Assembly (NCBI RefSeq): GCF_001530125.1
Contig: NZ_LDUG01000019.1
Coordinates: 32,415-96,414 of the forward strand
DNA: 64,000 bases
Origin: Thiobacillus denitrificans
Lineage (GTDB): Bacteria; Pseudomonadota; Gammaproteobacteria; Burkholderiales; Thiobacillaceae
Reading direction: 5' to 3'
Position numbers and translations under genes: made by a program. The notes below the pieces were generated by a model. It was not told the origin of the DNA. It saw only the letters and a list, made by a program, of their open reading frames with translations, and searched no databases. Position 1 is the stretch's first letter, and every line of letters starts with the position of its first letter. Shown here one piece after another: positions 1-64,000 of the stretch.

Positions 1-816
1 GGGGTGCATGACGATGGCATCCGGTTTGGCAAGCGCGAGTTTTTCCGATGTCAGGCCGAAGAACTTGAAGTATTCCTGCGCGGAAGGCAGCCGCGCGCCC
101 TTCATGCGTTCGCTCTGCAGGCGCAGCATGATGACCACATCGCAACCGGCAAGGCCGGCCCCCATGTCGTGGAACACCCTGACCCCCATTTGCTCGACCC
201 CGGTGGGGAGCAGGGTTTTTGGGGCGATCACGCGCACTTCCGGCACTCCGAGCGTGGTCAGCGCGTGAATCTGCGAGCGCGCCACCCGCGAATGCAGCAC
301 GTCGCCGACGATGGCCACTGTCAGATTGTGGAATTCGCCCTTGAAGCGGCGGATGGTGAACATGTCGAGCAGGCCCTGCGTCGGATGCGCGTGGCGGCCG
401 TCGCCGGCGTTGATCACCGAAATGTGCGGCGCGACGTGGCGCGCGATGAAGTGCGCCGCCCCCGACTGTCCGTGGCGCACGACGAACATGTCGGCGTGCA
501 TCGCGGCGAGGTTGTCGACAGTGTCGAGAATCGCCTCGCCCTTGGTCTGGCTGGAGGTCGCGATGTTGAGGTTGACGACGTCGGCGGACAGCCGCTTGGC
601 CGCGATCTCGAAGGTGGTGCGGGTGCGCGTCGACGGTTCGAAGAACAGGTTGAAGATCGACTTGCCGCGCAGCAGCGGGACCTTCTTCACCTCGCGCTCG
701 CCGACGTCCATGAAGGATTCGGCGGTGTCGAGAATCTGCGTCAGGATCGCGCGCGGCAGGCCGTCGAGGGTGAGCAGGTGGCGCAGCCTGCCGTCTTCGG
801 TGAGTTGTAGATTCAT
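1..816 (-). CDS. pyrB: Aspartate carbamoyltransferase catalytic subunit, 3' end cut by window edge
   Basis: Catalyses carbamoyl phosphate plus aspartate to carbamoyl-aspartate, the committed step of pyrimidine synthesis, in the cytoplasm. 272 codons are visible. The carbamoyl-phosphate loop ([13 protein letters not shown]) lies near residues 56-68, followed by the conserved [10 protein letters not shown] stretch and the [12 protein letters not shown] motif. The reading frame is still open at base 1, in a final MHP motif; the family is usually around 305-320 residues, so a few dozen C-terminal residues lie outside. The ATG overlaps the pyrR stop by 4 bases (ATGA), so the two are translationally coupled. 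Confidence 0.96.
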
Positions 817-1310
817 GCGAGGGAAAGAGTCAGATGGCCGTCGTCGAGGCGCGAAAGATTGATGTTCTGGTGGGCCGGCACGTCGAGTGCGAGCCCTGTG
901 AAATCCGGGTGGATCGGTAGCTCGTGGCCGCCGCGGTCGACCAGCACCGCCAGCCGGATCGAAGCCGGACGGCCGTAGTCGAACAGCTCGTTCATCGCCG
1001 CGCGCACCGTGCGGCCGCTGTACAGCACGTCGTCGACCAGCAGGATGTCGCGGTTTTCCAGGTCGAAGGGCAGGTTGGACGGCTTCACCTGCGGGTGCAG
1101 CCCGATGCGCGAAAAGTCGTCGCGGTAGAAGGAGATGTCGAGCATGCCGAGCGGCAGTGGGCACTGCAGCAACGCGTGCAGGCGTTCGGCCACCCATACG
1201 CCGCCGGTGTGTATGCCGACGATGACGATATCCGGCGTGATGGTGGGCGCGATGGCGTCGGCCATGCGGGCAATCAGCGGGTCGACGTCAGGCAATGAGG
1301 CGTGCATCAA
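813..1310 (-). CDS. pyrR: Bifunctional pyrimidine regulator / uracil phosphoribosyltransferase PyrR
   Basis: A 165-residue type I phosphoribosyltransferase. The PRPP-binding loop [18 protein letters not shown] is in the second half, and [14 protein letters not shown] is near residues 31-44. In Gram-positives PyrR is an RNA-binding attenuator that also makes UMP from uracil. In proteobacteria the copy next to pyrB is assumed to act on the same pathway, but no attenuator hairpin is evident here. The start overlaps the end of ruvX by 23 bases. Two adjacent ATG codons (1310 and 1307) are possible starts. Confidence 0.93.
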
Positions 1311-1725
1311 AAAATCCTTGCAATATCAGTTGGGCGGCGACAGCGTCCACCAACGCCTTGTTCTTCTTGCCGTGAATGCCGCGTTCGTGCAATTCGGACT
1401 CGGCGGCCGTGCTGGTGTGGCGCTCGTCCACCAGAAACACCGGCAGCTTGAAACGCGATTCTAATTTGCGCGCGAAGTTTTTGGCCACCCGCGTCATTTC
1501 ATGTTCGCTGCCGTCGGCGTGGGTGGGCAGCCCCAGCACCAGCAGCACCGGCTGCCATTCGGCAACCAGCCTGGCGATGGCGGCCAGCCGCTCGTCATTG
1601 GAACCTGCCTGGATGACGGTGAGCGGATGGGCGACTCCGATTGACAGTTCGCCCGAGGCGACGCCGGTGCGCTTCAGCCCCAGGTCGAAGGCCAGCACCG
1701 TGCCGTGGGTCGATTCCGGGTTCAA
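1288..1725 (-). CDS. ruvX: Putative pre-16S rRNA nuclease / Holliday junction resolvase-like RuvX (YqgF)
   Basis: RNase H-fold protein of 145 residues. The first catalytic Asp is in [14 protein letters not shown], the second acidic site in [12 protein letters not shown], and DERHTST and [10 protein letters not shown] come near the end. YqgF/RuvX matures the 5' end of 16S rRNA in E. coli. I place the start at the TTG at 1725, because it overlaps the yqgE stop as TTGA and gives normal family length. The frame stays open upstream to 1848, but that part lies inside yqgE and has no family features. Confidence 0.9.
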
Positions 1726-2279
1726 GCGTGCCCGGCTTCTTCGGACAGGCTGGCGAAGTCGATGCCGAGGCGCTTCATCGCTGCAGGCAGGCGTTCTTCG
1801 GGCGCCAGGTCGAAGATCACCTGCGGGTCTGCGGCCACTGACAGCCACGCGTTCTGCTTGATTTCCTCTTCCAGCTGGCCGGCTGACCAGCCTGCATAGC
1901 CCAGCGAGACCATGAATTTTTCAGGCCCCGCGCCTTGGCTCACTGCTTCCAGCACATCCTTCGAGGTGGTGAGGCTGACCGCGTCGTTGACGGTGAGGGT
2001 GGAGCTGAAGGTGAGCGGCGGCGTGTGCAGCACAAAGCCGCGTTCGGTCTGCACCGGGCCGCCAAAGTAGACGGTCTTTCGTTGCAGGCGCTCGGGCAGC
2101 GACAGTCCGATCTGCTCGAACAGCGTCGACAAGTCCAGATCAATCGGCCGGTTGACCACCACGCCCAGCGCGCCCTGCTCGCTGTGGTCGCAGATATAGG
2201 TCAGCGTGCCGTTGAAATTGGGATCGACCATGCCCGGCATGGCGATCAGAAAATTGTGGGTGAGATTGACGGTATCCAT
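1722..2279 (-). CDS. yqgE: UPF0301 / AlgH family protein YqgE
   Basis: Conserved 185-residue cytoplasmic protein of the DUF179 family. It has the N-terminal [14 protein letters not shown] segment, the [10 protein letters not shown] motif and the VYFGGPVQ motif. The biochemical function is not established. It is the first gene of yqgE-ruvX-pyrR-pyrB, whose members all overlap by a few bases, so it is probably transcribed from the short gap shared with the divergent photolyase gene (2280-2364). That gap contains an inverted repeat, TGCCT-N6-AGGCA, at 2301-2316. Confidence 0.93.
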
Positions 2280-2364
2280 GATTGCCCTCCCATTGTAATC
2301 TGCCTCAAATCAGGCAAACACCCTTTTTGCACCTGTTCCTACACTATAGCGGCCAGTATGCCCC

Positions 2365-3801
2365 ATGACTGAATATGCACGCGCCCTGGTGTGGTTTCGC
2401 CGCGATCTGCGCGACTTCGACCACGCTGCGCTCTACCATGCACTCAAGCGAAGCCGCCAGGTCGTGTGTGCCTTCATATTCGACCGCGACATCCTCGATA
2501 CGCTCCCCGATCCGGCTGACCGCCGGGTCGAATTCATCCACGCCAGCGTCGGCGAACTGCAGCAGGCCCTGGCGGCCCGGGGCGGCGGCCTTGTTGTCAG
2601 ACATGGCGTCGCGCGCGACGAGATCGTGCAATTGGCGGCCGACTTCCAGGCCGAAGCCGTGTTCTTCAACCACGACGACGATCCTGCCGCCCTGGTGCGC
2701 GACGCCGCCGTCGAAGCTGCGCTGCGCGCGCGCGACATCGCCGTCCATCACACCAAGGATGCGGTGATCTTCGAGCGTGAGGAAGTGCTTACCGCCGGCG
2801 GCACGCCTTACAGCGTCTTCACCCCCTACAAGAATGCCTGGCTGAAAAGGCTGACGCCGTTTGACCTGCAAGCCTACCCGGTCGATGTCTATACCAACCG
2901 GCTGGCGGCGCAGTCCTCTGTCATTCCGAGCCTTCAGGACATGGGGTTTGAGCCCACCAACCTGTTTGAAATGAAGCTGCCCACCGGCATGGCGGGCGGC
3001 GCGCAGCTGTTCGAGGACTTTCTCGACCGCATTGACCGCTATCAGGACGCGCGCGACTTTCCCGCGCAGAAGGGCCCGTCGACTCTGTCGGTGCATCTGC
3101 GCTTCGGTACGGTGTCGATTCGCCAGCTCGCAGCCGCGGCCTGGCAGCAGGGCGGGCGCGGCGCGCAGACCTGGCTGTCCGAACTGATCTGGCGCGATTT
3201 CTATCATCAGATTCTCTGGCACCGCCCCGACGTCGCCTGCGGGCATAGCTTCAAACGCCAATACGACGCGCTGCCGTGGCCGAATCCGCCCGGCCATTTC
3301 GAAGCCTGGTGCGAAGCACGCACCGGCTACCCGCTGGTCGACGCCGCGATGCGCCAACTCAACCAGACCGGCTATATGCACAACCGCCTGCGCATGGTCG
3401 CCGCCTCGTTCCTGGCCAAGGATCTGCTGGTCGACTGGCGGCTCGGCGAGCGCTACTTCGCCGACACGCTGATCGATTTCGACCTCGCCGCCAACAGCGG
3501 CGGCTGGCAATGGGCGGCCTCGGTCGGCTGCGACGCCCAGCCCTGGTTTCGCATCTTCAATCCGGTGACGCAATCCGAGCGCTTCGACGCGCAGGGAAAA
3601 TTTATCCGTCGCTATCTGCCCGAACTCGCCCACGTGCCCGACACGTTCATCCATTCGCCGTGGACGCTGCCTGCCGCCGAGCAGCAGCGCGCGGGCTGCG
3701 TCATCGGGCGCGATTACCCGTTGCCGATCGTCGATCACGCCGTGCAAAGGGGGCTGGCGCTGGCGCTTTTCAAGCAGGCCGCGCTGCCTGCGCTAAAGTA
3801 G
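2365..3801 (+). CDS. phrB: Deoxyribodipyrimidine photolyase
   Basis: Light-driven repair of cyclobutane pyrimidine dimers using FAD and an antenna cofactor. The 478-residue protein begins with the photolyase N-terminal domain (ALVWFRRDLRDFDH). The C-terminal FAD-binding domain shows SELIWRDFYHQIL, TGYPLVDAAMRQL, MHNRLRM and WASVGCDAQPWFRIFNP. These motifs fit class I CPD photolyases rather than cryptochrome-DASH, although substrate class cannot be proven from motifs. It is divergent from yqgE. Confidence 0.95.
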   Translation: MTEYARALVWFRRDLRDFDHAALYHALKRSRQVVCAFIFDRDILDTLPDPADRRVEFIHASVGELQQALAARGGGLVVRHGVARDEIVQLAADFQAEAVFFNHDDDPAALVRDAAVEAALRARDIAVHHTKDAVIFEREEVLTAGGTPYSVFTPYKNAWLKRLTPFDLQAYPVDVYTNRLAAQSSVIPSLQDMGFEPTNLFEMKLPTGMAGGAQLFEDFLDRIDRYQDARDFPAQKGPSTLSVHLRFGTVSIRQLAAAAWQQGGRGAQTWLSELIWRDFYHQILWHRPDVACGHSFKRQYDALPWPNPPGHFEAWCEARTGYPLVDAAMRQLNQTGYMHNRLRMVAASFLAKDLLVDWRLGERYFADTLIDFDLAANSGGWQWAASVGCDAQPWFRIFNPVTQSERFDAQGKFIRRYLPELAHVPDTFIHSPWTLPAAEQQRAGCVIGRDYPLPIVDHAVQRGLALALFKQAALPALK

Positions 3802-3839
3802 CGTTCGCGGCGTAACGCCGCATCCAACAAGGAGGTTTT

Positions 3840-4184
3840 ATGGCGGTATGGTTGATTCCCGCGGTCAAGGCAATTCTGCCTTTCATCAGTCCGATCGTTT
3901 CATCGGCGCTGCCGGTGTTTACCACGCGCAAAAGTGACGAGGCGGCCGCAGCCCAGACCGGCGTCTTGCAGCAGCAGATCACCGAGCTGCAGTCGGCGGC
4001 CTCGCAGAATGCGCGGCACGTCAAGGAACTGGCCGAGCAGTTGCAGAAAACAGTGACCGCGCTCGAGCAGGGCGCGGCCGTCGCAGAGTCGCGCTTCAGG
4101 CAGACCGCCGTGCTGTGCGGTGTGGCCGTCGCGTTCTCGCTGTTCGCCATCGGTGTTTCGCTGTTCGTCCTTTTTTCGGGCTAG
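3840..4184 (+). CDS. Small hypothetical membrane protein with coiled coil
   Basis: A 114-residue protein that I do not recognise. A hydrophobic N-terminus (residues 1-28, LIPAVKAILPFISPIVSSAL) is followed by a Gln/Glu-rich stretch with heptad character (about 38-85). A clear C-terminal transmembrane helix (about 90-112) ends at the stop. A strong Shine-Dalgarno AAGGAGG lies at about 3829-3835, upstream of the ATG. This supports translation despite the lack of an assignable family. The architecture would suit a small membrane-anchored scaffold; that is a guess. Confidence 0.7.
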   Translation: MAVWLIPAVKAILPFISPIVSSALPVFTTRKSDEAAAAQTGVLQQQITELQSAASQNARHVKELAEQLQKTVTALEQGAAVAESRFRQTAVLCGVAVAFSLFAIGVSLFVLFSG

Positions 4185-4281
4185 CGCGGGGGGCGATTTG
4201 CTTTTCGCGGCGCGCCACCCACACTTGAAAGGCGCATGGCGCGCAAACCGCTTGCTCAATCACGCTCGAGGAGCCAATCGC

Positions 4282-4863
4282 ATGGCAAATTTCAAAATTG
4301 AAGACATCGAAGGAATCGGCCCTGTGCTGGGGGAAAAATTCCGCTCCGCCGGCGTGAAGGGCACGGATGCGCTGCTGAAAAACGCGTTGACGCCCAGTCA
4401 GCGCAAGGCGCTGGCGGAAAAAACCGGCCTGTCCGAAGCGCGCGTGCTGAAGTTCGCGAACAGGGTCGATCTCTATCGGGTCAGCGGTGTGGGCGCCGAA
4501 TATGCCGAGTTGCTCGAAGTCGCGGGGGTCGACACGGTGCCCGAACTCGCCACGCGGAACGCGGCCAGCCTCACCCAGGCAATGTCGGCCGTCAATCAGG
4601 AGAAGAAGCTGACCCGCCAGGTGCCTGCGGAATCCGCGGTGACGAAATGGATCGAGCAGGCCAAGGGACTGCCCCGAATGCTGGCATACCGATCCGGATG
4701 GAATGAAAAAGCCGGGCAATGCCCGGCTTTTTCATTCCATCATTTCAAACTGGAATCGACAGCGCTTACGCGGCCTTTTCGTGGTGATAACCGGTTACGG
4801 TATCCACTTCGGATTTGGAACCCAGAATCACCGGCACGCGCTGGTGCAGGCCTTCGGGGCTGA
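4282..4863 (+). CDS. DUF4332-like helix-hairpin-helix protein, C-terminus runs through a terminator
   Basis: The N-terminal part ([20 protein letters not shown]) and the later [20 protein letters not shown] both look like helix-hairpin-helix units, as in DUF4332 proteins. Homologues normally stop soon after the WIEQAKGLP segment (about residue 130). Here the frame continues through the perfect hairpin at 4697-4741 and about 100 bases antisense to the fbp 3' end. A TGA in another frame sits right at the hairpin (4704-4706), so a 1-base indel near the C-terminus, or a sequencing error, is likely. The start is supported by GAGGAG about 9 bases upstream. The true end is uncertain. Confidence 0.7.
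4697..4741. terminator. Bidirectional intrinsic terminator between convergent genes
   Basis: A perfect 21-bp inverted repeat with a 3-base loop (AAT), with a GC core (GCCGGGC/GCCCGGC) flanked by A and T tracts on both sides. It ends transcripts of both the upstream + strand gene and fbp on the - strand. Confidence 0.9.
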
Positions 4864-5779
4864 GATCGAGGATGCGCTCACGACCGGTGGTGGCGGCGCC
4901 GCCAGCCTGTTCGACGATGAAGGCCATCGGGTTGGCTTCGTACAGCAGACGCAGCTTGCCGGCCTTGGCGGGATCCTTGGTGTCCTTGGGGTACATGAAG
5001 ATGCCGCCGCGAGTCAGGATGCGGTGCACTTCGGCCACCATCGAGGCGACCCAGCGCATGTTGAAGTCCTTGCCGCGCGGGCCGGTCTTGCCGGCGAGGC
5101 ATTCGTCGACGTAGCGCTGCACCGGCTTTTCCCAGAAACGCATGTTGGAGGCGTTGATCGCGAATTCGCGGGTTTCGGTCGGAATCTTCATGCTGGGGTG
5201 GGTCAGCACGAACTCGCCGACGTCGCGGTCGAGGGTGAAGCCGTGGGTGCCGTGGCCGAAGGTCAGCACCAGCATGGTCGACGAACCGTAGATCGCATAG
5301 CCGGCGCACACCTGCTGGGCGCCGGGCTGCAGGAAGTCCTCGGTCTTGGCGGCGCGGCCGGCGACCGGGGCTTTCAAAATCGAGAAGATGGTGCCGACCG
5401 AGATGTTGACGTCGACGTTGCTTGATCCGTCGAGCGGATCGAACACCAGCAGGTACTTGCCGAGCGGATACTGGCTGGGGATCGGATAGAGCTCATCCAT
5501 TTCTTCGGAGGCCATGCCGGCCAGGTGGCCGCCCCACTCGTTGGCGCCGATCATGATGTCATTGGTGATGACGTCGAGCTTCTTCTGCGTTTCGCCCTGG
5601 ATGTTCTCGGAATCCAGCGAACCCATCACGCCCAGCAGCGCGCCCTTGTTGACGACGTTGGAAATCGCCTTGCAGGCAATGACGACGTCGTTCAGCAGCG
5701 AGGTGAAATCGCCGGTGGCGCCGGCGGTGCGGCGCTGCTCTTCAATGATGAACTGGGTAAGTGTGGTGCCGGTATGCAT
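4766..5779 (-). CDS. fbp: Fructose-1,6-bisphosphatase class I
   Basis: Hydrolyses fructose 1,6-bisphosphate to fructose 6-phosphate, for gluconeogenesis or, in an autotroph, the Calvin cycle. The 337-residue protein has the class I metal and substrate motif [14 protein letters not shown] and the C-terminal [14 protein letters not shown]. The start ATG is preceded by a GGAG Shine-Dalgarno 7 bases away. It stands alone between a terminator and its own AT-rich promoter region. No other Calvin cycle genes are in the window. Confidence 0.97.
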
Positions 5780-5795
5780 GGTCTGACTCCGAAAT

Positions 5796-5820
5796 GTATA
5801 AGTAAATCATAATATTATAC
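5796..5820 (-). promoter_or_regulatory. Probable fbp promoter with inverted repeat
   Basis: An AT-rich patch just upstream of fbp contains a consensus -10 hexamer TATAAT on the - strand (5814-5819). It lies inside an inverted repeat GTATAA-N13-TTATAC. No good -35 hexamer is visible, so an activator may be needed. The regulator is unknown. Confidence 0.5.
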
Positions 5821-5841
5821 ATGAGCGGGATTGGCCGCTGC

Positions 5842-6732
5842 TTAGTCTGTTCCCACCAATTGATCCGAGCGGGTGAAGGTCCAGGTGCGCGTGATGGACA
5901 GAATGTCGGCCTTTTCCCGCATGTCGTCGGGGAAGCGCGCGTAGGGCGCGGCAAGCTCGACGATCCTGATCGCAGCGGTGTCGAGAATCTTGGAGCCGGA
6001 GGAACGGTTGACGTCGACCTGCTCGATGCGGCCATCGGAATGGATCGACACGGTCAGCTGGAGACTGCCGTAGAGACCCTGGCGGCGCGCGGCTTCGGGA
6101 TAGTTGACGTTGCCGACCCGCTCGACCTTGGTGACCCAGTCCTCGACGTAGCGCGCAAATGCGTATTCCTTGACGTTGGCGCCGACGAAGGCGCGCTTGG
6201 GACGCTTCTGGTATTCGTCCCACTCCTGCGAGATGCGCGCCTGCAGCTGCGCCATTTCACGCGCCTGCTGGTTGATCTGGCTGAGGTCGACGGCGGGCTG
6301 AGCCGGCGTCGGCGGCGCCGCCTGCGGCCGCTCCTGCAGCTGGCCGTTGGGCTGAAGCTGGGTCAGCAAGGCCTTGGCCTGCTGTTCAAGCGCGGCCACC
6401 CGCGCCTGCAAGGCAGCTTCTTCGCTGCCGGTCTGGGTTTCGCTACTGGCGGGCAGCGGGCTCTTCAAGCGTCGGTCTTCATCGATATTGCCGCCACCGG
6501 CCAGGCTCACCTGCGCCAGGGCGTCTGGGCTGAGGGGCGTTTCCAAGGTTTTGGCGTTGACCAGCACCACTTCCATCGGCAGGTTGGGATCCTCGAACAG
6601 GCGCGGGTTGATCTGCACGAACTGGGTCGACAGCACCACGCCGTGCACCGCCGCAGACGCCAGCAGGGCCAGTGCGATGCGCGTGCCCTGTTTGGACGGT
6701 TCGGCGAGGAGGATAGGGGGAGCAGCGGACAC
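5842..6732 (-). CDS. TonB-family energy transducer-like protein
   Basis: A 296-residue protein with one N-terminal transmembrane helix (about residues 18-38), a periplasmic coiled-coil/Gln-rich and Pro-rich linker (about 100-170), and a TonB C-terminal domain. The last shows NYPEAARRQGLYGSL and VNRSSGSKILDTAAIRIV. TonB proteins pass proton-motive energy to outer-membrane receptors, with ExbB/ExbD, which are not in the window. It follows the RNase II-type gene on the same strand, an order seen in other Betaproteobacteria. Whether it serves TonB-dependent transport or is a structural relative cannot be told. Confidence 0.85.
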   Translation of the reverse strand: MSAAPPILLAEPSKQGTRIALALLASAAVHGVVLSTQFVQINPRLFEDPNLPMEVVLVNAKTLETPLSPDALAQVSLAGGGNIDEDRRLKSPLPASSETQTGSEEAALQARVAALEQQAKALLTQLQPNGQLQERPQAAPPTPAQPAVDLSQINQQAREMAQLQARISQEWDEYQKRPKRAFVGANVKEYAFARYVEDWVTKVERVGNVNYPEAARRQGLYGSLQLTVSIHSDGRIEQVDVNRSSGSKILDTAAIRIVELAAPYARFPDDMREKADILSITRTWTFTRSDQLVGTD

Positions 6733-6764
6733 GATGCAGGCAGAAAGTGGAATCAGTTTTGATT

Positions 6765-8648
6765 TTACGGAAGCGCGACGCTGCTGTCAGGCGGCGTCTC
6801 CAGGGTTTCCTGGTACTCGGCGTGAAAGTGGATGTCGAGCAGGTCGATATTCGAAATCGCCAGCCGCACCCGCGCTCCCGCAGCGACGCCCATCACCGAT
6901 GGTGCGCGCGTCACCAGCGGCAGCGTGTCGAGGCGCACCAGGTCTTCGCGGATGACTTTGGCGGTGACCTCCTGAATGTCTTCCTGCTGCATCCAGCGCA
7001 GCATCCAGTAACGCTCCAGCCGCCGCTGGAACTCATTGTAGGCATCGTAGGCCAGCTCGAACTCGCGCACCACTGAAAATAGCTGCTCGCTCCTCGGCGG
7101 GTAGACCGGATCGCCACCCTGCACCAGGCTGATCAGCTGGCGCTGGTTGACGAGATCCACATAGCGCCGCAGCGGCGACGACGACCACGCATACTGGTCG
7201 ACGCCGAGGCCGACGTGCGGATCGGGCGAAGTCGTCATGCGCGTCTTGCCGTTGGACTGCGCGCGATAAATCCCCGGCACCTTTTTCTCCGCCAGCCAGC
7301 CGCCCCAGTGCGCGTTGGCGAAAATCATCAGCTCGGACACCACCTTGTCGATCGGGCTGCCGCGCTTGCGCGGCACGATGCTGATGCGATCGTTGTCGAC
7401 CTTGAAGTTGTAGTCGACGCGGTCGACCGTGTCGGCCTTGCCGCGCCCGGCTTCCAGCACCGCGGAAAAATCGCGCAGCCATTCGAGCTCGCGACGATAC
7501 GGGTAGTCGGGCACGGCCGGGTTCTTCAGGGTGTCGTCGTTGAACAGCACCTCCAACGTCTCGTGGCGCAGGTTGTCGGCGATGTGCACCATTTCGAGCT
7601 TGGATTCGGTGCCGAGCACGCGCAGGTCGGGCGCCACGTCCACGTACAGCGACAGCGCCGGGCAGTCGTGGGTTTCGCCCAGCGTGTAATGGTGGATCAG
7701 CGCCTCCGGCAGCATGGTGATCTTGCCGCCGGGGTAGTACACGGTGGAGAGTCGCTCGCGCGCGACGCGGTCGAGTTCCGAGCCGGGGGTAATGCCGAGC
7801 GCGGGCGCCGCGATGTGGATGCCGACGCGCACGCTGCCGTCGTCGCGCCACTCGACCGACAGCGCATCGTCGATCTCAGTGGTCGCCTCGTCGTCCATCG
7901 AGAAGGCGCGCACGGTGCTTTTCGGCAGTTCGGGCGGGTCGCTTGGATGTAAAGCAGCCGGCTCGGTGACGTCGGCGAACCCGGTGCCGCGCGGAAAGTA
8001 TTCCAGCAGGAAGGTCGCCAGATGGAAATCGAGCGTCGACGGAATCGCGCCGCAGCGTTCGATCAGTCTCAATTGGGACAGCCCGGTGGCCGCCGCCGCG
8101 TCTTCCAGCGCCTTGTATTCCAGCGTGTTCTTGTCCGGCGCGATGAGGATGCGCGGGATCAGAGAGGCGTATTCCTCCGGCAGCCGGAAGGCCGCCAGCG
8201 CGGCGGCCAGATGCGCCTGCCGCTCCGCCGCCAGGCGCTTTTTCTCCACCCCAGCCTTGGCTGCCGCCAGCGTTTCGGCCGGCGCCGGGCGGTAGCGGCC
8301 ACGGCCTCTTTTGTGGAAATAGATCGGCGAGCCATGCAGCTTCAGCAACAGCGCCACCGATTCCGGCGGCGTCGGCGCGTGGCCGTAGTACTCCTGCGCC
8401 AGTTCCCCGAAGCCGAACTCGTCGGCGCCCGCTGCCTCCCACAGAAAGTCGGCGTCGAGCTCCGCCGCCAGCGTCTCCGCCTCGGCCATCACCTCGGTCG
8501 GCGCCGGCGCGGCGAAGCGCAGCAGGATGTTGGCCGCCTTGATCTTGCTGCGCTTGCCCGAGGCGGTTTCCACCTGTGCCGTGGCGTCGGTTTCGGACAG
8601 GATGGAACCGGCCTTGAAATGGCCGTCCTCTTCAAAGATCAGGTACAT
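6765..8648 (-). CDS. RNase II/R family exoribonuclease (RNB domain)
   Basis: A 627-residue protein with a central RNB catalytic domain. The Asp-rich active-site segment is FSMDDEATTEIDDALSVE (around residue 255). The later DQYAWSSSPLRRYVDLVNQRQL is the usual RNB end motif. RNB enzymes degrade RNA 3' to 5' hydrolytically. The flanking N- and C-terminal regions are not convincing cold-shock or S1 domains, so this is a divergent RNB protein rather than canonical rnb or rnr. Its start lies 6 bases after the yqiA-like stop, so the two are probably one transcript. Confidence 0.9.
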   Translation of the reverse strand: MYLIFEEDGHFKAGSILSETDATAQVETASGKRSKIKAANILLRFAAPAPTEVMAEAETLAAELDADFLWEAAGADEFGFGELAQEYYGHAPTPPESVALLLKLHGSPIYFHKRGRGRYRPAPAETLAAAKAGVEKKRLAAERQAHLAAALAAFRLPEEYASLIPRILIAPDKNTLEYKALEDAAAATGLSQLRLIERCGAIPSTLDFHLATFLLEYFPRGTGFADVTEPAALHPSDPPELPKSTVRAFSMDDEATTEIDDALSVEWRDDGSVRVGIHIAAPALGITPGSELDRVARERLSTVYYPGGKITMLPEALIHHYTLGETHDCPALSLYVDVAPDLRVLGTESKLEMVHIADNLRHETLEVLFNDDTLKNPAVPDYPYRRELEWLRDFSAVLEAGRGKADTVDRVDYNFKVDNDRISIVPRKRGSPIDKVVSELMIFANAHWGGWLAEKKVPGIYRAQSNGKTRMTTSPDPHVGLGVDQYAWSSSPLRRYVDLVNQRQLISLVQGGDPVYPPRSEQLFSVVREFELAYDAYNEFQRRLERYWMLRWMQQEDIQEVTAKVIREDLVRLDTLPLVTRAPSVMGVAAGARVRLAISNIDLLDIHFHAEYQETLETPPDSSVALP

Positions 8649-8654
8649 GAAAAA

Positions 8655-9212
8655 TCAGAAATCCAGAATGGTTTGGTAGTGGCGCTCGAACCCGGCAAAG
8701 CCGTGGTCGCCGCCGTCTTCGATGATCTGCGTGGCGCCGGCATAGTAGGCCACCGCATCGCGGTAATCGAGTACCTCGTCGCCGGTCTGCGCCAGCAGCA
8801 GGCAGCGTTCAGGCCGAGTGATGCGTTCGACATCCAGTGCCGCGAGTTCGTTCAGGTGCGCTTCGGTGAGCATCCACTTCTCGCCGGTGTGCCAGTTGGT
8901 CTGCGGGCCGAGCGCGGCGCGCAGCAGTGTGTGGGCGTGCACCGCCGGGTTCACCAGCACCGCCTTCCAGCCGTGTTTTTCCGCCAGATAGGTGGCGTAG
9001 ACGCCGCCCAGCGAACTGCCAATCAGCGTGACCGATTCGGGGCGGCGTTGTTCCAGTTCGGCCTCAACTAGCGCGATGGCCGCGCGCGGGCTATTGGGTA
9101 GCGCCGGGCAATAGTAGTCCGCCTGGCGGCCGAGGCTGGCCATGTGCTCGCCGAGCTGGCGGGCCTTGCCGGACGCGGGGGAGGAATTGAAGCCGTGGAG
9201 ATAGACAATCAT
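8655..9212 (-). CDS. yqiA: YqiA/YcfP-family alpha/beta hydrolase (esterase)
   Basis: A 185-residue alpha/beta hydrolase starting MIVYLHGFNSSPASGKA. The nucleophile elbow is IGSSLGGVYATYLA (Ser near residue 66), and the terminal GGDHGF provides the catalytic His. YqiA of E. coli is an esterase active on short acyl esters; the physiological substrate is unknown. It is the first gene of the cluster running into the RNase II and TonB-type genes. Confidence 0.88.
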   Translation of the reverse strand: MIVYLHGFNSSPASGKARQLGEHMASLGRQADYYCPALPNSPRAAIALVEAELEQRRPESVTLIGSSLGGVYATYLAEKHGWKAVLVNPAVHAHTLLRAALGPQTNWHTGEKWMLTEAHLNELAALDVERITRPERCLLLAQTGDEVLDYRDAVAYYAGATQIIEDGGDHGFAGFERHYQTILDF

Positions 9213-9335
9213 CCCGGAATTTTACCGGGGTGGCTCGGTTTCCAGAAATGAGCGAACCGCCTCAGTCGTTAAAGCAGGAGAAATCGGCCTTGGTGACGCC
9301 GCGTCGAGATGCAGTAGACCAGGGCACGGACGCAG

Positions 9336-12101
9336 CTACCTGCTACGGAGCATCGCCTCGAATTGCGTCGGCGGAAGCGGTTTGGCGTAGAGGTTGCCCT
9401 GCGCATAGTCGCAGCCCGCGGCGGACAGCAAGCTGCGCTGCCCCTCGGTTTCCACGCCTTCCGCGACCACTTTCAGTCCCAGCTCGTGTGCCATCACGAT
9501 GATGGCCTTGGACAGGGCCATATCATTGGGATCCGTCTCAAGGTCGCGCACGAACGAGCGATCGATCTTCAGATAGTCAATGGGAAATTGCTTCAGATAG
9601 GACAGCGAGGAATATCCCGTGCCGAAGTCGTCGATGGCGATCTGGATCCCGGCATCGCGGAGCATGAACAGTTTGTCGATTACATCCGAGTGCGCGTTCA
9701 GCAGCAGACCTTCGGTAATCTCGACGATCAGGTTCTCCCCGGAAAACCCGAGTTCGCGGAAATGGTTCAGCCATGCTTCTGCGTTGACACGGCTTTCCAT
9801 CCTGAATTGAACCGGGGACATGTTGATGCTCACCCTGAAGTCCTTCCCGAATTGCGTGCTCCACTGCTTTGCCCAGTGCGCTGATTCCCTGAATACCCAG
9901 TCGCCGATCTCATGGATGAGCCCGGTTTCTTCCGCAAGCGCAATAAATTCAATCGGATCGACTTGGCCGCGTACGGGATGCTGCCAGCGCAGCAGCGCCT
10001 CGGCCTTGTGGATGCGGCCGGTGGCGAGATCGATGATCGGCTGGAAATGCGTCGTGAACTGCTTGTCCGAGATCGCCTCGCGCAAATCCTTGCTCAATTT
10101 CAGCCTGGCTTGTGCGGCTTCCTGCAACAACGGCGTGAAATGGCTGAAGCGGTTGCGCCCCTGTTTTTTAGCGGCATACATCGCCTGGTCGGCATGCTTC
10201 ATCAGGGTGTCGATATCGCTGGCATCGGTCGGGTACAGGGTGATGCCAATGCTGGCCGAGATGTAGGTCACCTCGTTGCCCAGCTGAAAAGGCTCGGCCA
10301 GCTTTCCGATGATTTTCTGGGCGATGTCCTCGACGTGGCTGCGCCCCGATAGCTCGGTCAGGATGACCGTGAATTCGTCGCCGCCCAAGCGGGCGACCGT
10401 GTCGGCATCGCGAATGCAGCCGCGAATGCGCTGGGCCGCCTCCTGCAGCAGGATGTCGCCCACATCATGCCCCAGCGTATCGTTGACTTCCTTGAATTCG
10501 TCGAGGTCGATCAGCAGCAGCGCCAGTGACAGATCGGCGCGCCGGGATTTGTTGATTTCCAGCTCCAGTCGATCGAGAAATAAGCGCCTGTTGGGCAACT
10601 GCGTCAGCGGGTCGAAATTGGCCTGGCGCTGGATGGTTTCTTCCGCCTGCTTGCGTTCGCTAATGTCGAGGTAGGTTCCAATCACCCGAACGGGCGCATG
10701 GGCCGCATCGCGGGCGGCGACCATGCCGCGGACCTGAATCCACTTCCAGCGCCCATCCTTGCAGCGTTTTCGGTGTTCGTTGGTGAAGGTGTCGCTGCTG
10801 CCGTCAATCAGCGTTTGGCGTGCGGCAGCCAGCCCAGCCATATCGTCCGGATGAATCCGCCGTTCCCAGTCATCCATGTCGGTGCCGATTTCGTCGTCGG
10901 CAAACCCCAGCATGGCCTTGCAACGGCTTGAAAGCAGAATCCGGTTGCCCGGAATATCCAGATCCCACACGCCTGCGCCGGTGCTGTCCAGCGCGAAGCG
11001 CCAGCGTTCCTCCACATCGCGCAGCCTGGCATTGACCTCGGCCAACGCCTGCTTGGACAGGACGAGCTTGCGCACGAGCGGCGCCACCAGCCAGGACAGC
11101 AGCAGCATGCCGGCCAGAACCAGCCCGCCCAGCAACGGCACGATGACCTGGAGTTGCTGTTTGACGGGGCCGAACAGTTTCGCCTGATCGATCTTCAGCA
11201 CCATGCCGGGTCCAAGGGTGCCCATCGGGGTATACGCCGCGACGACGTTCTTGCGCCGATAATCCCGCGTGAACACCGTGCCGGTTTCCCCGTCCAGGGC
11301 ATGACTCATCGGCAACGGCCGACCTTCCACCGTGCGGGCAATGCGCGGGAACACCCGTTGCGTCAGGGTGAGCGGAAAGCACTGCATGTCCTGCTCCAGG
11401 GGGGCGCATACGGCAAGGTCCGCCGTTTTGCCGAGCATTTCCGCATCAGCGATGGCGCGCGTCAGATGCGGCAGGGTGGATTCGGTCCTTGCCGTGCCGA
11501 TGCGGTTTCCCCCTTCGTCCACTACATCGCGGACCACCTGCAGGATCAATTGCCCGTTCCACAACAGGCGCGCCTCGACGTGCGTGTTGAGGGGAACGCT
11601 GAGCGCCGGGTTTTCCGACAGACGGCCCGCGCGCACGATCTCGTTGTCGCGACTGTCCTGAAAGGAGACGCCTGCGAATCCGGTCGGCTGAAGCGACTCC
11701 GCGATCTGCTGCAAGGCCTGGCGGCCGTCTTCGTTGTCCGGCTCCGCCTTGAGCAGCTGCAGGTTATGGATCACGAAAGAACGGGTGGAAACCGTCAGCG
11801 CATTGGTCACGCCCGCGCTGATTTCGCTTTCGAACAGGCGCCGGCCGCTCTGCAACGAGGCTTCCAGGCTTCTGATCAGGATGGACTCCGCCTGTCGCTG
11901 CATCACGGCATAGACGGCGATGCCCGAGGCGAGGGTCAATGCAACCAGGATGAGGCCGCCAACGATGCCGATGCGGTAACTTTCGTGCTGCCGGCCCAAG
12001 CGGTCTCCCTCGGTCTTCGCGTCTCGCATGCCGCCGAGGCGCAAGTGAACGTGATGGTTGAATGTGGTGGATTGTGCTGCGAATTTGAACTTAGCACGCA
12101 T
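9336..12101 (-). CDS. Membrane sensor PAS-GGDEF-EAL protein (c-di-GMP turnover)
   Basis: A 921-residue protein. An N-terminal transmembrane helix (about 45-67) and a second one near residue 320 enclose a periplasmic sensor region of roughly 250 residues. A PAS domain follows (GVWDLDIPGNRILLSS to VIGTYLDISERKQAEE). Next come a GGDEF domain with intact active site (VARLGGDEFTVIL) and RxxD inhibitory site (RDAD), then an EAL domain with KAEALLRW and DDFGTGYSSLSYL. Both catalytic motifs are intact, so synthesis and hydrolysis of c-di-GMP are both possible. A later ATG at 12029 is an alternative start. It appears monocistronic. Confidence 0.92.
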   Translation of the reverse strand: MRAKFKFAAQSTTFNHHVHLRLGGMRDAKTEGDRLGRQHESYRIGIVGGLILVALTLASGIAVYAVMQRQAESILIRSLEASLQSGRRLFESEISAGVTNALTVSTRSFVIHNLQLLKAEPDNEDGRQALQQIAESLQPTGFAGVSFQDSRDNEIVRAGRLSENPALSVPLNTHVEARLLWNGQLILQVVRDVVDEGGNRIGTARTESTLPHLTRAIADAEMLGKTADLAVCAPLEQDMQCFPLTLTQRVFPRIARTVEGRPLPMSHALDGETGTVFTRDYRRKNVVAAYTPMGTLGPGMVLKIDQAKLFGPVKQQLQVIVPLLGGLVLAGMLLLSWLVAPLVRKLVLSKQALAEVNARLRDVEERWRFALDSTGAGVWDLDIPGNRILLSSRCKAMLGFADDEIGTDMDDWERRIHPDDMAGLAAARQTLIDGSSDTFTNEHRKRCKDGRWKWIQVRGMVAARDAAHAPVRVIGTYLDISERKQAEETIQRQANFDPLTQLPNRRLFLDRLELEINKSRRADLSLALLLIDLDEFKEVNDTLGHDVGDILLQEAAQRIRGCIRDADTVARLGGDEFTVILTELSGRSHVEDIAQKIIGKLAEPFQLGNEVTYISASIGITLYPTDASDIDTLMKHADQAMYAAKKQGRNRFSHFTPLLQEAAQARLKLSKDLREAISDKQFTTHFQPIIDLATGRIHKAEALLRWQHPVRGQVDPIEFIALAEETGLIHEIGDWVFRESAHWAKQWSTQFGKDFRVSINMSPVQFRMESRVNAEAWLNHFRELGFSGENLIVEITEGLLLNAHSDVIDKLFMLRDAGIQIAIDDFGTGYSSLSYLKQFPIDYLKIDRSFVRDLETDPNDMALSKAIIVMAHELGLKVVAEGVETEGQRSLLSAAGCDYAQGNLYAKPLPPTQFEAMLRSR

Positions 12102-12235
12102 CCCGGGAAAGGTTAAGTGCGCCCGGCCAGGGGCGCATGCGGCACTGGGAGGTGCGGATCAGAATCTGTGCAACACAGAGTCTACGCTTGGGCGTGCCGA
12201 CCGATTCGCTGTTCGCCGCGTCCGTTCAAACTTGT

Positions 12236-12425
12236 CGCTGCGAGCGTAGCGAAGCAACCCAGTCTGTGAAATGCCGTGAAGCATCTTTGATGTTTAAACC
12301 TTCACTGGACTGCTGACCGTTGGCCGGGCTAGCCCCGACCAACGGTCAGCAGTCCAGTGAAACACTCACTACTCAGGCGTGCTTCGCGCTGAATTCAACT
12401 GGATTGCTTCGCTGCGCTCGCAGCG
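12236..12425. repeat. Nested palindromic repeat in the 12102-12442 gap
   Basis: This non-coding gap holds two nested inverted repeats. The outer arms are 28 bp (12236-12263 and 12398-12425), matching at 26 of 28 positions and carrying the GCGAAGCAA-type core found in many dispersed bacterial repeats. Inside is a perfect 23-bp hairpin (12301-12323 with 12339-12361) around a central GGGCTAGCCC palindrome. There is no T-tract, so it is not an ordinary terminator. I see no gene in the gap. Confidence 0.85.
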
Positions 12426-12442
12426 ACGGCGAACCACAACTC

Positions 12443-13870
12443 TTACGCATACCCCCCATGCCGATGCATCGGCGCCAGCACAATATCCTCGTGATAGTGA
12501 TTGTGCAGCGCATCGAGAAGCTTCGCGTGGATACCGCCGAAGCCACCGTTGCTCATCATCAGCACGTGGTCGCCGGGGCGGGCGTCTGCCACCAGCTGGC
12601 TCACCAAGCTGTCGAGATCGTCGAACACGCGTGCCTTGTTGCCCAGCGGCGCCAGGGCCTCGGCTGCGTCCCAGCCGAGGTTGGCGCCGTAGCAGTAGAC
12701 GAGGTCGGCAAAGGCGAGGCTCGCGGGTAACGCGGCTTTCATGACGCCGAGCTTCATGGTGTTGGAGCGCGGCTCCAGCACGGCAAGGATGCGTGCGCGG
12801 CCGACCTTCGCCCGCAGGCCTTCGACGGTGGTGGTGATCGCGGTGGGGTGGTGGGCGAAGTCGTCGTAGACGGTGATGCCGTGGACGGCGCCGCGAATTT
12901 CCATGCGGCGCTTGACGTTCTCGAAGCGGCTCAAGGCATCGATCGCGACGGCGGCGGGCACGCCGGCGTGACGCGCGGCGGCAATCGAAGCGAGTGCGTT
13001 CATGCGGTTGTGCTCACCCATCAGCGCCCACTTCACGCGGCCCTGCAATGCACCGTCGAAGAAGACGTCGAAGTGGCCGTTCGAATCGACTTCGCCGGCG
13101 GTCCAACCGCCCGCGCCGTCGGAGCGGCCATTAGGATTGGCGCCGCCGAAGCGCTCGACCGGGGTCCACAGACCGCGCTCGAACACGCGGTCGAGGTTGG
13201 CGTCGGTGCCATTGGCGACGATGAGGCCGTTGCCCGGAACGGTGCGCACCAGGTGATGGAACTGGATTTCGATGGCGGCCAGGTCGGGGAAGATGTCGGC
13301 GTGGTCGTATTCGAGGTTGTTGAGGATGACGCTGCGCGGGCGGTAGTGGACGAATTTGGAACGCTTGTCGAAGAAGGCGGTGTCGTATTCGTCGGCCTCG
13401 ATGACGAAGAAGGGGCTGTCGGTGAGCCGCGCGGACAGGCCGAAGTTCTGCGGGATGCCGCCGATGAGGAAGCCGGGGCGCATGCGCGCGTCGTCGAGGA
13501 TCCACGCCAGCATGGCGGCGGTGGTGGTCTTGCCGTGGGTGCCGGCCACCGCCAATACCCATTTGTCACGCAGCACGTTGTCGGCCAGCCACTGCGGGCC
13601 GGAGGTGTAGGGCAGGCCGCGTTCGAGGAGGGCTTCCATCAGCGGATTGCCGCGGGTGACGACGTTGCCGACGACGAAGATGTCGGCGCCGATGTTGGCC
13701 TGGCTGGCGTCCCAGCCTTCGGTCAGTTCGATGCCGAGGGCGCGCAACTGGTCGGACATCGGCGGGTAGACGTTGGCGTCGCAGCCAGTGACAGTGTGCC
13801 CCGCGTTGCGGGCAATGGCGGCGAGGCCGCCCATGAAGGTGCCGCAGATGCCAAGGATGTGGAGGTGCAT
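12443..13870 (-). CDS. mpl: UDP-N-acetylmuramate:L-alanyl-gamma-D-glutamyl-meso-diaminopimelate ligase
   Basis: Recycles murein tripeptide by joining it to UDP-MurNAc in the cytoplasm. The 475-residue Mur ligase starts with the Rossmann motif HILGICGTFMGGLA. It has the ATP loop AGTHGKTTTAAML, the VIEADEYDTAFFDKRSKF motif, HNRMNALA and a C-terminal domain with VYDDFAHHPTAI. The GICGTFMG variant distinguishes Mpl from MurC (usually GIGG). Its start lies 35 bases beyond the kinase stop on the same strand. Confidence 0.95.
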   Translation of the reverse strand: MHLHILGICGTFMGGLAAIARNAGHTVTGCDANVYPPMSDQLRALGIELTEGWDASQANIGADIFVVGNVVTRGNPLMEALLERGLPYTSGPQWLADNVLRDKWVLAVAGTHGKTTTAAMLAWILDDARMRPGFLIGGIPQNFGLSARLTDSPFFVIEADEYDTAFFDKRSKFVHYRPRSVILNNLEYDHADIFPDLAAIEIQFHHLVRTVPGNGLIVANGTDANLDRVFERGLWTPVERFGGANPNGRSDGAGGWTAGEVDSNGHFDVFFDGALQGRVKWALMGEHNRMNALASIAAARHAGVPAAVAIDALSRFENVKRRMEIRGAVHGITVYDDFAHHPTAITTTVEGLRAKVGRARILAVLEPRSNTMKLGVMKAALPASLAFADLVYCYGANLGWDAAEALAPLGNKARVFDDLDSLVSQLVADARPGDHVLMMSNGGFGGIHAKLLDALHNHYHEDIVLAPMHRHGGYA

Positions 13871-13905
13871 GATCTTGTGGGGTCAGGGGTTGATTTTGGC
13901 GCGGA

Positions 13906-15822
13906 TTATCCCACAGCCGCGGCGCGCGCCTGCTGGATCAAATGGGTCAGCAGGGCGCGCAGTTTGGCGGGGCGCAGCGGCTTGTGCAGCAGCGGGAAGC
14001 CGGCCTGGCTGATGCGCAGGATGGTGTCGGGCGCGGTGTCGCCGGTGACCACGATGGCGGGGATGTCGTGGCCGTACTTTTGCCGCAGGCGGGTGATGAC
14101 TTCGATGCCGTCGGTGTCGTCGGGCAGGCGGTAATCCGACACGATGACGTCGGGCACGCGGGCGAGGCTGTCGAGCCATTGTTCGGCTTCGTCGGTGCTG
14201 CGCGCGGTGACCAGGTCGACCCCCCAGTTGTCGAACAGTTCGGCCATGCCGCGCAGAATCGCGCGCTCGTCGTCGACCAGCAGCACCAGCGCGTCGGCCG
14301 GGATTGGGCCGGGTGCGCCGGCGGTGATGGTTGGCTCGACCAGCCGGGCGTCGCCGCACGGCACATCGATGCTGAACATCGAGCCGTGGTCCAGGCGCGA
14401 GCGCAAATCCACCCGGTGCCCCAGCAGCCGCGCAAGGCGCGAGACGATGGCAAGCCCGAGCCCCAGTCCCTTGCTGCGGTCGCGCGCCGGATTGTGCAGC
14501 TGCACGAATTCGTGGAACACGTTTTCCTGCTGGTCCGGCGGGATGCCGCGCCCGGTGTCGATCACGCTGAGGCGCACCATGCGGCCGCGGCGGCGGCAGG
14601 CCACCAGCACGCCGCCGTCGTCGGTATAGCGGATGGCGTTGGCGATCAGGTTGACCAGGATGCGCTCGATCAGCAGCGGGTCGCTGTACAGCGTGATGTC
14701 GCAGGGGCGAAAGCGCAGCCGCAGACGCCGTTCTGCCGCCACCGCACCGAACTGCTGTTCGAGATCGCACAGCATCTTCTGCAGCGGGAAGTGCACCGGA
14801 TGGACTTCGATGGTGCCTGCATCCAGTCGCGAAATATCCAGCAGCGCGTTGAACAGCAGTTCCAACGCCGCGGTGGAGGCTTCGATGTTTTCGATCAGGG
14901 TTTGCGCTTCGGTCTGCTGGTTGCGCGCCTTCAGCGCGGCGACAAACAGCGACAACGCGTGCAGCGGCTGCCGCAGGTCGTGGCTAGCGGCAGCAAAGAA
15001 GCGCGATCTGGCGTGATGGGCGCGCTCGGCCATGTCCTTTTTTGCGGCAAGGTGGGCGGTGGCCTCGCGGATGCGCTGTTCCAGTTCGCCGCGGTGCGCC
15101 TGCAGGGCCTCGGCCATGGTGTTTACCCCGGCCGCCAGCGCGCCGACTTCGCCCGTCGGCGGCAACTGCGCGCGCGCCGTGATGTCGTGGCACGCAAGTC
15201 GCCCCACCACCTGCCCGACATGCCGCAGCTGTCCGGCTAGGCGGGTGGACAGGCGCCAGGCCAGCACGCCGGTCAGCAGCAGCGCCGCCAGCATCAGCAG
15301 GGCGGCGTGGATCAGCGTCTCGCGCTTGAAGATGCTGATCTGGTCGCGCGATACGCCGACTTCCGCGCGCCCGAGGAGGCCGTCGACGGGCGCGCCGCGG
15401 GTGGCGAAGAGGCGGTCGTTGCGAGCGTCGGCGGCGGGCAAGCGAATCTCGATGCGTTGCCGGTAATGGTCAGCCAAGACAGCTGCGTGCAGGGTGTCGC
15501 CGGTGCTGGCGACCAGCTGCCCGCCGGCATCGGTGACGCGGGCATAGGACAGCTGGTTGGTGTCGGTCTCGGTTTTGAGCAGCGCATCCATCTGCGCGGT
15601 GTCGCCGCTCACCAGTGCGTACGGCAAGATGTCGCCCAGATGGCGGGCGGCGTGGGCGGCACGCGCATGCATGGCGTCTTCGGCGGCGTCGAGCGTTTGC
15701 GAGGTGAAATAGGCCACCATCCCGAATTCGGTCAGCATGGCGGGGAGCAGGGCAATCACCAGCATGCGGCTGCGGATGCTGGAACGTGACAGCCGGTTGA
15801 ACAGGGCGCGTATGTAATTCAC
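13906..15822 (-). CDS. Hybrid sensor histidine kinase with C-terminal receiver
   Basis: A 638-residue inner-membrane kinase. Transmembrane helices at about 20-40 and 172-192 enclose a periplasmic sensor of about 130 residues; a HAMP-like linker follows. The HisKA phosphosite is ASHDLRQPLHAL (His281). The ATPase domain has NLIANAIRYT, DTGRGIPPDQ and GLGLGLAI. A receiver domain (about 515-630) has LLVDDERAIL and the phospho-acceptor in VIVSDYRLPDD. The coding start follows the regulator gene stop by 7 bases. The ligand is unknown. Confidence 0.93.
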   Translation of the reverse strand: MNYIRALFNRLSRSSIRSRMLVIALLPAMLTEFGMVAYFTSQTLDAAEDAMHARAAHAARHLGDILPYALVSGDTAQMDALLKTETDTNQLSYARVTDAGGQLVASTGDTLHAAVLADHYRQRIEIRLPAADARNDRLFATRGAPVDGLLGRAEVGVSRDQISIFKRETLIHAALLMLAALLLTGVLAWRLSTRLAGQLRHVGQVVGRLACHDITARAQLPPTGEVGALAAGVNTMAEALQAHRGELEQRIREATAHLAAKKDMAERAHHARSRFFAAASHDLRQPLHALSLFVAALKARNQQTEAQTLIENIEASTAALELLFNALLDISRLDAGTIEVHPVHFPLQKMLCDLEQQFGAVAAERRLRLRFRPCDITLYSDPLLIERILVNLIANAIRYTDDGGVLVACRRRGRMVRLSVIDTGRGIPPDQQENVFHEFVQLHNPARDRSKGLGLGLAIVSRLARLLGHRVDLRSRLDHGSMFSIDVPCGDARLVEPTITAGAPGPIPADALVLLVDDERAILRGMAELFDNWGVDLVTARSTDEAEQWLDSLARVPDVIVSDYRLPDDTDGIEVITRLRQKYGHDIPAIVVTGDTAPDTILRISQAGFPLLHKPLRPAKLRALLTHLIQQARAAAVG

Positions 15823-15829
15823 GGGACGC

Positions 15830-16468
15830 TTACGGTTTCTGCATCAGCCGCTGGATCTCGAGCACGGCTTCGGTGCGGTTGGTGACGCCAAAGGCGCGAA
15901 AGATCGCTGCAATGTGAACTTTTACCGTACTTTCCGACATTGCGAGCATGCCGGCGATGGCCTTGTTGGCGCAGCCTTGTGCCAGCAGGCGCGCGACTTC
16001 AAGCTGGCGCGCCGTCAACCCGCAGTGCTGCAGAGCAGCGCAAGCGGCGGCGCCTGTGTGTGGGCTGCAATAGCTGTCGCCCAGGCTGGCCGGCACGTAG
16101 AGGTCGCCGGCCAGTACCTGCCGCAATGCGGCCAGCATCACCGCGGTGGAGGCGGCCTTGGGAATGAAGCCGAGCGCGCCGGCTTCCAGCGCGCTGCGCA
16201 TGTCATGCGCCGATTCTGACGCGGATAAAACCACCAGCGGAATCTCGGGAAAGCGGCTGCGGAACTGCGTGATCCCCTGCATGCCGGCGAAACCCGGCAT
16301 GTTCAGATCCACCAGCGCCAGATCGAGGTCGGCATGCAGGGCGGCCTGTGCAAACAGGCTGGGATAATCGTGGGCGTCGATGATCTCGACCGGCGGTGTC
16401 AGCTGCGACAAGACCTGTCGTACCCCCTCGCGCATCAGCGGGTGGTCGTCGGCCAATAGGGTTTTCAT
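15830..16468 (-). CDS. NarL/LuxR-type response regulator
   Basis: A 212-residue DNA-binding regulator. The receiver domain has ADDHPLMREGV at the N-terminus and the phospho-acceptor Asp54 in LVDLNMPGFAG. A C-terminal LuxR helix-turn-helix follows (GLTARQLEVARLLAQGCANKAIAGML, residues about 145-171). It is the expected partner of the hybrid kinase encoded immediately downstream, and probably receives phosphate from its HisKA or receiver domain. Target genes cannot be read from the sequence. Confidence 0.93.
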   Translation of the reverse strand: MKTLLADDHPLMREGVRQVLSQLTPPVEIIDAHDYPSLFAQAALHADLDLALVDLNMPGFAGMQGITQFRSRFPEIPLVVLSASESAHDMRSALEAGALGFIPKAASTAVMLAALRQVLAGDLYVPASLGDSYCSPHTGAAACAALQHCGLTARQLEVARLLAQGCANKAIAGMLAMSESTVKVHIAAIFRAFGVTNRTEAVLEIQRLMQKP

Positions 16469-16528
16469 AAGGGCGCTCCCTGCATGGCAGGAATTCTAGC
16501 GCCCCGTGCGGTTTCGTGCGCAGCAGAA

Positions 16529-17035
16529 TTAGGGGCCTGTTTTCAGGCTGATCTTTTTGCCGCGCACCATGCGCATGCCTTCGTCGATGGCCGCTTCCAG
16601 GTAACCGAAATAGTAGTCCGCGATCAGCAGGCCGACGATGGCTTCGCTGGTCGCCGTGCCGCGGGGATCGAACACCATGACGGTGGGCACGATGGATACC
16701 TTGTTGGCGCGGGCGAACGCGCCTTCGGTGGTGGGTTTGCCGTCGAATCCGGTCAGGCTGGCGGTGGAATTGATATTGACTTCGCGGATGATGACGCGGC
16801 TGTGGTAGCCCGGGTCCATGTGCATGGGCACCAGGTATTCGCGCTTGGCGCGCTCGCAATACGGGCAGGTGGGGCTGGTGAACAGCACCAGGATGGGCAC
16901 CTGGCGCTGGGCGGCAGTGCGCGCGTCGGCGTGGAAATTCTTCGCCTGGACCAGGCTGTCCATCGCTCGGGCAGGGCCGGTTAGCGCCAGCCCCCATGCT
17001 AAAATCAAGGTCCAGATTGCGATCATTCGCATCAT
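16529..17035 (-). CDS. Exported thioredoxin-fold protein with CPYC motif
   Basis: A 168-residue protein with an N-terminal signal ([20 protein letters not shown]), then a thioredoxin fold with the redox pair CPYC in [17 protein letters not shown] and a cis-Pro region [11 protein letters not shown]. It resembles SoxW-like and other periplasmic thioredoxins, but no sox genes are near. The start at 17035 is chosen because AAGGA lies 8 bases upstream and the signal peptide begins there. The frame is open further upstream, over hemC, without features. It is divergent from hemC. Confidence 0.85.
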
Positions 17036-17125
17036 GTTTGTCGTTCCTTCAGGTGGATGCGGATACGTCATGGTCACGAGTGTCGCGTCATCCTTTGCCA
17101 AATCAAACAGTCCATTTTTACCGCC

Positions 17126-18049
17126 ATGCTTACATTGACCATCGCTTCTCGTGAAAGTGCCCTTGCCATGTGGCAGGCGGAGCATATTCGCGACCGCCTC
17201 TCCGTACTGCATCCCGGCTGTACGGTGAACATTCTGGGCATGACTACGCGCGGCGACCAGATCCTCGACGTCACGCTGTCCAAGATTGGCGGCAAGGGCC
17301 TGTTCGTCAAGGAGCTCGAAGTCGCACTGGAAGCGGGGCAGGCCGACCTGGCGGTGCATTCGATGAAGGACGTGCCGATGGAGCTGCCGCCCGGGTTCGA
17401 CCTGGCGGTGATCGGCGAGCGCGAGGATCCGCGCGACGCCTTCGTGTCGAACCAGTACGCGCGCCTATCCGACCTGCCGCCAGGTGGCGTGGTCGGCACC
17501 TCCAGCCTGCGCCGCGAAGCGCAGCTGCGCGCGCGCTACCCGCACTTGACGGTGAAGCCGCTGCGCGGCAACGTCGGCACCCGCCTGAAAAAGCTCGACG
17601 AGGGCCAGTTCGACGCGATTCTGCTGGCTGCCGCCGGCCTCAAGCGGCTCGGCCTGGGCGACCGCATCAAAAGTTTATTGAGTGTGGAAGACAGCATTCC
17701 CGCCGCCGGCCAGGGCGCGCTCGGCATCGAAATCCGCAGCGGAAATTTCGAAGTGGCGGCCATGCTCGCCGCGCTCAACCACCCCGAGACCGCCGCCTGC
17801 GTGCGCGCCGAACGCCAGGTCAGCCGCGTGCTCGGTGGCAGTTGCCAGGTGCCGCTGGGCGCGCACGCGGTGCTGCAGGACGGCCGGCTGGTGCTGAACG
17901 GTTTCGTGGCGAATCCGGACGGCAGCAGCTTCATCCATGACGCTGCGACAGGCGACGTAGCCGATCCCGAAGCGGTCGGCCAGCAGCTGGCCGACAAGCT
18001 GCTGGCGCAGGGTGCGCGCGCCATTCTCGACGCCCTGCCACCCGCATGA
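17126..18049 (+). CDS. hemC: Porphobilinogen deaminase (hydroxymethylbilane synthase)
   Basis: Polymerises four porphobilinogens to hydroxymethylbilane in tetrapyrrole synthesis. The 307-residue protein starts [18 protein letters not shown]. It has [22 protein letters not shown] and the dipyrromethane cofactor Cys in [13 protein letters not shown]. The ATG at 17126 gives the family-standard N-terminus. The stop overlaps hemD by 4 bases (ATGA), and hemC-hemD-hemX-hemY run as one operon. Confidence 0.97.
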
Positions 18050-18813
18050 CCCAACCGCTGGCCGGCCGCACGGTGCTGGTGACGCGGCCGGCCCGGCAGG
18101 CGGCGGCACTGGTGCAGGCGATCCGCGCGGCGGGCGGCACCGCATTCGAGTTTCCCGCGCTCGATGTCGAGGCGCTGCCGCTGGATCAATTGAGCGAGCC
18201 GCTGGCGCGGCTGGCAGCGGCCGACATTGCGATTTTCATCAGCCCCAATGCGGCGCAATTCGGCATGGCCGCAATCCGCGCGAGCGGCACGCTGCCCGAC
18301 GCCATCCGGGTTTTCGCCGTCGGACCCGGCACCGCGCGCGCGCTGCAGGCGCAGGGTGTCGGCGGCATCATCACGCCGGACGGCCAGGACAGCGAAGCGC
18401 TGCTGGCGCTGCCGCAACTGCAGGACGTGGCGGGTAAGCGGGTGGTGATCGTGCGCGGCGTCGGCGGCCGCGCGCTGCTGGCCGACACCCTCGCCGCGCG
18501 CGGCGCGCAAGTGGCGTTCATGGAGTGCTACCGGCGCGTGCGGCCACAGGCGGATGCCGCGCCGTTGCTGGCGCGCTGGCAGGCGGGCAGAATAGCCGCG
18601 GTGACCGTCACCAGCGCCGAGACGCTGCACAATCTGGCGGCGCTGCTGGGCGAGGCGGGCAGGCCGCTGCTGGCAGCTACCCCGCTTTTCGCCCCGCATG
18701 AGAAAATTGCCGAGGCGGCCCGCCGCTTTGGTATTGCACAGGTCATTGCCACCCCGGGTGGCGATGACGGTCTGGTAGACGGTCTGGTTAACTGGTTCAG
18801 GAACACCCCATGA
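18046..18813 (+). CDS. hemD: Uroporphyrinogen-III synthase
   Basis: Cyclises hydroxymethylbilane with inversion of ring D. This 255-residue protein is weakly conserved, as is usual for the family. It has the N-terminal [34 protein letters not shown] and a late [17 protein letters not shown] motif. It overlaps hemC upstream and hemX downstream by 4 bases each, so translation of the operon is coupled. Confidence 0.93.
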
Positions 18814-19856
18814 ATGACGCCCCCGAAACATCCGCTCCACCGCCCGTCCCGCAGCCTGTCGCCGCGCCTGCTCAGGCGGGTGCGCGGCCCCATATTTCGG
18901 CGGTGGCGCTGGTCGCCCTGTTGATCGCCACGCTGGCGCTGGCGGCCGCAGCCTGGTCGTGGTCCGACAGCCGCGAACGCATCCGCGACCTGAAGACCGA
19001 GCTGGGGCGGCGGCTTGCCGAGTCCGGAACGGCCGTCAGCGAAACCCGCCTGCTGGCACGCAACGCCGACGACGCCATGCGGCAGGTCAGCGAAAAGGTC
19101 GCCCACATCGAAAGCCAGATGGCGACGTCGCAGCAACAGCAGCTCGCGCTTGAAAGCCTGTACAAGGATCTGGCGCAGGGGCGCGACCAGTGGACGCTGG
19201 CCGAGATCGAGCAGGTGCTGCTCGCCGCCGCCCAGCAGTTGCAGCTGGCAGGCAACGTCAAGGCGGCGATCATCGCGCTGGAAGGCGCCGATACCCGCCT
19301 GCAGCGCCTGAATAAGCCGCAGTTCACCACGTTGCGTCGCGCGATTGCGGCCGACCTGGCCAACTTGCGCGCCGTTCCCTCGATCGACGAAGTCGGGGCG
19401 AGCGCGCGCATCGAGGCGCTGGTGGCGCGCCATGCCAGCTGGCCGCTGGCCAGCGCGCAGGTGTCCGAGGCCGCGCCGGCGCCACGCACCGGCGGCCGGG
19501 CTACCGATATCGGCCAGGAGCTGTGGGCCGAGCTGAAGCGCCTGGCGCAGATCCGCCGCATCGATGGCAACGAGGCCGTGTTGCTGCCGCCCGAGCAGGC
19601 CTATTTCCTGCGCGAGAATCTGCGCCTGCGCCTGCTGTCGGCGCGGCTGGCGTTGCTGTCGCAGGACCAGACGGCGTTCGAGGCCGATTTGCACGCGGTG
19701 TCGACGTTGCTGAACCGCTACTTCAATACACGTGACGCCGGCGTCGCCGCTGCGCTGAAGGAGATCGAGCGCCTGTCCGGCCTGCAGATCGCCCAGAAAC
19801 TGCCCGGGATCGATGCCAGCCTTGCCGCGCTTGAGGCCTATAAGGGGAGCAACTGA
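18810..19856 (+). CDS. hemX: HemX-like membrane protein
   Basis: A 348-residue protein with a Pro/Ala-rich cytoplasmic N-terminus, one transmembrane helix (about residues 29-51) and a long periplasmic helical region. The latter includes a coiled coil (about 52-115) and FTTLRRAIAADLANL. It belongs to the HemX family, often labelled uroporphyrin-III C-methyltransferase although it lacks a methyltransferase fold. Its role in haem synthesis is uncertain. Position between hemD and hemY is the standard arrangement. Confidence 0.9.
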   Translation: MNDAPETSAPPPVPQPVAAPAQAGARPHISAVALVALLIATLALAAAAWSWSDSRERIRDLKTELGRRLAESGTAVSETRLLARNADDAMRQVSEKVAHIESQMATSQQQQLALESLYKDLAQGRDQWTLAEIEQVLLAAAQQLQLAGNVKAAIIALEGADTRLQRLNKPQFTTLRRAIAADLANLRAVPSIDEVGASARIEALVARHASWPLASAQVSEAAPAPRTGGRATDIGQELWAELKRLAQIRRIDGNEAVLLPPEQAYFLRENLRLRLLSARLALLSQDQTAFEADLHAVSTLLNRYFNTRDAGVAAALKEIERLSGLQIAQKLPGIDASLAALEAYKGSN

Positions 19857-21028
19857 TGCGCTGGCTGATCTCGTTTCTCATCGTTGCGGTGCTGGCCGTC
19901 GCGCTGGCGATGGCGGGGCGCTACGACCCCGGTTATGTGGTGCTGGTGTATCCACCGTGGCGGATGGAGATTTCCTTCATCAGCTTTGTGTTGATGCTGG
20001 TCGGTCTGGTGGTGGGCGGGGTCGTGCTGTTGCGGCTGGCCTTGCTCACCCTCAATTTGCCCAGCATCGTGCGCGCACAGCGCGAGCGCCGTGCCGCCAA
20101 AAAGCGGGATGAAAATTTTGTCGGCGGCCTCAAGGCGTATGCCGAATACCGTTACCAGGACGCCGAGCAATCGCTCGGGCAGTGGCAGGGCGATGAACTT
20201 CGCCTGGGTCTGGCACGCGTGCTGGCGGCGCGAGCGGCGCAGGCGTTGCGTGCCGTGCCGCAGCGCGAACGTCACCTTCAGGCGGCCACCGAACACGGCG
20301 CCAAGCTGGCCGCGCGGCTGTTCGAGGCCGAGACTTGCCTCGACGCCAAGGATGCGGCGGCCGCGCGGGTGGCAATCAATCGGGCCAAGGAGATTGCGCC
20401 GCAGCACGCGACTCTGCTGCGGTTCGAACTCAAGGCGTGCCAGATGACGGGGCAGTGGGACGAGGTCGACCGTCTGCTTGACGTGCTGATGCGCGGCAAC
20501 GCGCTGGAACCTGGCATTGCCATGCAGAACCGACGTATGGCCTATGCTGAAAACCTCAAGCGTCGCGCCGAGGACGACCGCGGCCTGCTAGAATACTGGA
20601 AGAAGATCCCGGCCGATTTCAAGGTCGATCCTTGGGTGGCGCGCGCAGCCGCACGTGCTTTCATGCAGCGCGGCGGCCACGACACCGCGCTCGACGTGCT
20701 GGAGTCCGCGCTCAACCGCGAGTGGCACGAAGACCTGGTGGCCTTGTATGGCGAGGCGCGCGGCAGCAGCCCGACACGGCAGATCGAACAGGCCGAGAAA
20801 TGGCTGCACGCGCATCCGCGCGACGCGCAGTTGCTGCTGACGCTGGCGCAGCTGTGCAGCGTGCAGCAACTGTGGGGCAAGGCGCAGAGCTATCTTGAAG
20901 CCAGCCTCGCCATCGCGCCGAGCGCGGAAGGCCACATCCGCATGGCCGAGCTCAAGACGCAGAGCGACCAGCCCGGCGAAGCCTGCAAGCATTATCAAAA
21001 GGCGCTGGCGCTGTGCCGGGCGCAGTAG
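19856..21028 (+). CDS. hemY: HemY-type TPR membrane protein
   Basis: A 390-residue inner-membrane protein with two N-terminal transmembrane helices (about 1-20 and 40-62) followed by TPR repeats. HemY_N features include GYVVLVYPPWRMEISF. The start codon shares one base with the hemX stop. It is not the protoporphyrinogen oxidase also called HemY in Bacillus. Function in haem biosynthesis is inferred from conserved linkage only. Confidence 0.9.
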   Translation: MRWLISFLIVAVLAVALAMAGRYDPGYVVLVYPPWRMEISFISFVLMLVGLVVGGVVLLRLALLTLNLPSIVRAQRERRAAKKRDENFVGGLKAYAEYRYQDAEQSLGQWQGDELRLGLARVLAARAAQALRAVPQRERHLQAATEHGAKLAARLFEAETCLDAKDAAAARVAINRAKEIAPQHATLLRFELKACQMTGQWDEVDRLLDVLMRGNALEPGIAMQNRRMAYAENLKRRAEDDRGLLEYWKKIPADFKVDPWVARAAARAFMQRGGHDTALDVLESALNREWHEDLVALYGEARGSSPTRQIEQAEKWLHAHPRDAQLLLTLAQLCSVQQLWGKAQSYLEASLAIAPSAEGHIRMAELKTQSDQPGEACKHYQKALALCRAQ

Positions 21029-21090
21029 GGTTTTGCGCCCGCTGCCGACTAAAACGTTTGTGCAGGTGCTTGCCACGGTGCAGCGTGTAT

Positions 21091-21108
21091 TATTAGTGTT
21101 TTCTAATA
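21091..21108 (+). promoter_or_regulatory. Inverted repeat upstream of DUF302 gene
   Basis: TATTAG-N6-CTAATA sits about 20 bases upstream of the DUF302 start, in a short AT-rich patch after the hem operon. It could be an operator or part of a promoter. The binding protein is unknown. Confidence 0.4.
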
Positions 21109-21126
21109 TTCAGAAGGAGAGCTGAC

Positions 21127-21645
21127 ATGCGCACTCGTTTTCTTGCCGTATTCGGAGTCGTACTGAGCACGTTGCTGCTGTCCGCACCCGTCAGCCGGGC
21201 CGCGGAACCCAAGGCCACCCAGTCGACGCAGGCCGACGTTTACAAGGTGGCCGTCGATCGCGGCGTCAGCATGGCGGACGCGGCCGAATCGATGCGCCTG
21301 CGTGCCAATGCCTTGAACCTGCAGCTGGTGGCCGAGCTGCCGCTGTCGAAACAGGTGGAAGCCGTCACCGGTCAGCCACAGCGCACCATCACCATCTTCC
21401 AGTTTTGCGACGCCGTCACGGCCAAGGAACTGATCGACGTGAATCTGGATTTCGCCGTGTTCATGCCGTGCCGCATCGCCCTGATCGAGGACGCCAGCGG
21501 CCAGGGCTGGCTGGTGATGATGGATGTCAACGTCGATGCAATCGCGCAGGAAATGCGCGTGCCGCAGGTGCTGAAAGACCGCATTAACGCGGTGCGCAAT
21601 TCGCTGCTCGAGATTATGCAGGCGGGGGCCAAGGGCGAACTGTAA
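21127..21645 (+). CDS. Exported DUF302 protein
   Basis: A 172-residue protein with a cleavable signal (about residues 1-25, ending SRAAEP). A DUF302 domain follows, with IFQFCDAVTAKELIDVN and the characteristic FAVFMPCRIALIEDASGQGW. DUF302 proteins are common in sulfur oxidisers, but their biochemistry is not settled; the single conserved Cys in MPCRI is a plausible functional residue. The Shine-Dalgarno AGAAGGAGA is strong, suggesting high expression. Two more DUF302 domains are encoded near ttrSR at 45.8-47.3 kb. Confidence 0.85.
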   Translation: MRTRFLAVFGVVLSTLLLSAPVSRAAEPKATQSTQADVYKVAVDRGVSMADAAESMRLRANALNLQLVAELPLSKQVEAVTGQPQRTITIFQFCDAVTAKELIDVNLDFAVFMPCRIALIEDASGQGWLVMMDVNVDAIAQEMRVPQVLKDRINAVRNSLLEIMQAGAKGEL

Positions 21646-21661
21646 GCTCGCCCTGCTGGGG

Positions 21662-22699
21662 TCAGGCGGCGGGCGCGGTCTCGGCGTCTGCCGCGTAGAC
21701 GAAGGAATCGGCGAAGAATTCGTCTTCGGGCAGATTGCGCGTTTGCACAAAACAGTCGCGCGCGCTGTCGACCATGATCGGCGCGCCACTGGCATAGACC
21801 TGGTAGCCCGACAGGTCGGCAAAATCAACCAGCACCGCCTCATGCACGAAGCCGGTGCGGCCCTGCCACGCATCGCCCGGTTGCGGATTCGACAGCACCG
21901 GGATGAAGCAGAAGTTCGGATGCTCGGCCAGCCATTGCTGCGGCAGTTCGTCCATGTATAAATCCTTCAGCGTACGCACCCCCCAGTAAAGCACCAGTTC
22001 GCGATCCGTGTGTTCGGCAAAGGCGTGTTTCAGCATGGCCTTGATCGGCGCAAAGCCGGTGCCGCCAGCGATGAAAATCATCGGCTTGTCGGAATCATCG
22101 CGGATGAAGAAGCTGCCGAATGGGCCTTTCAGGCGCAGGATGTCGCGTTCCTTCAGGGTGGAAAACACCTGGTCGGAGAACAGGCCGCCCGGTACGTGGC
22201 GGATGTGCAGTTCCAGCAGCGCGTCGTCATGCGGCGGGTTGGCGAGCGAATAGCTGCGCGACTTGCCGCCCTTCAGCTGAAAATCGATGTATTGCCCGGC
22301 GAGGAATTGCAGGCGCTCGTTGGCGGGCAACTTGATCTTCATCACCATCACGTCGTCGGCACGCTTTTCCAGTTTTTCCACCCGGCATGGCAGGGTCTTC
22401 ACGACGATGTCCTTGGCGGCGCCGATCTCCTTGGCTTCGATCGTGAGGTCGGACAGGGGCTTGGCGCGGCAGAACAGCGCGCGGCCCTGCGCCTTTTCCT
22501 TGTCTTTCAGCGCGTTGGGTGAGTGCGTGCCGTAGTCGATCTGGCCGGACAGGATCTTGCCCTTGCAGCTGCCGCAGGCGCCGTTGCGGCAGCCATAGGG
22601 CAGCGAAAAGCCTTCGCGCAATGCGGCCTCAAGTATGGTTTCGTTATCCTCGACGACGAACTGGTGCCCACTGGGCTGGATGGTGACCTGATGCGGCAT
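21662..22699 (-). CDS. 2Fe-2S ferredoxin / FAD / NAD(P) reductase (AscD-like)
   Basis: A 345-residue flavoprotein reductase. The N-terminal plant-type ferredoxin domain carries CRNGACGSCKG plus a fourth Cys in ALFCRAKP. The FAD domain has RSYSLANPP, and the NAD domain has MIFIAGGTGFAPIKAML and a closing VYASGAPIMVDSARD. This architecture is shared by CDP-6-deoxy-glucoseen reductases and oxygenase reductases. No partner oxygenase or sugar-pathway gene is nearby, so the electron acceptor is unknown. It is convergent with the DUF302 gene. Confidence 0.88.
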   Translation of the reverse strand: MPHQVTIQPSGHQFVVEDNETILEAALREGFSLPYGCRNGACGSCKGKILSGQIDYGTHSPNALKDKEKAQGRALFCRAKPLSDLTIEAKEIGAAKDIVVKTLPCRVEKLEKRADDVMVMKIKLPANERLQFLAGQYIDFQLKGGKSRSYSLANPPHDDALLELHIRHVPGGLFSDQVFSTLKERDILRLKGPFGSFFIRDDSDKPMIFIAGGTGFAPIKAMLKHAFAEHTDRELVLYWGVRTLKDLYMDELPQQWLAEHPNFCFIPVLSNPQPGDAWQGRTGFVHEAVLVDFADLSGYQVYASGAPIMVDSARDCFVQTRNLPEDEFFADSFVYAADAETAPAA

Positions 22700-22794
22700 G
22701 ATGTGGGCTTAAAATGCGGTGATAAACCAATGGATTATCGCCCGGGCATGGAGGGTTTTCACCCCTTCATGGGTAGGGTTACAGGTAGGCAGTA

Positions 22795-23682
22795 ATGAAA
22801 AAAATCTTGATTGTCGGATTTGGCGACGTCGCCGAGCGGCTGGTGCGACGCTACGCCGGGCAGGCTCATTTTATCGGCATGATTCGCCGCCCTGAGCGCG
22901 CCGCCGAGCTGCGCGGGCTCGGCGTGACGCCCTGCGTCGGCGATCTCGACGCGCCGGCCACGCTGAAGCGGCTGCCGCGCGTCGACGGCGTGTTTCATTT
23001 CGCGCCGCCCCCCAATGAAGGCCAAACCGACCCGCGTACCGCACATCTGCTGCATGCGCTGATGCGACGCGGCCGCCCGGGCGCATTGGTCTACATCAGC
23101 ACCAGCGGCGTGTACGGCGACTGCGGCGGCAACTGGGTCGCCGAAACGCGCCCGGTGGCGCCAGTGAATGGCCGCGCGGTGCGGCGGGTCGACGCCGAGC
23201 GCCAGCTGCGCGCCTGGGGCGAAACACAGCGGGTGCAGGTGAGTATTTTGCGCGCGCCGGGCATTTATGCCGCCGACCGCCTGCCGCTGGAACGCATCAA
23301 GCGCGGTACCCCGGCGCTGGTTGCGCAGGACGACAGCTACACCAACCACATCCACGCCGACGATCTGGCGCGGCTGGCGTGGGCGGCGCTGTTCCGCGGA
23401 CGTCCGCAGCGCATCTACCACGCGGTCGATGCGCATCCGCTGAAAATGGGTGACTGGTTCGATAGCTGCGCCGACGCGTTCGACCTGCCGCGCCCGCCGC
23501 GCGTCAATCGCGCCGAGGCGGAGAAGGTGCTGTCCGAAGCCTTGCTGTCGTTTCTGCGCGAGTCGCGCCAACTGTCGAACGCGCGCACTGCGCGCGAATT
23601 GCGGTTGAAATATCGCTACCCGACATCCGATGATCTGCTGTGCGAAATCAAGCAGGCGCGCGGCCAGATGAAGCTGTTTTAA
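22795..23682 (+). CDS. NAD(P)-dependent epimerase/dehydratase family protein
   Basis: A 295-residue short-chain dehydrogenase fold protein. The N-terminal dinucleotide motif is variant (ILIVGFGDVAERLVRRY), as in YeeZ-type proteins. The active-site region includes YISTSGVYGD, but the catalytic Tyr-x-x-x-Lys is not typical (VYGDCGG). INHADDLA-like TNHIHADDLARL follows. The substrate is unknown. The TAA stop at 23680-23682 directly abuts the target duplication of a mobile element. Confidence 0.82.
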   Translation: MKKILIVGFGDVAERLVRRYAGQAHFIGMIRRPERAAELRGLGVTPCVGDLDAPATLKRLPRVDGVFHFAPPPNEGQTDPRTAHLLHALMRRGRPGALVYISTSGVYGDCGGNWVAETRPVAPVNGRAVRRVDAERQLRAWGETQRVQVSILRAPGIYAADRLPLERIKRGTPALVAQDDSYTNHIHADDLARLAWAALFRGRPQRIYHAVDAHPLKMGDWFDSCADAFDLPRPPRVNRAEAEKVLSEALLSFLRESRQLSNARTARELRLKYRYPTSDDLLCEIKQARGQMKLF

Positions 23683-23821
23683 TTAGGGAAACACTGATTA
23701 ATTCGATATAGCCGTCATTGCGAGCGAAGCGCGGCAATCCAGCGCATTGATTAAGCGGGCATTTCTGGATTGCCGCGTCGCTTCGCTCCTCGCAAAGACG
23801 GATTAATCAGCGTCTCCTTAG
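23683..23821 (+). mobile_element. MITE-like element, copy 1 (131 bp plus TTAG duplications)
   Basis: A 131-bp element (23687-23817) bounded by TTAG on both sides. The terminal inverted repeats GGAAACACTGATTAATTC and GGAGACGCTGATTAATCC match at 15 of 18 positions. The interior is itself palindromic around the GCGAAGCGCGGCAATCCAG core. It has no coding capacity. The same sequence, reverse-complemented and nearly identical, is at 42265-42395. The YTAR-type duplication fits IS5-group transposition in trans; that assignment is inference. Confidence 0.88.
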
Positions 23822-24153
23822 GCTCTTTCATCGTTTTTGTTGGTGTTGGCCAGCGCTGTGGGCGGGGCGCCCTCGCCCCGATTTGCGCACCGTCGCAACC
23901 TCCACGGCATCGGCCCGGGGGCGGGCGTGCGTGGTTGTTGCCGACGCGTCGGCTTTTACAACCACGGCCTCCTCCTTGCGGGGGCTCCTACAACAGCACC
24001 CCCCTGGCGGCGAAGCCTTGTCGCCTTTGCGTCTTGCGGCGCATCGAGGCTGAAGCCGCTCCTACGGCGGCGCCTGCGGGATGCCAAAGGACAGGGGCTT
24101 CATCAGGGGGGCAAGACATGACTTCAACAACCAACAGTGACATAGCCTTTGAA
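23822..24153. repeat. Non-coding gap with REP-like palindromes
   Basis: No gene is seen. The stretch contains short palindromic units of the REP type: on the - strand, GTAGGAGCGGCTTCAGCC (about 24047-24064), and a related unit around 23930-23998 including GCCGACGCGTCGGC and TTGTAGGAGCCCCCGCAAGG. The first motif is familiar from REP sequences of several Proteobacteria. It lies 3' to fxsA and 3' to the epimerase gene, so it is the usual convergent-gene location for REPs. Confidence 0.6.
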
Positions 24154-24606
24154 TTAACGCAGCCGGTCGTCGGGCTCACGCTTGAATTCGCCGTCTATCG
24201 TTTTGGGCGTGACGTTTTCGCCCCCTTCCCTTGGATAAGCGGCGGCATCGTCATTCGCCGGACGCAATGGGTCCGGCTTGCGTCGACTCCAGGTGCCGGG
24301 GGTCAGCAGCAGCCCCAGCGCGAGGACATCGCTGATGAAACCGGGGAAGACAAGCAGGCCGCCGGCGAGCAGAATGCGGCCACTGGCGAACATCGCGGCC
24401 AGGGGATTGGCGCCCGACTGCATCGAAAACAGCAGGCGCGCTCCCCAGGCAACGCGTTCGACACGGATCAGCATGAATCCGGCAACCGCCGCGAGCAGCA
24501 GCCACAGCAGCACCCAGCCGCCGATGGCGCTGGCAACCCAGAAAATACCGATGGTTTCCAGAACCGGAAATGACAACAGCAATAGCACAATCCAACCAAA
24601 GCGCAT
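24154..24606 (-). CDS. fxsA: FxsA family inner-membrane protein
   Basis: A 150-residue protein with hydrophobic helices at about 4-22, 27-45 and 75-100, and a hydrophilic C-terminal tail. It has the family motifs FPVLETIGIFWVAS and LLVFPGFISDVLALGLLL. FxsA overproduction relieves F-plasmid exclusion of phage T7 in E. coli; its normal role is unknown. Its ATG is only 3 bases from that of the divergent cutA. Confidence 0.93.
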   Translation of the reverse strand: MRFGWIVLLLLSFPVLETIGIFWVASAIGGWVLLWLLLAAVAGFMLIRVERVAWGARLLFSMQSGANPLAAMFASGRILLAGGLLVFPGFISDVLALGLLLTPGTWSRRKPDPLRPANDDAAAYPREGGENVTPKTIDGEFKREPDDRLR

Positions 24607-24609
24607 GAC

Positions 24610-24939
24610 ATGGAACCTTTGTTAGTCTTGACGAATTTACCCGATGTCGCGAGCGCCGAGAAACTGGCGCGCGCGTTGATCGAATGCCGGGCGGCGGCAT
24701 GCGTGAACGTTTTGCCGGCGTGCCCCTCCATCTACCGATGGCAGGGCGCGGTGGAAGTGGCAACGGAAATTCCGCTGTTGATCAAGACGACCCGCGCGGC
24801 GTACCCGCTGGTTGAAGAGGTCATCCGCACGCAACACCCTTATGATGTACCTGAACTGATTGCGATATCGATAACAGACGGCCTGCCTGCCTATCTCGAC
24901 TGGCTGGCCATGGAGACTGAAAAGCATGATCAAGAATAA
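24610..24939 (+). CDS. cutA: Divalent-cation tolerance protein CutA
   Basis: A 109-residue trimeric-fold protein: LVLTNLPDVASAEKLARALI, AACVNVLP, SIYRWQG and the conserved HPYDVPELIAI. CutA was linked to copper tolerance in E. coli, and the operon with dsbD (also called cutA2/dipZ there) is conserved. It overlaps dsbD by 14 bases. No clear Shine-Dalgarno precedes it, and the start is fixed by the first beta strand. Confidence 0.95.
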   Translation: MEPLLVLTNLPDVASAEKLARALIECRAAACVNVLPACPSIYRWQGAVEVATEIPLLIKTTRAAYPLVEEVIRTQHPYDVPELIAISITDGLPAYLDWLAMETEKHDQE

Positions 24940-27226
24940 GTGGATTCGTCTGCTCAGCGTATTGCCGGTACTTTGGGGCGCGCTGGCGCTTTTTCCAGTG
25001 GCCCACGCCGAAGAGTTTCTTGACCCCGAAGTCGCGTTCAAGTTCTCGGCGCGTGCGCTGGATGCCAACACGCTGGAAGCGCGCTGGCAGATTGCCGACG
25101 GCTATTACATGTATCGTGACAAGTTCCAGTTCACGGCCGAGGGGGCCACGCTCGGCGCCCCGCAGTTGCCTGCCGGCAAGGTGAAGGAGGACGAATTTTT
25201 CGGCAAGGTCGAAACCTATACCAAGGACGTCCGCATCGCGCTACCGATCCAGCGCACGCCAGGCGCCACGTCGGTGACCCTGAAAACCGTATCGCAGGGC
25301 TGCGCCGACGCCGGCCTGTGCTATACCCCGCAAGAAGCGAGCGTGTCGATCAAGCTGCCCGCGCTGGTGACCGCAGCCGTGGCTGCACCCGCCGCCCCCG
25401 CTGCCGTACCTGCCGCCTCATCTGCTTCCGCGCTGGATGGTCTGCGCAGCCTGCTCGGCGCCACGGACATGCCGAAACTGCTGCCGCCGGACGAGGCTTT
25501 CCTGGTCGCCGCGGCGATGCCGGATGCGCAGACGGTCAGGTTCGATTACACGCTGACCGCCGACACCTATCTGTATCGTGACAAGCTTGCCTACACTGTC
25601 AAATCGCCTGCCGACGTCAAGGTGGCGCGCGTCGACACGCCGGCGGGCGACGTCAAGGAGGACCCGACCTTCGGCCGCACCGAGGTCTACCATCAGGATT
25701 TTGCCACCAGCGTGACGCTATCGCGCGCGCTTGCCGCCGGCGAGCAGCTGGTGCTGGAATCGACCTGGCAAGGTTGCAACGAGGCGGTTGGTGTGTGCTA
25801 CCCGCCGATCACGCACGACTTCACGCTGACCGCAGGCGCGGCCGCCGCGTCTGTCGTCGCCAGCGCACAGGCCGTGCCGGCGGAGCCCGTCATCGAATCC
25901 GACACCTCGCGCATCGAGCGCGTGCTGACGGGCGGCAGCTTCTGGCCGGTGGTCGCCACTTTCTTTGGCCTCGGCTTGCTGCTGGCGTTGACACCCTGCG
26001 TGTTCCCGATGATTCCGATCCTGTCGGGCATCATCGCCGGCCAGAACACTAAAGTGACCAAGACCAGCGGCTTCCTGTTGTCGCTCGCCTATGTGCTGGG
26101 CATGGCGATCACCTATGCGGTGGCCGGTGTGGCGGCGGCGTTGTCAGGCACCTTGATTTCAAACGCCCTGCAGAATCCCTGGGCGCTCGGCGTCGGGGCG
26201 CTGATTTTCGTTGGCCTGGCGCTGTCCATGTTCGGCTTCTATGAACTGCAATTGCCCAGCGCGCTGCAGAGCAAGTTTTCCGAGCGCGCCAACAAGATGA
26301 AGGGCGGCAATTTCTTCGGTGTGTTCGCCATGGGCGCGCTGTCGGCCGTCATTTTGGGCCCCTGCGTCGCGCCGCCGCTGGCTGCCGCGCTGGCCTTCAT
26401 CGCGCAAACCGGCAACACCGTGCTCGGCGGCGTCGCGCTGTTCGTGCTGGCGCTGGGCATGGGCGTGCCGCTGCTGCTGATCGGCTTGTCTGCTGGCGCC
26501 CTGCTGCCGCGCGCCGGCGGCTGGATGAATGCGGTGAAGTATTTCTTCGGTGTGATGATGCTGGCGATCGCCATCTACCTGATTTCGCCGGTGATTTCGG
26601 CTTGGATCGGCATGCTGTTGTGGGCGATGCTGCTAGTTGGCTCGGCGATCTACCTGCATGCGCTCGACCCGCTGCCGGCCCATGCAAGCGGCTGGTCGCG
26701 GCTGTGGAAAGGTCTCGGCGTGGTGCTGCTGATCGGCGGCCTGTCGCTCATCCTCGGCATGCTGGCAGGCAGTCGCGATCTGCTGCAGCCGCTTGAAGTG
26801 TATAAGGGTAGCGTTTTCAAGGGCGGCACCGGCGGGGAAGCCATGGCGGCGGAACAGAAAGGCTTGCCGTTCGAAAAGGTGAAGGATGTCGCCGAACTCG
26901 ACGCGCGCCTGGCCGCGGCCAAGGCCGATGGCCGCGGGGTGATGCTCGACTTCTATGCCGACTGGTGCGTGTCGTGCAAGGAAATGGAGCGCTTCACCTT
27001 CAACGATGCCCGAGTGCAGGCGCGGCTTGCGGATGTGGTGCTGTTGAAGGCCGACGTCACCGCCAACAGCGACGCCGACAAGGCGCTGTTGAAACGCTTC
27101 AACCTGTTCGGTCCGCCCGGACTGATCTTCTGGAACAGCGCGGGCGTGCAGTCGGACTACAAGGTGATCGGCTTCGAGAAGGCCGACAAGTTTCTCGCCA
27201 GCATCGACGCCGCGCTGGGCAAATAA
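24926..27226 (+). CDS. dsbD: Thiol:disulfide interchange protein DsbD with duplicated N-terminal domain
   Basis: Transfers electrons from cytoplasmic thioredoxin to periplasmic DsbC/CcmG-type partners. At 766 residues it is longer than most DsbD proteins (around 570-620). After the signal peptide (ending PVAHAEE) there are two successive nDsbD domains, each ending in its Cys pair: GCADAGLC (126/132) and GCNEAVGVC (284/291). The eight-helix core has LTPCVFPMIPILSG and LGPCVAPPLAAAL. The C-terminal thioredoxin domain has WCVSC (681/684). All Cys pairs are present. It follows cutA in an operon and is convergent with the next gene. Confidence 0.95.
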   Translation: MIKNKWIRLLSVLPVLWGALALFPVAHAEEFLDPEVAFKFSARALDANTLEARWQIADGYYMYRDKFQFTAEGATLGAPQLPAGKVKEDEFFGKVETYTKDVRIALPIQRTPGATSVTLKTVSQGCADAGLCYTPQEASVSIKLPALVTAAVAAPAAPAAVPAASSASALDGLRSLLGATDMPKLLPPDEAFLVAAAMPDAQTVRFDYTLTADTYLYRDKLAYTVKSPADVKVARVDTPAGDVKEDPTFGRTEVYHQDFATSVTLSRALAAGEQLVLESTWQGCNEAVGVCYPPITHDFTLTAGAAAASVVASAQAVPAEPVIESDTSRIERVLTGGSFWPVVATFFGLGLLLALTPCVFPMIPILSGIIAGQNTKVTKTSGFLLSLAYVLGMAITYAVAGVAAALSGTLISNALQNPWALGVGALIFVGLALSMFGFYELQLPSALQSKFSERANKMKGGNFFGVFAMGALSAVILGPCVAPPLAAALAFIAQTGNTVLGGVALFVLALGMGVPLLLIGLSAGALLPRAGGWMNAVKYFFGVMMLAIAIYLISPVISAWIGMLLWAMLLVGSAIYLHALDPLPAHASGWSRLWKGLGVVLLIGGLSLILGMLAGSRDLLQPLEVYKGSVFKGGTGGEAMAAEQKGLPFEKVKDVAELDARLAAAKADGRGVMLDFYADWCVSCKEMERFTFNDARVQARLADVVLLKADVTANSDADKALLKRFNLFGPPGLIFWNSAGVQSDYKVIGFEKADKFLASIDAALGK

Positions 27227-27239
27227 TCCTCAACGGGCC

Positions 27240-27277
27240 GACGAGCCCCTGCGTGCGCGAGCACGCAAGGGCTCGTC
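27240..27277. terminator. Hairpin between convergent dsbD and the next gene
   Basis: A 17-bp stem with one mismatch and a GCGA loop (GACGAGCCC...GGGCTCGTC). The T-tract after it is weak (TCATTT), so it may act as a terminator or as a 3'-end protecting stem for both convergent transcripts. Confidence 0.6.
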
Positions 27278-27281
27278 TCAT

Positions 27282-28349
27282 TTAGGGCTGACGGCGCAGT
27301 ACCGCGATGGCGTCCAGCAGCGGCGTGACGATGGGTTGGATCTTGCGCCGCATCAGCGAGCCGATCGCAGTGGTCTTGAGGAAGATCGGCCGCACGCTGT
27401 CGGCGTCCACCGCCGCCAGTGCGTCGAGCGCTGCGCAATCCGATTCAAACTGCGGTGCCGCGTCGAGCAGGGCCTCGCGGGCTGCGCTGCGTGCGGCCTC
27501 GTCGGCCTGGCGCAAGGGCGCGCACCACTGTGCCAGCGCATCCAGGGTGTGGTTGACCACTTCCTGGATTTCCGGGCGTTCGAGAATCAGCGCGGTGGTG
27601 GCGAGGAAGGTCTGCCCCTGCGCTGACAGCGCTTTTTCCAGTATCAGGCTGTAAGGGTTGTCGGCGAGAACCGGCACGCTGGCGTGATCGGCGCGCGCGG
27701 GACGCGGGTTGGGCAGCATGCCCGGCTGCAGTTCGAGGAAGGCGACGTAATACGAATTGCGGCTGCTGCCGCGTTTCCAGATCGCCAGCCGCTCGGCATC
27801 GGTGAGCACGTCTGAAACCAGCATCACCGCGACGGTATCGAGAATGCCGACGTCGTCCTCGTGCAGGAATGCCAGGTGGTCGACCAGGAATTCGGCGAGC
27901 GTGCGCCCCATGCTGCCGCGGCACACTACGTCGCGCATCAGCATCAGCCGCGCATTTTCGAGGGTCGGCATGCACCACCAGGCGTAGCGTGCCAGTTCGT
28001 CTGTGAGCGCGGGCGAATGCACCACCGCCACCACCGCTTCTTCTTCGGCGATCAACAGCAATTGCGCCAGATGCAGGATCGACAACCCGGCCTGCGACTG
28101 CCGGGTCCAGCGCGTCAGATGGACAGGATAACCACCGGGCGAGCCGAGGGCATGGCCTGACAGTTGCTCGCGTACGCGCTTCAGGTAGCGGTCGGCGCGC
28201 TCGTTGGGTTTCAGCGGCACGCTGGCCTCGCCCTGCGGCGTCAGCGCCCACAGCGTCATGTTCGATTCGTCGATGCGGACGGCCTTGAGTTCGGTGTTGA
28301 ACAGGACGTTGAGGCGCAGTTCGTCTTCGGGGGAGAGTTCGTCGTTCAT
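27282..28349 (-). CDS. DsrS-like cytoplasmic protein (tentative)
   Basis: A 355-residue protein with no signal peptide or membrane helix. The N-terminal pattern (PEDELRLNVLF, AVRIDESNMTLWALT, then GHALGSPGGYPVHLTRWTR) resembles what I recall of DsrS, the last product of the dsr sulfur-oxidation operon. DsrS has no defined enzymatic role. No other dsr gene is present, so a function in sulfur oxidation is inference from resemblance, and the name needs a database check. It is transcribed away from hemL's repeat-rich upstream gap, towards dsbD. Confidence 0.5.
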   Translation of the reverse strand: MNDELSPEDELRLNVLFNTELKAVRIDESNMTLWALTPQGEASVPLKPNERADRYLKRVREQLSGHALGSPGGYPVHLTRWTRQSQAGLSILHLAQLLLIAEEEAVVAVVHSPALTDELARYAWWCMPTLENARLMLMRDVVCRGSMGRTLAEFLVDHLAFLHEDDVGILDTVAVMLVSDVLTDAERLAIWKRGSSRNSYYVAFLELQPGMLPNPRPARADHASVPVLADNPYSLILEKALSAQGQTFLATTALILERPEIQEVVNHTLDALAQWCAPLRQADEAARSAAREALLDAAPQFESDCAALDALAAVDADSVRPIFLKTTAIGSLMRRKIQPIVTPLLDAIAVLRRQP

Positions 28350-28361
28350 TCAGATTTTTTT

Positions 28362-28452
28362 ACCACCGAGACACAGAGGCACGGAGAAAAACAAATGCAG
28401 TTCTCTGTGTCTCTGTGCCTCTGTGCCTCTGTGCCTCTGTGCCTCTGTGGTT
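28362..28452. repeat. Palindromic repeat containing six 8-bp tandem units
   Basis: The left arm (ACCACCGAGACACAGAGGC) pairs with the right end, which consists of six tandem 8-bp units of CTCTGTGC type (28403-28450). It lies between hemL and the DsrS-like gene. A related repeat is at 50004-50129. This GAGACACAGAGG family is dispersed in many bacterial genomes. Confidence 0.85.
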
Positions 28453-28458
28453 AATGAT

Positions 28459-29736
28459 TTATAACTTTCCAAACACGTCACGTGCCGCGGCGATCGTGGC
28501 GTCGATGTCGGCGTCGCTGTGCGCGGCCGAGACGAAGCCTGCTTCATACGCCGACGGCGCAAGATAGAAACCACGATCCAGCATGGCGTGGAAGAAGCGG
28601 TTGAAGGCTTCCTTGTCGCACTGCATCACTTCGGCAAAGCTCGCCGGTGGCTTGGCCGCGAAATAGAGGCCGAACATGCCGCCGACCGAGTCGGCGCAGA
28701 AGGTGACGCCGGCGTCCGCTGCGGCTTGGGTCAGGCCCTTCACCAGCCGCTCGGTGCGGGCGGTGAGCTTCGCGTGAAAGCCCGGTTCGGAAATCGCCGC
28801 GAGCGTCGCCAGCCCGGCGGCCACCGCGACCGGATTGCCCGACAGCGTGCCCGCCTGGTACACCGGTCCGGTCGGCGCCAGCGCATCCATGACGTCGGCG
28901 CGGCCGCCGAAGGCGCCCACCGGCATGCCGCCGCCGATGACCTTGCCGAGCGTGGTCAGATCGGGGCGGATGCCGAGCAGTTTCTGCGCGCCGCCCAGAT
29001 CGACGCGGAAGCCCGTCATCACCTCGTCGAAAATCAGCAGCGCGCCGTGTGCGTCGCACAGCCGGCGCATCGCCGCCATGAATTCTGCGGTCGGCTTGAC
29101 CAGGTTCATGTTGCCGGCAAACGGCTCGACGATGATGCAGGCAATCTCATTGCCGATCGCGGCGAAGGTGCGTTCCAGTCCGGCGACGTCGTTGTAGTCG
29201 AGCACGATCGTTTGCGCCGCGACTTCGGGCGGCACCCCGGCCGAGGTGGGGTTGCCGAAGGTGAGTGCGCCGGAACCGGCTTTCACCAGCAGGAAGTCGG
29301 CGTGGCCGTGGTAGCAGCCTTCGAACTTGATGAACTTGTTGCGGCCGGTAAAGCCGCGTGCGAGACGGATCGCGCTCATCGTCGCCTCGGTACCGGACGA
29401 TACCAGACGGACTTTCTCGATGCTCGGCACCAGATCGATGATGCGGCGGGCGATGGTGAGTTCGGCCTCCGAGGGCGCGCCGAACGACAGGCCGTTGACG
29501 GCGGCGTCCTGCACCGCCTTCACTGTGCCGGGGTGGGCGTGGCCGAGGATGGCCGGTCCCCACGAGCCGACGTAGTCGATGTATTCGCGGCCGTCGGCGT
29601 CCCACACGCGCGATCCCTTGGCGCGGCTGAAGAACACCGGGGTGCCGCCGACGCTCTTGAAGGCGCGTACCGGGGAATTCACCCCGCCGGGGATGACTTG
29701 TTGCGATTGTTCGAAAAGTTGTTCGTTGCGGGTCAT
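28459..29736 (-). CDS. hemL: Glutamate-1-semialdehyde 2,1-aminomutase
   Basis: PLP enzyme converting glutamate-1-semialdehyde to 5-aminolevulinate, the haem precursor. The 425-residue protein starts with [20 protein letters not shown]. It has the PLP-binding [10 protein letters not shown] and the active-site Lys in [18 protein letters not shown], followed by [15 protein letters not shown]. It overlaps thiE by 4 bases (ATGA) on the same strand, forming a thiD-thiE-hemL order. Confidence 0.97.
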
Positions 29737-30383
29737 TGTTCAGATTCCGTTTCAAATAATTGATTCAGGGCGCGCGCGCTGGCGCGGATGTCGGGGGTGT
29801 CGAACAGGGCCGACAGCACGGCGAGGCTGTCGGCGCCGGCGTCCAGCAGCTGCGCCGCGTTGGCGAGGGTGATGCCGCCGATGGCGACCAGCGGAACGTG
29901 GATTAGCGGCGCCGCGTCGCGCAACAGGTCGAGGCCGGCCCGCCCGGCCGCCGGCTTGGTCGGCGACGCAAAGAAGCTGCCGAAGGCGACATAGTCGGCG
30001 CCGGCGGCCTGCGCCGCCAACGCCAGTTCGAGGCTTTGGTAGCACGAGGCGCCGATGAGTTTGCCACGGCCGAGAATGATGCGCGCCTCACGCAGGCTGG
30101 CGTTGTCGCGCCCCAGGTGCACGCCGTCGGCGTCGCACAAATCGGCCAGCCGCAGGTCGTCGTTGACGATCAGCGGCACGCCGAATGGGCGGCACAGCGC
30201 GACCAGTTCGCTCGCCTGTTCGTGGCGGCGCGCCACGTCGTCCGACTTGTCGCGGTATTGCACGGCGGCCACGCCGCCCGCCAGCGCCGCTTCGACCTGC
30301 GTCAGCAAATGGTCGGTGTCTGCGGTTTCGGGGGTGATGGCGTACACGCCGCCGGGGAATTGGGCCACGGGGGATTCAGGCAT
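29733..30383 (-). CDS. thiE: Thiamine-phosphate synthase
   Basis: Joins HMP diphosphate to thiazole phosphate. The 216-residue TIM barrel has [27 protein letters not shown] and [13 protein letters not shown], plus the phosphate loop [10 protein letters not shown]. It stands between thiD and hemL; thiC and thiG are not in the window, and no TPP riboswitch is recognisable ahead of thiD. Confidence 0.95.
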
Positions 30384-30391
30384 GGCGGAAT

Positions 30392-31234
30392 TCAGGCATT
30401 GCCTTCCGTCTGCGCATCCTGGGCCCAGAAGAAACGCTCGGGAATGTATTGCCCCATGCCGGGGCGGAAGGCGGCCTTGAGTGTTTCATAGGTGAAGTGC
30501 TGTGCATCGCGCACCGCGGTCGGTACGTCCTGGCCATACGCCAGGGCAGCCGCGATGGCCGAGGCGAGCGTGCAGCCGGAACCGTGATAGCTGCCGGGTA
30601 GGCGGTCCCAGGCGTCGGTCTGTACGTGGCCGTTGGCGTCATAGAGGCTGTTCAGCACGCGCGGGGTGGCTTCGTGGGTGCCGGTGATGAGCACGTATTC
30701 GCAGCCGAGATCGGTCAGATGTGCGGCGCAGGCGGCGAGGTCCATGTCGTCCTCGTCCGACTCGAACAGCGCCAGTCGGCGCGCTTCGTGGCTGTTGGGC
30801 GTGAGAATGCTGGTCTGCGGGATCAGCAGGTCGCGCATCGCGGAGATCATGTCCTCGGTGGCGAGTTCATCGCCGCGCCCGGACGCCAGCACCGGGTCGA
30901 GGATGACCGGGATGTCCGGATAGTCGGCGAGGATTTCGGCGATGACCGCCATCGACTCGGGGCTGCCCAGCATGCCGAGCTTGAACGCGGCCACCGGCAC
31001 GTCTTCAAGCAGCATGCGCGCCTGATCCATCACCCATTCGGCGTCGATTGCCAGCACTTCGTCGACCCGTGCGGTGTCCTGCACCGTAATCGCGGTGATC
31101 ACCGACAGCGGGTGGCAGCCCATGCTGGCCAGCGTCAGCAGGTCGGCCTGGATGCCCGCGCCACCGGTCGGGTCGGACGCGGCGAAGCAGAGCACCAGCG
31201 GCGGCGTGGGTTTGGGGACGAAGATGGAGGGCAT
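30392..31234 (-). CDS. thiD: Hydroxymethylpyrimidine (phosphate) kinase
   Basis: Phosphorylates HMP and HMP phosphate for thiamine synthesis. The 280-residue ribokinase-fold protein has the N-terminal CFAASDPTGGAGIQADL, DPVLASGRGDEL and the catalytic anion-hole motif GSYHGSGCTLASAIAA. It is the first gene of the thiD-thiE-hemL group and is divergent from the rubredoxin gene, sharing a gap of 54 bases. Confidence 0.96.
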   Translation of the reverse strand: MPSIFVPKPTPPLVLCFAASDPTGGAGIQADLLTLASMGCHPLSVITAITVQDTARVDEVLAIDAEWVMDQARMLLEDVPVAAFKLGMLGSPESMAVIAEILADYPDIPVILDPVLASGRGDELATEDMISAMRDLLIPQTSILTPNSHEARRLALFESDEDDMDLAACAAHLTDLGCEYVLITGTHEATPRVLNSLYDANGHVQTDAWDRLPGSYHGSGCTLASAIAAALAYGQDVPTAVRDAQHFTYETLKAAFRPGMGQYIPERFFWAQDAQTEGNA

Positions 31235-31288
31235 GGCGTCACTGCTTTAGAATCAAGCACTCGATTTTAGCCGATTCACGGAATTCCC

Positions 31289-31471
31289 ATGTCTGATTTC
31301 CCCGAATACAAAAGCTGGATGTGCCTGATCTGCGGCTACATTTATCACGAGGAAACCGGCGCGCCCGACGACGGGATCCCCCCCCGCACGCGCTGGGAAG
31401 ACGTGCCGATCAACTGGACCTGCCCGGATTGCGGGGCACGCAAGGACGATTTTGAGATGGTGGCGTTTTAA
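31289..31471 (+). CDS. rubA: Rubredoxin
   Basis: A 60-residue one-iron electron carrier. The four Cys ligands are in CLICG (12/15) and CPDCG (45/48), with the usual YIYHEETGAPDDGIPP between them. The slightly extended N-terminus fits proteobacterial rubredoxins often found next to thiD/hemL. The redox partner is not encoded nearby. Confidence 0.97.
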   Translation: MSDFPEYKSWMCLICGYIYHEETGAPDDGIPPRTRWEDVPINWTCPDCGARKDDFEMVAF

Positions 31472-31617
31472 GGCCTTCTTTGCGCACCGTGCGGGAGCGG
31501 ACGACAGAGCCTTGGCGGAGGGCGTGTTTGTCTATAGAATCGCGCCCTACACGCGATTCGCGCCTGTCAATGGTACAGTCGGGTGGAATAAAAAATAATT
31601 TCAACCAGGAGACGGTT

Positions 31618-32520
31618 ATGATTTTGCGGTCGATTGCGGCGTGGGCCCTGCTCGTTTTTTCAGCAAGTACATGGGCGGTTGCGCCTTATGTTCAGGGAGA
31701 TCGGGTGGCGGGTGGCAGTGCCCAGGCTGCGGCGGCTGCGGTCGAGGTCAAGCTCAAGAATGGCGGCTTCAAGGTGGTCGGCAAGTATTTCCCCAAGGGT
31801 TTGACGGAGTATGGGGTGGTGATCGCCACCGACGATGCCATGCTGAGAGAAGTGGGGTCGGTGGGCGGCCACGCCGTGCTGGGCGCGGCGATCCGCGTGG
31901 GGGTGAAAGCCGACGGCAGCGTTGCCTACACCAATCCGGACTACTGGTATCGCGCCTATTTCCGCAAAGACTTCGACAGGAAGGAAGCTGCGGTCAAGGG
32001 GGTGCAGACGCGCTTGCAGGCCGCGCTGGGTGCAGGCAGCGGGCAGGGCGGCGACGAGGCGCCCGGAACCCTGGCCAACTACCGCTACATGATCGGCATG
32101 GAACGCCTGGATTCGTACAAGAACAAGCTGGCCGAGTACGGCAGCTTTGCCGAGGCGCTGAAGGCCGTGCGTGAGAATCTGGCCAAGGGCATCGGCAAGA
32201 CAAGCAAGGTCTACGAAGTCGTCATGCCTGACCGCAAGCTGGCCGCGTTCGGGGTGGCGATGAACGACGGCGGCAACAGCGACGGCGAGTGGGTCAAGAA
32301 AATCGACATGCAGGACAACATCGCCGGGCTGCCATACGAGATTTACGTGGTCGACAATGTGGTGGGTTCACCGCATGGCCGTTATCGCATTGCACTGGCT
32401 TTCCCGGATGTGGGGATGGGGCAGTTCATGCGAATTTCGTCCCTGCCAAACGTGATTATCGAGACCATGAGTGCCGTTGCCGGCGCTGAAAAGAAGTCCA
32501 GCGGGGATGCCTGGCAGTAA
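31618..32520 (+). CDS. Exported protein of unknown function
   Basis: A 300-residue protein I do not recognise. A signal peptide (ILRSIAAWALLVFSASTWA) is followed by a soluble domain. The first half (VEVKLKNGGFKVVGKYFPKG, then VIATDDAMLREVGSVGGHAV) has the alpha/beta rhythm seen in DUF302-type domains, but the MPCRI signature is missing. The start at 31618 is chosen for the signal peptide and AGGAGA about 8 bases upstream; the frame is open upstream to 31480 without features. A terminator follows directly, so the gene is monocistronic. Confidence 0.75.
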   Translation: MILRSIAAWALLVFSASTWAVAPYVQGDRVAGGSAQAAAAAVEVKLKNGGFKVVGKYFPKGLTEYGVVIATDDAMLREVGSVGGHAVLGAAIRVGVKADGSVAYTNPDYWYRAYFRKDFDRKEAAVKGVQTRLQAALGAGSGQGGDEAPGTLANYRYMIGMERLDSYKNKLAEYGSFAEALKAVRENLAKGIGKTSKVYEVVMPDRKLAAFGVAMNDGGNSDGEWVKKIDMQDNIAGLPYEIYVVDNVVGSPHGRYRIALAFPDVGMGQFMRISSLPNVIIETMSAVAGAEKKSSGDAWQ

Positions 32521-32542
32521 GCCTGTGTCCAGCGCGTAGCGG

Positions 32543-32576
32543 AAAAAAGGGTGTCGCAATGCGGCGCCCTTTTTAT
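32543..32576 (+). terminator. Intrinsic terminator after the exported unknown
   Basis: A 14-bp stem (AAAAAGGGTGTCGC with GCGGCGCCCTTTTT, two G-T pairs), an AAT loop and a run of T. It separates this gene from the pil operon. Confidence 0.85.
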
Positions 32577-32705
32577 TGGCGGGTCGAAAACGTGCGTGCG
32601 CGGATGGTTACAGGGGCTAAAGAAGCCTGAACCATTGCCGTAATGGTATGCACACAGGGTGTGTGGCAGGTGCTGCGCCCCCAAGGGTCCAGGTGGAGAA
32701 AGCGT

Positions 32706-33098
32706 GTGGATAACGAAGCTTTGAAAGGCGTCAAGGTGATGGTCATCGATGACAGCAACACCATACGCCGTAGCGCGGAAATATTTCTGAACCAGGCAGG
32801 CTGCGAAGTCATCCTGGCTCAGGACGGCTTCGATGCGTTGTCCAAAATTACCGATCACGAACCGGACGTGGTGTTCGTCGACATCATGATGCCGCGCCTC
32901 GACGGCTACCAGACCTGTTCGCTGATCAAGCGCAACGCAAAATACCGTAGCACGCCGGTCATTATGCTGTCGTCCAAGGACGGACTGTTCGATCGAGCGC
33001 GCGGCCGCATGGTGGGGTCGGATCAGTATCTGACCAAGCCTTTTACCAAGGACACGCTGCTGACCGCGGTGCGCGAGCACGCGTGTGCCAGGGCCTAA
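32706..33098 (+). CDS. pilG: Twitching-motility response regulator PilG
   Basis: A single receiver domain of 130 residues (KVMVIDDSNTIRRSAEIFL, phospho-acceptor Asp59 in VFVDIMMPRLDG, Lys in YLTKPFTKDTLL). In Pseudomonas PilG promotes type IV pilus extension and cAMP signalling. The start is a GTG at 32706 with GGAG about 8 bases upstream; it yields VDNEALKGVKVMVIDD, the normal PilG N-terminus. It is the first gene of pilG-pilH-pilI-pilJ-pilL. Confidence 0.92.
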   Translation: MDNEALKGVKVMVIDDSNTIRRSAEIFLNQAGCEVILAQDGFDALSKITDHEPDVVFVDIMMPRLDGYQTCSLIKRNAKYRSTPVIMLSSKDGLFDRARGRMVGSDQYLTKPFTKDTLLTAVREHACARA

Positions 33099-33120
33099 CT
33101 GTTTTTCAAGGAGCATAGAT

Positions 33121-33486
33121 ATGGCGATCAGCCGAATTCTGGTTGTGGATGATTCCCCCACCGAACGTTTTTTTCTGTCCGAACTGCTGGTCAAGAACGG
33201 TTATCTGGTCAGCATGGCCGAAAGCGGCGAAGAAGCCGTTGCCCAGGCCAAGCAGACGCTGCCCGATCTGATCGTGATGGACGTCGTGATGCCGGGCATG
33301 AACGGCTATCAGGCGACCCGCATGATTACCAAGGAGGAGGCGACCAAGCATATTCCGGTCATCATGTGTACCACCAAGGGTCAGGAAACCGACAAGGTCT
33401 GGGGCATGCGCCAAGGCGCGAAAGCGTACCTGGTGAAGCCGGTGAAGCCGGAAGACCTGTTGTCGCAAATCAAGGCGCTGGACTGA
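33121..33486 (+). CDS. pilH: Twitching-motility response regulator PilH
   Basis: A 121-residue receiver with RILVVDDSPTERFFLSELL, phospho-acceptor Asp54 in IVMDVVMPGMNGYQATR, and MCTTKGQETDKVWG, typical of PilH. It lacks an output domain. In Pseudomonas PilH opposes PilG or acts as a phosphate sink. The start at 33121 is preceded by AAGGAG. The gap to pilG is 22 bases. Confidence 0.94.
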   Translation: MAISRILVVDDSPTERFFLSELLVKNGYLVSMAESGEEAVAQAKQTLPDLIVMDVVMPGMNGYQATRMITKEEATKHIPVIMCTTKGQETDKVWGMRQGAKAYLVKPVKPEDLLSQIKALD

Positions 33487-33496
33487 GCGGATCAAC

Positions 33497-34009
33497 ATGG
33501 CCAAGAAATTCAATCTGCGCGAATTTCAGACCACGCTTTCGCAGCAGTTGCAGGCTGCGGCCAGTCGCGACAACACCGGATCCCGTCTGGGCTTTCGGGT
33601 GGGCGATGTGAACTGGCTGGTGAGCCTCTCCGATACCGAGGAAGTGATCCCGGTGCCGCCCATCGTCAAGGTGCCCGGTGCGTGCCGATGGTTTCGGGGC
33701 GTCGCCAACATTCGCGGCAATTTGTTCGCGGTGAGTGATTTTTCCGACTTCATGGGGCAGGGCGTGACGCCCGACCACGCTGATTGCCGCCTGCTGATTC
33801 CGCATCACGATTTTGGCGTGAATGCGGCGCTGCTGGTGCGCAGTACCCTGGGTCTGAAAAACATCAAGCATTACCAGCTGCGTAGTGATCATGCAGCACC
33901 TCATCCGTGGGTCGCCCGCCAATACGCGGACGAAGCGGGCACCGACTGGTGCGATATGGATTTCGGCCAATTGCTTGGCAATGCCGGATTTCTCAAGGTT
34001 GAAGCGTAG
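33497..34009 (+). CDS. pilI: CheW-like coupling protein PilI
   Basis: A 170-residue CheW domain protein (GFRVGDVNWLVSLSDTEEVI, then WFRGVANIRGNLFAVSDFSDF). It links the receptor PilJ to the histidine kinase. It follows pilH by 10 bases in the operon. Confidence 0.93.
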   Translation: MAKKFNLREFQTTLSQQLQAAASRDNTGSRLGFRVGDVNWLVSLSDTEEVIPVPPIVKVPGACRWFRGVANIRGNLFAVSDFSDFMGQGVTPDHADCRLLIPHHDFGVNAALLVRSTLGLKNIKHYQLRSDHAAPHPWVARQYADEAGTDWCDMDFGQLLGNAGFLKVEA

Positions 34010-34072
34010 GTCGGTAACCGACCGGATGTTGAAAACAGGGCGCGCTGGCGCCGATGAGTGGAGATTGAAACA

Positions 34073-36196
34073 ATGAACGTGGCGACAACAACAATGAATG
34101 GCCTCAAAGGGCTGGCTGGCCGCATGACGAAAAAGGTCACAGGCAAGAGCGGGGGGGATCATACCGCCATGATCATGCAGGGCGTGCGAAAGCTGGCTGA
34201 CAAGGAGCCCGGCCGCGCCCCGCTGATCGGCCATTTGCCCGTCGACAGGCAATATCTTTACGCCGGCGGCATCCTGGTCGCCTCGCTGATCCTGACAGCC
34301 GGCTTCACCATCTACAGTGCGATCCAGCTCGACAACCGGACCAGCTACGAGGCCCGGGCCGGTGACCTCAAGGTGCTGTCGCAGCGCCTGCCGCTGACGG
34401 CCCAGCAATCCGCGCTCGGTGACGCCACCGCCTTCAAGAAGCTGGCCGAAGGCAGGGTCGCGTTTCAGACGGCGTTGACCGGCCTGACCGAAGGCGACGC
34501 CGAGGTGCCCGCCTCCAGCGGCGCCGCGCGCACCACGCTTGAAACAATCAGCGCGCAGTGGAAGACGTTCGACCCGCAGGTCGCGCTGATTCTGTCGCAG
34601 CAGAAAAACCTGGTGACCTTGAACGAAAGCGTCAAGCGCATTAACGCCCTGAGTTCCGACCTGCAGGAGGTTGCCGAACAGCTCGGCAGCCAGCTGGTCG
34701 ACGCAGGGTCGGGTGTACGCGAAGTGTCGCGCGCCAATCACCTGGTCATGCTGAGCCAGCGCATGCCGAAAAACGCCAACCTGCTGCTGTCGGCTGACCT
34801 GATCGACCCCGTCGTGGTGTTGCAGCTGGAAACGGACACCACCTCGTTCCGCGATACGGTGCAGGTGCTGATGACAGGCGTGGCCAGCCGCAGTGAAGAC
34901 AGCATGCTGACCATGGAAGACCTGGGTGAAAACATGGGCGAGATGGTCGAGGCGGTGGGCGCGGTGCTTGCCAACACGCAACCGCTGCTGCAATCCAAAT
35001 TGGCGGCCAACAACCTGTTTGTCGGCAGTGACAAGCTGCTGGCAGACGCGAGTCAGTTGTCGCAGGATTATCAGTCCGTCGGTGGCGCCGGCTATCTGTT
35101 GGCCGCCTTGTTCGGCCTGCTGGCGATCGGATCGCTGGTGGTGCTGGGGCTGGTCAACATCAACGAAACCAAATCACGGGCACGCAAGAGCGAAGAGGAA
35201 AACAGCCGCAACCAGGAAGCGATTCTGCGTCTGATGGACGAACTGGGCGAGCTGGCCGAAGGCAACCTCACCATCAACGCCAGTGTGACCGAAGACATTA
35301 CCGGTGCGGTGGCTGACTCGATCAACTACACGGTGGAAGAGCTGCGTAGTCTGGTGCGGGGCATCAACAACGCCACGTTGCAGATGGACCAGGCAGCGAA
35401 CCAGGCGGGTCATATCTCCGAGTCGCTGCAACATGCCTCGCGCCGCCAGTCCGAAGGAATCGAAGAGACCTCGGCTGCGGTGGTGAGCCTGGCGCAGTCG
35501 GTGCAACAGGTGTCGGGCAACGCCGCCGAGTCCGCCCGTGTGGCCGAACAGTCCCTGGCCGCTGCCGAAAAAGGCCAGCAGGCGGTGGCCAACGCTATTT
35601 CCAGCATGAACGGTCTGCGCGAACAGATCCAGGAAACCTCGAAACGAATCAAGCGCCTCGGCGAATCGTCGCAGGAGATCGGCGAAATCGTCGAACTGAT
35701 TTCCGACATTACCGAGCAGACCAACGTTCTGGCGCTCAACGCGGCCATTCAGGCAGCGTCCGCAGGTGAAGCCGGGCGTGGCTTCTCGGTGGTGGCAGAA
35801 GAGGTGCAGCGGCTGGCAGAACGTTCTGCCGATGCGACCAAGCAGATTGCGGCGATTGTGAAGACCATTCAGTCGGATACCCACGATACGGTGGCGGCGA
35901 TGGAGGTCTCGACCCAGGGCGTGGTCGAGGGCGCCAAGCTGTCCGATGCGGCAGGTCAGACGCTGGCCGAGATCGGCGACGTGTCGAAAACGCTGGCCGG
36001 ACTGATTGCCGACATTTCCTCCGCTACGCAGAGCCAGGCGGAATCGACCGCCAAGGTGGCCGAAACCATGCAGGACATCAAGGCGATTTCGGTGCAGACC
36101 AGCAGCGGCACGCAGCAGACGGCCGAGTCGATTGGCAGCATGAAGCAGCTGGCGCAGGATCTGAAGAGTTCGGTCGCGGGCTTCAAGCTCGCCTGA
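34073..36196 (+). CDS. pilJ: Methyl-accepting chemoreceptor PilJ
   Basis: A 707-residue membrane receptor. Two transmembrane helices (about residues 60-82 and 340-362) bracket a periplasmic PilJ-type ligand region of about 250 residues. A HAMP domain and a cytoplasmic signalling domain follow, with the hairpin tip [20 protein letters not shown] and [17 protein letters not shown]. Pseudomonas PilJ senses surface or pilin signals. The ATG at 34073 with GGAG upstream is preferred to a GTG at 34058. No methyltransferase (pilK) gene follows. Confidence 0.95.
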
Positions 36197-36266
36197 GCGG
36201 ACTGGCCACAGCGCGAAGCGAGCAGCCGCTCACGGCTACTGCAATCAACCTCGGGAACAACACACC

Positions 36267-39200
36267 ATGAGCGCCTTACTCGATTACGATACCGGCCCGT
36301 TGAACTGGGTGCGCGGCGACATCGATGCCGCCCTGCAAGCCGCCTTGGGGCGCATCCAGGCATACAGTGTCGATGTCGATCTCACCAATGCCCTGCGTCT
36401 GGCGCGCGACGATGCGCACCAGGTGACCGGCGCGTTGCGCATGGTTGGACTGGAAGGCGCCGCCACGCTGGCGGGCGCGTTTGAGTCCATCCTGGACGAC
36501 GTCAATGAGAACCGTTTGACGGCAAGCGATGAAGTCTTGCGCGCCTTGCGCAATGCCATGGAAGGCCTGCAGCGCTGGGTCAAGGATCTGGCTGACGGAC
36601 GCGGCAGCGGCGAGCTGGCGCTGTTCCCCCTATACAAGCGTCTGCGCGAACTGCAAGGCGCCGAGCGGGTATTCGAGGGCGAATTGTTTTTCCCCGACCT
36701 GCGCTTGCGGACCCATGGCAAGACCGGCAACGATGGCTTGACGCAGGACGCGCTGGCCGCTGAAGTTAAAAAAATGCGTGGCCTGTTCCAGCGCGGCCTG
36801 CTGGCTTTTCTGCGCAATGTCGAGGCGGACCAGGGACTGCAGCGCATGCGTGAAGCGCTGATCGCAATCGAGCGCATCGCACCGTCGCAGGCTTCGCAAA
36901 CCTTCTGGTGGGCGTGCGTCGGTTTTGTCGACAGCCTGATCGCACGCGGCGTCGAGGCCGACTTTCACGTCAAGCAGCTGCTCGCTCGCGTTGACCTGCA
37001 AATGCGCCGCTTGATGGAAGGCTCGCCGCAGGTCGCTGAACGCCTGCTCCGCGATGCGCTGTTCTTCGTGGCAAAAAGCCAGGCCATGGAAGGCCGCGTT
37101 GCGGAAGTCCGCTCGAGGTTCGGCCTCGATCGTTACCTGCCGGGCCGTGGCATGCTCGATCCCGAAGCGTTGGCGCGCATGCGCCCGGTGCTGGATGCCT
37201 TGCAAGCCGGCTTGAAGGCCGCGCGCGATCATTGGCATGCCTGGGTGGTAGGCAGTGCCGAGCAGCAGGAACAGTTTCAAACCCAGTTGGTACGCATGCA
37301 GCCGCAGGCGCAGATGCTCGAAAGCAGTGGCCTGATGCCCCTGCTGGATGAGTTGGGAGCGGCAGCCATTGCCGCTGTCGGGCGCGAAGGCGACGCGCGT
37401 GAACAGATGAACCTGGAAGTCGCTGCCACACTGCTGTTCATGCAGAGCGGCGTTGACCAGGAAGATGTTCTGCACGCCGATTTCGCTGTCCGTGCCGAAG
37501 GGCAGCGGGCACGCCTGCGTGCCTTGATCGAAGGCCGCGAAATGCCGGCCAGTAACGTGGAATCCACCAGCCAGCGCGAGGCTGAACGCGACATGCTGGT
37601 GCAGATGGCGCTGGAGGTTGGCCAGAACCTGAGGCAGATGGAAGAGGCGCTGGATGCCTTCTTCCGTGATGCCAACGAGCGCGAAGCGCTGGCCAACCTG
37701 CCCGCCCTGGCGCAGCAGGCGCAGGGTGCCCTGACCATGCTGGAATTGCCCGATGCCGCCAGCTTGCTTGCTGCAGCCACCACTACGGCACAATCATTCA
37801 TCAGCGAAGGCTATCCGGATGAAGCGACCCAGCAACGCTTGGCCAACGCCTTCTCCAGCCTCGGGCTGTTTATCGAGTCCTACTGCGCCGGGCGTGCCGA
37901 TGCCGCAAGCATGCTGCGTCCTGCATTGATCGAGCTTGGCGTGATCGACGCCGACAGCATTGATGAAAACGCGTTTGGCGATACGGTTGAGGCAGGTCTG
38001 CCCACCCGCAAGGCCGAGGTGCAGGCAGGTTATCTGGAATGGCGCAATCAACCCGACGACGCCACAAAAAAAAAATACCTTGATGCGCTAGTCGAGCTCG
38101 ATCGCGACGCCGAACTGATCGACGATGCCATCCTGAAACAGCAGACGCGTGCCGCGCTCGACGCCAGCCGGGAGGCGGCCGAGGCGCCGCTGGCGCTCGA
38201 TGCCGACATTGCGGCCATGACCGGCCTGGCGTTGCCCGAACGGGCCATCCCTGAAATCCGGCTGACGCAGGAAGGGGACGAGCCGGTTGCCGGCGAAGCG
38301 GCCCGCCCTCCCGCCGACCTGATGGAGGCGACGGCAGCGACCGAATCGATGGAAGCCATGTCTGCCGAGGACAACGCGCCGGCAGTCGGCGCGGTCGTCG
38401 AACTCGCGCAGCCGGTCGCCGCAGCTGAAGCGGTGCTCATCACCGAGCCGGCCGTGACGGTCGCAGCGGAAATGGCCGCGCCTGCCGAAGGTCCCCTCTT
38501 GGCGGTGATCCCTGAAGGGGTCGAGCTGGAACTGCTGGAAATCTTCCTGGAAGAAGCCAACGAAGTGCTGGCGGCCATGGGCGAGGCCAGCAATGCTTGC
38601 CAGAGCAATCCCGATGACCAGGCTTCGCTGACGATTATCCGCCGCGGTTTTCACACGTTGAAGGGCAGTGGCCGCATGGTCGGTCTGGAAGAGCTGGGCG
38701 AAACCGCGTGGCGTCTCGAACAGTTGATGAACGGCTGGCTGACCGAGAAAAAACCAGCCAGCAGCGAGCTGCTGCGCCTGGTCGAACGCGCCCGCGGTGT
38801 GTTCCAGGATTGGGTGGATGCGCTGCTGGCGAACCAGCCGGTGGTGTTGCCGGTTTCCGATTTGCTGGCAGCGGTTGATCGAGTGTCACAGGGTCAACCG
38901 CTGGATGTCGCGCCGGCTGCGGTCGCAACCGGAACGGCGTGGCCCGAAACGGCCGCCGACGCCGAAGTGGCAGTTGAGGCCGTGACTGCAGGCGAGCTGG
39001 ACGTTGAGATGGCAGCCGAAGCGGAAGCCGAATGGCAGCCGCAGCCCGTTGTCGAGGCTGAACAAAATGCGCTGGCGGATGACGAAGCGGGCATCGTCGC
39101 AGCCACAGCCGAGATGGTTGAGGCCGCCGATACGCAACCCGAAGCGCTGGCGTCTCTGCCTGAGGTGCGCGCAGCCGAGGTGGGTGCCACCATCGAATAC

Positions 39201-42200
39201 GCAGCAGCGGACGTGGAATCCGCCGGTGAAGAGCCTGCAGAGCCAGTTGGCCTGGTGGACGCCGAGGCTGAAGCCCATGTAGAGTCGCAGGCGCCTGACG
39301 AGATCTGCATCGGCACGGTCTGCCTGTCTACCGGCTTGTACGATATTTTCATGGTCGAAGCGCATCAGCGCCTGGCCGTGCTGCAGGAAGAAGCCCAGCG
39401 TCACGCTGATGTCGTCGACAGCACCGTCAGCGAACACGCGCGGCGCGCCGTGCACACCCTGGGCGGGATCGCGGGCACCGCGGGCATTGCTGCCCTGTGC
39501 GAGCTGTCGCAAGCGCTCGAGCAGTACTGGAACCGCTTTGTGCGGGTGGCACTGCCATCTGCACACCTGCCGTTGGTCCGGGAGTCGGTCGTGCGACTGC
39601 ACGAGATGATCGAGACCATCGAAAGTGAACACCTGCCCGAGGCGGCAAACGATCTGATCGCAGCCTTGGGCGAGCTGGAAGACGAGCAGGCCATGCCGGC
39701 CGCCGAGTCGGTCTTCACGCTGGCGGCCGAAACCGCGCAGGCCGACGAAATGCCCGCTGAACCCGCCGTTGAAGCTGCGCCCGTCTACGCAGCTCCTATC
39801 AGCGAAGCGACCGAAACCCACCATGCCTCCGGCCTGCTTGACGTCGCCGCGCTGGTGTCCGACTTTAAACCGGCCGCGCCGGCACCGGTATTCGAGCGGC
39901 GTGAAGTGGCCGATGAAATCGACCAGCAGTTGCTGCCGATTTTCCTCGAAGAGGCCGATACCCTGTTGCCGGATACCAGTGCGCAGCTGCGTGCCTGGAA
40001 AGCCGCGCCCGGGGAAGCCGCTGCGCGCGACGTGCTGCGCCGCAATCTGCACACCATCAAGGGCAGCGCGCGCATGGTCGGCGCGATGCGCCTCGGTGAA
40101 CTGACACATGTGATGGAATCCCGCGTGATCGCCGTGATCGATGGCCATCTGAGCGTAAGTGCTGACGTGTTCGAGACGCTGGAAGCGCAGCTTGACCGTC
40201 TGGCCGACACAGTGGATCGCCTGAAACTGGGCGATCTTGCGCCCGCCATCGAAGAAACGTCCGTACCGCTGGAGGCGCCAATCGAACCGGTGCCTGGCCC
40301 GATTGAGGCTGCCGCTGCGGTGACCGCTACGATGGCTGATCCGCTTGAGTCTGCGAAGGCGGCTACACGCGACAGCAATGCCCTGACCCTGCGGGTGCGT
40401 GCCGACTGGGTCGACCGCATGGTCAACCAGGCGGGCGAAGTGGCGATTGCGCGTTCGCGGATCGAAAGCGAAGTGTTTGCCTTCAAGCGCCACGTCAATG
40501 AGTTGTCGGAAGCCCTGGCACGCTTGCGCGGCCATATCCGCGAAGTCGAGATCCAGGCCGAATCGCAAATGCAGGCGACCTTCCAGACCCATGAGGGGAC
40601 CGACGAGTTTGATCCGCTGGAGTTCGACCGTTTCACCCGCTTCCAGGAAGTCACCCGCTTCCTGGCCGAAAGCGTGAACGACATTTCCACCGTGCAGCAC
40701 ATCCTGCTGGCGCGCCTGGGCGAAGCCGACGCCGCACTGATCCAGCAGATGCGCCTCAACCGCGAACTGCAGCAGGATCTGCTGCGGGTGCGCATGGTGC
40801 CGCTGTATTCAGTGGCCGAGCGGCTGTATCGCACCGTGCGCCAGACCGCGCGCGACGTGGACAAACGCGCCCAGCTCGACATTCAGGGGGGCGAACTGGA
40901 AATCGACCGCTCGGTGCTGGAAAAAGTCACCGCGCCGCTCGAACACCTGCTGCGCAACGCGCTGGCGCACGGCATTGAATCGCCCGAGGAACGCCTTGCC
41001 GCAGGCAAGGCCGAATTCGGCGAAATCGTGCTCGCCGCGCGCCAGTCCGGCAACGAAATGATGCTGATCGTGAAGGACGACGGCGCCGGCCTCAATTACG
41101 CGCGTATCCGCGAAAAAGCCGAAGCCAGCGGCCTGCTGCTGCCGGGGGTCGAGCCGACCGAATCCCTGCTGGCGCAAATGATCTTTGCCGCCGGCTTCTC
41201 CACTGCCGAAACCGTCAGCCAGGTCGCTGGGCGCGGCGTCGGCATGGATGTGGTGAAGAGCGAAATTTCCGCCTTGGGCGGCCGCATCGACATCACCTCC
41301 ACCCCGGGCGCCGGCACCTGCTTCAACATCTATCTGCCGCTCACCCTGGCGATGACCCAAGCGGTGATGTTCCAGGCGGCCAAGCACGATTACGCCCTGC
41401 CGACGCCGCTGATTCGGCAGGTGCTGGAACTCAAGCCGATCGAACTTGAAAAGGCGATGGCAGCGGGCGAAGTGGTGTGGCGCGGCGCGCACTATCCCTT
41501 CTCCTATCTGCCGCACCTGTTGGGCGACACCGATGCGGTGCACGAAGTGCAGCGTTACAACCCGGTGGTGCTGCTCGCCAGCGGCGCCAGCCAGGCCGCC
41601 GTGCTGGTCGACGTGATCGAGGGAACACGCGAAATCGTGGTCAAGAACATCGGTCCGCAGGTGGCCCGGATTACGGGGGTGGCAGGGGCCACCGTGCGCG
41701 GTGACGGACGCGTGATCCTGATCCTCAATCCGGTGCCGCTGGCGCTGCGCTGGGCCAGCCTGCCGCGCACCGCAGTGGAGCGCACGGCGCCCGCCGAGGC
41801 AGCCGAAGTGAGCGCCGCCCTGCAGCCGCCCTTGGTGCTGGTGGTCGACGATTCGCTCACGGTGCGCAAGATCACCACGCGCCTGCTGGCGCGCGAAGGC
41901 TTCCGTGTGGACAGCGCGAAGGACGGCGTTGATGCGCTGGAAAGGATGCACGACCTGATCCCCGACGTGGTGCTGCTCGACGTCGAAATGCCGCGCATGG
42001 ACGGGTTCGAGCTGGCCCGCGTGATGCGCAACGACGAGCGCCTGAAGTCGGTGCCAATCATCATGATCACTTCGCGGACGGCGGACAAGCATCGCAACCA
42101 CGCGATGGAAATCGGCGTTAACGTGTACCTGGGCAAGCCGTATCAGGAACAGCAACTGCTCGACAGCATTGCCGCGCAGCTGGAACAGAAAGCGGCGGTT

Positions 42201-42209
42201 CCGGCATAA
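36267..42209 (+). CDS. pilL: Chemosensory hybrid histidine kinase PilL/ChpA
   Basis: A 1980-residue CheA-type kinase. There are four Hpt-like segments: HQVTGALRMVGL (His51), FHTLKGSGRMVGL (His796), VHTLGGIAGTAG (His1063, with Gly in place of the usual Lys) and LHTIKGSARMVG (His1262). Long Ala/Glu-rich linkers separate them. Dimerisation and ATPase domains follow (NALAHGIESPEERLA, RGVGMDVVKSEI), then a CheW-like domain and a C-terminal receiver (VLVVDDSLTVRKITT, acceptor Asp1905). It ends the operon, just before a strong terminator. It should phosphorylate PilG and PilH. Confidence 0.95.
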   Translation: MSALLDYDTGPLNWVRGDIDAALQAALGRIQAYSVDVDLTNALRLARDDAHQVTGALRMVGLEGAATLAGAFESILDDVNENRLTASDEVLRALRNAMEGLQRWVKDLADGRGSGELALFPLYKRLRELQGAERVFEGELFFPDLRLRTHGKTGNDGLTQDALAAEVKKMRGLFQRGLLAFLRNVEADQGLQRMREALIAIERIAPSQASQTFWWACVGFVDSLIARGVEADFHVKQLLARVDLQMRRLMEGSPQVAERLLRDALFFVAKSQAMEGRVAEVRSRFGLDRYLPGRGMLDPEALARMRPVLDALQAGLKAARDHWHAWVVGSAEQQEQFQTQLVRMQPQAQMLESSGLMPLLDELGAAAIAAVGREGDAREQMNLEVAATLLFMQSGVDQEDVLHADFAVRAEGQRARLRALIEGREMPASNVESTSQREAERDMLVQMALEVGQNLRQMEEALDAFFRDANEREALANLPALAQQAQGALTMLELPDAASLLAAATTTAQSFISEGYPDEATQQRLANAFSSLGLFIESYCAGRADAASMLRPALIELGVIDADSIDENAFGDTVEAGLPTRKAEVQAGYLEWRNQPDDATKKKYLDALVELDRDAELIDDAILKQQTRAALDASREAAEAPLALDADIAAMTGLALPERAIPEIRLTQEGDEPVAGEAARPPADLMEATAATESMEAMSAEDNAPAVGAVVELAQPVAAAEAVLITEPAVTVAAEMAAPAEGPLLAVIPEGVELELLEIFLEEANEVLAAMGEASNACQSNPDDQASLTIIRRGFHTLKGSGRMVGLEELGETAWRLEQLMNGWLTEKKPASSELLRLVERARGVFQDWVDALLANQPVVLPVSDLLAAVDRVSQGQPLDVAPAAVATGTAWPETAADAEVAVEAVTAGELDVEMAAEAEAEWQPQPVVEAEQNALADDEAGIVAATAEMVEAADTQPEALASLPEVRAAEVGATIEYAAADVESAGEEPAEPVGLVDAEAEAHVESQAPDEICIGTVCLSTGLYDIFMVEAHQRLAVLQEEAQRHADVVDSTVSEHARRAVHTLGGIAGTAGIAALCELSQALEQYWNRFVRVALPSAHLPLVRESVVRLHEMIETIESEHLPEAANDLIAALGELEDEQAMPAAESVFTLAAETAQADEMPAEPAVEAAPVYAAPISEATETHHASGLLDVAALVSDFKPAAPAPVFERREVADEIDQQLLPIFLEEADTLLPDTSAQLRAWKAAPGEAAARDVLRRNLHTIKGSARMVGAMRLGELTHVMESRVIAVIDGHLSVSADVFETLEAQLDRLADTVDRLKLGDLAPAIEETSVPLEAPIEPVPGPIEAAAAVTATMADPLESAKAATRDSNALTLRVRADWVDRMVNQAGEVAIARSRIESEVFAFKRHVNELSEALARLRGHIREVEIQAESQMQATFQTHEGTDEFDPLEFDRFTRFQEVTRFLAESVNDISTVQHILLARLGEADAALIQQMRLNRELQQDLLRVRMVPLYSVAERLYRTVRQTARDVDKRAQLDIQGGELEIDRSVLEKVTAPLEHLLRNALAHGIESPEERLAAGKAEFGEIVLAARQSGNEMMLIVKDDGAGLNYARIREKAEASGLLLPGVEPTESLLAQMIFAAGFSTAETVSQVAGRGVGMDVVKSEISALGGRIDITSTPGAGTCFNIYLPLTLAMTQAVMFQAAKHDYALPTPLIRQVLELKPIELEKAMAAGEVVWRGAHYPFSYLPHLLGDTDAVHEVQRYNPVVLLASGASQAAVLVDVIEGTREIVVKNIGPQVARITGVAGATVRGDGRVILILNPVPLALRWASLPRTAVERTAPAEAAEVSAALQPPLVLVVDDSLTVRKITTRLLAREGFRVDSAKDGVDALERMHDLIPDVVLLDVEMPRMDGFELARVMRNDERLKSVPIIMITSRTADKHRNHAMEIGVNVYLGKPYQEQQLLDSIAAQLEQKAAVPA

Positions 42210-42225
42210 GCCGGCGCCGTTGGCA

Positions 42226-42260
42226 GCGAAAAAACGGGCGCTCGGCGCCCGTTTTTTCGC
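42226..42260 (+). terminator. Intrinsic terminator of the pil-chp operon
   Basis: A perfect 16-bp stem (GCGAAAAAACGGGCGC and its complement) with a TCG loop and a T6 run. It is immediately followed by the CTAG duplication of the second mobile element. Confidence 0.92.
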
Positions 42261-42399
42261 CTAGGGAGACGCTGATTAATCCGTCTTTGCGAGGAGCGAA
42301 GCGACGCGGCAATCCAGAAATGCCCGCTTAATCAATGCGCTGGATTGCCGCGCTTCGCTCGCAATGACGGCTATATCGAATTAATCAGTGTTTCCCTAG
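42261..42399 (-). mobile_element. MITE-like element, copy 2 (131 bp plus CTAG duplications)
   Basis: The element at 42265-42395 is the reverse complement of copy 1 at 23687-23817; I find the 131-bp bodies essentially identical by eye, with the difference lying in the flanking base (CTAG here, TTAG there). It is flanked by CTAG at 42261-42264 and 42396-42399. It carries no gene. The right-hand CTAG supplies the TAG stop of the neighbouring - strand gene. Confidence 0.88.
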
Positions 42400-43451
42400 C
42401 GTTTCAGACCGGCGAGGTCGCCGCCGGCCAGCGCATTGAGCTGCGCGTCGCCCTGCGATGGATCGCGGTGATAGGCCGCAGTCAGTTGCCGCGCCACATC
42501 CAGCCAGTGAGTTTCGGCCCTGGATACCAGGTCGGCGAGTTGGGCGGTATCGCGGCTGGCGAGCCAGCTTTCGTATGCCTGCGGCAATGCCGGGAACAGT
42601 ACGCGCCGCAGGCCGGACAGATTGGCCAGATAAAAATGCAGCGAGCCGATGGCTTCGCGTTCAAGCAGGGTCGGCAGCGTCATCAGGCAGTCGGCCAGAT
42701 GGTCGCGCACCGCGCGCACCAGCAGTTCGGCATGCCTCGACGTGAGCTGGCCGAGCATTTCATTCCAGTCCGCGCCCAGCAGCGATTCGGCGCGCGCCTC
42801 GCCGATCTCGTGCAGGATCATCGCCTCGCTTTCGGCCTCGGCCATGCGGTCGAGCCCGCGTTCGACATCCCGTTCGAAGTCGTAGTGGGCAAACGCGCGT
42901 CCCAGCGCGGTGTCCTTTTCCTTCCACTGCCATTCCTCATACTTGTTCCACAGCAGGCGGCGCACCGCGTCCATGCGCAGGAAGATGGCACCGTCGCGCA
43001 TCGCCGCTGGCGGGGCGATCAGGTCGCGCGCATATTCGCAGCCGGCCACCAGCACCTGCACGCCTTCGCGCACCTCGGCGCGCTTGAGTTCGGCCAACAC
43101 GAAATGGGGTTTGCGAAAATGCCCGAGCCCGCTGCTGTAGACCAGCCCCAGCGGGATCAGCGCACGGTTGATGTCGTCGGCCTCGAACGGATCGATGCCG
43201 ATTTCGCTCAGCGGCAGCGGCGCGAACTCCTCTTCTTCCACCGTATCCCACAGGCTCTCGCGCGCATTCAGCCAGTCGCCGAGCTCGTCCTTGGGCAGGC
43301 GTGCGCCGTAGGGGATTTCCATTTCCCAGCGGTAGTACTCGCGCATTTCCAGCAGGAAGGTGCACATCGTCATGTCGCGCGCGTGGCGGGCGTCGGCGAT
43401 GGTGCAGTTCTTCTGCACCGTGTCGATGAGGGCGGAGAGATTTTCGACCAT
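42396..43451 (-). CDS. Conserved protein of unknown function (Sfum_1244-like, tentative)
   Basis: A 351-residue soluble protein starting VENLSALIDTVQKNCTIADA, followed by MCTFLLEMREYYRWE. I associate this N-terminus with an uncharacterised family named after Sfum_1244; the match is from memory. Acidic central part, no signal peptide or transmembrane helix. The TAG stop (42398-42396) lies in the target duplication of the adjacent mobile element, so the last residues or the stop may have been affected by insertion. Confidence 0.7.
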   Translation of the reverse strand: MVENLSALIDTVQKNCTIADARHARDMTMCTFLLEMREYYRWEMEIPYGARLPKDELGDWLNARESLWDTVEEEEFAPLPLSEIGIDPFEADDINRALIPLGLVYSSGLGHFRKPHFVLAELKRAEVREGVQVLVAGCEYARDLIAPPAAMRDGAIFLRMDAVRRLLWNKYEEWQWKEKDTALGRAFAHYDFERDVERGLDRMAEAESEAMILHEIGEARAESLLGADWNEMLGQLTSRHAELLVRAVRDHLADCLMTLPTLLEREAIGSLHFYLANLSGLRRVLFPALPQAYESWLASRDTAQLADLVSRAETHWLDVARQLTAAYHRDPSQGDAQLNALAGGDLAGLKR

Positions 43452-43493
43452 GTGGCGCTCCTGATAACAGCTTCGCTTACCAGTCTACAAGTA

Positions 43494-43574
43494 AAAACAG
43501 CCCGGCATACGATCTTGCATGGGCTTTAGCCCATAGCAAGTCGGAGTCCCCTTGTGGGACAACCGGGCTGTTTT
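43494..43574 (-). terminator. Structured 3' region: three-way junction hairpin
   Basis: A 12-bp outer stem (AAAACAGCCCGG at 43494-43505 with 43563-43574) encloses two further hairpins: CTTGC-A-TGGGC paired with its complement (43514-43540) and GTCCC/GGGAC (43546-43560). On the - strand it ends in GGGCTGTTTTT, so it can terminate the upstream 610-residue gene. The elaborate shape suggests more than a simple terminator. Confidence 0.65.
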
Positions 43575-43626
43575 CAGGGGTATTGCAACGCGCTTAGCGC
43601 TGCCTGGCCAATCGACCAAGCCGCGG

Positions 43627-45459
43627 TTAGTGGCGCCGGGAAGAACCAAAGTAATTGAGGTCGGCGCGCGAGCGGCGGGAAAGTTCGAACCGCGCCGCCT
43701 CGGTGCCGCTGAACTGCCCGGCGAGCTGGCCATACACCTCGGTCGCCCAGACCTTGTCGTTGAGCGCATCGGCGATGCCTTCGGCCCAGCGCAGCTTGTC
43801 GGCGGGTTTGCTCAGATGCGTGCCGCACTCGGCATACCACTTCTTCAGCGTCTCGACCGGCAGGGCAAAGCCCTTCAGGCGGTCGATGAACTGGATGCAG
43901 GCGTCGCCGTTGGGGCAGGCGGCCGCGGCTGCGGCAAAGTATTCATCGGCCTTGGCGCTGTTACCCATGGCGGCGTACAGGCGGCCGATGTGGGTCAGCG
44001 CAAAGTGATCCTTGGCCTGGGCGCGTGCGGCTTCCAGCAGGCGGTCGGCTTCGGCCGCATCCCGCGTCGCGGCAAAGCTCGCCTCGGCGAGTTTTGCGAG
44101 GTCGTACACCGTGGCATTGGCATCCGCCGCCAGCGCCGCTTCGCGCATGGCGAGGTAGGTGCGCGCCTTGGACACGCCGAGTTCGCGGTGATGCAGCTGC
44201 GCGGCGGTGACCACCAGATCCTTGAAGGCGATGAAGTCGGTGGCGTTTTCCGCCGCGCGATCGAGCAGGCGGGAGAGCCAGTCGGTGTCGTCCAGGTTTT
44301 TGTCCACCGCCAGCAGGATCGGCTTGTAGCGCGAGAACTGGTAGCCGGTGCCGTCGAGCAGGGTCTCCGCGGCCTCGATCAGCTTGGCGGAATAGAACGG
44401 GTCTTCCAGTTCCAGCCGCACGCGTTCGGCCAGCGCGAGGAATTGCTTGACGCTGACGGCGTCCTTTTCCAGTTGCTGAAATTCCATGTAGCGCACGTGG
44501 TTGGCCTGGCGCTTCTCCAGCTTGACCTTCACCCGGGCCAGGCGCTCGGCGTCGTCGGCCAGATGTGCTTCAACTGCGGCCACCAGCCTGTACATCTCGT
44601 CCAGTCCGGCCACTGCTTCCTCGGCCTTATCCAGCAGCGCCGTGGCGCCCGGCTTGTCGCCCACGCTTGCCAGCCCCTCGGCCAGTTCGATGTATTCACC
44701 GGTGGCGGTGGCCAGGTCGCCCGCCTTTTTCAGCGCGGTTTGCATGAAGGCGGCATCCCCCGTCTGCCTGGCTGATTCGATCAATGTTTTTGCAGCGGCG
44801 AAGTCGGTCGCGCCTTCGAGTGCGCGTTGATACAGCGCTTTGGCTTTTTGCGGATCGCCCAGCGTCTTGGTCACCTCGCCTGCCAGCGCCAGCAGGTCGG
44901 GCACGCTGGAGAGCTTCTCCGCCGCCTTGTTGAAAATCGCTTCCGCGTAATCCTTGTCCAGCAGGTGCTCGGCCGAGGCGGCCGCCAGCTTGCTGTATTC
45001 CACCGCGCGCGAGATTTTTGCCTCGGCCTTTTCCAGCACCTTCTTGGCGAACGCGCCATCGGCGATCACGCGCATCACGTCCTTCGCCAGGTCGATCAGC
45101 GGGTCGAGGTTGTTGGTTTCCTTCAGCGCCTTTTCATAGGCGCCCACTGCCGCCGCCTTGTCGCCCAGCACCTTGAACTTGGCCTCGGCCAGCGCGACCT
45201 GCTCCTCGCCGCTCATGCAGTAGTCTTCCGCGGTCTGCAGCAGTTCCTCGGCGCGGTCCTGCTCGCCCAGTGCCTTGTAGACAATGGCGCACGCCGCCAG
45301 ATCCTTGGTGAACTGGCAGTCGTCCGCCACGCGGTCCATCAGTTCCTTGGCGTAGGCCGCGTCTGCGGGTTCCTGCAGGGCTTGCAGCGCCAGCGCGGCA
45401 TAATCGGCGCCGCCGCTGCATTGGGCTTCTTTGGGGGTGAGGGTGTCGCGGGTGGCCAT
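43627..45459 (-). CDS. Large helical-repeat (TPR/Sel1-like) protein of unknown function
   Basis: A 610-residue soluble, Ala-rich protein made of about 15 degenerate helix-turn-helix repeats. Examples are KALGEQDRAEELLQTAEDYC and TKTLGDPQKAKALYQRALEG. No enzymatic motif, signal peptide or membrane helix is visible. Such solenoids usually mediate protein contacts. The start at 45459 is chosen for the GGAGA upstream and because the repeats begin there; the frame is open to 45636 without features. I do not recognise the family. Confidence 0.75.
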   Translation of the reverse strand: MATRDTLTPKEAQCSGGADYAALALQALQEPADAAYAKELMDRVADDCQFTKDLAACAIVYKALGEQDRAEELLQTAEDYCMSGEEQVALAEAKFKVLGDKAAAVGAYEKALKETNNLDPLIDLAKDVMRVIADGAFAKKVLEKAEAKISRAVEYSKLAAASAEHLLDKDYAEAIFNKAAEKLSSVPDLLALAGEVTKTLGDPQKAKALYQRALEGATDFAAAKTLIESARQTGDAAFMQTALKKAGDLATATGEYIELAEGLASVGDKPGATALLDKAEEAVAGLDEMYRLVAAVEAHLADDAERLARVKVKLEKRQANHVRYMEFQQLEKDAVSVKQFLALAERVRLELEDPFYSAKLIEAAETLLDGTGYQFSRYKPILLAVDKNLDDTDWLSRLLDRAAENATDFIAFKDLVVTAAQLHHRELGVSKARTYLAMREAALAADANATVYDLAKLAEASFAATRDAAEADRLLEAARAQAKDHFALTHIGRLYAAMGNSAKADEYFAAAAAACPNGDACIQFIDRLKGFALPVETLKKWYAECGTHLSKPADKLRWAEGIADALNDKVWATEVYGQLAGQFSGTEAARFELSRRSRADLNYFGSSRRH

Positions 45460-45786
45460 GGATGTCTCCGTGAAAGTGTGTCGCCCGATTTTCCGCCGGC
45501 GGGGAGCGGGCGGCCAATAAGTAATGTCGATGGCGGTATTAGTGAGGCGGGGTGTCTGTCCGGGCCGGGTGTCGATCCCAGAACGATCCCAGAAGGGGGC
45601 GGCCCGGCGCCAGGGCATGGGAGCGCCGGGAAGCAATCCTGGTGCAATTTCCCCGCAGTTTGTTTACAGTCTATATCTTCGAAAGTGGACGTTGTTTCTC
45701 ATATAAAATAAATATGTATTAATATAATAATATATTAAATATTGTGCTATATATTTACTACGTATGTGAAAAGGAGGGTCGAAATC
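45460..45786 (+). promoter_or_regulatory. AT-rich divergent regulatory gap with inverted repeat
   Basis: No gene is seen. The half next to the cytochrome gene (about 45690-45770) is strikingly AT-rich against a high-GC background. It contains a perfect inverted repeat TTAATATA-ATAA-TATATTAA at 45719-45738. A strong Shine-Dalgarno AAGGAGG precedes the cytochrome ATG. This is a good candidate for a regulated promoter, perhaps a TtrR or other activator target. No confident -35/-10 pair could be assigned. Confidence 0.55.
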
Positions 45787-46836
45787 ATGCTGACGCGTCT
45801 ACTGGTTGTCACCTTGCTTGCCGGGCTAGGCCTGTCCCCGGCCTTGGCCGCGCCGGACGGTGCGAAACTGTACGGGCGCAACTGCGCCGCCTGCCACGGC
45901 GAGACCGGCACCGGCGGCATCGGTGTGCCGCTGGCGCTGCCCTCGTTCCAGGCCGGGATCAGCGACGACTATTTGCGCAAGACCATACGCCTCGGCCGGC
46001 CGGGGCGGGTGATGCCGTCGTTTGACCATCTGGACAAGGCCGAAATCGAGGCCATCGTCCGCCATGTGCGTGGCTGGAACAAGGGTCCGGCGGCCACCTA
46101 TTCCACGCGGCCGGTGAAGGGCGATCCGGTGCACGGCAGGCAGCTGTTCGGGCAATACTGCGCCGCCTGCCACGGCGCCAACGGCGAAGGCAGCAAGGGC
46201 ACCGGCGTCACCTTTTCGCGTCCGCGCGATTTGTCCATCATGGCGCCCGCGCTGCACAACCCCGGCTTCCTCGCCGCGGCCACCGACGCCATGATCAAGG
46301 CCACGCTGATGCACGGCCGGAAAGGCACGCCGATGACCTCTTTCCTCAAACAGGGGCTGAAGGAAAAGGACATCGACGATATCGTCAGCTACGTGCGCAG
46401 TTTCGAGAAGCAGCCCTTGCCGGAAAGCGCACAGGTACTGGACGTGGAAAGTCCGGTGATCGTCCGCGATTCTTCCTACGACCTGAAAACCACGGTGGAA
46501 AACGTGAAGCAGGCGGTGACCACCAACAATTTCTTCTACGGCCGGGTGCAGACGCTCGAGTATGGGCTGATCGAGCCGGCCCGGGAAAACCCGAAACAGG
46601 TCATCGTCTACTTCTGCAACATCAGCCTGCTCAACCAGGCGCTGGCCGTCGATCCGCGCGTGGGCATGTTCCTGCCCTGCCGCATTACCATCCTGGAGCG
46701 GGACGACGGCAAGGTGCAGGTGATGTCGGTCAACCCCAAGGTGTTGAGCCGGCTGTTCAACAACGCCGAGCTGAATCGCCTGTGCGAACAGATGAGCGAA
46801 AGTTATACCCGGATCATGGAGGAGGCGACGATATGA
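45787..46836 (+). CDS. Dihaem cytochrome c fused to a DUF302 domain
   Basis: A 349-residue exported protein. A signal peptide (LTRLLVVTLLAGLGLSPALA) is followed by two class I cytochrome c domains with CAACH at 33-37 and 125-129. Possible Met ligands are in GRVMPSFDHL and GTPMTSFL. The C-terminal third (about 235-340) is a DUF302 domain with VIVYFCNISLLNQAL and GMFLPCRITILERDDG. It should carry electrons in the periplasm. It overlaps the next DUF302 gene by 4 bases (ATGA) and lies upstream of ttrSR on the same strand. The fusion suggests DUF302 acts directly in redox chemistry; that is inference. Confidence 0.9.
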   Translation: MLTRLLVVTLLAGLGLSPALAAPDGAKLYGRNCAACHGETGTGGIGVPLALPSFQAGISDDYLRKTIRLGRPGRVMPSFDHLDKAEIEAIVRHVRGWNKGPAATYSTRPVKGDPVHGRQLFGQYCAACHGANGEGSKGTGVTFSRPRDLSIMAPALHNPGFLAAATDAMIKATLMHGRKGTPMTSFLKQGLKEKDIDDIVSYVRSFEKQPLPESAQVLDVESPVIVRDSSYDLKTTVENVKQAVTTNNFFYGRVQTLEYGLIEPARENPKQVIVYFCNISLLNQALAVDPRVGMFLPCRITILERDDGKVQVMSVNPKVLSRLFNNAELNRLCEQMSESYTRIMEEATI

Positions 46837-47291
46837 ACACGCTGATGAAATGGATGGCTGCCGTCGGACTGCTGCTGGCGACGATCGCACCCGCGGCGGC
46901 GGCGGACCTGCTCATGGTACGGGTGGACAAGCTGTTTCCGGAGGCGATGGCCCAGTTGCAAAGTGCCATTTCGTCACGCGGCTACACCGTCACGCGTCTG
47001 CAGGAAGTGAACGAAAACCTGGAGCGGCGCGATTTCAAGAGCGACATGTACCGCGTGGTCTATTTCGGCAAGTACGAGGAGGTGAAGCGGGCGACCGCCA
47101 GCCATCCCACCCTGATCCCTTTTTTGCCCCTGAATATCACGATCTTCGCGGAAGGCGACCAGACCATCGTGGTGGCAAGCCACCCGCAGGCCTTGCGGCG
47201 GCTCTTTCCGGATGCAACGCTGAAGCCATTGTTTGAACGCTGGGAAAAGGACGTGGTGGCGATCATGGATGACGTGCGCGAAGGCAAATAG
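46833..47291 (+). CDS. Exported DUF302 protein
   Basis: A 152-residue protein with a signal peptide (MKWMAAVGLLLATIAPAAAA) and a DUF302-like domain (LFPEAMAQLQSAISSRGYTV, then LIPFLPLNITIFAEGDQTIV). The Cys of the usual PCRI motif is replaced: FLPLNI here. It is therefore a divergent member that may bind a partner rather than carry the same active Cys. Its ATG overlaps the cytochrome stop, so the two are co-translated. A gap of 141 bases separates it from ttrS. Confidence 0.85.
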   Translation: MNTLMKWMAAVGLLLATIAPAAAADLLMVRVDKLFPEAMAQLQSAISSRGYTVTRLQEVNENLERRDFKSDMYRVVYFGKYEEVKRATASHPTLIPFLPLNITIFAEGDQTIVVASHPQALRRLFPDATLKPLFERWEKDVVAIMDDVREGK

Positions 47292-47432
47292 CTGCGTCTC
47301 CCGGGCGGCGCCCGGCTGGGGCGCTGCCGCCCCTGCGCCCTTCGCGTCCAAGCCGGCAACGCCCTTAAATACTGTACGGAGCGGACGCAAGCGGGAACGA
47401 CGGTTGCGGCACGAATCCAGGGGAAGGGTGGC

Positions 47433-49241
47433 ATGAGCACTGCATCGGTACGCGGACACCACCGGCGGATCCTGTTTCTGGCCGTGCTGGTGGCCGTGCT
47501 GGCGCGCCCTCCCGCGGCCCATGCGCAGGCCGCGCCGCCGGTGCGGATCGGCGTTCTCGCTTTCCTCGGCGTCGAAGTCGCCTTGTCCACCTGGTCCCCG
47601 CTGGTGGCGCATATCGAGGCGTCTTTGCCGGCGCGGCGTGTCGTCCTGACGTATTACGATGTGGCCGGTTTGCGCCAGGCGGTGCAGCAACAGGCGCTGG
47701 ATTTCGTCATCACCAACAGCGGCCAGTATGCGGCCCTGGAATCCGAATTCGGCGTCAGCCGCATCGCCACGCTGGAGTCGCCCGGGGTGCCCTCGCCCTC
47801 GCAGGCTATCGGTTCGGCGGTGATCGTCCGTGCCGACCGGCGCGACCTGAACGTGCTGGCCGACCTCAAGGGCGAGCGGGTGGCCGCCGTCGGCGAGGAT
47901 GCGTTCGGCGGCTTCCAGGTGGCCTGGCGGGAGTTCAGGCGCCAGGGAGTCGAGCCTGGGGATTTCGCGCGCCTCGACTTTGTCGGCTTCCCCATGCCGC
48001 GCATCGTCACGGCCGTGGCCCGTGGCCAAGTCGATGCGGGAATCGTGCGCGCCTGCCTGTTGGAAGATCTGGCGCGGGACGGGGCCATCCGGCTCGCCGA
48101 CTTCAAGGTGCTCTCGCCACGCCAGGTGGAGGGCTTCGCCTGTGGCCTGTCGTCCGATCTCTACCCGGACTGGCCTCTTGCCACCCTGCGCCATACCGAT
48201 CTGCACCTGGCCAAGGCGGTGGCCACGGCGCTGCTGTCGATGCCGGTATCCCCCACAGGCTATGCCTGGACGGTGCCGGCGGATTACCAGGCGGTGCACG
48301 AACTGTTCCGGGATTTGCAGATCGGCCCTTACGCCTATCTGCGCGAGACCACCCTGCAAGCGCTGGCGCGCCGCTACTGGCCGTTCCTGTTGCTTTTTTT
48401 CGCGGCCCTGGCCGGCTGGATCGTGCACGCCGTTCGCGTCGAGCAGCAGGTCCATGCCCGCACGGCGGCGCTACGCCAGGCGCTGGCGCAGCGGGATGCG
48501 GCCGAAGCCGGCATGCGCGCGCACCAGGAACAGTTCGACCATTTGTCCCGCCTGTCGATCCTGGGCGAGTTGTCCGGCACCCTGGCGCATGAATTGAACC
48601 AGCCGCTGGCCGCCATCGCCAACTACGCCCAAAGCCTGGTGCGCCGCCTCGACAGCGGCCGCTACACGCCGGCGATCCTGGCCGAGGCGAGCCGGGAAAT
48701 CGCCGCCCAGGCGGCGCGCGCCGGCGGCATCGTGCACCGCATCCGTGCCTTCGCCCGCAAGCGGGCCGCAGTGCGGGAGCGGCGCCCCCTGGCCGAGCTG
48801 GTTCGGGAGGCCGCCGCCCTGTTCGGCGGCATGCTGCCGGGCGCGCCGCGTATCGACATCGCCGACCGCCTGCCGCCCGGTACGCTGGTCGAGGCGGATA
48901 CCCTGCAGGTGGAGCAGGTGCTGCTCAACCTGCTGAAGAACGCCGCCGATGCCATGCAGGACCTGCCGCCCGCCGAGCGCGCCATCGACGTCACCCTGGA
49001 GCAGGCAGGACACCACTACCGGATTGCCATCCGTGACCAGGGCGTTGGCCTGGCGCCGGCGTCCACGCAGCACCTGTTCGAGCCTTTTTTCACCACCAAG
49101 CCAGACGGCATGGGACTGGGCCTGTCGATCTGCAAGACCATTGTCGAGGCTCACGGCGGACGGCTGTGGGCCGAGGCCCACGCCGACGCACCCGGCATGA
49201 CGTTTATTTTCACCCTGCCCGCCGATGACCCCACCACTTGA
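47433..49241 (+). CDS. ttrS: Tetrathionate sensor histidine kinase TtrS
   Basis: A 602-residue sensor. A signal/anchor is followed by a periplasmic PhnD-like binding domain (VRIGVLAFLGVEVALSTWSP to about residue 300), with TNSGQYAALES and VGEDAFGGFQVAWREF. One transmembrane helix lies at about 312-332. The kinase core has His386 in LAHELNQPLAAI, then NLLKNAADAM, IRDQGVGLA and GMGLGLSICKTIVEAHGG. This architecture matches TtrS of Salmonella. It overlaps ttrR by 17 bases. The ligand is inferred from homology and the nearby ttrBCA. Confidence 0.92.
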   Translation: MSTASVRGHHRRILFLAVLVAVLARPPAAHAQAAPPVRIGVLAFLGVEVALSTWSPLVAHIEASLPARRVVLTYYDVAGLRQAVQQQALDFVITNSGQYAALESEFGVSRIATLESPGVPSPSQAIGSAVIVRADRRDLNVLADLKGERVAAVGEDAFGGFQVAWREFRRQGVEPGDFARLDFVGFPMPRIVTAVARGQVDAGIVRACLLEDLARDGAIRLADFKVLSPRQVEGFACGLSSDLYPDWPLATLRHTDLHLAKAVATALLSMPVSPTGYAWTVPADYQAVHELFRDLQIGPYAYLRETTLQALARRYWPFLLLFFAALAGWIVHAVRVEQQVHARTAALRQALAQRDAAEAGMRAHQEQFDHLSRLSILGELSGTLAHELNQPLAAIANYAQSLVRRLDSGRYTPAILAEASREIAAQAARAGGIVHRIRAFARKRAAVRERRPLAELVREAAALFGGMLPGAPRIDIADRLPPGTLVEADTLQVEQVLLNLLKNAADAMQDLPPAERAIDVTLEQAGHHYRIAIRDQGVGLAPASTQHLFEPFFTTKPDGMGLGLSICKTIVEAHGGRLWAEAHADAPGMTFIFTLPADDPTT

Positions 49242-49854
49242 CCGAGCCTTGATCCATATCGTGGACGACGATGAGGCGCTGCGTCGTTCCCTGGTGTTCC
49301 TGCTCGACTCGGTCGGCTGGCGAACCCAGGCCCACACCAGCGCCGAAGCATTTCTGGCCGCCTACCAACCGGGAGACCCCGGCTGCCTGGTGCTGGACAT
49401 CCGCATGCCCGGCATGAGCGGGCTGGAATTGCAGCAGGTGCTGCGAGCCCAAGGGCGGACGCTGCCGATCATTTTCATCACCGGCCATGGCGATGTCTCC
49501 CTGGCGGTGCAGGCCATGAAGCAGGAAGCCTGCGATTTCCTGGAAAAACCGTTCAGGGATCAGGTGCTGCTGGATGCGGTGACCCAGGCGGTGCGCCGCA
49601 GTTGCCGGGAACTGGCGGCGGAACGGCGCCACGACCAAGCCCATGCGCTACTGGAACGGCTGTCGCCGCGGGAGCGGGAAGTGGCGCTGAGAGTGGCCCA
49701 TGGCCTGCCCAACAAGCTGATCGCGCGGGAACTGGATATCAGCGAAAAGACGGTGCATGTACACCGTCAGCATGTGATGGAGAAAACGCACACCGGTTCC
49801 GCCGCCGAGCTGGCGCGCCTGATGCTGCGCGCCGACCCGGCCGACCTGGATTGA
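49225..49854 (+). CDS. ttrR: FixJ-family response regulator TtrR
   Basis: A 209-residue regulator. Receiver: IHIVDDDEALRRSLVFLLDS, acceptor Asp58 in CLVLDIRMPGMSGLEL, ITGHGDVSLAVQAMK, DFLEKPF. C-terminal LuxR helix-turn-helix: LSPREREVALRVAHGLPNKL to HVHRQHVMEKT. As partner of TtrS it should activate ttrBCA and possibly the cytochrome-DUF302 genes. Unlike Salmonella, the regulatory pair here is convergent with, not adjacent and divergent to, the reductase genes. Confidence 0.93.
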   Translation: MTPPLDRALIHIVDDDEALRRSLVFLLDSVGWRTQAHTSAEAFLAAYQPGDPGCLVLDIRMPGMSGLELQQVLRAQGRTLPIIFITGHGDVSLAVQAMKQEACDFLEKPFRDQVLLDAVTQAVRRSCRELAAERRHDQAHALLERLSPREREVALRVAHGLPNKLIARELDISEKTVHVHRQHVMEKTHTGSAAELARLMLRADPADLD

Positions 49855-50003
49855 GCAGAGGCTGGCGGCCGCCGGTTGGATAGCCACATGGCTGTTTCCA
49901 GGATTTACTACGGCGGAATTTCCACATCCGGACGCAATGCCCATTCCGCAAGGCCATGTCATCCATGTGTTATGCGTCTTCACATTAAACCTGGAAAAAG
50001 CAG

Positions 50004-50129
50004 TTCACCACAGAGACACAGAGAAAACAAGAGCTTGCATCTGCCAGCCGGTTCGCCCATGGGGTGAGTGCCATTCAGCCGATTTTCTCTCGTCGAATCA
50101 ACTCTGTGTCTCTGTGCCTCTGTGGTTCA
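50004..50129. repeat. GAGACACAGAG-type palindromic repeat in the 49855-50142 gap
   Basis: The left arm GTTCACCACAGAGACACAGAG (split as 50004-50024) and right arm CTCTGTGTCTCTGTGCCTC (about 50103-50121) are complementary. The repeat is related to that at 28362-28452. It separates convergent ttrR and the orphan epsilon gene. No gene is seen in this gap. Confidence 0.75.
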
Positions 50130-50142
50130 AGAACTGCTGAAT

Positions 50143-50577
50143 TCAGGTTAAACCCTTCTTGCTGTGGCGCAACTTCTGAATGCCCTGCAGATGCGCAAGC
50201 GCCTTTGCCAGTTCGACCTCCAGCTTTGCGTATTCCATCGCCGTGACGCGGTTTTTCATGGTTTCCTCGGCCTTCCGTTTTTCATCCCATAGATTCCCTT
50301 CCTCCATGGTCTTCTCCCGGATAGCCATGTCGGAAAGAATCGTCACCCCCTGCGGCTGCACCTCCAGCATTCCGCCTGAAACGTAAACCACCTCCTCTTG
50401 CATCTGGTGCGGAATTTTCAGCCGCACGACACCGGGTTTGAGGCGGGCGAGCATCGGCGCATGCCCGGGGTAAATGCCGACCTCGCCCATTTCCGCCGGC
50501 GCAACAACAAACTCCGCCAGGCCGGAAAAGAGCAATTCCTCGATGCTCACTACATCCACATGCATGGTCATTGCCAT
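50143..50577 (-). CDS. atpC: ATP synthase F1 epsilon subunit, isolated copy
   Basis: A 144-residue protein with the complete epsilon beta sandwich (MHVDVVSIEELLFSGLAEFV, GEVGIYPGHAPMLARLKPG, VYVSGGMLEVQPQGVTILSD) and two C-terminal helices. It is of the normal F1 type, not the N-ATPase type. No other atp gene is in the window; a full operon is presumably elsewhere. It lies 31 bases after ttrA on the same strand and may be co-transcribed. No clear Shine-Dalgarno precedes the ATG. Whether it joins the ATP synthase is unknown. Confidence 0.9.
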   Translation of the reverse strand: MAMTMHVDVVSIEELLFSGLAEFVVAPAEMGEVGIYPGHAPMLARLKPGVVRLKIPHQMQEEVVYVSGGMLEVQPQGVTILSDMAIREKTMEEGNLWDEKRKAEETMKNRVTAMEYAKLEVELAKALAHLQGIQKLRHSKKGLT

Positions 50578-50608
50578 GGGCTAGCCCGTTTAGCCACGAT
50601 CAGTCCCG

Positions 50609-53600
50609 CTAGGCGCGCGCGACCGTGGCTGGCAGGCCGTTGCGCACCGAGGTGCCCGAGACCGCGTCCACCCACACCGACTTGCCCTGGCGGGTCGGAT
50701 CCGCCAGCCCCAGGTCGTTGAGGTTGACCCCGGCGCCGATGGCCGGCACCTCGGGCTGGCGCGCCTCGCCGATGCGGTGCGCGCGGGCGCCCAGTTCCTT
50801 GTGGCCGAAGCCGTGCTCGACCGCCAGCACGCCGGGCATCACCCCGGCATGCACGATCACGCGGCTACGCACGCTGCCGCCGGGGGTGCGGATCACGGCG
50901 GCATCGCCGCTTTCCAGCCCGAAGCGGGCCGCATCCGCCGGATGCATCAGCACCGGGTTCTCCGGGTGGATGCCGCGCAGCCGCGAGGCGGCGATGGAGT
51001 AGGAGTTCTGCAGCGCCGACTTGAAGCTGACCAGTTGCAGCGGCCAGTCGGCCTCCGGGTAAAGCGTGCGCATCGGCGTGCCGTCGGCGAACACCGGCTC
51101 GGTCCAGGTGGCGCAGCCGGTGAAGCGTTTGCCGGTGATGCTGTTTTTCGCCGCGCCCAGGTTTTCGTTGTAGATCTGCAGGCCATTGTCGTAGCGGTGG
51201 GTCATCCATTCCGGGTTGTCCTCGCTGTAGGTTTCCTTGGCGGGCTGGTAGCGCCCGCCGCGGGCGAGGATGAAGGCCACCTTGCGCACCTCCTCCGGCT
51301 TCAGGGTGCGTTCCAGCAACGGCCGCAGGCGTTCGACGCCGGACAGCAGAATGTCCTCGTCGCTGGCGTCTGCCACCGGTTCCTTGCCGAGCCAGGCGAT
51401 GTTCGCGCCGCCCCGCAGATACCAGTCTTCCGGCCGCTCCAGCGGGTAGGTGTTGCCCTCCATGTCGGCGATGGCGCCGGGGCCGAAGCCGGGCAGCGCC
51501 ATGGCACGGGCCAGGGCGATGAAGAAGGTCTCCATGCCGATCGCCTGGCCGTCCGCCAGCTTCTCCGCCTTCGGCTCCACCACCGGCCAGCGCGCGGTGC
51601 TGGCCTTGGTCGGCACCGCGCCCCAGGCCGAGGCCCAGCCCCAGCTCTCATACAGCAGCGAGTCGGGCACGATGTAGTCGGCGAAGGCATTGCTCTCGTT
51701 GATGAGCGGATCGATGGAAACAATCAGCGGAATCTTTTTCGGATCCATCAGATCTTTTTCCACCTGCGCGCGCACGCCCGGGATGCCGTACACCGGGTTG
51801 GCGCTCCACAGGAACAGCGCCTTGATGCCATAGGGATAGCCGTTGGCGGCCCCGGTCAGCCATTCGGTGGCCAGGCCGGGCGCGTTGGGGAACCACGGCG
51901 CTTGGGCTGGATAAGCCTTGCCCGCCGCCTTTTTCGCGGCGAATTCGGCGGTTTTCTCGTACGGCGCGTTGCGTCCCAGCGGCATACCGGCGGGTTTTTC
52001 GATCATGCCGGGGAAGCTTTCCAGGTTGTAGCGCGGACCGGCACCGGCATCCTTGAAGCCGCCGCCGTTCATGCTGAGCCCGCCTTTCCAGTTCAGGTTG
52101 CCGATCAGCGCGTTCAGGGTCACCACGCCGTAGGCGTTGTAGAAACCGTTGCCGGCCATCATGCCGCCGTGGGCGACCGCCGCCGCGCGCTTGCCGTGGC
52201 TGGAAAATTCCTTCGCCAGGGCGGCGATGGTCTGCGCCGGAATGCCGCAGGCGGCGGCGTATTCGTCCGGGCTGTGGAGGAAAGCCTGCTCGCGCAGCAG
52301 TTGCAGCGAGGATTTGACCTGAAGCGGCTGGCCGCCGGCCTCGACCACGCCGCCCACGAACAGTTGCGCCGACATGGTGGCCTTGTCGTGAAATACGGTC
52401 TTGTCCTCGGCGTTGAGCACCACGAAGGGGTCGTTTTCCTTGTAGCGCTCCTCCTCGGCGAGTACCAGCCCCAGGTCGGAGCCGCGCAAGAAACGGCCCT
52501 GGCGCGGATGGCCGGGCTCGACGACGACCAGGTGGGTAGCGTTGCTCCAGGACGGCTCGCCGGCCGCCTTCGCCACCGTCATGTTGGGGTGGGCGAGATA
52601 GTTTGCGTCGTAGCGCTGGTTTGCGAACAGCCAGCGCATCATGCCCATCACCAGCGCGCCGTCGGTGCCGGGCTTGATGGGAATCCAGCGCCCGCGCTCG
52701 CCGACGGCCATGTTGTCGGCGTTGGTCAGAACCGGGTCCACCACCACGTAATTCAGCTTGCCCTCGGTGCGGCCCTGGGCCAGCAGCGCCCCTTGCCGCT
52801 TGAACGGATTGCCCGCGTTGGCGGGCGCGGTGCCGATGAAGAGCGCAAATTCCGTGTTGGCGAAATCCGGCTTGCCGTGAGGCATTTTTTTCATGTCGCC
52901 GAACAGCGCGCCGGAGCCGGAACGGTAAGCGCCGCCGCAGTAGGAGCCGTGGCCGACAAAGTTCAGCGTGCCGTATGCCTGTTGCATGAAACGCTTGCCG
53001 AAGGCCAGACGGCCGTCGTTGACGCTGGTGATGAGGGCCACCTGATTCACTTTCGGACCCAGTTCCGGGCGCTGCGGGTCGATCGGGGTGGCCAGGTCGC
53101 GCAGGGCCTTCAGGCCCTCGACCGGGCCTTCCCCGAACAGGTCGCCGCCTTCCGTCAATTCCCGTATCAACTGTTCGAACGGGATTGGTTCCCAGCGCCC
53201 CGAATTGCGCGGACCCACCCGCTTCATCGGGCGCAATACCCGGAACGGCGAGTCCATCTGCTCGAGCACCGCGTTGCCGCGGCCGCAGGCGGTGGAGCGC
53301 CCCGCCAGGCCCTTGTCCTGGAAACCGGAAATGGCGACGAAACTGTCCCGGATCGACGCCTTCATCGGCAGGTGCGGCTCGGTGGACAGCGGGCTGTACG
53401 GGTTGCCGGCGACGCGCAGCACCTTGCCGCTGGCACGGTCGATGCGCACCCGCACGCCGCACAAAGTGGTGCAGCCGAGGCACATGGTGTAGCTCACCTG
53501 CTGCGCGGGGTTCACCTTCAGCGTCCCGGTTGCCGGATCGATGTTGAACTCGGGTTCGAGGGAGGCGCCGTGATACTGGCTCTTCGACTTGTCGCGGCCC

Positions 53601-53701
53601 AGCAGGGGCTTGAGCATGCGCTCGGCGGTGGCGCTGAAGCCGGCACTGAAGGCGATCAGGCCGCCGGCGGCGAGAATCTTGCGACGGGTGTTAATGGTCA
53701 T
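50609..53701 (-). CDS. ttrA: Tetrathionate reductase catalytic subunit TtrA
   Basis: Molybdopterin-guanine-dinucleotide enzyme that reduces tetrathionate to two thiosulfates in the periplasm. The 1030-residue protein has an N-terminal twin-arginine-type signal (NTRRKILAAGGLIAFSAG). A 4Fe-4S site uses Cys74, Cys77, Cys81 and Cys139 (CLGCTTLC and TACGRGN). The likely Mo ligand is Cys256 in GHGSYCGGAYRSGSGAL. GGDLFGEGPVEGL and NATHLVVVEP match Salmonella TtrA closely. AAGGAGA precedes the start. Order is ttrB-ttrC-ttrA, as in Salmonella. Confidence 0.94.
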   Translation of the reverse strand: MTINTRRKILAAGGLIAFSAGFSATAERMLKPLLGRDKSKSQYHGASLEPEFNIDPATGTLKVNPAQQVSYTMCLGCTTLCGVRVRIDRASGKVLRVAGNPYSPLSTEPHLPMKASIRDSFVAISGFQDKGLAGRSTACGRGNAVLEQMDSPFRVLRPMKRVGPRNSGRWEPIPFEQLIRELTEGGDLFGEGPVEGLKALRDLATPIDPQRPELGPKVNQVALITSVNDGRLAFGKRFMQQAYGTLNFVGHGSYCGGAYRSGSGALFGDMKKMPHGKPDFANTEFALFIGTAPANAGNPFKRQGALLAQGRTEGKLNYVVVDPVLTNADNMAVGERGRWIPIKPGTDGALVMGMMRWLFANQRYDANYLAHPNMTVAKAAGEPSWSNATHLVVVEPGHPRQGRFLRGSDLGLVLAEEERYKENDPFVVLNAEDKTVFHDKATMSAQLFVGGVVEAGGQPLQVKSSLQLLREQAFLHSPDEYAAACGIPAQTIAALAKEFSSHGKRAAAVAHGGMMAGNGFYNAYGVVTLNALIGNLNWKGGLSMNGGGFKDAGAGPRYNLESFPGMIEKPAGMPLGRNAPYEKTAEFAAKKAAGKAYPAQAPWFPNAPGLATEWLTGAANGYPYGIKALFLWSANPVYGIPGVRAQVEKDLMDPKKIPLIVSIDPLINESNAFADYIVPDSLLYESWGWASAWGAVPTKASTARWPVVEPKAEKLADGQAIGMETFFIALARAMALPGFGPGAIADMEGNTYPLERPEDWYLRGGANIAWLGKEPVADASDEDILLSGVERLRPLLERTLKPEEVRKVAFILARGGRYQPAKETYSEDNPEWMTHRYDNGLQIYNENLGAAKNSITGKRFTGCATWTEPVFADGTPMRTLYPEADWPLQLVSFKSALQNSYSIAASRLRGIHPENPVLMHPADAARFGLESGDAAVIRTPGGSVRSRVIVHAGVMPGVLAVEHGFGHKELGARAHRIGEARQPEVPAIGAGVNLNDLGLADPTRQGKSVWVDAVSGTSVRNGLPATVARA

Positions 53702-53711
53702 GACATTCTCC

Positions 53712-54797
53712 TTAGGCCTGGGCGCGGCGCTGGCCGGCCCAGGGCAGTACTGAGATCAGCAGGATCAGGACGGCGATCCACAGGCCGGCGGTGCCGACGA
53801 TGCCGAGTAGCCCGTCCTGGCCCAGGGGCAGGTGGTAGTCGTAGAAGCCGGCGCTGGTTTTGGGGATTTGCTGGCCGCCGATAAATATCGTCCAGCGCAT
53901 CATCCAGGCGCTGTGCAGGGCGATCAGGCCGGCTGCCAGCCGCCATTCCGGATGCCGAACGGCGAGCCAGAGTGTGGCCAGGGCGCTGCCGGCGGCCCAC
54001 ACCGCGGTGATCCGCCAGGCGGCCGAGGGGGCCACTTGCGCCAGCGCCTCCGCGTGTCGCGGGGACAAGCCGGTGACACCCAGCAGCAGCCAGGCGGCGC
54101 CCACCGCCAGCACCAGCACCTGGGTCGCCGCCAACAGGCGCAGCAGATGGGTGCCTTCCGCCGCGCGGCCGTCGCCGATGGCGCGGTCCAGCACCAGCAC
54201 CAGACCGATGGCGCCGGCCACCGCGGTGATGAAGAACTGCACCGGCAGGAAGGGCGTGTCCCACAATGGCCGGGCGCTCACCACCATCACTTCCATGCCG
54301 GTGTAGAGCGCCACCAGCGCGGCGCCGGCCAGGGCGAGCACGGCGGCGATGCGGGTCGCGCCCAGACTGTCGTGGCCGCCGTAGGCAAACGCCCGGTAGA
54401 TGCCCGCCCCGCGCCCGCCGATGTCGGCCAGGCGCTTCAGATCCGGGCGCAACACCAGCCAGGCATAGAGCGCCAGCCCACCCAGGTAGAGGGGGATGAA
54501 GAAGGCACCCCAGGCCATCCAGGAGCCGAGATTGGGGTGCAGGTAGAAATTGAGGAAACGGGCGGGCTGGTGCAGATCTGCGAGCAGGGCCACGGGCGCC
54601 GTCAGGCCGCAGGCCAGCGCGCCCAGCAGGGCCAGGCGGCTGGCCCGTTCCCAGGCGGGTCGGCGCAGCACGAACCAGGGTAGGGTGAGCAGAAAACAGC
54701 CCACCGACAGACCGATCAGGAAAAAGTACTGGACCGCCCAGGGCAGCCACGACACTTCGCGGGCCACGTTGACGACTTCGACAATGGATGTGTTCAT
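53712..54797 (-). CDS. ttrC: Tetrathionate reductase membrane subunit TtrC (NrfD family)
   Basis: A 361-residue inner-membrane protein with about nine transmembrane helices. It starts MNTSIVEVVNVAREVSWLPW, typical of NrfD/PsrC-type quinol dehydrogenases. Features include FYLHPNLGSWMAWGAFFIPLY and VMVVSARPLWDTPFLPVQFF. It passes electrons from quinol to TtrB. It starts 2 bases after the ttrB stop and ends 10 bases before ttrA. Confidence 0.92.
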   Translation of the reverse strand: MNTSIVEVVNVAREVSWLPWAVQYFFLIGLSVGCFLLTLPWFVLRRPAWERASRLALLGALACGLTAPVALLADLHQPARFLNFYLHPNLGSWMAWGAFFIPLYLGGLALYAWLVLRPDLKRLADIGGRGAGIYRAFAYGGHDSLGATRIAAVLALAGAALVALYTGMEVMVVSARPLWDTPFLPVQFFITAVAGAIGLVLVLDRAIGDGRAAEGTHLLRLLAATQVLVLAVGAAWLLLGVTGLSPRHAEALAQVAPSAAWRITAVWAAGSALATLWLAVRHPEWRLAAGLIALHSAWMMRWTIFIGGQQIPKTSAGFYDYHLPLGQDGLLGIVGTAGLWIAVLILLISVLPWAGQRRAQA

Positions 54798-54799
54798 GA

Positions 54800-55540
54800 T
54801 TAAGCTCCGTGCTCACTCGGCCGCCACAAGGCGCCCTGGCCCTCGACGCGCCCCTGGAAACGGGGATCGAGGCCGATGTAAAAAACGTTGGGGCGGGCGC
54901 CGGATTCGGGCTTGAGCACCTTGATGGCGTCCGCCTCCTTGGCGGCGTCCAGCCTGCGTCGCAGCTCGCCTTTGGGGTCGTTCAGGTCGCCGAAGATGCG
55001 GGCACCGCCGACGCAGGTTTCGACGCAGGCCGGCAGCAGGCCCGCGTCGACCCGGTGCGCACAGAAGGTGCACTTGTCGGCCTTGCCCGTGTCGTGATTG
55101 ATGAACCGGGCGTCGTAAGGGCAGGCCTGAACGCAGTAGGCGCAGCCCACGCAGCGGTAGCCGTCCACCACCACGATGCCGTCATCGCGTTTGAAGGTGG
55201 CGTTTACCGGGCAGACCGGCACGCAGGGCGGATTGTCGCAATGGTTGCACAGACGCGGCAGCACGTAGGTGCCGGCCACGGTTTTGCCGTCCACCTCCTG
55301 CGTGACCGTGTAAGTGGAGACGATAGTGCGGAAGCTGTTCTCCGGCACCGCGTTTTCCATGATGCAACTGACGGTGCAGGCCTGGCAGCCGATGCACTTG
55401 CGTACATCCACCAGCATTGCCCAATGGTGTTTGCCTTCGGCGGCACTGGCGGTGTTCATGGGCAGCGCCACACCGGCGGTGATCGCCGGTAACGCCTGCA
55501 GAAAGGCGCGGCGGGATTGGAAAAGTGTATCGTCGGACAT
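54800..55540 (-). CDS. ttrB: Tetrathionate reductase iron-sulfur subunit TtrB
   Basis: A 246-residue ferredoxin-like subunit. It has a Tat signal with SRRAFLQ (residues 9-15) and several 4Fe-4S motifs: CIGCQACTVSC, CDNPPCVPVCP, CVGCAYCVQACPY, and later CTFC. These give the usual four-cluster wire between TtrC and TtrA. The first gene of the operon, with AAGGAG 7 bases ahead of the ATG. Confidence 0.94.
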   Translation of the reverse strand: MSDDTLFQSRRAFLQALPAITAGVALPMNTASAAEGKHHWAMLVDVRKCIGCQACTVSCIMENAVPENSFRTIVSTYTVTQEVDGKTVAGTYVLPRLCNHCDNPPCVPVCPVNATFKRDDGIVVVDGYRCVGCAYCVQACPYDARFINHDTGKADKCTFCAHRVDAGLLPACVETCVGGARIFGDLNDPKGELRRRLDAAKEADAIKVLKPESGARPNVFYIGLDPRFQGRVEGQGALWRPSEHGA

Positions 55541-55601
55541 GGTCGGACTCCTTATCGAGCGTGCACTTGTAGACTAAGCGCACCAAAACCATGCCGCCAG
55601 T

Positions 55602-55618
55602 GGGTAGATTGCCTACCC
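55602..55618 (-). promoter_or_regulatory. Inverted repeat upstream of ttrB
   Basis: A perfect repeat GGGTAG-N5-CTACCC about 65 bases upstream of the ttrB start. Location and symmetry suit a TtrR operator; no binding consensus is known to me for this organism. Confidence 0.45.
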
Positions 55619-55719
55619 GACTAGGTATTTGTATTTAGCAACCGTTTGAAACATTCGCGCAACTGGCCGGCTCGCCCGGCGTATCTGTGTCGAGCGCCGG
55701 CGGGCGTGCCGGGTACCAT

Positions 55720-56253
55720 TCAATGCTTCGCCGGATGCGGCATCAGCTTGTCGATGTACGCAATCGCCACCGCCGATACGATGAAGGCCATGTGGATGAC
55801 GGTCTGCCACAGCAGGACTTTTTCATCCAGGTTGGGGGCGTTGATGAAGGTCTTCAGCAGGTGGATCGACGAGATGCCGATGATGGCGGTGGCGAGTTTG
55901 ACTTTCAGCACGTTGGCGTTGACGTGCGACAGCCACTCGGGTTCGTCGGGGTGGCCTTCGAGCCTCAAGCGCGAGACGAAGGTTTCATAGCCGCCGATGA
56001 TGACCATGATGAGCAGGTTGGAAATCATCACCACGTCGATCAGGCCCAGCACGATGAGCATGATGGCTTCTTCGGAGAGGGTGAAGGTGCCGACGACGAG
56101 GTGCTCGAGCTCGATCATGAAGTGAAAGACGTAGACCACTTGCGCGGCGATCAGGCCGAGATACAGCGGGACTTGCAGCCAGCGGCTGCCGAACAGGATG
56201 GTGGAAAGAAATTTGCCGCGGGTTTCGATGGGTTGCTTGGTTTCAGGGTTCAT
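55720..56253 (-). CDS. UPF0114 / YqhA family inner-membrane protein
   Basis: A 177-residue protein with about four transmembrane helices (roughly 22-42, 57-80, 105-125, 140-160). Family motifs include [17 protein letters not shown] and [28 protein letters not shown]. The function is unknown. The start at 56253 gives the family N-terminus; the frame is open into the hslU 3' region without features. It is the last gene of hslV-hslU-UPF0114. Confidence 0.92.
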
Positions 56254-56302
56254 AAATAGATTTAAAGTGGGAGGACAGAGACGAAACGCTAAAAGCGAAG
56301 GG

Positions 56303-57625
56303 TTACAGGACGTAGCGCGCCAGGTCTTCGCGGGCGGCGAGCGCGGCCAGCCGCGTGGTGACCGCGTCGGCGTCGACCACGTGTTCACCGGTGACGCTGC
56401 CGGCGTCGAAGGAAATCTCCTCCAGCAGCTTTTCCATCACCGTGTGGAGGCGGCGCGCGCCGATGTTTTCGGTGCGCTCGTTGACCTCGAAGGCGATCTC
56501 GGCAAGGCGGCGAATGCCGTCTTCGGTGAATTTGAGGGTGACGCCCTCGGTCGCCAGCAGGGCTTCGTACTGGCGCGTCAGGCAGGCGTCGGTGGCGGTC
56601 AGGATCTGCTCGAAATCTTCCACCGAGAGCGCCTGCAGCTCGACGCGGATCGGCAGCCGCCCCTGCAGCTCGGGGATGAGGTCGGACGGCTTGGACAGGT
56701 GGAACGCGCCGCTGGCGATGAACAGGATGTGGTCGGTTTTCACCATGCCGTACTTGGTCGAGACGGTGGTGCCCTCGATCAGCGGCAACAGGTCGCGCTG
56801 CACGCCCTGGCGCGACACGTCGCTGCCCTGCGCGTCGCTGCGGGTGGCGATCTTGTCGATTTCGTCGAGGAACACGATGCCGTTCTGCTCCACCGCCTCG
56901 AGCGCCTGCTGCTTGGTTTCCTCGTCGTTGATCAGGCGCCCGGCTTCTTCCTCGGTCAGCAGCTTGAACGCTTCGCGCACTTTCAGCTTGCGGGCTTGCC
57001 GGCGGCTTTGCCCGATGTTCTGGAACATGCCCTGCAGCTGCTGCGACAGGTCTTCCATCCCCGGCGGGGTGAAGATTTCCATGCTGGGGCTGACCGCCGC
57101 GACCTCGATCTCGATTTCCTTGTCGTCCAGTGCGCCTTCGCGCAGCATCTTGCGGAAGCGTTGGCGCGCCGCGCCTTCCTCGCGCTGCGGTTCGGACTCG
57201 CCCAGGCCGACGCTGCGCGGCGGCGGCAGCAGCGCGTCGAGGATGCGATCCTCGGCGGCTTCTTCGGCACGGAACTGTACCTTGGACGTGGCCTGTTCGC
57301 GCATCTGCTTGACCGCGGTTTCCATCAGGTCGCGGATGATGGTGTCGACGTCGCGGCCCACATAGCCGACTTCGGTGAACTTGGTCGCCTCGATCTTGAT
57401 GAAGGGCGCGTTGGCGAGCCGCGCCAGGCGCCGCGCGATCTCGGTCTTGCCGACCCCGGTGGGGCCGATCATCAGGATGTTCTTCGGCGTGATTTCCTGT
57501 CGCAGCGGCTCATCGACCTGCTGGCGCCGCCAGCGGTTACGCAGGGCGACCGCGACCGCGCGCTTGGCGGCAGCCTGGCCGACGATGTGTTTGTCGAGTT
57601 CGTGGACGATTTCTTTGGGCGTCAT
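56303..57625 (-). CDS. hslU: ATP-dependent protease ATPase subunit HslU
   Basis: AAA+ unfoldase that feeds substrates to HslV. The 440-residue protein starts [20 protein letters not shown]. Walker A is [15 protein letters not shown], Walker [12 protein letters not shown], and the C-terminus is LARYVL, as required for HslV activation. The I-domain is at about 110-240. It follows hslV across a repeat-filled gap. Confidence 0.97.
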
Positions 57626-57639
57626 TTCTAGGGGTCGGG

Positions 57640-57709
57640 ATTCAGGATTCAGGATTCAGGGATCAGGGATCAGGGATCAGGGATCAGGGATCAGGGATCA
57701 GGGATCAGG
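57640..57709. repeat. 7-bp tandem repeat array between hslV and hslU
   Basis: Ten tandem 7-bp units: three ATTCAGG followed by seven GATCAGG. An inverted partner, CCTGAATCCTGACCCC, lies at about 57770-57785 near the end of hslV. It sits just upstream of the hslU ribosome binding site. Tandem arrays of this kind are prone to length change. Confidence 0.92.
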
Positions 57710-57757
57710 GGGCTTTGTCGCTTCGCGGGTTTATTCAAGCAGGCGGCCGGGGGCCGC

Positions 57758-58324
57758 TCATTCCCTGCCCCCTGAATCCTGACCCCTGGCCCCCAGCACC
57801 TCAATCACGTGGTTCTGATTCGAATAAATGCAGATGTCCCCCGCAATGGTGAGGCTCTTTTTGACGATTTCAAGCGGCGGCAGGTCGGTGTTTTCCAGCA
57901 GCGCACGGGCAGCGGACTGGGCGAAGGCGCCGCCGGAGCCGATAGCGGCGATGCCGAGTTCGGGCTCCAGCACGTCGCCGTTGCCGGTGATGATGAGCGA
58001 GTACTCGTGGTCGGCCACCGCCAGCATGGCCTCGAGCCGCCGCAGCATGCGGTCGGTGCGCCAGTCCTTGGCGAGTTCGACCGCGCTCCGGAGCAGATGT
58101 CCCGAGTGCTTGTCGAGCTTGGCCTCGAAGCGCTCGAACAGGGTGAAGGCATCGGCGGTGCCGCCGGCGAATCCGGCCAGGACTTTTTCCTGGTACAGCC
58201 GACGCACCTTGCGCGCGGTGGACTTGATGACGATGTTGCCGAGGGTGACCTGGCCGTCGCCGCCGAGGGCGACGTCGCTGCCCCGTCGAACGGAGAGAAT
58301 GGTGGTGCCGCGATATTGTTCCAT
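57758..58324 (-). CDS. hslV: ATP-dependent protease peptidase subunit HslV
   Basis: Proteasome-like threonine peptidase. The 188-residue precursor has [15 protein letters not shown], with the nucleophile Thr exposed after N-terminal processing. [27 protein letters not shown], and [16 protein letters not shown] are conserved. The C-terminal tail ([10 protein letters not shown]) is longer than usual because it runs into the repeat-rich gap. Confidence 0.96.
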
Positions 58325-58477
58325 GGGCGGGATTATCCTGAAAAAAGGGTTGGCCGCGAAGGCGCAAAGGTGAAGATTGGCGCCGTCTTGCCGCGTCGCG
58401 TCCGGCGGGCAAATCCGACCGCCTGAAATGGATGGGGGCAGGCGATGCCGCAGCCTGATCGATCAGGACGGCCGGGG

Positions 58478-59593
58478 TCAGTCCGGGTGGTGCGGGATGA
58501 GCTGTGCCAACTGATCGATTCCCATGACGCGGAAAAGTTCGTGGATGAGCGCGTTGTGGCCGCGCAGGGTGATGGTCTTGCCGCTGCCCAGACACTGCAT
58601 CAGCACGCTGATGAACTGGCTGACACTGCCGTAATCGACGCGGGTGACCTGCGACAGATCGACCAGCACCTCGTTGTGGGTGGAGGCATAGCTGCCGAGT
58701 TGCTGCAAGGCGCTGTCGTTGGCGGGGGTAATTTCGCCGGTCAGCCGCAGCGCATCGTCCAGTGGTGCGGCGAGTGTTGCCTGCACGACTTCAGCGGCCT
58801 GGACTTCGCTCCAGGAGGGCGGCGATACTTCAAAACGCACCGCGTAGTCGACCGCCAGGTCTTCGAAGTTTGCCTCCTGACCGAGCGTCTGGTAGAGCTC
58901 CAGCAGCAGCAGCCAGTGCACCGCGCGGCTGTGGGTGGCGCGGTTGAGATCCTGCAGCAATGCGGTCAGGGTGTCGACGCCACTGACCTGCAGCTTGCGG
59001 CGGGCCTTGCGCGCGGCGGCGAGGAGCTTGGCGCATTCGTCTGCGCCGGCTTCATCGATCATTGCGATGCGCGAAAAGTCGATCCGCACCGCGGCATTCT
59101 TGGCGGTGGCGGCGACGCCTTCGCGCAGGGTGGCGGCCGCTTTCTTGTCGAGCAGGCCGGGCAGCTCCAGGCTGGCGGTTTGGTCTTGCTGGGATTTGCT
59201 GGGGGCGTTGTTCCCCCCCATGGCTTGCCAGACCGGGGGCGAGGTTTCGAAACGCAGCGCGTAATCCAGCGCCAGCTGATCGAACTCTTTTTCGCGATTC
59301 TGGATGCCGTAGAGGTCGAACAGCATGTGCCAGGCGCGGTGATCGCCCGTGGTCAGAAGATCCTTCAGCAAACGCTCGGCCATGTCGGATTGACCGCTGG
59401 CATAGAGGATGGCCACTTCGTCCACCGGCGACTGCGCCGTGCCGCTGGACTCCTCCACCACGATGCCGCCGGCCCCCATGTCCAGAGTCAACAGGGTTTC
59501 GGTCGGCTGCGATTCGGCGGCAGGCGCGGGCGTCGGCTTGCGCGCGGGGCTGGGTGCCTTGTCCTTGCTTTTTTTGAAAAACGGAAGAGCCAC
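58478..59593 (-). CDS. STAS-domain protein with internal duplication
   Basis: A 371-residue cytoplasmic protein. The N-terminus is Lys/Pro/Ala-rich. Two copies of a helical motif are seen: FDQLALDYALRFETSPPVW (about 104-122) and FEDLAVDYAVRFEVSPPSW (about 242-260). Each precedes or follows a STAS-like segment (AVRIDFSRIAMIDEAGADE near 168; VLVDLSQVTRVDYGSVSQFI near 312). STAS domains act in anti-anti-sigma and phospholipid-transport systems; the partner here is unknown. Its stop is about 150 bases before hslV on the same strand. Confidence 0.8.
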   Translation of the reverse strand: MALPFFKKSKDKAPSPARKPTPAPAAESQPTETLLTLDMGAGGIVVEESSGTAQSPVDEVAILYASGQSDMAERLLKDLLTTGDHRAWHMLFDLYGIQNREKEFDQLALDYALRFETSPPVWQAMGGNNAPSKSQQDQTASLELPGLLDKKAAATLREGVAATAKNAAVRIDFSRIAMIDEAGADECAKLLAAARKARRKLQVSGVDTLTALLQDLNRATHSRAVHWLLLLELYQTLGQEANFEDLAVDYAVRFEVSPPSWSEVQAAEVVQATLAAPLDDALRLTGEITPANDSALQQLGSYASTHNEVLVDLSQVTRVDYGSVSQFISVLMQCLGSGKTITLRGHNALIHELFRVMGIDQLAQLIPHHPD

Positions 59594-59633
59594 TGAATAT
59601 GCGTGCGTCGGATAGGGGGTTCAGTAATGGATA

Positions 59634-60407
59634 CTAGCGTTGTCCCCCGCTTGCAGCAACCCGCAGCGCACGGCCGGCAAGTAGGGCAATGACGGCGAGC
59701 GCGATGACAATCGCGGGCCCGGTCGGCCAGTCGAGCAGCGCGGACGCGGTCAGACCTGCCGCATACGCCAGTGCGCCCACTGCCCAGCCCACCAGCAGGC
59801 CGGGGCGTGCCGACAGATCGCGCACCGCCAGCGCCGGCAGAATCAGGCTGGCGAACACCAGATAAACCCCCACCACTTGCACCGACGCGGTAATCGCCAG
59901 CGCAAACAGCAGATAGAACCCGCGCCCGCCGAGGCGTTCGCCGCGCCAGGCCATGAACGCCAGCAGGATGCTGTAAAGCGCGGCAATCTGCATGGCCTGC
60001 GCGGGCGTGGCCCACAATATCTGCCCGGTGAGCAGCTCGGCCAGGTGCTCGCCGCCGTGCGGGTCGCCCGCCAGCAGCAGCACCGCTGCGCTGGCGGCGA
60101 CCACGAAGGTGGAGCCGATCAGGGCTTCCTGGATCTGCGGCCAGCGCCGTTCGCATCCGGCCAGCAGCGCTGCGCCGACCAGCGCGGCGGTGGCCGCCGC
60201 CAGCTGGGTGGGCCAGCCGTCGGCGGCGAGACCCAGGGCGTGCGCCGCGACCACGCCGAGCACGGCCAGTTGCGCCACCGCCAGGTCGAGAAAGATGATG
60301 CCGCGCGCCAGCACCCGGCGCCCCAGCGGGACGTGGGTGGCCAGCACCAGCAGGCCGACGATGAACGGCCACAGCAGCAGGCCGGGGTCGAGCGCGGCGA
60401 GGTTCAT
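59634..60407 (-). CDS. Zinc/manganese-type ABC transporter permease (ZnuB family)
   Basis: A 257-residue membrane protein with about eight hydrophobic helices. It has RGIIFLDLAVAQLAVLGV and ITASVQVVGVYLVFASLILP, typical ABC-3 (metal) permease segments. The ATG at 60407 overlaps the binding-protein stop as ATGA. The reading frame is open much further upstream, but that part is antisense-frame noise within the binding-protein gene. No ABC ATPase gene (znuC) is in the window. Confidence 0.88.
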   Translation of the reverse strand: MNLAALDPGLLLWPFIVGLLVLATHVPLGRRVLARGIIFLDLAVAQLAVLGVVAAHALGLAADGWPTQLAAATAALVGAALLAGCERRWPQIQEALIGSTFVVAASAAVLLLAGDPHGGEHLAELLTGQILWATPAQAMQIAALYSILLAFMAWRGERLGGRGFYLLFALAITASVQVVGVYLVFASLILPALAVRDLSARPGLLVGWAVGALAYAAGLTASALLDWPTGPAIVIALAVIALLAGRALRVAASGGQR

Positions 60408-61297
60408 GGCGCGGCCTTCAGCAACTGATCGAGGGTGTCGTCGAACAGGCCGAACAAATCCTGCGCGCGATCGTTGCCGCCCACGGTGTAGGGCAGCGCC
60501 AGCGCCGGGATGCCGGTGCGGCTCGCCAGCCAGTCGGCCGGGCGCGGGCTTTGGTAGGCCGCGCGCAGCACCATTTTTGCCGGGGTAGTCTGCAGCTGTG
60601 CTGCCACCCGTGCCAGATGGCTGACCGAGGGCTCGACGCCCGGCTTGGGTTCCAGGAGGGCGACTTCGCGCAGGCCCAGCCAGGCCAGCAGGTAGGAGAA
60701 GGATTTGTGCTGCACCGCCACCGGCATATTTTTCAGCGGTGCGGCGCGGGCTTCCCAGCGCGCGATTGCCGCCTGCCAGCGCGCAGCAAACGTCTGGCCG
60801 CGCGCGCGATGCGCTGCCGCGTTCGCCGGGTCGACCTCGGCCAGCCGCGCCGTTAGCGCCTCGGCGACGCGCAGAATGTTGCGCGGGTCGGTGTGGAGGT
60901 GCGGGTTGCCGGCGGCATGCACGTCGCCGTCGGCGCGGTCGAGCCGCGTCGGCTTTTCCAGCAACGGCACAAACCGGGCCGCCTCGAAATACCCCGGTTT
61001 CCCCGGCAGCACCGCGGCGTTGTTGGCGTTCTGCAGTAGCACCGGCAGCCAGCCGACTTCCAGCTCCGCGCCGGTGCACACGACCAGATTCGCGCGCCGC
61101 ATCTGCGCGATCAGGCTGGGCCGCGCCTCGATGCGGTGCGGATCCTGCATGGCGGTGGTGGCGGAATAGACCTTGACGTCGTCGCCGCCGATTTCCTGTG
61201 CCAGGGCGGCCCACTCCGGCTCGCAGGCGAAGACATTGATGGCGGCATGCGCGTATACGGGCAGCCACAGGATGAGAAAGACCAGCAGTCGTTTCAT
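60404..61297 (-). CDS. Metal ABC transporter substrate-binding protein (ZnuA-like)
   Basis: A 297-residue periplasmic protein with a signal peptide (LLVFLILWLPVYAHA). Cluster A-I features: INVFACEPEWAALAQEIGG, a DPHRIEARPS metal/loop motif, NPHLHTDPRN and VQHKSFSYLLAWLG. His residues in these motifs are likely zinc ligands. The His-rich loop of many ZnuA proteins is short here. It lies 10 bases after the outer-membrane gene and overlaps the permease gene. Confidence 0.88.
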   Translation of the reverse strand: MKRLLVFLILWLPVYAHAAINVFACEPEWAALAQEIGGDDVKVYSATTAMQDPHRIEARPSLIAQMRRANLVVCTGAELEVGWLPVLLQNANNAAVLPGKPGYFEAARFVPLLEKPTRLDRADGDVHAAGNPHLHTDPRNILRVAEALTARLAEVDPANAAAHRARGQTFAARWQAAIARWEARAAPLKNMPVAVQHKSFSYLLAWLGLREVALLEPKPGVEPSVSHLARVAAQLQTTPAKMVLRAAYQSPRPADWLASRTGIPALALPYTVGGNDRAQDLFGLFDDTLDQLLKAAP

Positions 61298-61307
61298 GCG
61301 GTTCTCC

Positions 61308-62642
61308 TCAGAACTTGTGGGCGCCGTGCGCGCCCAGGCTGTGGATGTATTGCACGAACCACTGGTTCTCGCTCACGCTTTCCATCGACTTGTCCTTCGA
61401 GTACTGCAGGCGCAGGCGCGAGAATTCCGACGGCGAGTAATCGAGCATCAGCGAGTGCCGCGACGGCTTGTAGTCGGTCACCGGCAAATGGGCGTTATTC
61501 AAGCCGAAATCGACCGGCCCCGGGTTCAGACGGTCGTAGCGGTAGCCGCTGCGCCAGCGCGGCATGAACTGGTACACGCCCTGGGCGTAGTAGCCCGATT
61601 GTGTGGCTTTGTAATCGCCATCGGAGCCGACGCTGCAGATGCCGCCGTCGCAATGCAGCAGGCCGGATTCCTGGCGGCGGAAATACTCGGTCGCGAATTT
61701 GAAGTGCTGCTCGGAGGCATTGCCGTTGGGCGCCCATTTCCAGACGAAGTCTGCCACCCAGGTTTTGCTTGTGCCCGAGAACAGGGTTTCGACTTTCACG
61801 TCGTTGAGGTCTTCCAGTTCGCTGTCGCGCTCGCTGGCTTTGGTGGCGAGATACGACAGCCCGCCGCGCCAGCTGTTGGAGGCGCCGACGTCGCCGCCGA
61901 GGTGGCCGAACAGGGCATGGCTGCCGATGCCGTTCTTGTTGCGGTCGGTGCCGGGGAAGTTGGCGCCGCGCCCGGCCTCGGCACCGAATTCCATGAACAA
62001 TTCGGTCGGCGCGACCCATTTCAGCTGCACGCCGTCGTTGCCGTAGGCCTCGCCAAACAGCGCGCGGTACATCAGGGTGTTGTCGGCAAAATCCCAGGCG
62101 TGCGGGTGCTGCTCGTTCTGGTAGCCGAGGCCGGAGCGAAAGCGTCCGCCCTTGAGCGAAAAACCGTTGCCGAGGCCGGTGGTCTGGAACCAGGCTTCCT
62201 CAATTTCGGCTGCTTCATCCTGCAAGGCCAAAATGAGGAGGTCCCGGAAGTAGGGATCAACGCTGGCCGACATCACCAGCTCGGTTCCGTCGAGCGAGAA
62301 ACCGCGCGCCGCGTCGGCGCCGTGCCCGCCGGGCAAGAAACCCTCGATGCGGCGCTCGCCGACATCCTTGAGATGCGCATATCGCCCTTGCAGGATGAGC
62401 GAGATATCCGGGTTGAAGCCGGAACGGGCGGGGGCGGCTGCTTGCGCGGTGGGTTCGGCTTTGATCGCAGCGTCGGTGGTTTGGTTTTCGGCCTGTTGCA
62501 GCCTCGCTTCCAGTGCCTGGAGGCGGGCTTCGTAGGCGGATTTCAGTTCCTGCAACTCGGCGCGCAGGGCGTCGAGTTGGGCATCGGCATGAACCGGAAA
62601 GGCGGTCGCGAGCGCGGCCGCCAGCAGGGCGGGTCGTAACAT
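61308..62642 (-). CDS. Outer-membrane beta-barrel protein of a metal uptake cluster
   Basis: A 444-residue protein with a signal peptide (ending FPVHADA) and a short coiled coil (about 24-55, ELQELKSAYEARLQALEARL region). The rest is a barrel-like domain with alternating aromatic strands that ends in a typical porin-type terminal region. There is no plug domain or TonB box, so it is a porin-like channel rather than a classical receptor. Related proteins next to znu genes are annotated as zinc-regulated outer-membrane proteins. Metal specificity is inferred from neighbours. Confidence 0.8.
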   Translation of the reverse strand: MLRPALLAAALATAFPVHADAQLDALRAELQELKSAYEARLQALEARLQQAENQTTDAAIKAEPTAQAAAPARSGFNPDISLILQGRYAHLKDVGERRIEGFLPGGHGADAARGFSLDGTELVMSASVDPYFRDLLILALQDEAAEIEEAWFQTTGLGNGFSLKGGRFRSGLGYQNEQHPHAWDFADNTLMYRALFGEAYGNDGVQLKWVAPTELFMEFGAEAGRGANFPGTDRNKNGIGSHALFGHLGGDVGASNSWRGGLSYLATKASERDSELEDLNDVKVETLFSGTSKTWVADFVWKWAPNGNASEQHFKFATEYFRRQESGLLHCDGGICSVGSDGDYKATQSGYYAQGVYQFMPRWRSGYRYDRLNPGPVDFGLNNAHLPVTDYKPSRHSLMLDYSPSEFSRLRLQYSKDKSMESVSENQWFVQYIHSLGAHGAHKF

Positions 62643-62711
62643 GGTTGAGCTCCATCAAAAACGAGAACGCGGTCGGCAGGCCTCGCGGCAGCCGACAGTC
62701 AGGTCCGGATT

Positions 62712-63002
62712 TCAGATGGTGGCAGGCGGGGCGCGGGCTTGCGCGTGGTTGAAACAGGCGGTGACGAGCGGCAGCGCCGCAGCCGGCAACTCGGTGTGGC
62801 AGGCGGTTTCGATGGGCAGGCTGAACACGGTTGCCGGCGCGGCGCTGCCGAGGTTGGCCTGGGCGACGCAGACTTCGCAGACCTTGTCGGGCAGTGCGCC
62901 ATCGTGCCTGTCCAGATGGCTGACCGCGTGCGCGAACGCCGCCGCCTGACCGAACAGCAGGGTCAGTGCAAACAGCCAGGCAAGCAGACGGCGCGGCAAC
63001 AT
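62712..63002 (-). CDS. Small exported DUF2946-like protein
   Basis: A 96-residue protein with a signal peptide (LAWLFALTLLFGQAAAFAHA). A conserved HLDRHDGAL region and a Cys pair in VCEVCVAQANLGSA could bind metal. Such proteins are often next to zinc or copper transport genes. The start at 63002 gives the signal peptide; the gene lies 70 bases before the outer-membrane gene on the same strand. Confidence 0.7.
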   Translation of the reverse strand: MLPRRLLAWLFALTLLFGQAAAFAHAVSHLDRHDGALPDKVCEVCVAQANLGSAAPATVFSLPIETACHTELPAAALPLVTACFNHAQARAPPATI

Positions 63003-63012
63003 GGGGCGCATT

Positions 63013-63249
63013 TTACACGCGCGGCTCGACCGGCGGTACCGGGTCGTAGCCGTGGTCGCAGCCGGGGCGGCAGCGGCCGATGCGCTTGGCGGCGAGCCAG
63101 CTGCCCTTGAGTGCACCGTGTTTTTCGATGGCTTCCTTGCCGTATTCCGAGCAGGTCGGCAGGTAGCGGCACTGCCGTCCCAGCCAGGGCGAGAGCGCCA
63201 GCTGATACGCGCGGATCAGGCCGACGAGGAGTTTTTGCGCAAGATTCAT
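63013..63249 (-). CDS. yidD: Membrane protein insertion efficiency factor YidD
   Basis: A 78-residue protein with [20 protein letters not shown] and [19 protein letters not shown], followed by [24 protein letters not shown]. YidD assists YidC-dependent membrane insertion. It normally lies in rpmH-rnpA-yidD-yidC. Here it is embedded in a metal-transport cluster, overlapping the GTPase gene by 4 bases (ATGA). Confidence 0.95.
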
Positions 63250-64000
63250 GACACCGCCCCGTCATGGCTGCGTGCCGCGCCGGAGAAATCGGTCAGCAGC
63301 TTGGCGACGAACTCGGGGTCGAGATCGCGCACGATGAAGACGAAACGGCTGCGGTGGTCGTCGTCCGGCCAGGCGTCGAGCCTCACCTCCGGATACAGCA
63401 CGTGCTGCACGCCATGCAGCACCACCGGCTGGGCTTCGTCCTGCAGGTTCACGATGGCCTTGAAGCGCAGCAGGTTTTCGGCGCGAAACGAGGTCAGCAT
63501 GGACAGCGCCGACTGCAGGCCGTAACGGTCGAGCGGGGCGTCGAGCACCACGGAAAATGCCTGGATGCGCGCGTCGTGCAAGGCAACGGCGGGCTTGCCG
63601 CCGAGCGTTCCGGCGCGGGCTGGCTGGTAGCGCTGCGGCTTGAGCCAGCGCGCCACTTCGAGCGAGCGGGTTTCGGCGTTCCACAGCCCCAGGTTCTGGA
63701 TCGCCGTGGGGTCGATCTCGCCCTGCGTCACCGTCACGATGTCGGCGGCAGGATTCAGCGTCGCCAGCCGTTCGCGCAGCGCGGCCACCGTTTCGGCGGG
63801 CGTGAGGTCGGTCTTGGTCAAGAGCAGTCGGTCGGCCACCGCCACTTGCTTCACTGCCTCGAAGTGCTGGTCCAGCTGGCCCATGCCGAACAGCGCGTCG
63901 ACCGTGGTGACCACGCCGTCGAGGCGGAAGCGCGCGCGCACCCAGTTGTCGTGCAGCAGGTTGTCGAGCACCGGCGCGGGGTCGGCGATGCCGGTGGTTT
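63246..64000 (-). CDS. G3E-family (CobW/COG0523) GTPase, 5' end outside the window
   Basis: The visible 251 residues start within the conserved [15 protein letters not shown] region. They show [12 protein letters not shown], the GTP-specific LLLTKTDL motif, and a C-terminal CobW_C domain ([16 protein letters not shown]). The Walker A and CXCC metal motif would lie beyond base 64000. COG0523 proteins act as metal chaperones, often zinc-responsive, in line with znu-type genes downstream. The stop overlaps the yidD start. Confidence 0.9.

Follow-up and report, generated by a model that had tools for sequence, protein, structure and literature searches.

In Thiobacillus denitrificans, a tetrathionate-reductase-type locus lies beside two genes encoding DUF302 proteins, one of them fused to a dihaem cytochrome c. 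Do these two genes serve the tetrathionate system, or do they form a unit of their own that happens to lie next to it? The original prediction tied the fusion to ttrSR and ttrABC as a periplasmic electron carrier. Within the window, by which we mean the whole stretch of 64,000 nucleotides analysed, all seven genes that it named are open reading frames at the positions predicted, and their order was confirmed: the fusion, second DUF302, ttrS-like and ttrR-like genes lie on the forward strand, and ttrB-ttrC-ttrA-like genes converge on them from the reverse strand. The locus comprises the following features.

43627..45459, − strand: left flank, encoding a weakly TPR-matching protein and kept next to the pair in Thiobacillus
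45787..46836, + strand: fusion protein, 349 aa, with a signal-peptide-like N-terminus (by eye), two class-I c-type haem domains and a C-terminal DUF302 domain (Pfam, structure model)
46833..47291, + strand: second DUF302 protein, 152 aa, with a signal-peptide-like N-terminus (by eye) and without the cysteine pair (Pfam, Foldseek)
47284..55718, strand not applicable: lineage-specific block (ttrSR-like, atpC-like and ttrACB-like genes) between the pair and UPF0114
47433..49241, + strand: ttrS-like sensor kinase with a phosphonate-binding-type periplasmic domain (Pfam, NCBIfam)
49225..49854, + strand: ttrR-like (FixJ-type) response regulator (Pfam, NCBIfam)
50143..50577, − strand: ATP synthase epsilon subunit, the genome's second copy, downstream of ttrA (Pfam, NCBIfam)
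50609..53701, − strand: ttrA-like molybdopterin catalytic subunit (Pfam, NCBIfam)
53712..54797, − strand: ttrC-like NrfD-type membrane subunit (Pfam, NCBIfam)
54800..55540, − strand: ttrB-like iron-sulfur subunit with 16 cysteines (Pfam, NCBIfam)
55720..57625, − strand: right flank, UPF0114 and an AAA ATPase (hslU by eye), adjoining the pair in four Thiobacillus relatives

The ATP-synthase epsilon gene between ttrR and ttrA was missing from the original prediction, as was a third DUF302 gene elsewhere in the window (21127-21645, + strand, 45 bits). Rfam and tRNA scans of the whole window found nothing.

The pair and its tetrathionate neighbours

The best NCBIfam models for the TtrA, TtrB, TtrC and TtrS proteins were the tetrathionate ones, scoring 1222, 339, 200 and 310 bits against equivalog cut-offs of 1750, 416, 314 and 750, respectively; the TtrA, TtrB and TtrC matches were near full-length, at these scores below the equivalog cut-offs. 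For the response regulator, FixJ matched best (224, cut-off 255) and TtrR second (170, cut-off 290). Twin-arginine-like N-termini were noticed by eye among the ttrA-, ttrB- and ttrC-like genes. Eight other genomes had a TtrS match above 480 bits, five of them with a TtrA match within 7 kb on one contig (a fragment in G122) and the remaining three with no TtrA above 500 bits; four genomes with TtrA (G045, G093, G133 and G138) had no TtrS match at E ≤ 1e-70.

Adjacency in the window suggests that the pair could be devoted to TtrABC/TtrSR, as their electron carrier or as a sensor partner. In four Thiobacillus metagenome-assembled genomes (MAGs), however, the pair lies between the same flanks without the ttr block; homology ends at window position 47283 and restarts at 55719, and the two junctions are 54 bp apart in locus L024. 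No relative of TtrA at E ≤ 1e-50 was found in those four MAG genomes or in T. thioparus DSM 505, nor any TtrA, TtrB or TtrC at E ≤ 1e-20 in 137 stretches fetched around the fusion (1.70 Mb; 34 of the stretches are under 6 kb and some stem repeatedly from one genome). Among these stretches, TtrSR stood beside the fusion only in L049, a near relative in which the pair and ttrSR-like genes are likewise adjacent, but where the latter are followed by PhnC, PhnD, PhnE and a phosphite-dehydrogenase relative rather than by ttr genes. TtrA matches above 500 bits were commoner in fusion carriers of the order sample (5/13 versus 5/137, p = 4e-4, kinship ignored), which would favour a link; among the 13 carriers, TtrA lay on the fusion's contig in the window genome only, the other genomes being fragmented. 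Of the five genomes with TtrS near TtrA, three have the fusion on another contig and two lack it.

In other lineages, the neighbours of the pair were mostly housekeeping or signalling genes (67 distinct loci, up to ten neighbour positions each). Ten representatives checked against Pfam comprised a GGDEF protein, a class-I adenylate cyclase, a pyrC-like amidohydrolase, a carboxylesterase, a HAMP/GGDEF/EAL protein, a MazG-like protein, RsmI, UPF0102, a PLP-dependent decarboxylase and DUF4010/MgtC, with no sulfur-linked gene among them. The search across genomes that the original prediction had proposed, for DUF302 fusions next to ttr, returned no conserved linkage, and the fusion genes are variously placed as regards ttr, the outcome it had named as telling against itself. 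Its tie between the fusion and ttrSR/ttrABC is contradicted by the four Thiobacillus MAGs, the five TtrA-free genomes and the 137 stretches. Membership of the ttr locus is already largely refuted by placement, and we consider it very improbable; the pair was rejected as a ttr member on synteny, TtrA-free relatives (n = 5) and fusion surroundings free of TtrABC. Its position beside tetrathionate genes is peculiar to the window lineage.

Haem sites, cysteines and a constant partner

Pfam assigned Cytochrome_CBB3 (7e-24), Cytochrom_C (1e-21) and DUF302 (PF03625, 1e-11) to the fusion, the last at 45 bits against a cut-off of 23. The following residues were compared across 73 genomes.

45883..45897, + strand: haem site 1, CAACH, residues 33-37 (C33, C36 and H37 in 73/73)
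46012..46014, + strand: Met76 (GRPGRVMP), likely sixth ligand of haem 1 (M in 73/73)
46159..46173, + strand: haem site 2, CAACH, residues 125-129, from sequence (C125 and C128 in 72/73 with one gap; H129 in 73/73)
46333..46335, + strand: Met183, likely sixth ligand of haem 2 (M in 73/73)
46615..46617, + strand: Cys277 of the DUF302 domain (FCN; 71/73), the same Cys as in 1J3M and 1Q9U
46678..46680, + strand: Cys298 of the DUF302 domain (LPC; 69/73), the same Cys as in 1J3M and 1Q9U
46783..46785, + strand: Cys333 in the C-terminal helix (63/73), absent from the two solved DUF302 relatives

Each cytochrome domain has the CxxCH motif and conserved Met of class-I c-type cytochromes, and both haems are probably of His/Met type; AlphaFold models contain no haem, and the Met ligand positions were read from the sequence. 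The fusion appears to be exported, judging by eye from its N-terminus. In Foldseek searches with the AlphaFold model, the DUF302 part matched 1q9u and 1j3m, and the haem part was closest, by sequence as well as by structure, to CcoP and other dihaem electron carriers. The CN...LPC cysteine pair of the fusion is kept in these two solved proteins and also in the genome's three other full DUF302 proteins, with a shift in one copy.

The second DUF302 protein has lost this cysteine pair. Its DUF302 score of 22.1 bits falls slightly under the Pfam threshold (23), but nearly all sequences in its family alignment hit DUF302 at E ≤ 0.01 (29 of 30), and a search with its model retrieved solved DUF302 structures (1q9u, E = 1.7e-9; also 1j3m). 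In the window, the two genes overlap by 4 bp, as they do in 46 of the 71 loci with a called fusion (67 distinct loci). In all 71, the second gene lies 3′ of the fusion on the same strand, and by open frames alone the arrangement held in 105 of 106 loci, the exception (L014) running out at a contig edge. The pairing therefore recurs far beyond chance.

Sulfur-oxidation genomes and a proposed role

The fusion was present in 61 of 369 genomes of the class sample, in carriers spanning 34 families, and 44 of the 272 genera sampled have the two-gene unit; carrier lineages include Thiobacillus, Sulfuriferula and Thiogranum. Most carriers are sulfur-oxidation genomes, as the original prediction of a sulfur context had held: 57/61 have soxB and/or dsrA. 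In the class sample, soxB (E ≤ 1e-120) occurred in 56/61 carriers versus 93/308 others (p = 5e-20, kinship ignored) and dsrA (E ≤ 1e-80) in 48/61 versus 69/308 (p = 1e-16, kinship ignored). The order sample gave the same picture, with soxB over the cut-off in 13/13 carriers versus 58/137 others (p = 3e-5, kinship ignored) and dsrA (E ≤ 1e-50) in 11/13 versus 18/137 (p = 1e-7, kinship ignored). Of the 104 genomes of the class that have soxB as well as dsrA, 57 lack the fusion, so it is not required for the pathway.

Four carriers have neither soxB nor dsrA, and three of these keep the unit with haem sites intact. In the same three carriers, aprA over the cut-off is also absent, which adds little because three soxB-positive genomes (G238, G275 and G320) likewise lack it. 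The cysteine pair is broken in four of the 73 genomes, three of them among the four soxB/dsrA-less carriers (Fisher p = 2.5e-4, post hoc); G132, by comparison, carries soxB and dsrA although its C298 and C333 are lost. On the tree, these losses are three changes, two coinciding with sulfur-gene loss, and independent pairs gave no significance. We have dropped cysteine loss as proof of a sulfur role on these grounds and regard it as a hint of one.

We propose, with a probability of roughly 0.5, that 45787-47291 is a self-contained two-gene unit, mainly of sulfur-oxidising members of the class and outside the tetrathionate system, that acts as a periplasmic sulfur-electron module. Both proteins would be periplasmic and may form a DUF302-DUF302 heterodimer, in which one side bears the cysteine pair and the other is structural or lies on the substrate side. 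The cysteines would react with a sulfur compound or with sulfur bound to a protein (thiol, persulfide or thiosulfonate); the two His/Met haems could then relay the electrons to an acceptor of high potential, for example a cbb3 oxidase.

A plainer role is possible, if somewhat doubtful: the dihaem part may shuttle electrons from Sox or another dehydrogenase to an oxidase, with the DUF302 pair as a docking or dimerising device and its cysteines structural (a disulfide or metal site). Haem residues are indeed better conserved than the DUF302 cysteines across the 73 genomes and remain in soxB/dsrA-less carriers, and the haem part is similar to CcoP and to the dihaem subunits of actinobacterial bc1; against this, DUF302 proteins that stand alone, without a cytochrome, keep the cysteine pair, the partner subunit lacks it, and a plain carrier leaves the constant second DUF302 protein unexplained. 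It is unlikely that the unit is a sensor of redox state or microoxia, or a maturation factor, whose DUF302 cysteines would sense thiol or metal (copper) state while the haems report to or serve oxidase assembly. GGDEF/EAL genes lie nearby in some lineages, but no signalling or assembly gene accompanies the pair across them, and the sulfur co-occurrence would be left unexplained; the similarity to CcoP fits such a role, as does a DUF302 gene beside fixG/ccoG, both of which appear in a differential-expression table for Bradyrhizobium (PMC6515984).

The tempting ttr link thus gives way to a much broader two-gene unit associated with Sox and Dsr. As the original prediction anticipated, the fusion gives DUF302 a testable redox context, a dihaem cytochrome with probable His/Met haems in mostly sulfur-oxidation genomes. 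The domain shares its polypeptide with its likely electron acceptor, its cysteines are conserved, its partner is constant and some carriers are natural cysteine-less variants, so that the role of DUF302 becomes testable by spectrophotometer. In a more specific and rather speculative version, the pair would be an unrecognised sulfur dehydrogenase of Thiobacillus and its allies, linked to c-type cytochrome, the DUF302 cysteine site oxidising thiosulfate or a sulfane intermediate and the haems removing the electrons. T. thioparus DSM 505 has the pair (L029), and the passage of PMC5248467 on its genome states that no tsdA was found; if this version were true, the enzyme converting thiosulfate to tetrathionate that this strain ought to have could be the pair, as a candidate, and action on thiosulfate would fill that gap.

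Comparison with known systems

The window's neighbouring genes are of the TtrABC/TtrSR kind, in an arrangement that differs in having ttrSR and ttrBCA convergent and a copy of atpC behind ttrA; the pair itself is outside that system. By sequence, the fusion comes closest to CcoP and further dihaem cytochromes of class I, which share its two CxxCH domains, but it carries a DUF302 tail and scores 74 bits against the CcoP cut-off of 180. TsdA thiosulfate dehydrogenase is also a dihaem cytochrome of sulfur oxidisers; its haem 1 has Cys as sixth ligand, and it is not known to carry DUF302. The fusion model matched it weakly (Foldseek, E = 4.8e-3, TM 0.22), and the fusion has an invariant Met at both haems, where TsdA has Cys at haem 1; membership of the TsdA family was rejected on this ligand pattern, read from the sequence, and the weak fold match.

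Solved DUF302 proteins (PF03625; TT1751, 1J3M; APC35924, 1Q9U) have the fold and CN...LPC cysteine pair in common with the fusion, which alone has the dihaem cytochrome, a third cysteine (C333) and a cysteine-less DUF302 partner. A cytochrome-DUF302 fusion is not described in the literature passages on DUF302 that we examined. Relevant passages of PMC5037610 and PMC5248467 report that soxA and soxB flank a DUF302 gene in Acidithiobacillia and Thiohalorhabdus, encoding a protein of 191 aa inside sox in T. tepidarius, and propose that it takes part in periplasmic trithionate or polythionate oxidation. The window pair differs from this sox-locus DUF302 in its cytochrome fusion, its own partner gene and its surroundings, but both occur in sulfur oxidisers.

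The DUF302 pair and the ttr-like block

All seven genes put forward in the original prediction are present as described, by sequence and by matches to domain and family models:

45787..46836 (+), fusion protein of 349 aa: two class-I c-type haem domains and one C-terminal DUF302 domain
46833..47291 (+), second DUF302 protein of 152 aa, its gene start overlapping the end of the fusion gene by 4 bp
47284-55718, ttr-like block: ttrS- and ttrR-like genes (+), then an atpC-like gene (not one of the seven) and ttrA-, ttrC- and ttrB-like genes (-)

Taken alone, the second DUF302 protein scores 22.1 bits against a Pfam DUF302 cut-off of 23, and 29 of 30 members of its family match DUF302 at E<=0.01. 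Tetrathionate models best describe the ttr genes, yet their scores lie below the equivalog cut-offs, and no match reached the TtrA cut-off in 150 genomes of the order, 104 of which gave one at E<=0.001, so we use the cautious name 'ttr-like'. The placing of TtrS near TtrA elsewhere backs this naming in part: a TtrA match lies within 7 kb of TtrS relatives in genomes G014, G047, G122 (a fragment), G134 and G145, and TtrS was absent at E<=1e-70 from four TtrA-bearing genomes (G045, G093, G133, G138). Directly downstream of ttrA, at 50143-50577 (-), lies an ATP synthase epsilon subunit gene, complete and additional to the genome's other copy on contig C18 (169 bits here, 205 bits there), with no further ATP synthase gene among the called genes around it.

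The fusion and second DUF302 gene, originally assigned to the tetrathionate reductase locus, are not part of it. Four Thiobacillus MAGs (loci L020, L023, L024, L031) carry DUF6866-TPR-like-[fusion-DUF302]-UPF0114-hslU-hslV-STAS, the window's order minus 47284-55718 (hslU and hslV named by eye, from AAA and proteasome-type matches). DNA homology with the window stops at 47282-47283 and restarts at 55719; the ends of the two homology blocks are only 54 bp apart in L024, a gap that favours gain of the block in the window's lineage over loss in others. No TtrA relative was found at E<=1e-50 in these four genomes or in T. thioparus DSM 505, and none of TtrA, TtrB and TtrC at E<=1e-20 in 137 regions surrounding the fusion that add up to 1.70 Mb (some genomes repeated, 34 regions under 6 kb), among which only L049 holds TtrS and TtrR orthologues. 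Among 150 genomes of the order, TtrA exceeded 500 bits in 5/13 fusion carriers vs 5/137 non-carriers (p 4e-4, kinship ignored); it shares the fusion's contig in one of the 13, the window's genome, the other genomes being in pieces.

L049 is the nearest relative, its fusion 91% identical to the window's. The ttrSR-like genes are kept there (L049:11582-18357; 92-94% identical), followed by PhnC, PhnD and PhnE and a protein that, among solved structures, is closest to phosphite dehydrogenases. TtrS carries a phosphonate-type binding domain, which bears on what the kinase senses beside these phn genes. The same genome (G515) holds, outside the L049 stretch, a partial TtrA (contig C64:272362-273838; split over two frames, with residues 1-150 and 156-512) that is 87-89% identical to the window's, with no match to the second half.

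Conservation of the pair and its residues

What is conserved is the pair. Among the 80 listed of 406 confirmed relatives, at least 34 loci encode the fusion through the DUF302 end (L048 and L050 incomplete at contig edges), the match in the remainder being limited to the cytochrome part. Gene calling on 75 loci recovered the fusion in 71 (missed in L042, L148, L169 and L178), and all 71 (67 distinct) have the second DUF302 gene adjacent on the same strand, with the 4-bp overlap in 46. Open frames place it beside the fusion in 105 of 106 loci (76 distinct fusions), the exception, L014, being truncated where its contig stops; by genome the count is 72/73, and the exception (G135) is the same case. 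Surroundings vary between lineages and repeat within them: hslU/UPF0114, amidohydrolase-RsmI-mraZ, prfB-DUF4010 or adenylate cyclase-decarboxylase (mraZ and prfB identified by eye).

The two CxxCH motifs persist across 73 genomes, with a single gap at the second, and neither Met76 nor Met183 varies, a residue pattern as expected for two His/Met haems. The fusion's DUF302 cysteines are kept in 71 (C277), 69 (C298) and 63 (C333) of the 73; solved stand-alone DUF302 proteins (1J3M, 1Q9U) have cysteines aligned with C277 and C298, and the window genome's three other full DUF302 proteins also carry such a pair, the second cysteine being shifted two positions in the copy on contig C27 (ungapped reading). 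The second DUF302 protein has no cysteine at the matching positions in 77 distinct sequences (L014 entry excluded), four of which have a mature cysteine elsewhere, in columns of the window protein. Predicted models show the DUF302 fold in both fusion and second protein (pLDDT 81 and 89), fusion residues 136-152 being poorly modelled. By fold, the DUF302 models also resemble chains of PDB 7tj1 (Foldseek 1e-8, second DUF302 protein), whose title, putative CrcB fluoride transporter, looks wrong for such a fold.

Sulfur-oxidation genes and a proposed mechanism

In the order sample (13 carriers in 150 genomes, kinship ignored) soxB was over cut-off in 71/150 genomes, among them all 13 carriers, and dsrA (E<=1e-50) in 29/150, including 11 of the 13; dsrA is absent from G047 and G091, and in G014 it is in pieces and below the cut-off. 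In the class sample (soxB E<=1e-120, dsrA E<=1e-80) the fusion occurs in 61/369 genomes and 44/272 genera (table).

Sulfur-oxidation genes in the class sample, kinship ignored
Group: soxB; dsrA; either
Carriers (n=61): 56; 48; 57
Non-carriers (n=308): 93; 69; 105

Carrier G204 has dsrA and no soxB; G360, G460, G464 and G483 (the last only 75% complete) have neither, and lack aprA over cut-off, as do the soxB-positive G238, G275 and G320. The link is not a tight one: of the 104 genomes in which soxB and dsrA occur together, 57 have no fusion.

Four carriers no longer have an intact C277-C298 pair: G132, where soxB and dsrA are both present, and G464, G360 and G460, which have neither. The pair is thus lost in 3/4 carriers without these genes vs 1/69 others (post hoc p 2.5e-4). 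A tree built from the cytochrome part counts the losses as three changes, two with sulfur genes absent; an independent-pairs test cannot reach significance. Haem residues are intact in all four. Taken as no more than a hint, these variants point to a role for the cysteines in sulfur chemistry and to a cytochrome still of use where that chemistry is missing.

The pairing, the co-occurrence, the conserved haem and cysteine residues and the one member without a cysteine pair are observed directly. We propose that both proteins may be exported (their N-termini are signal-peptide-like by eye) and would form a heterodimer, in which a sulfur or thiol substrate would act at the fusion's DUF302 cysteines and electrons would flow through two high-potential haems. 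That the dihaem part is a simple electron carrier, the DUF302 pair docking or dimerising it, is a less probable reading; the haem sites kept by carriers without soxB or dsrA speak for it, and the cysteine pair conserved in stand-alone DUF302 proteins that have no cytochrome speaks against it.

DUF302 proteins elsewhere

The window's genome has six DUF302 matches in total. A third in the window, at 21127-21645 (+), scores 45 bits, with a cysteine pair FCD...MPC and a signal-peptide-like N-terminus (by eye). Locus L124 (G000:C12) has two matches 3 kb apart, near 7752-7898 and 10875-11270: one is a full gene, the other a fragment similar to the end of that gene, perhaps a decayed copy.

Passages on DUF302 in papers from a full-text search, most subscription papers being outside its scope, contain no description of the cytochrome-DUF302 fusion. 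A differential-expression table lists a DUF302 gene adjoining fixG (PMC6515984). The genome paper of T. thioparus DSM 505 reports six DUF302 proteins outside sox, with tsdA absent (PMC5248467), and another paper notes DUF302 within sox clusters and speculates on periplasmic trithionate oxidation (PMC5037610).
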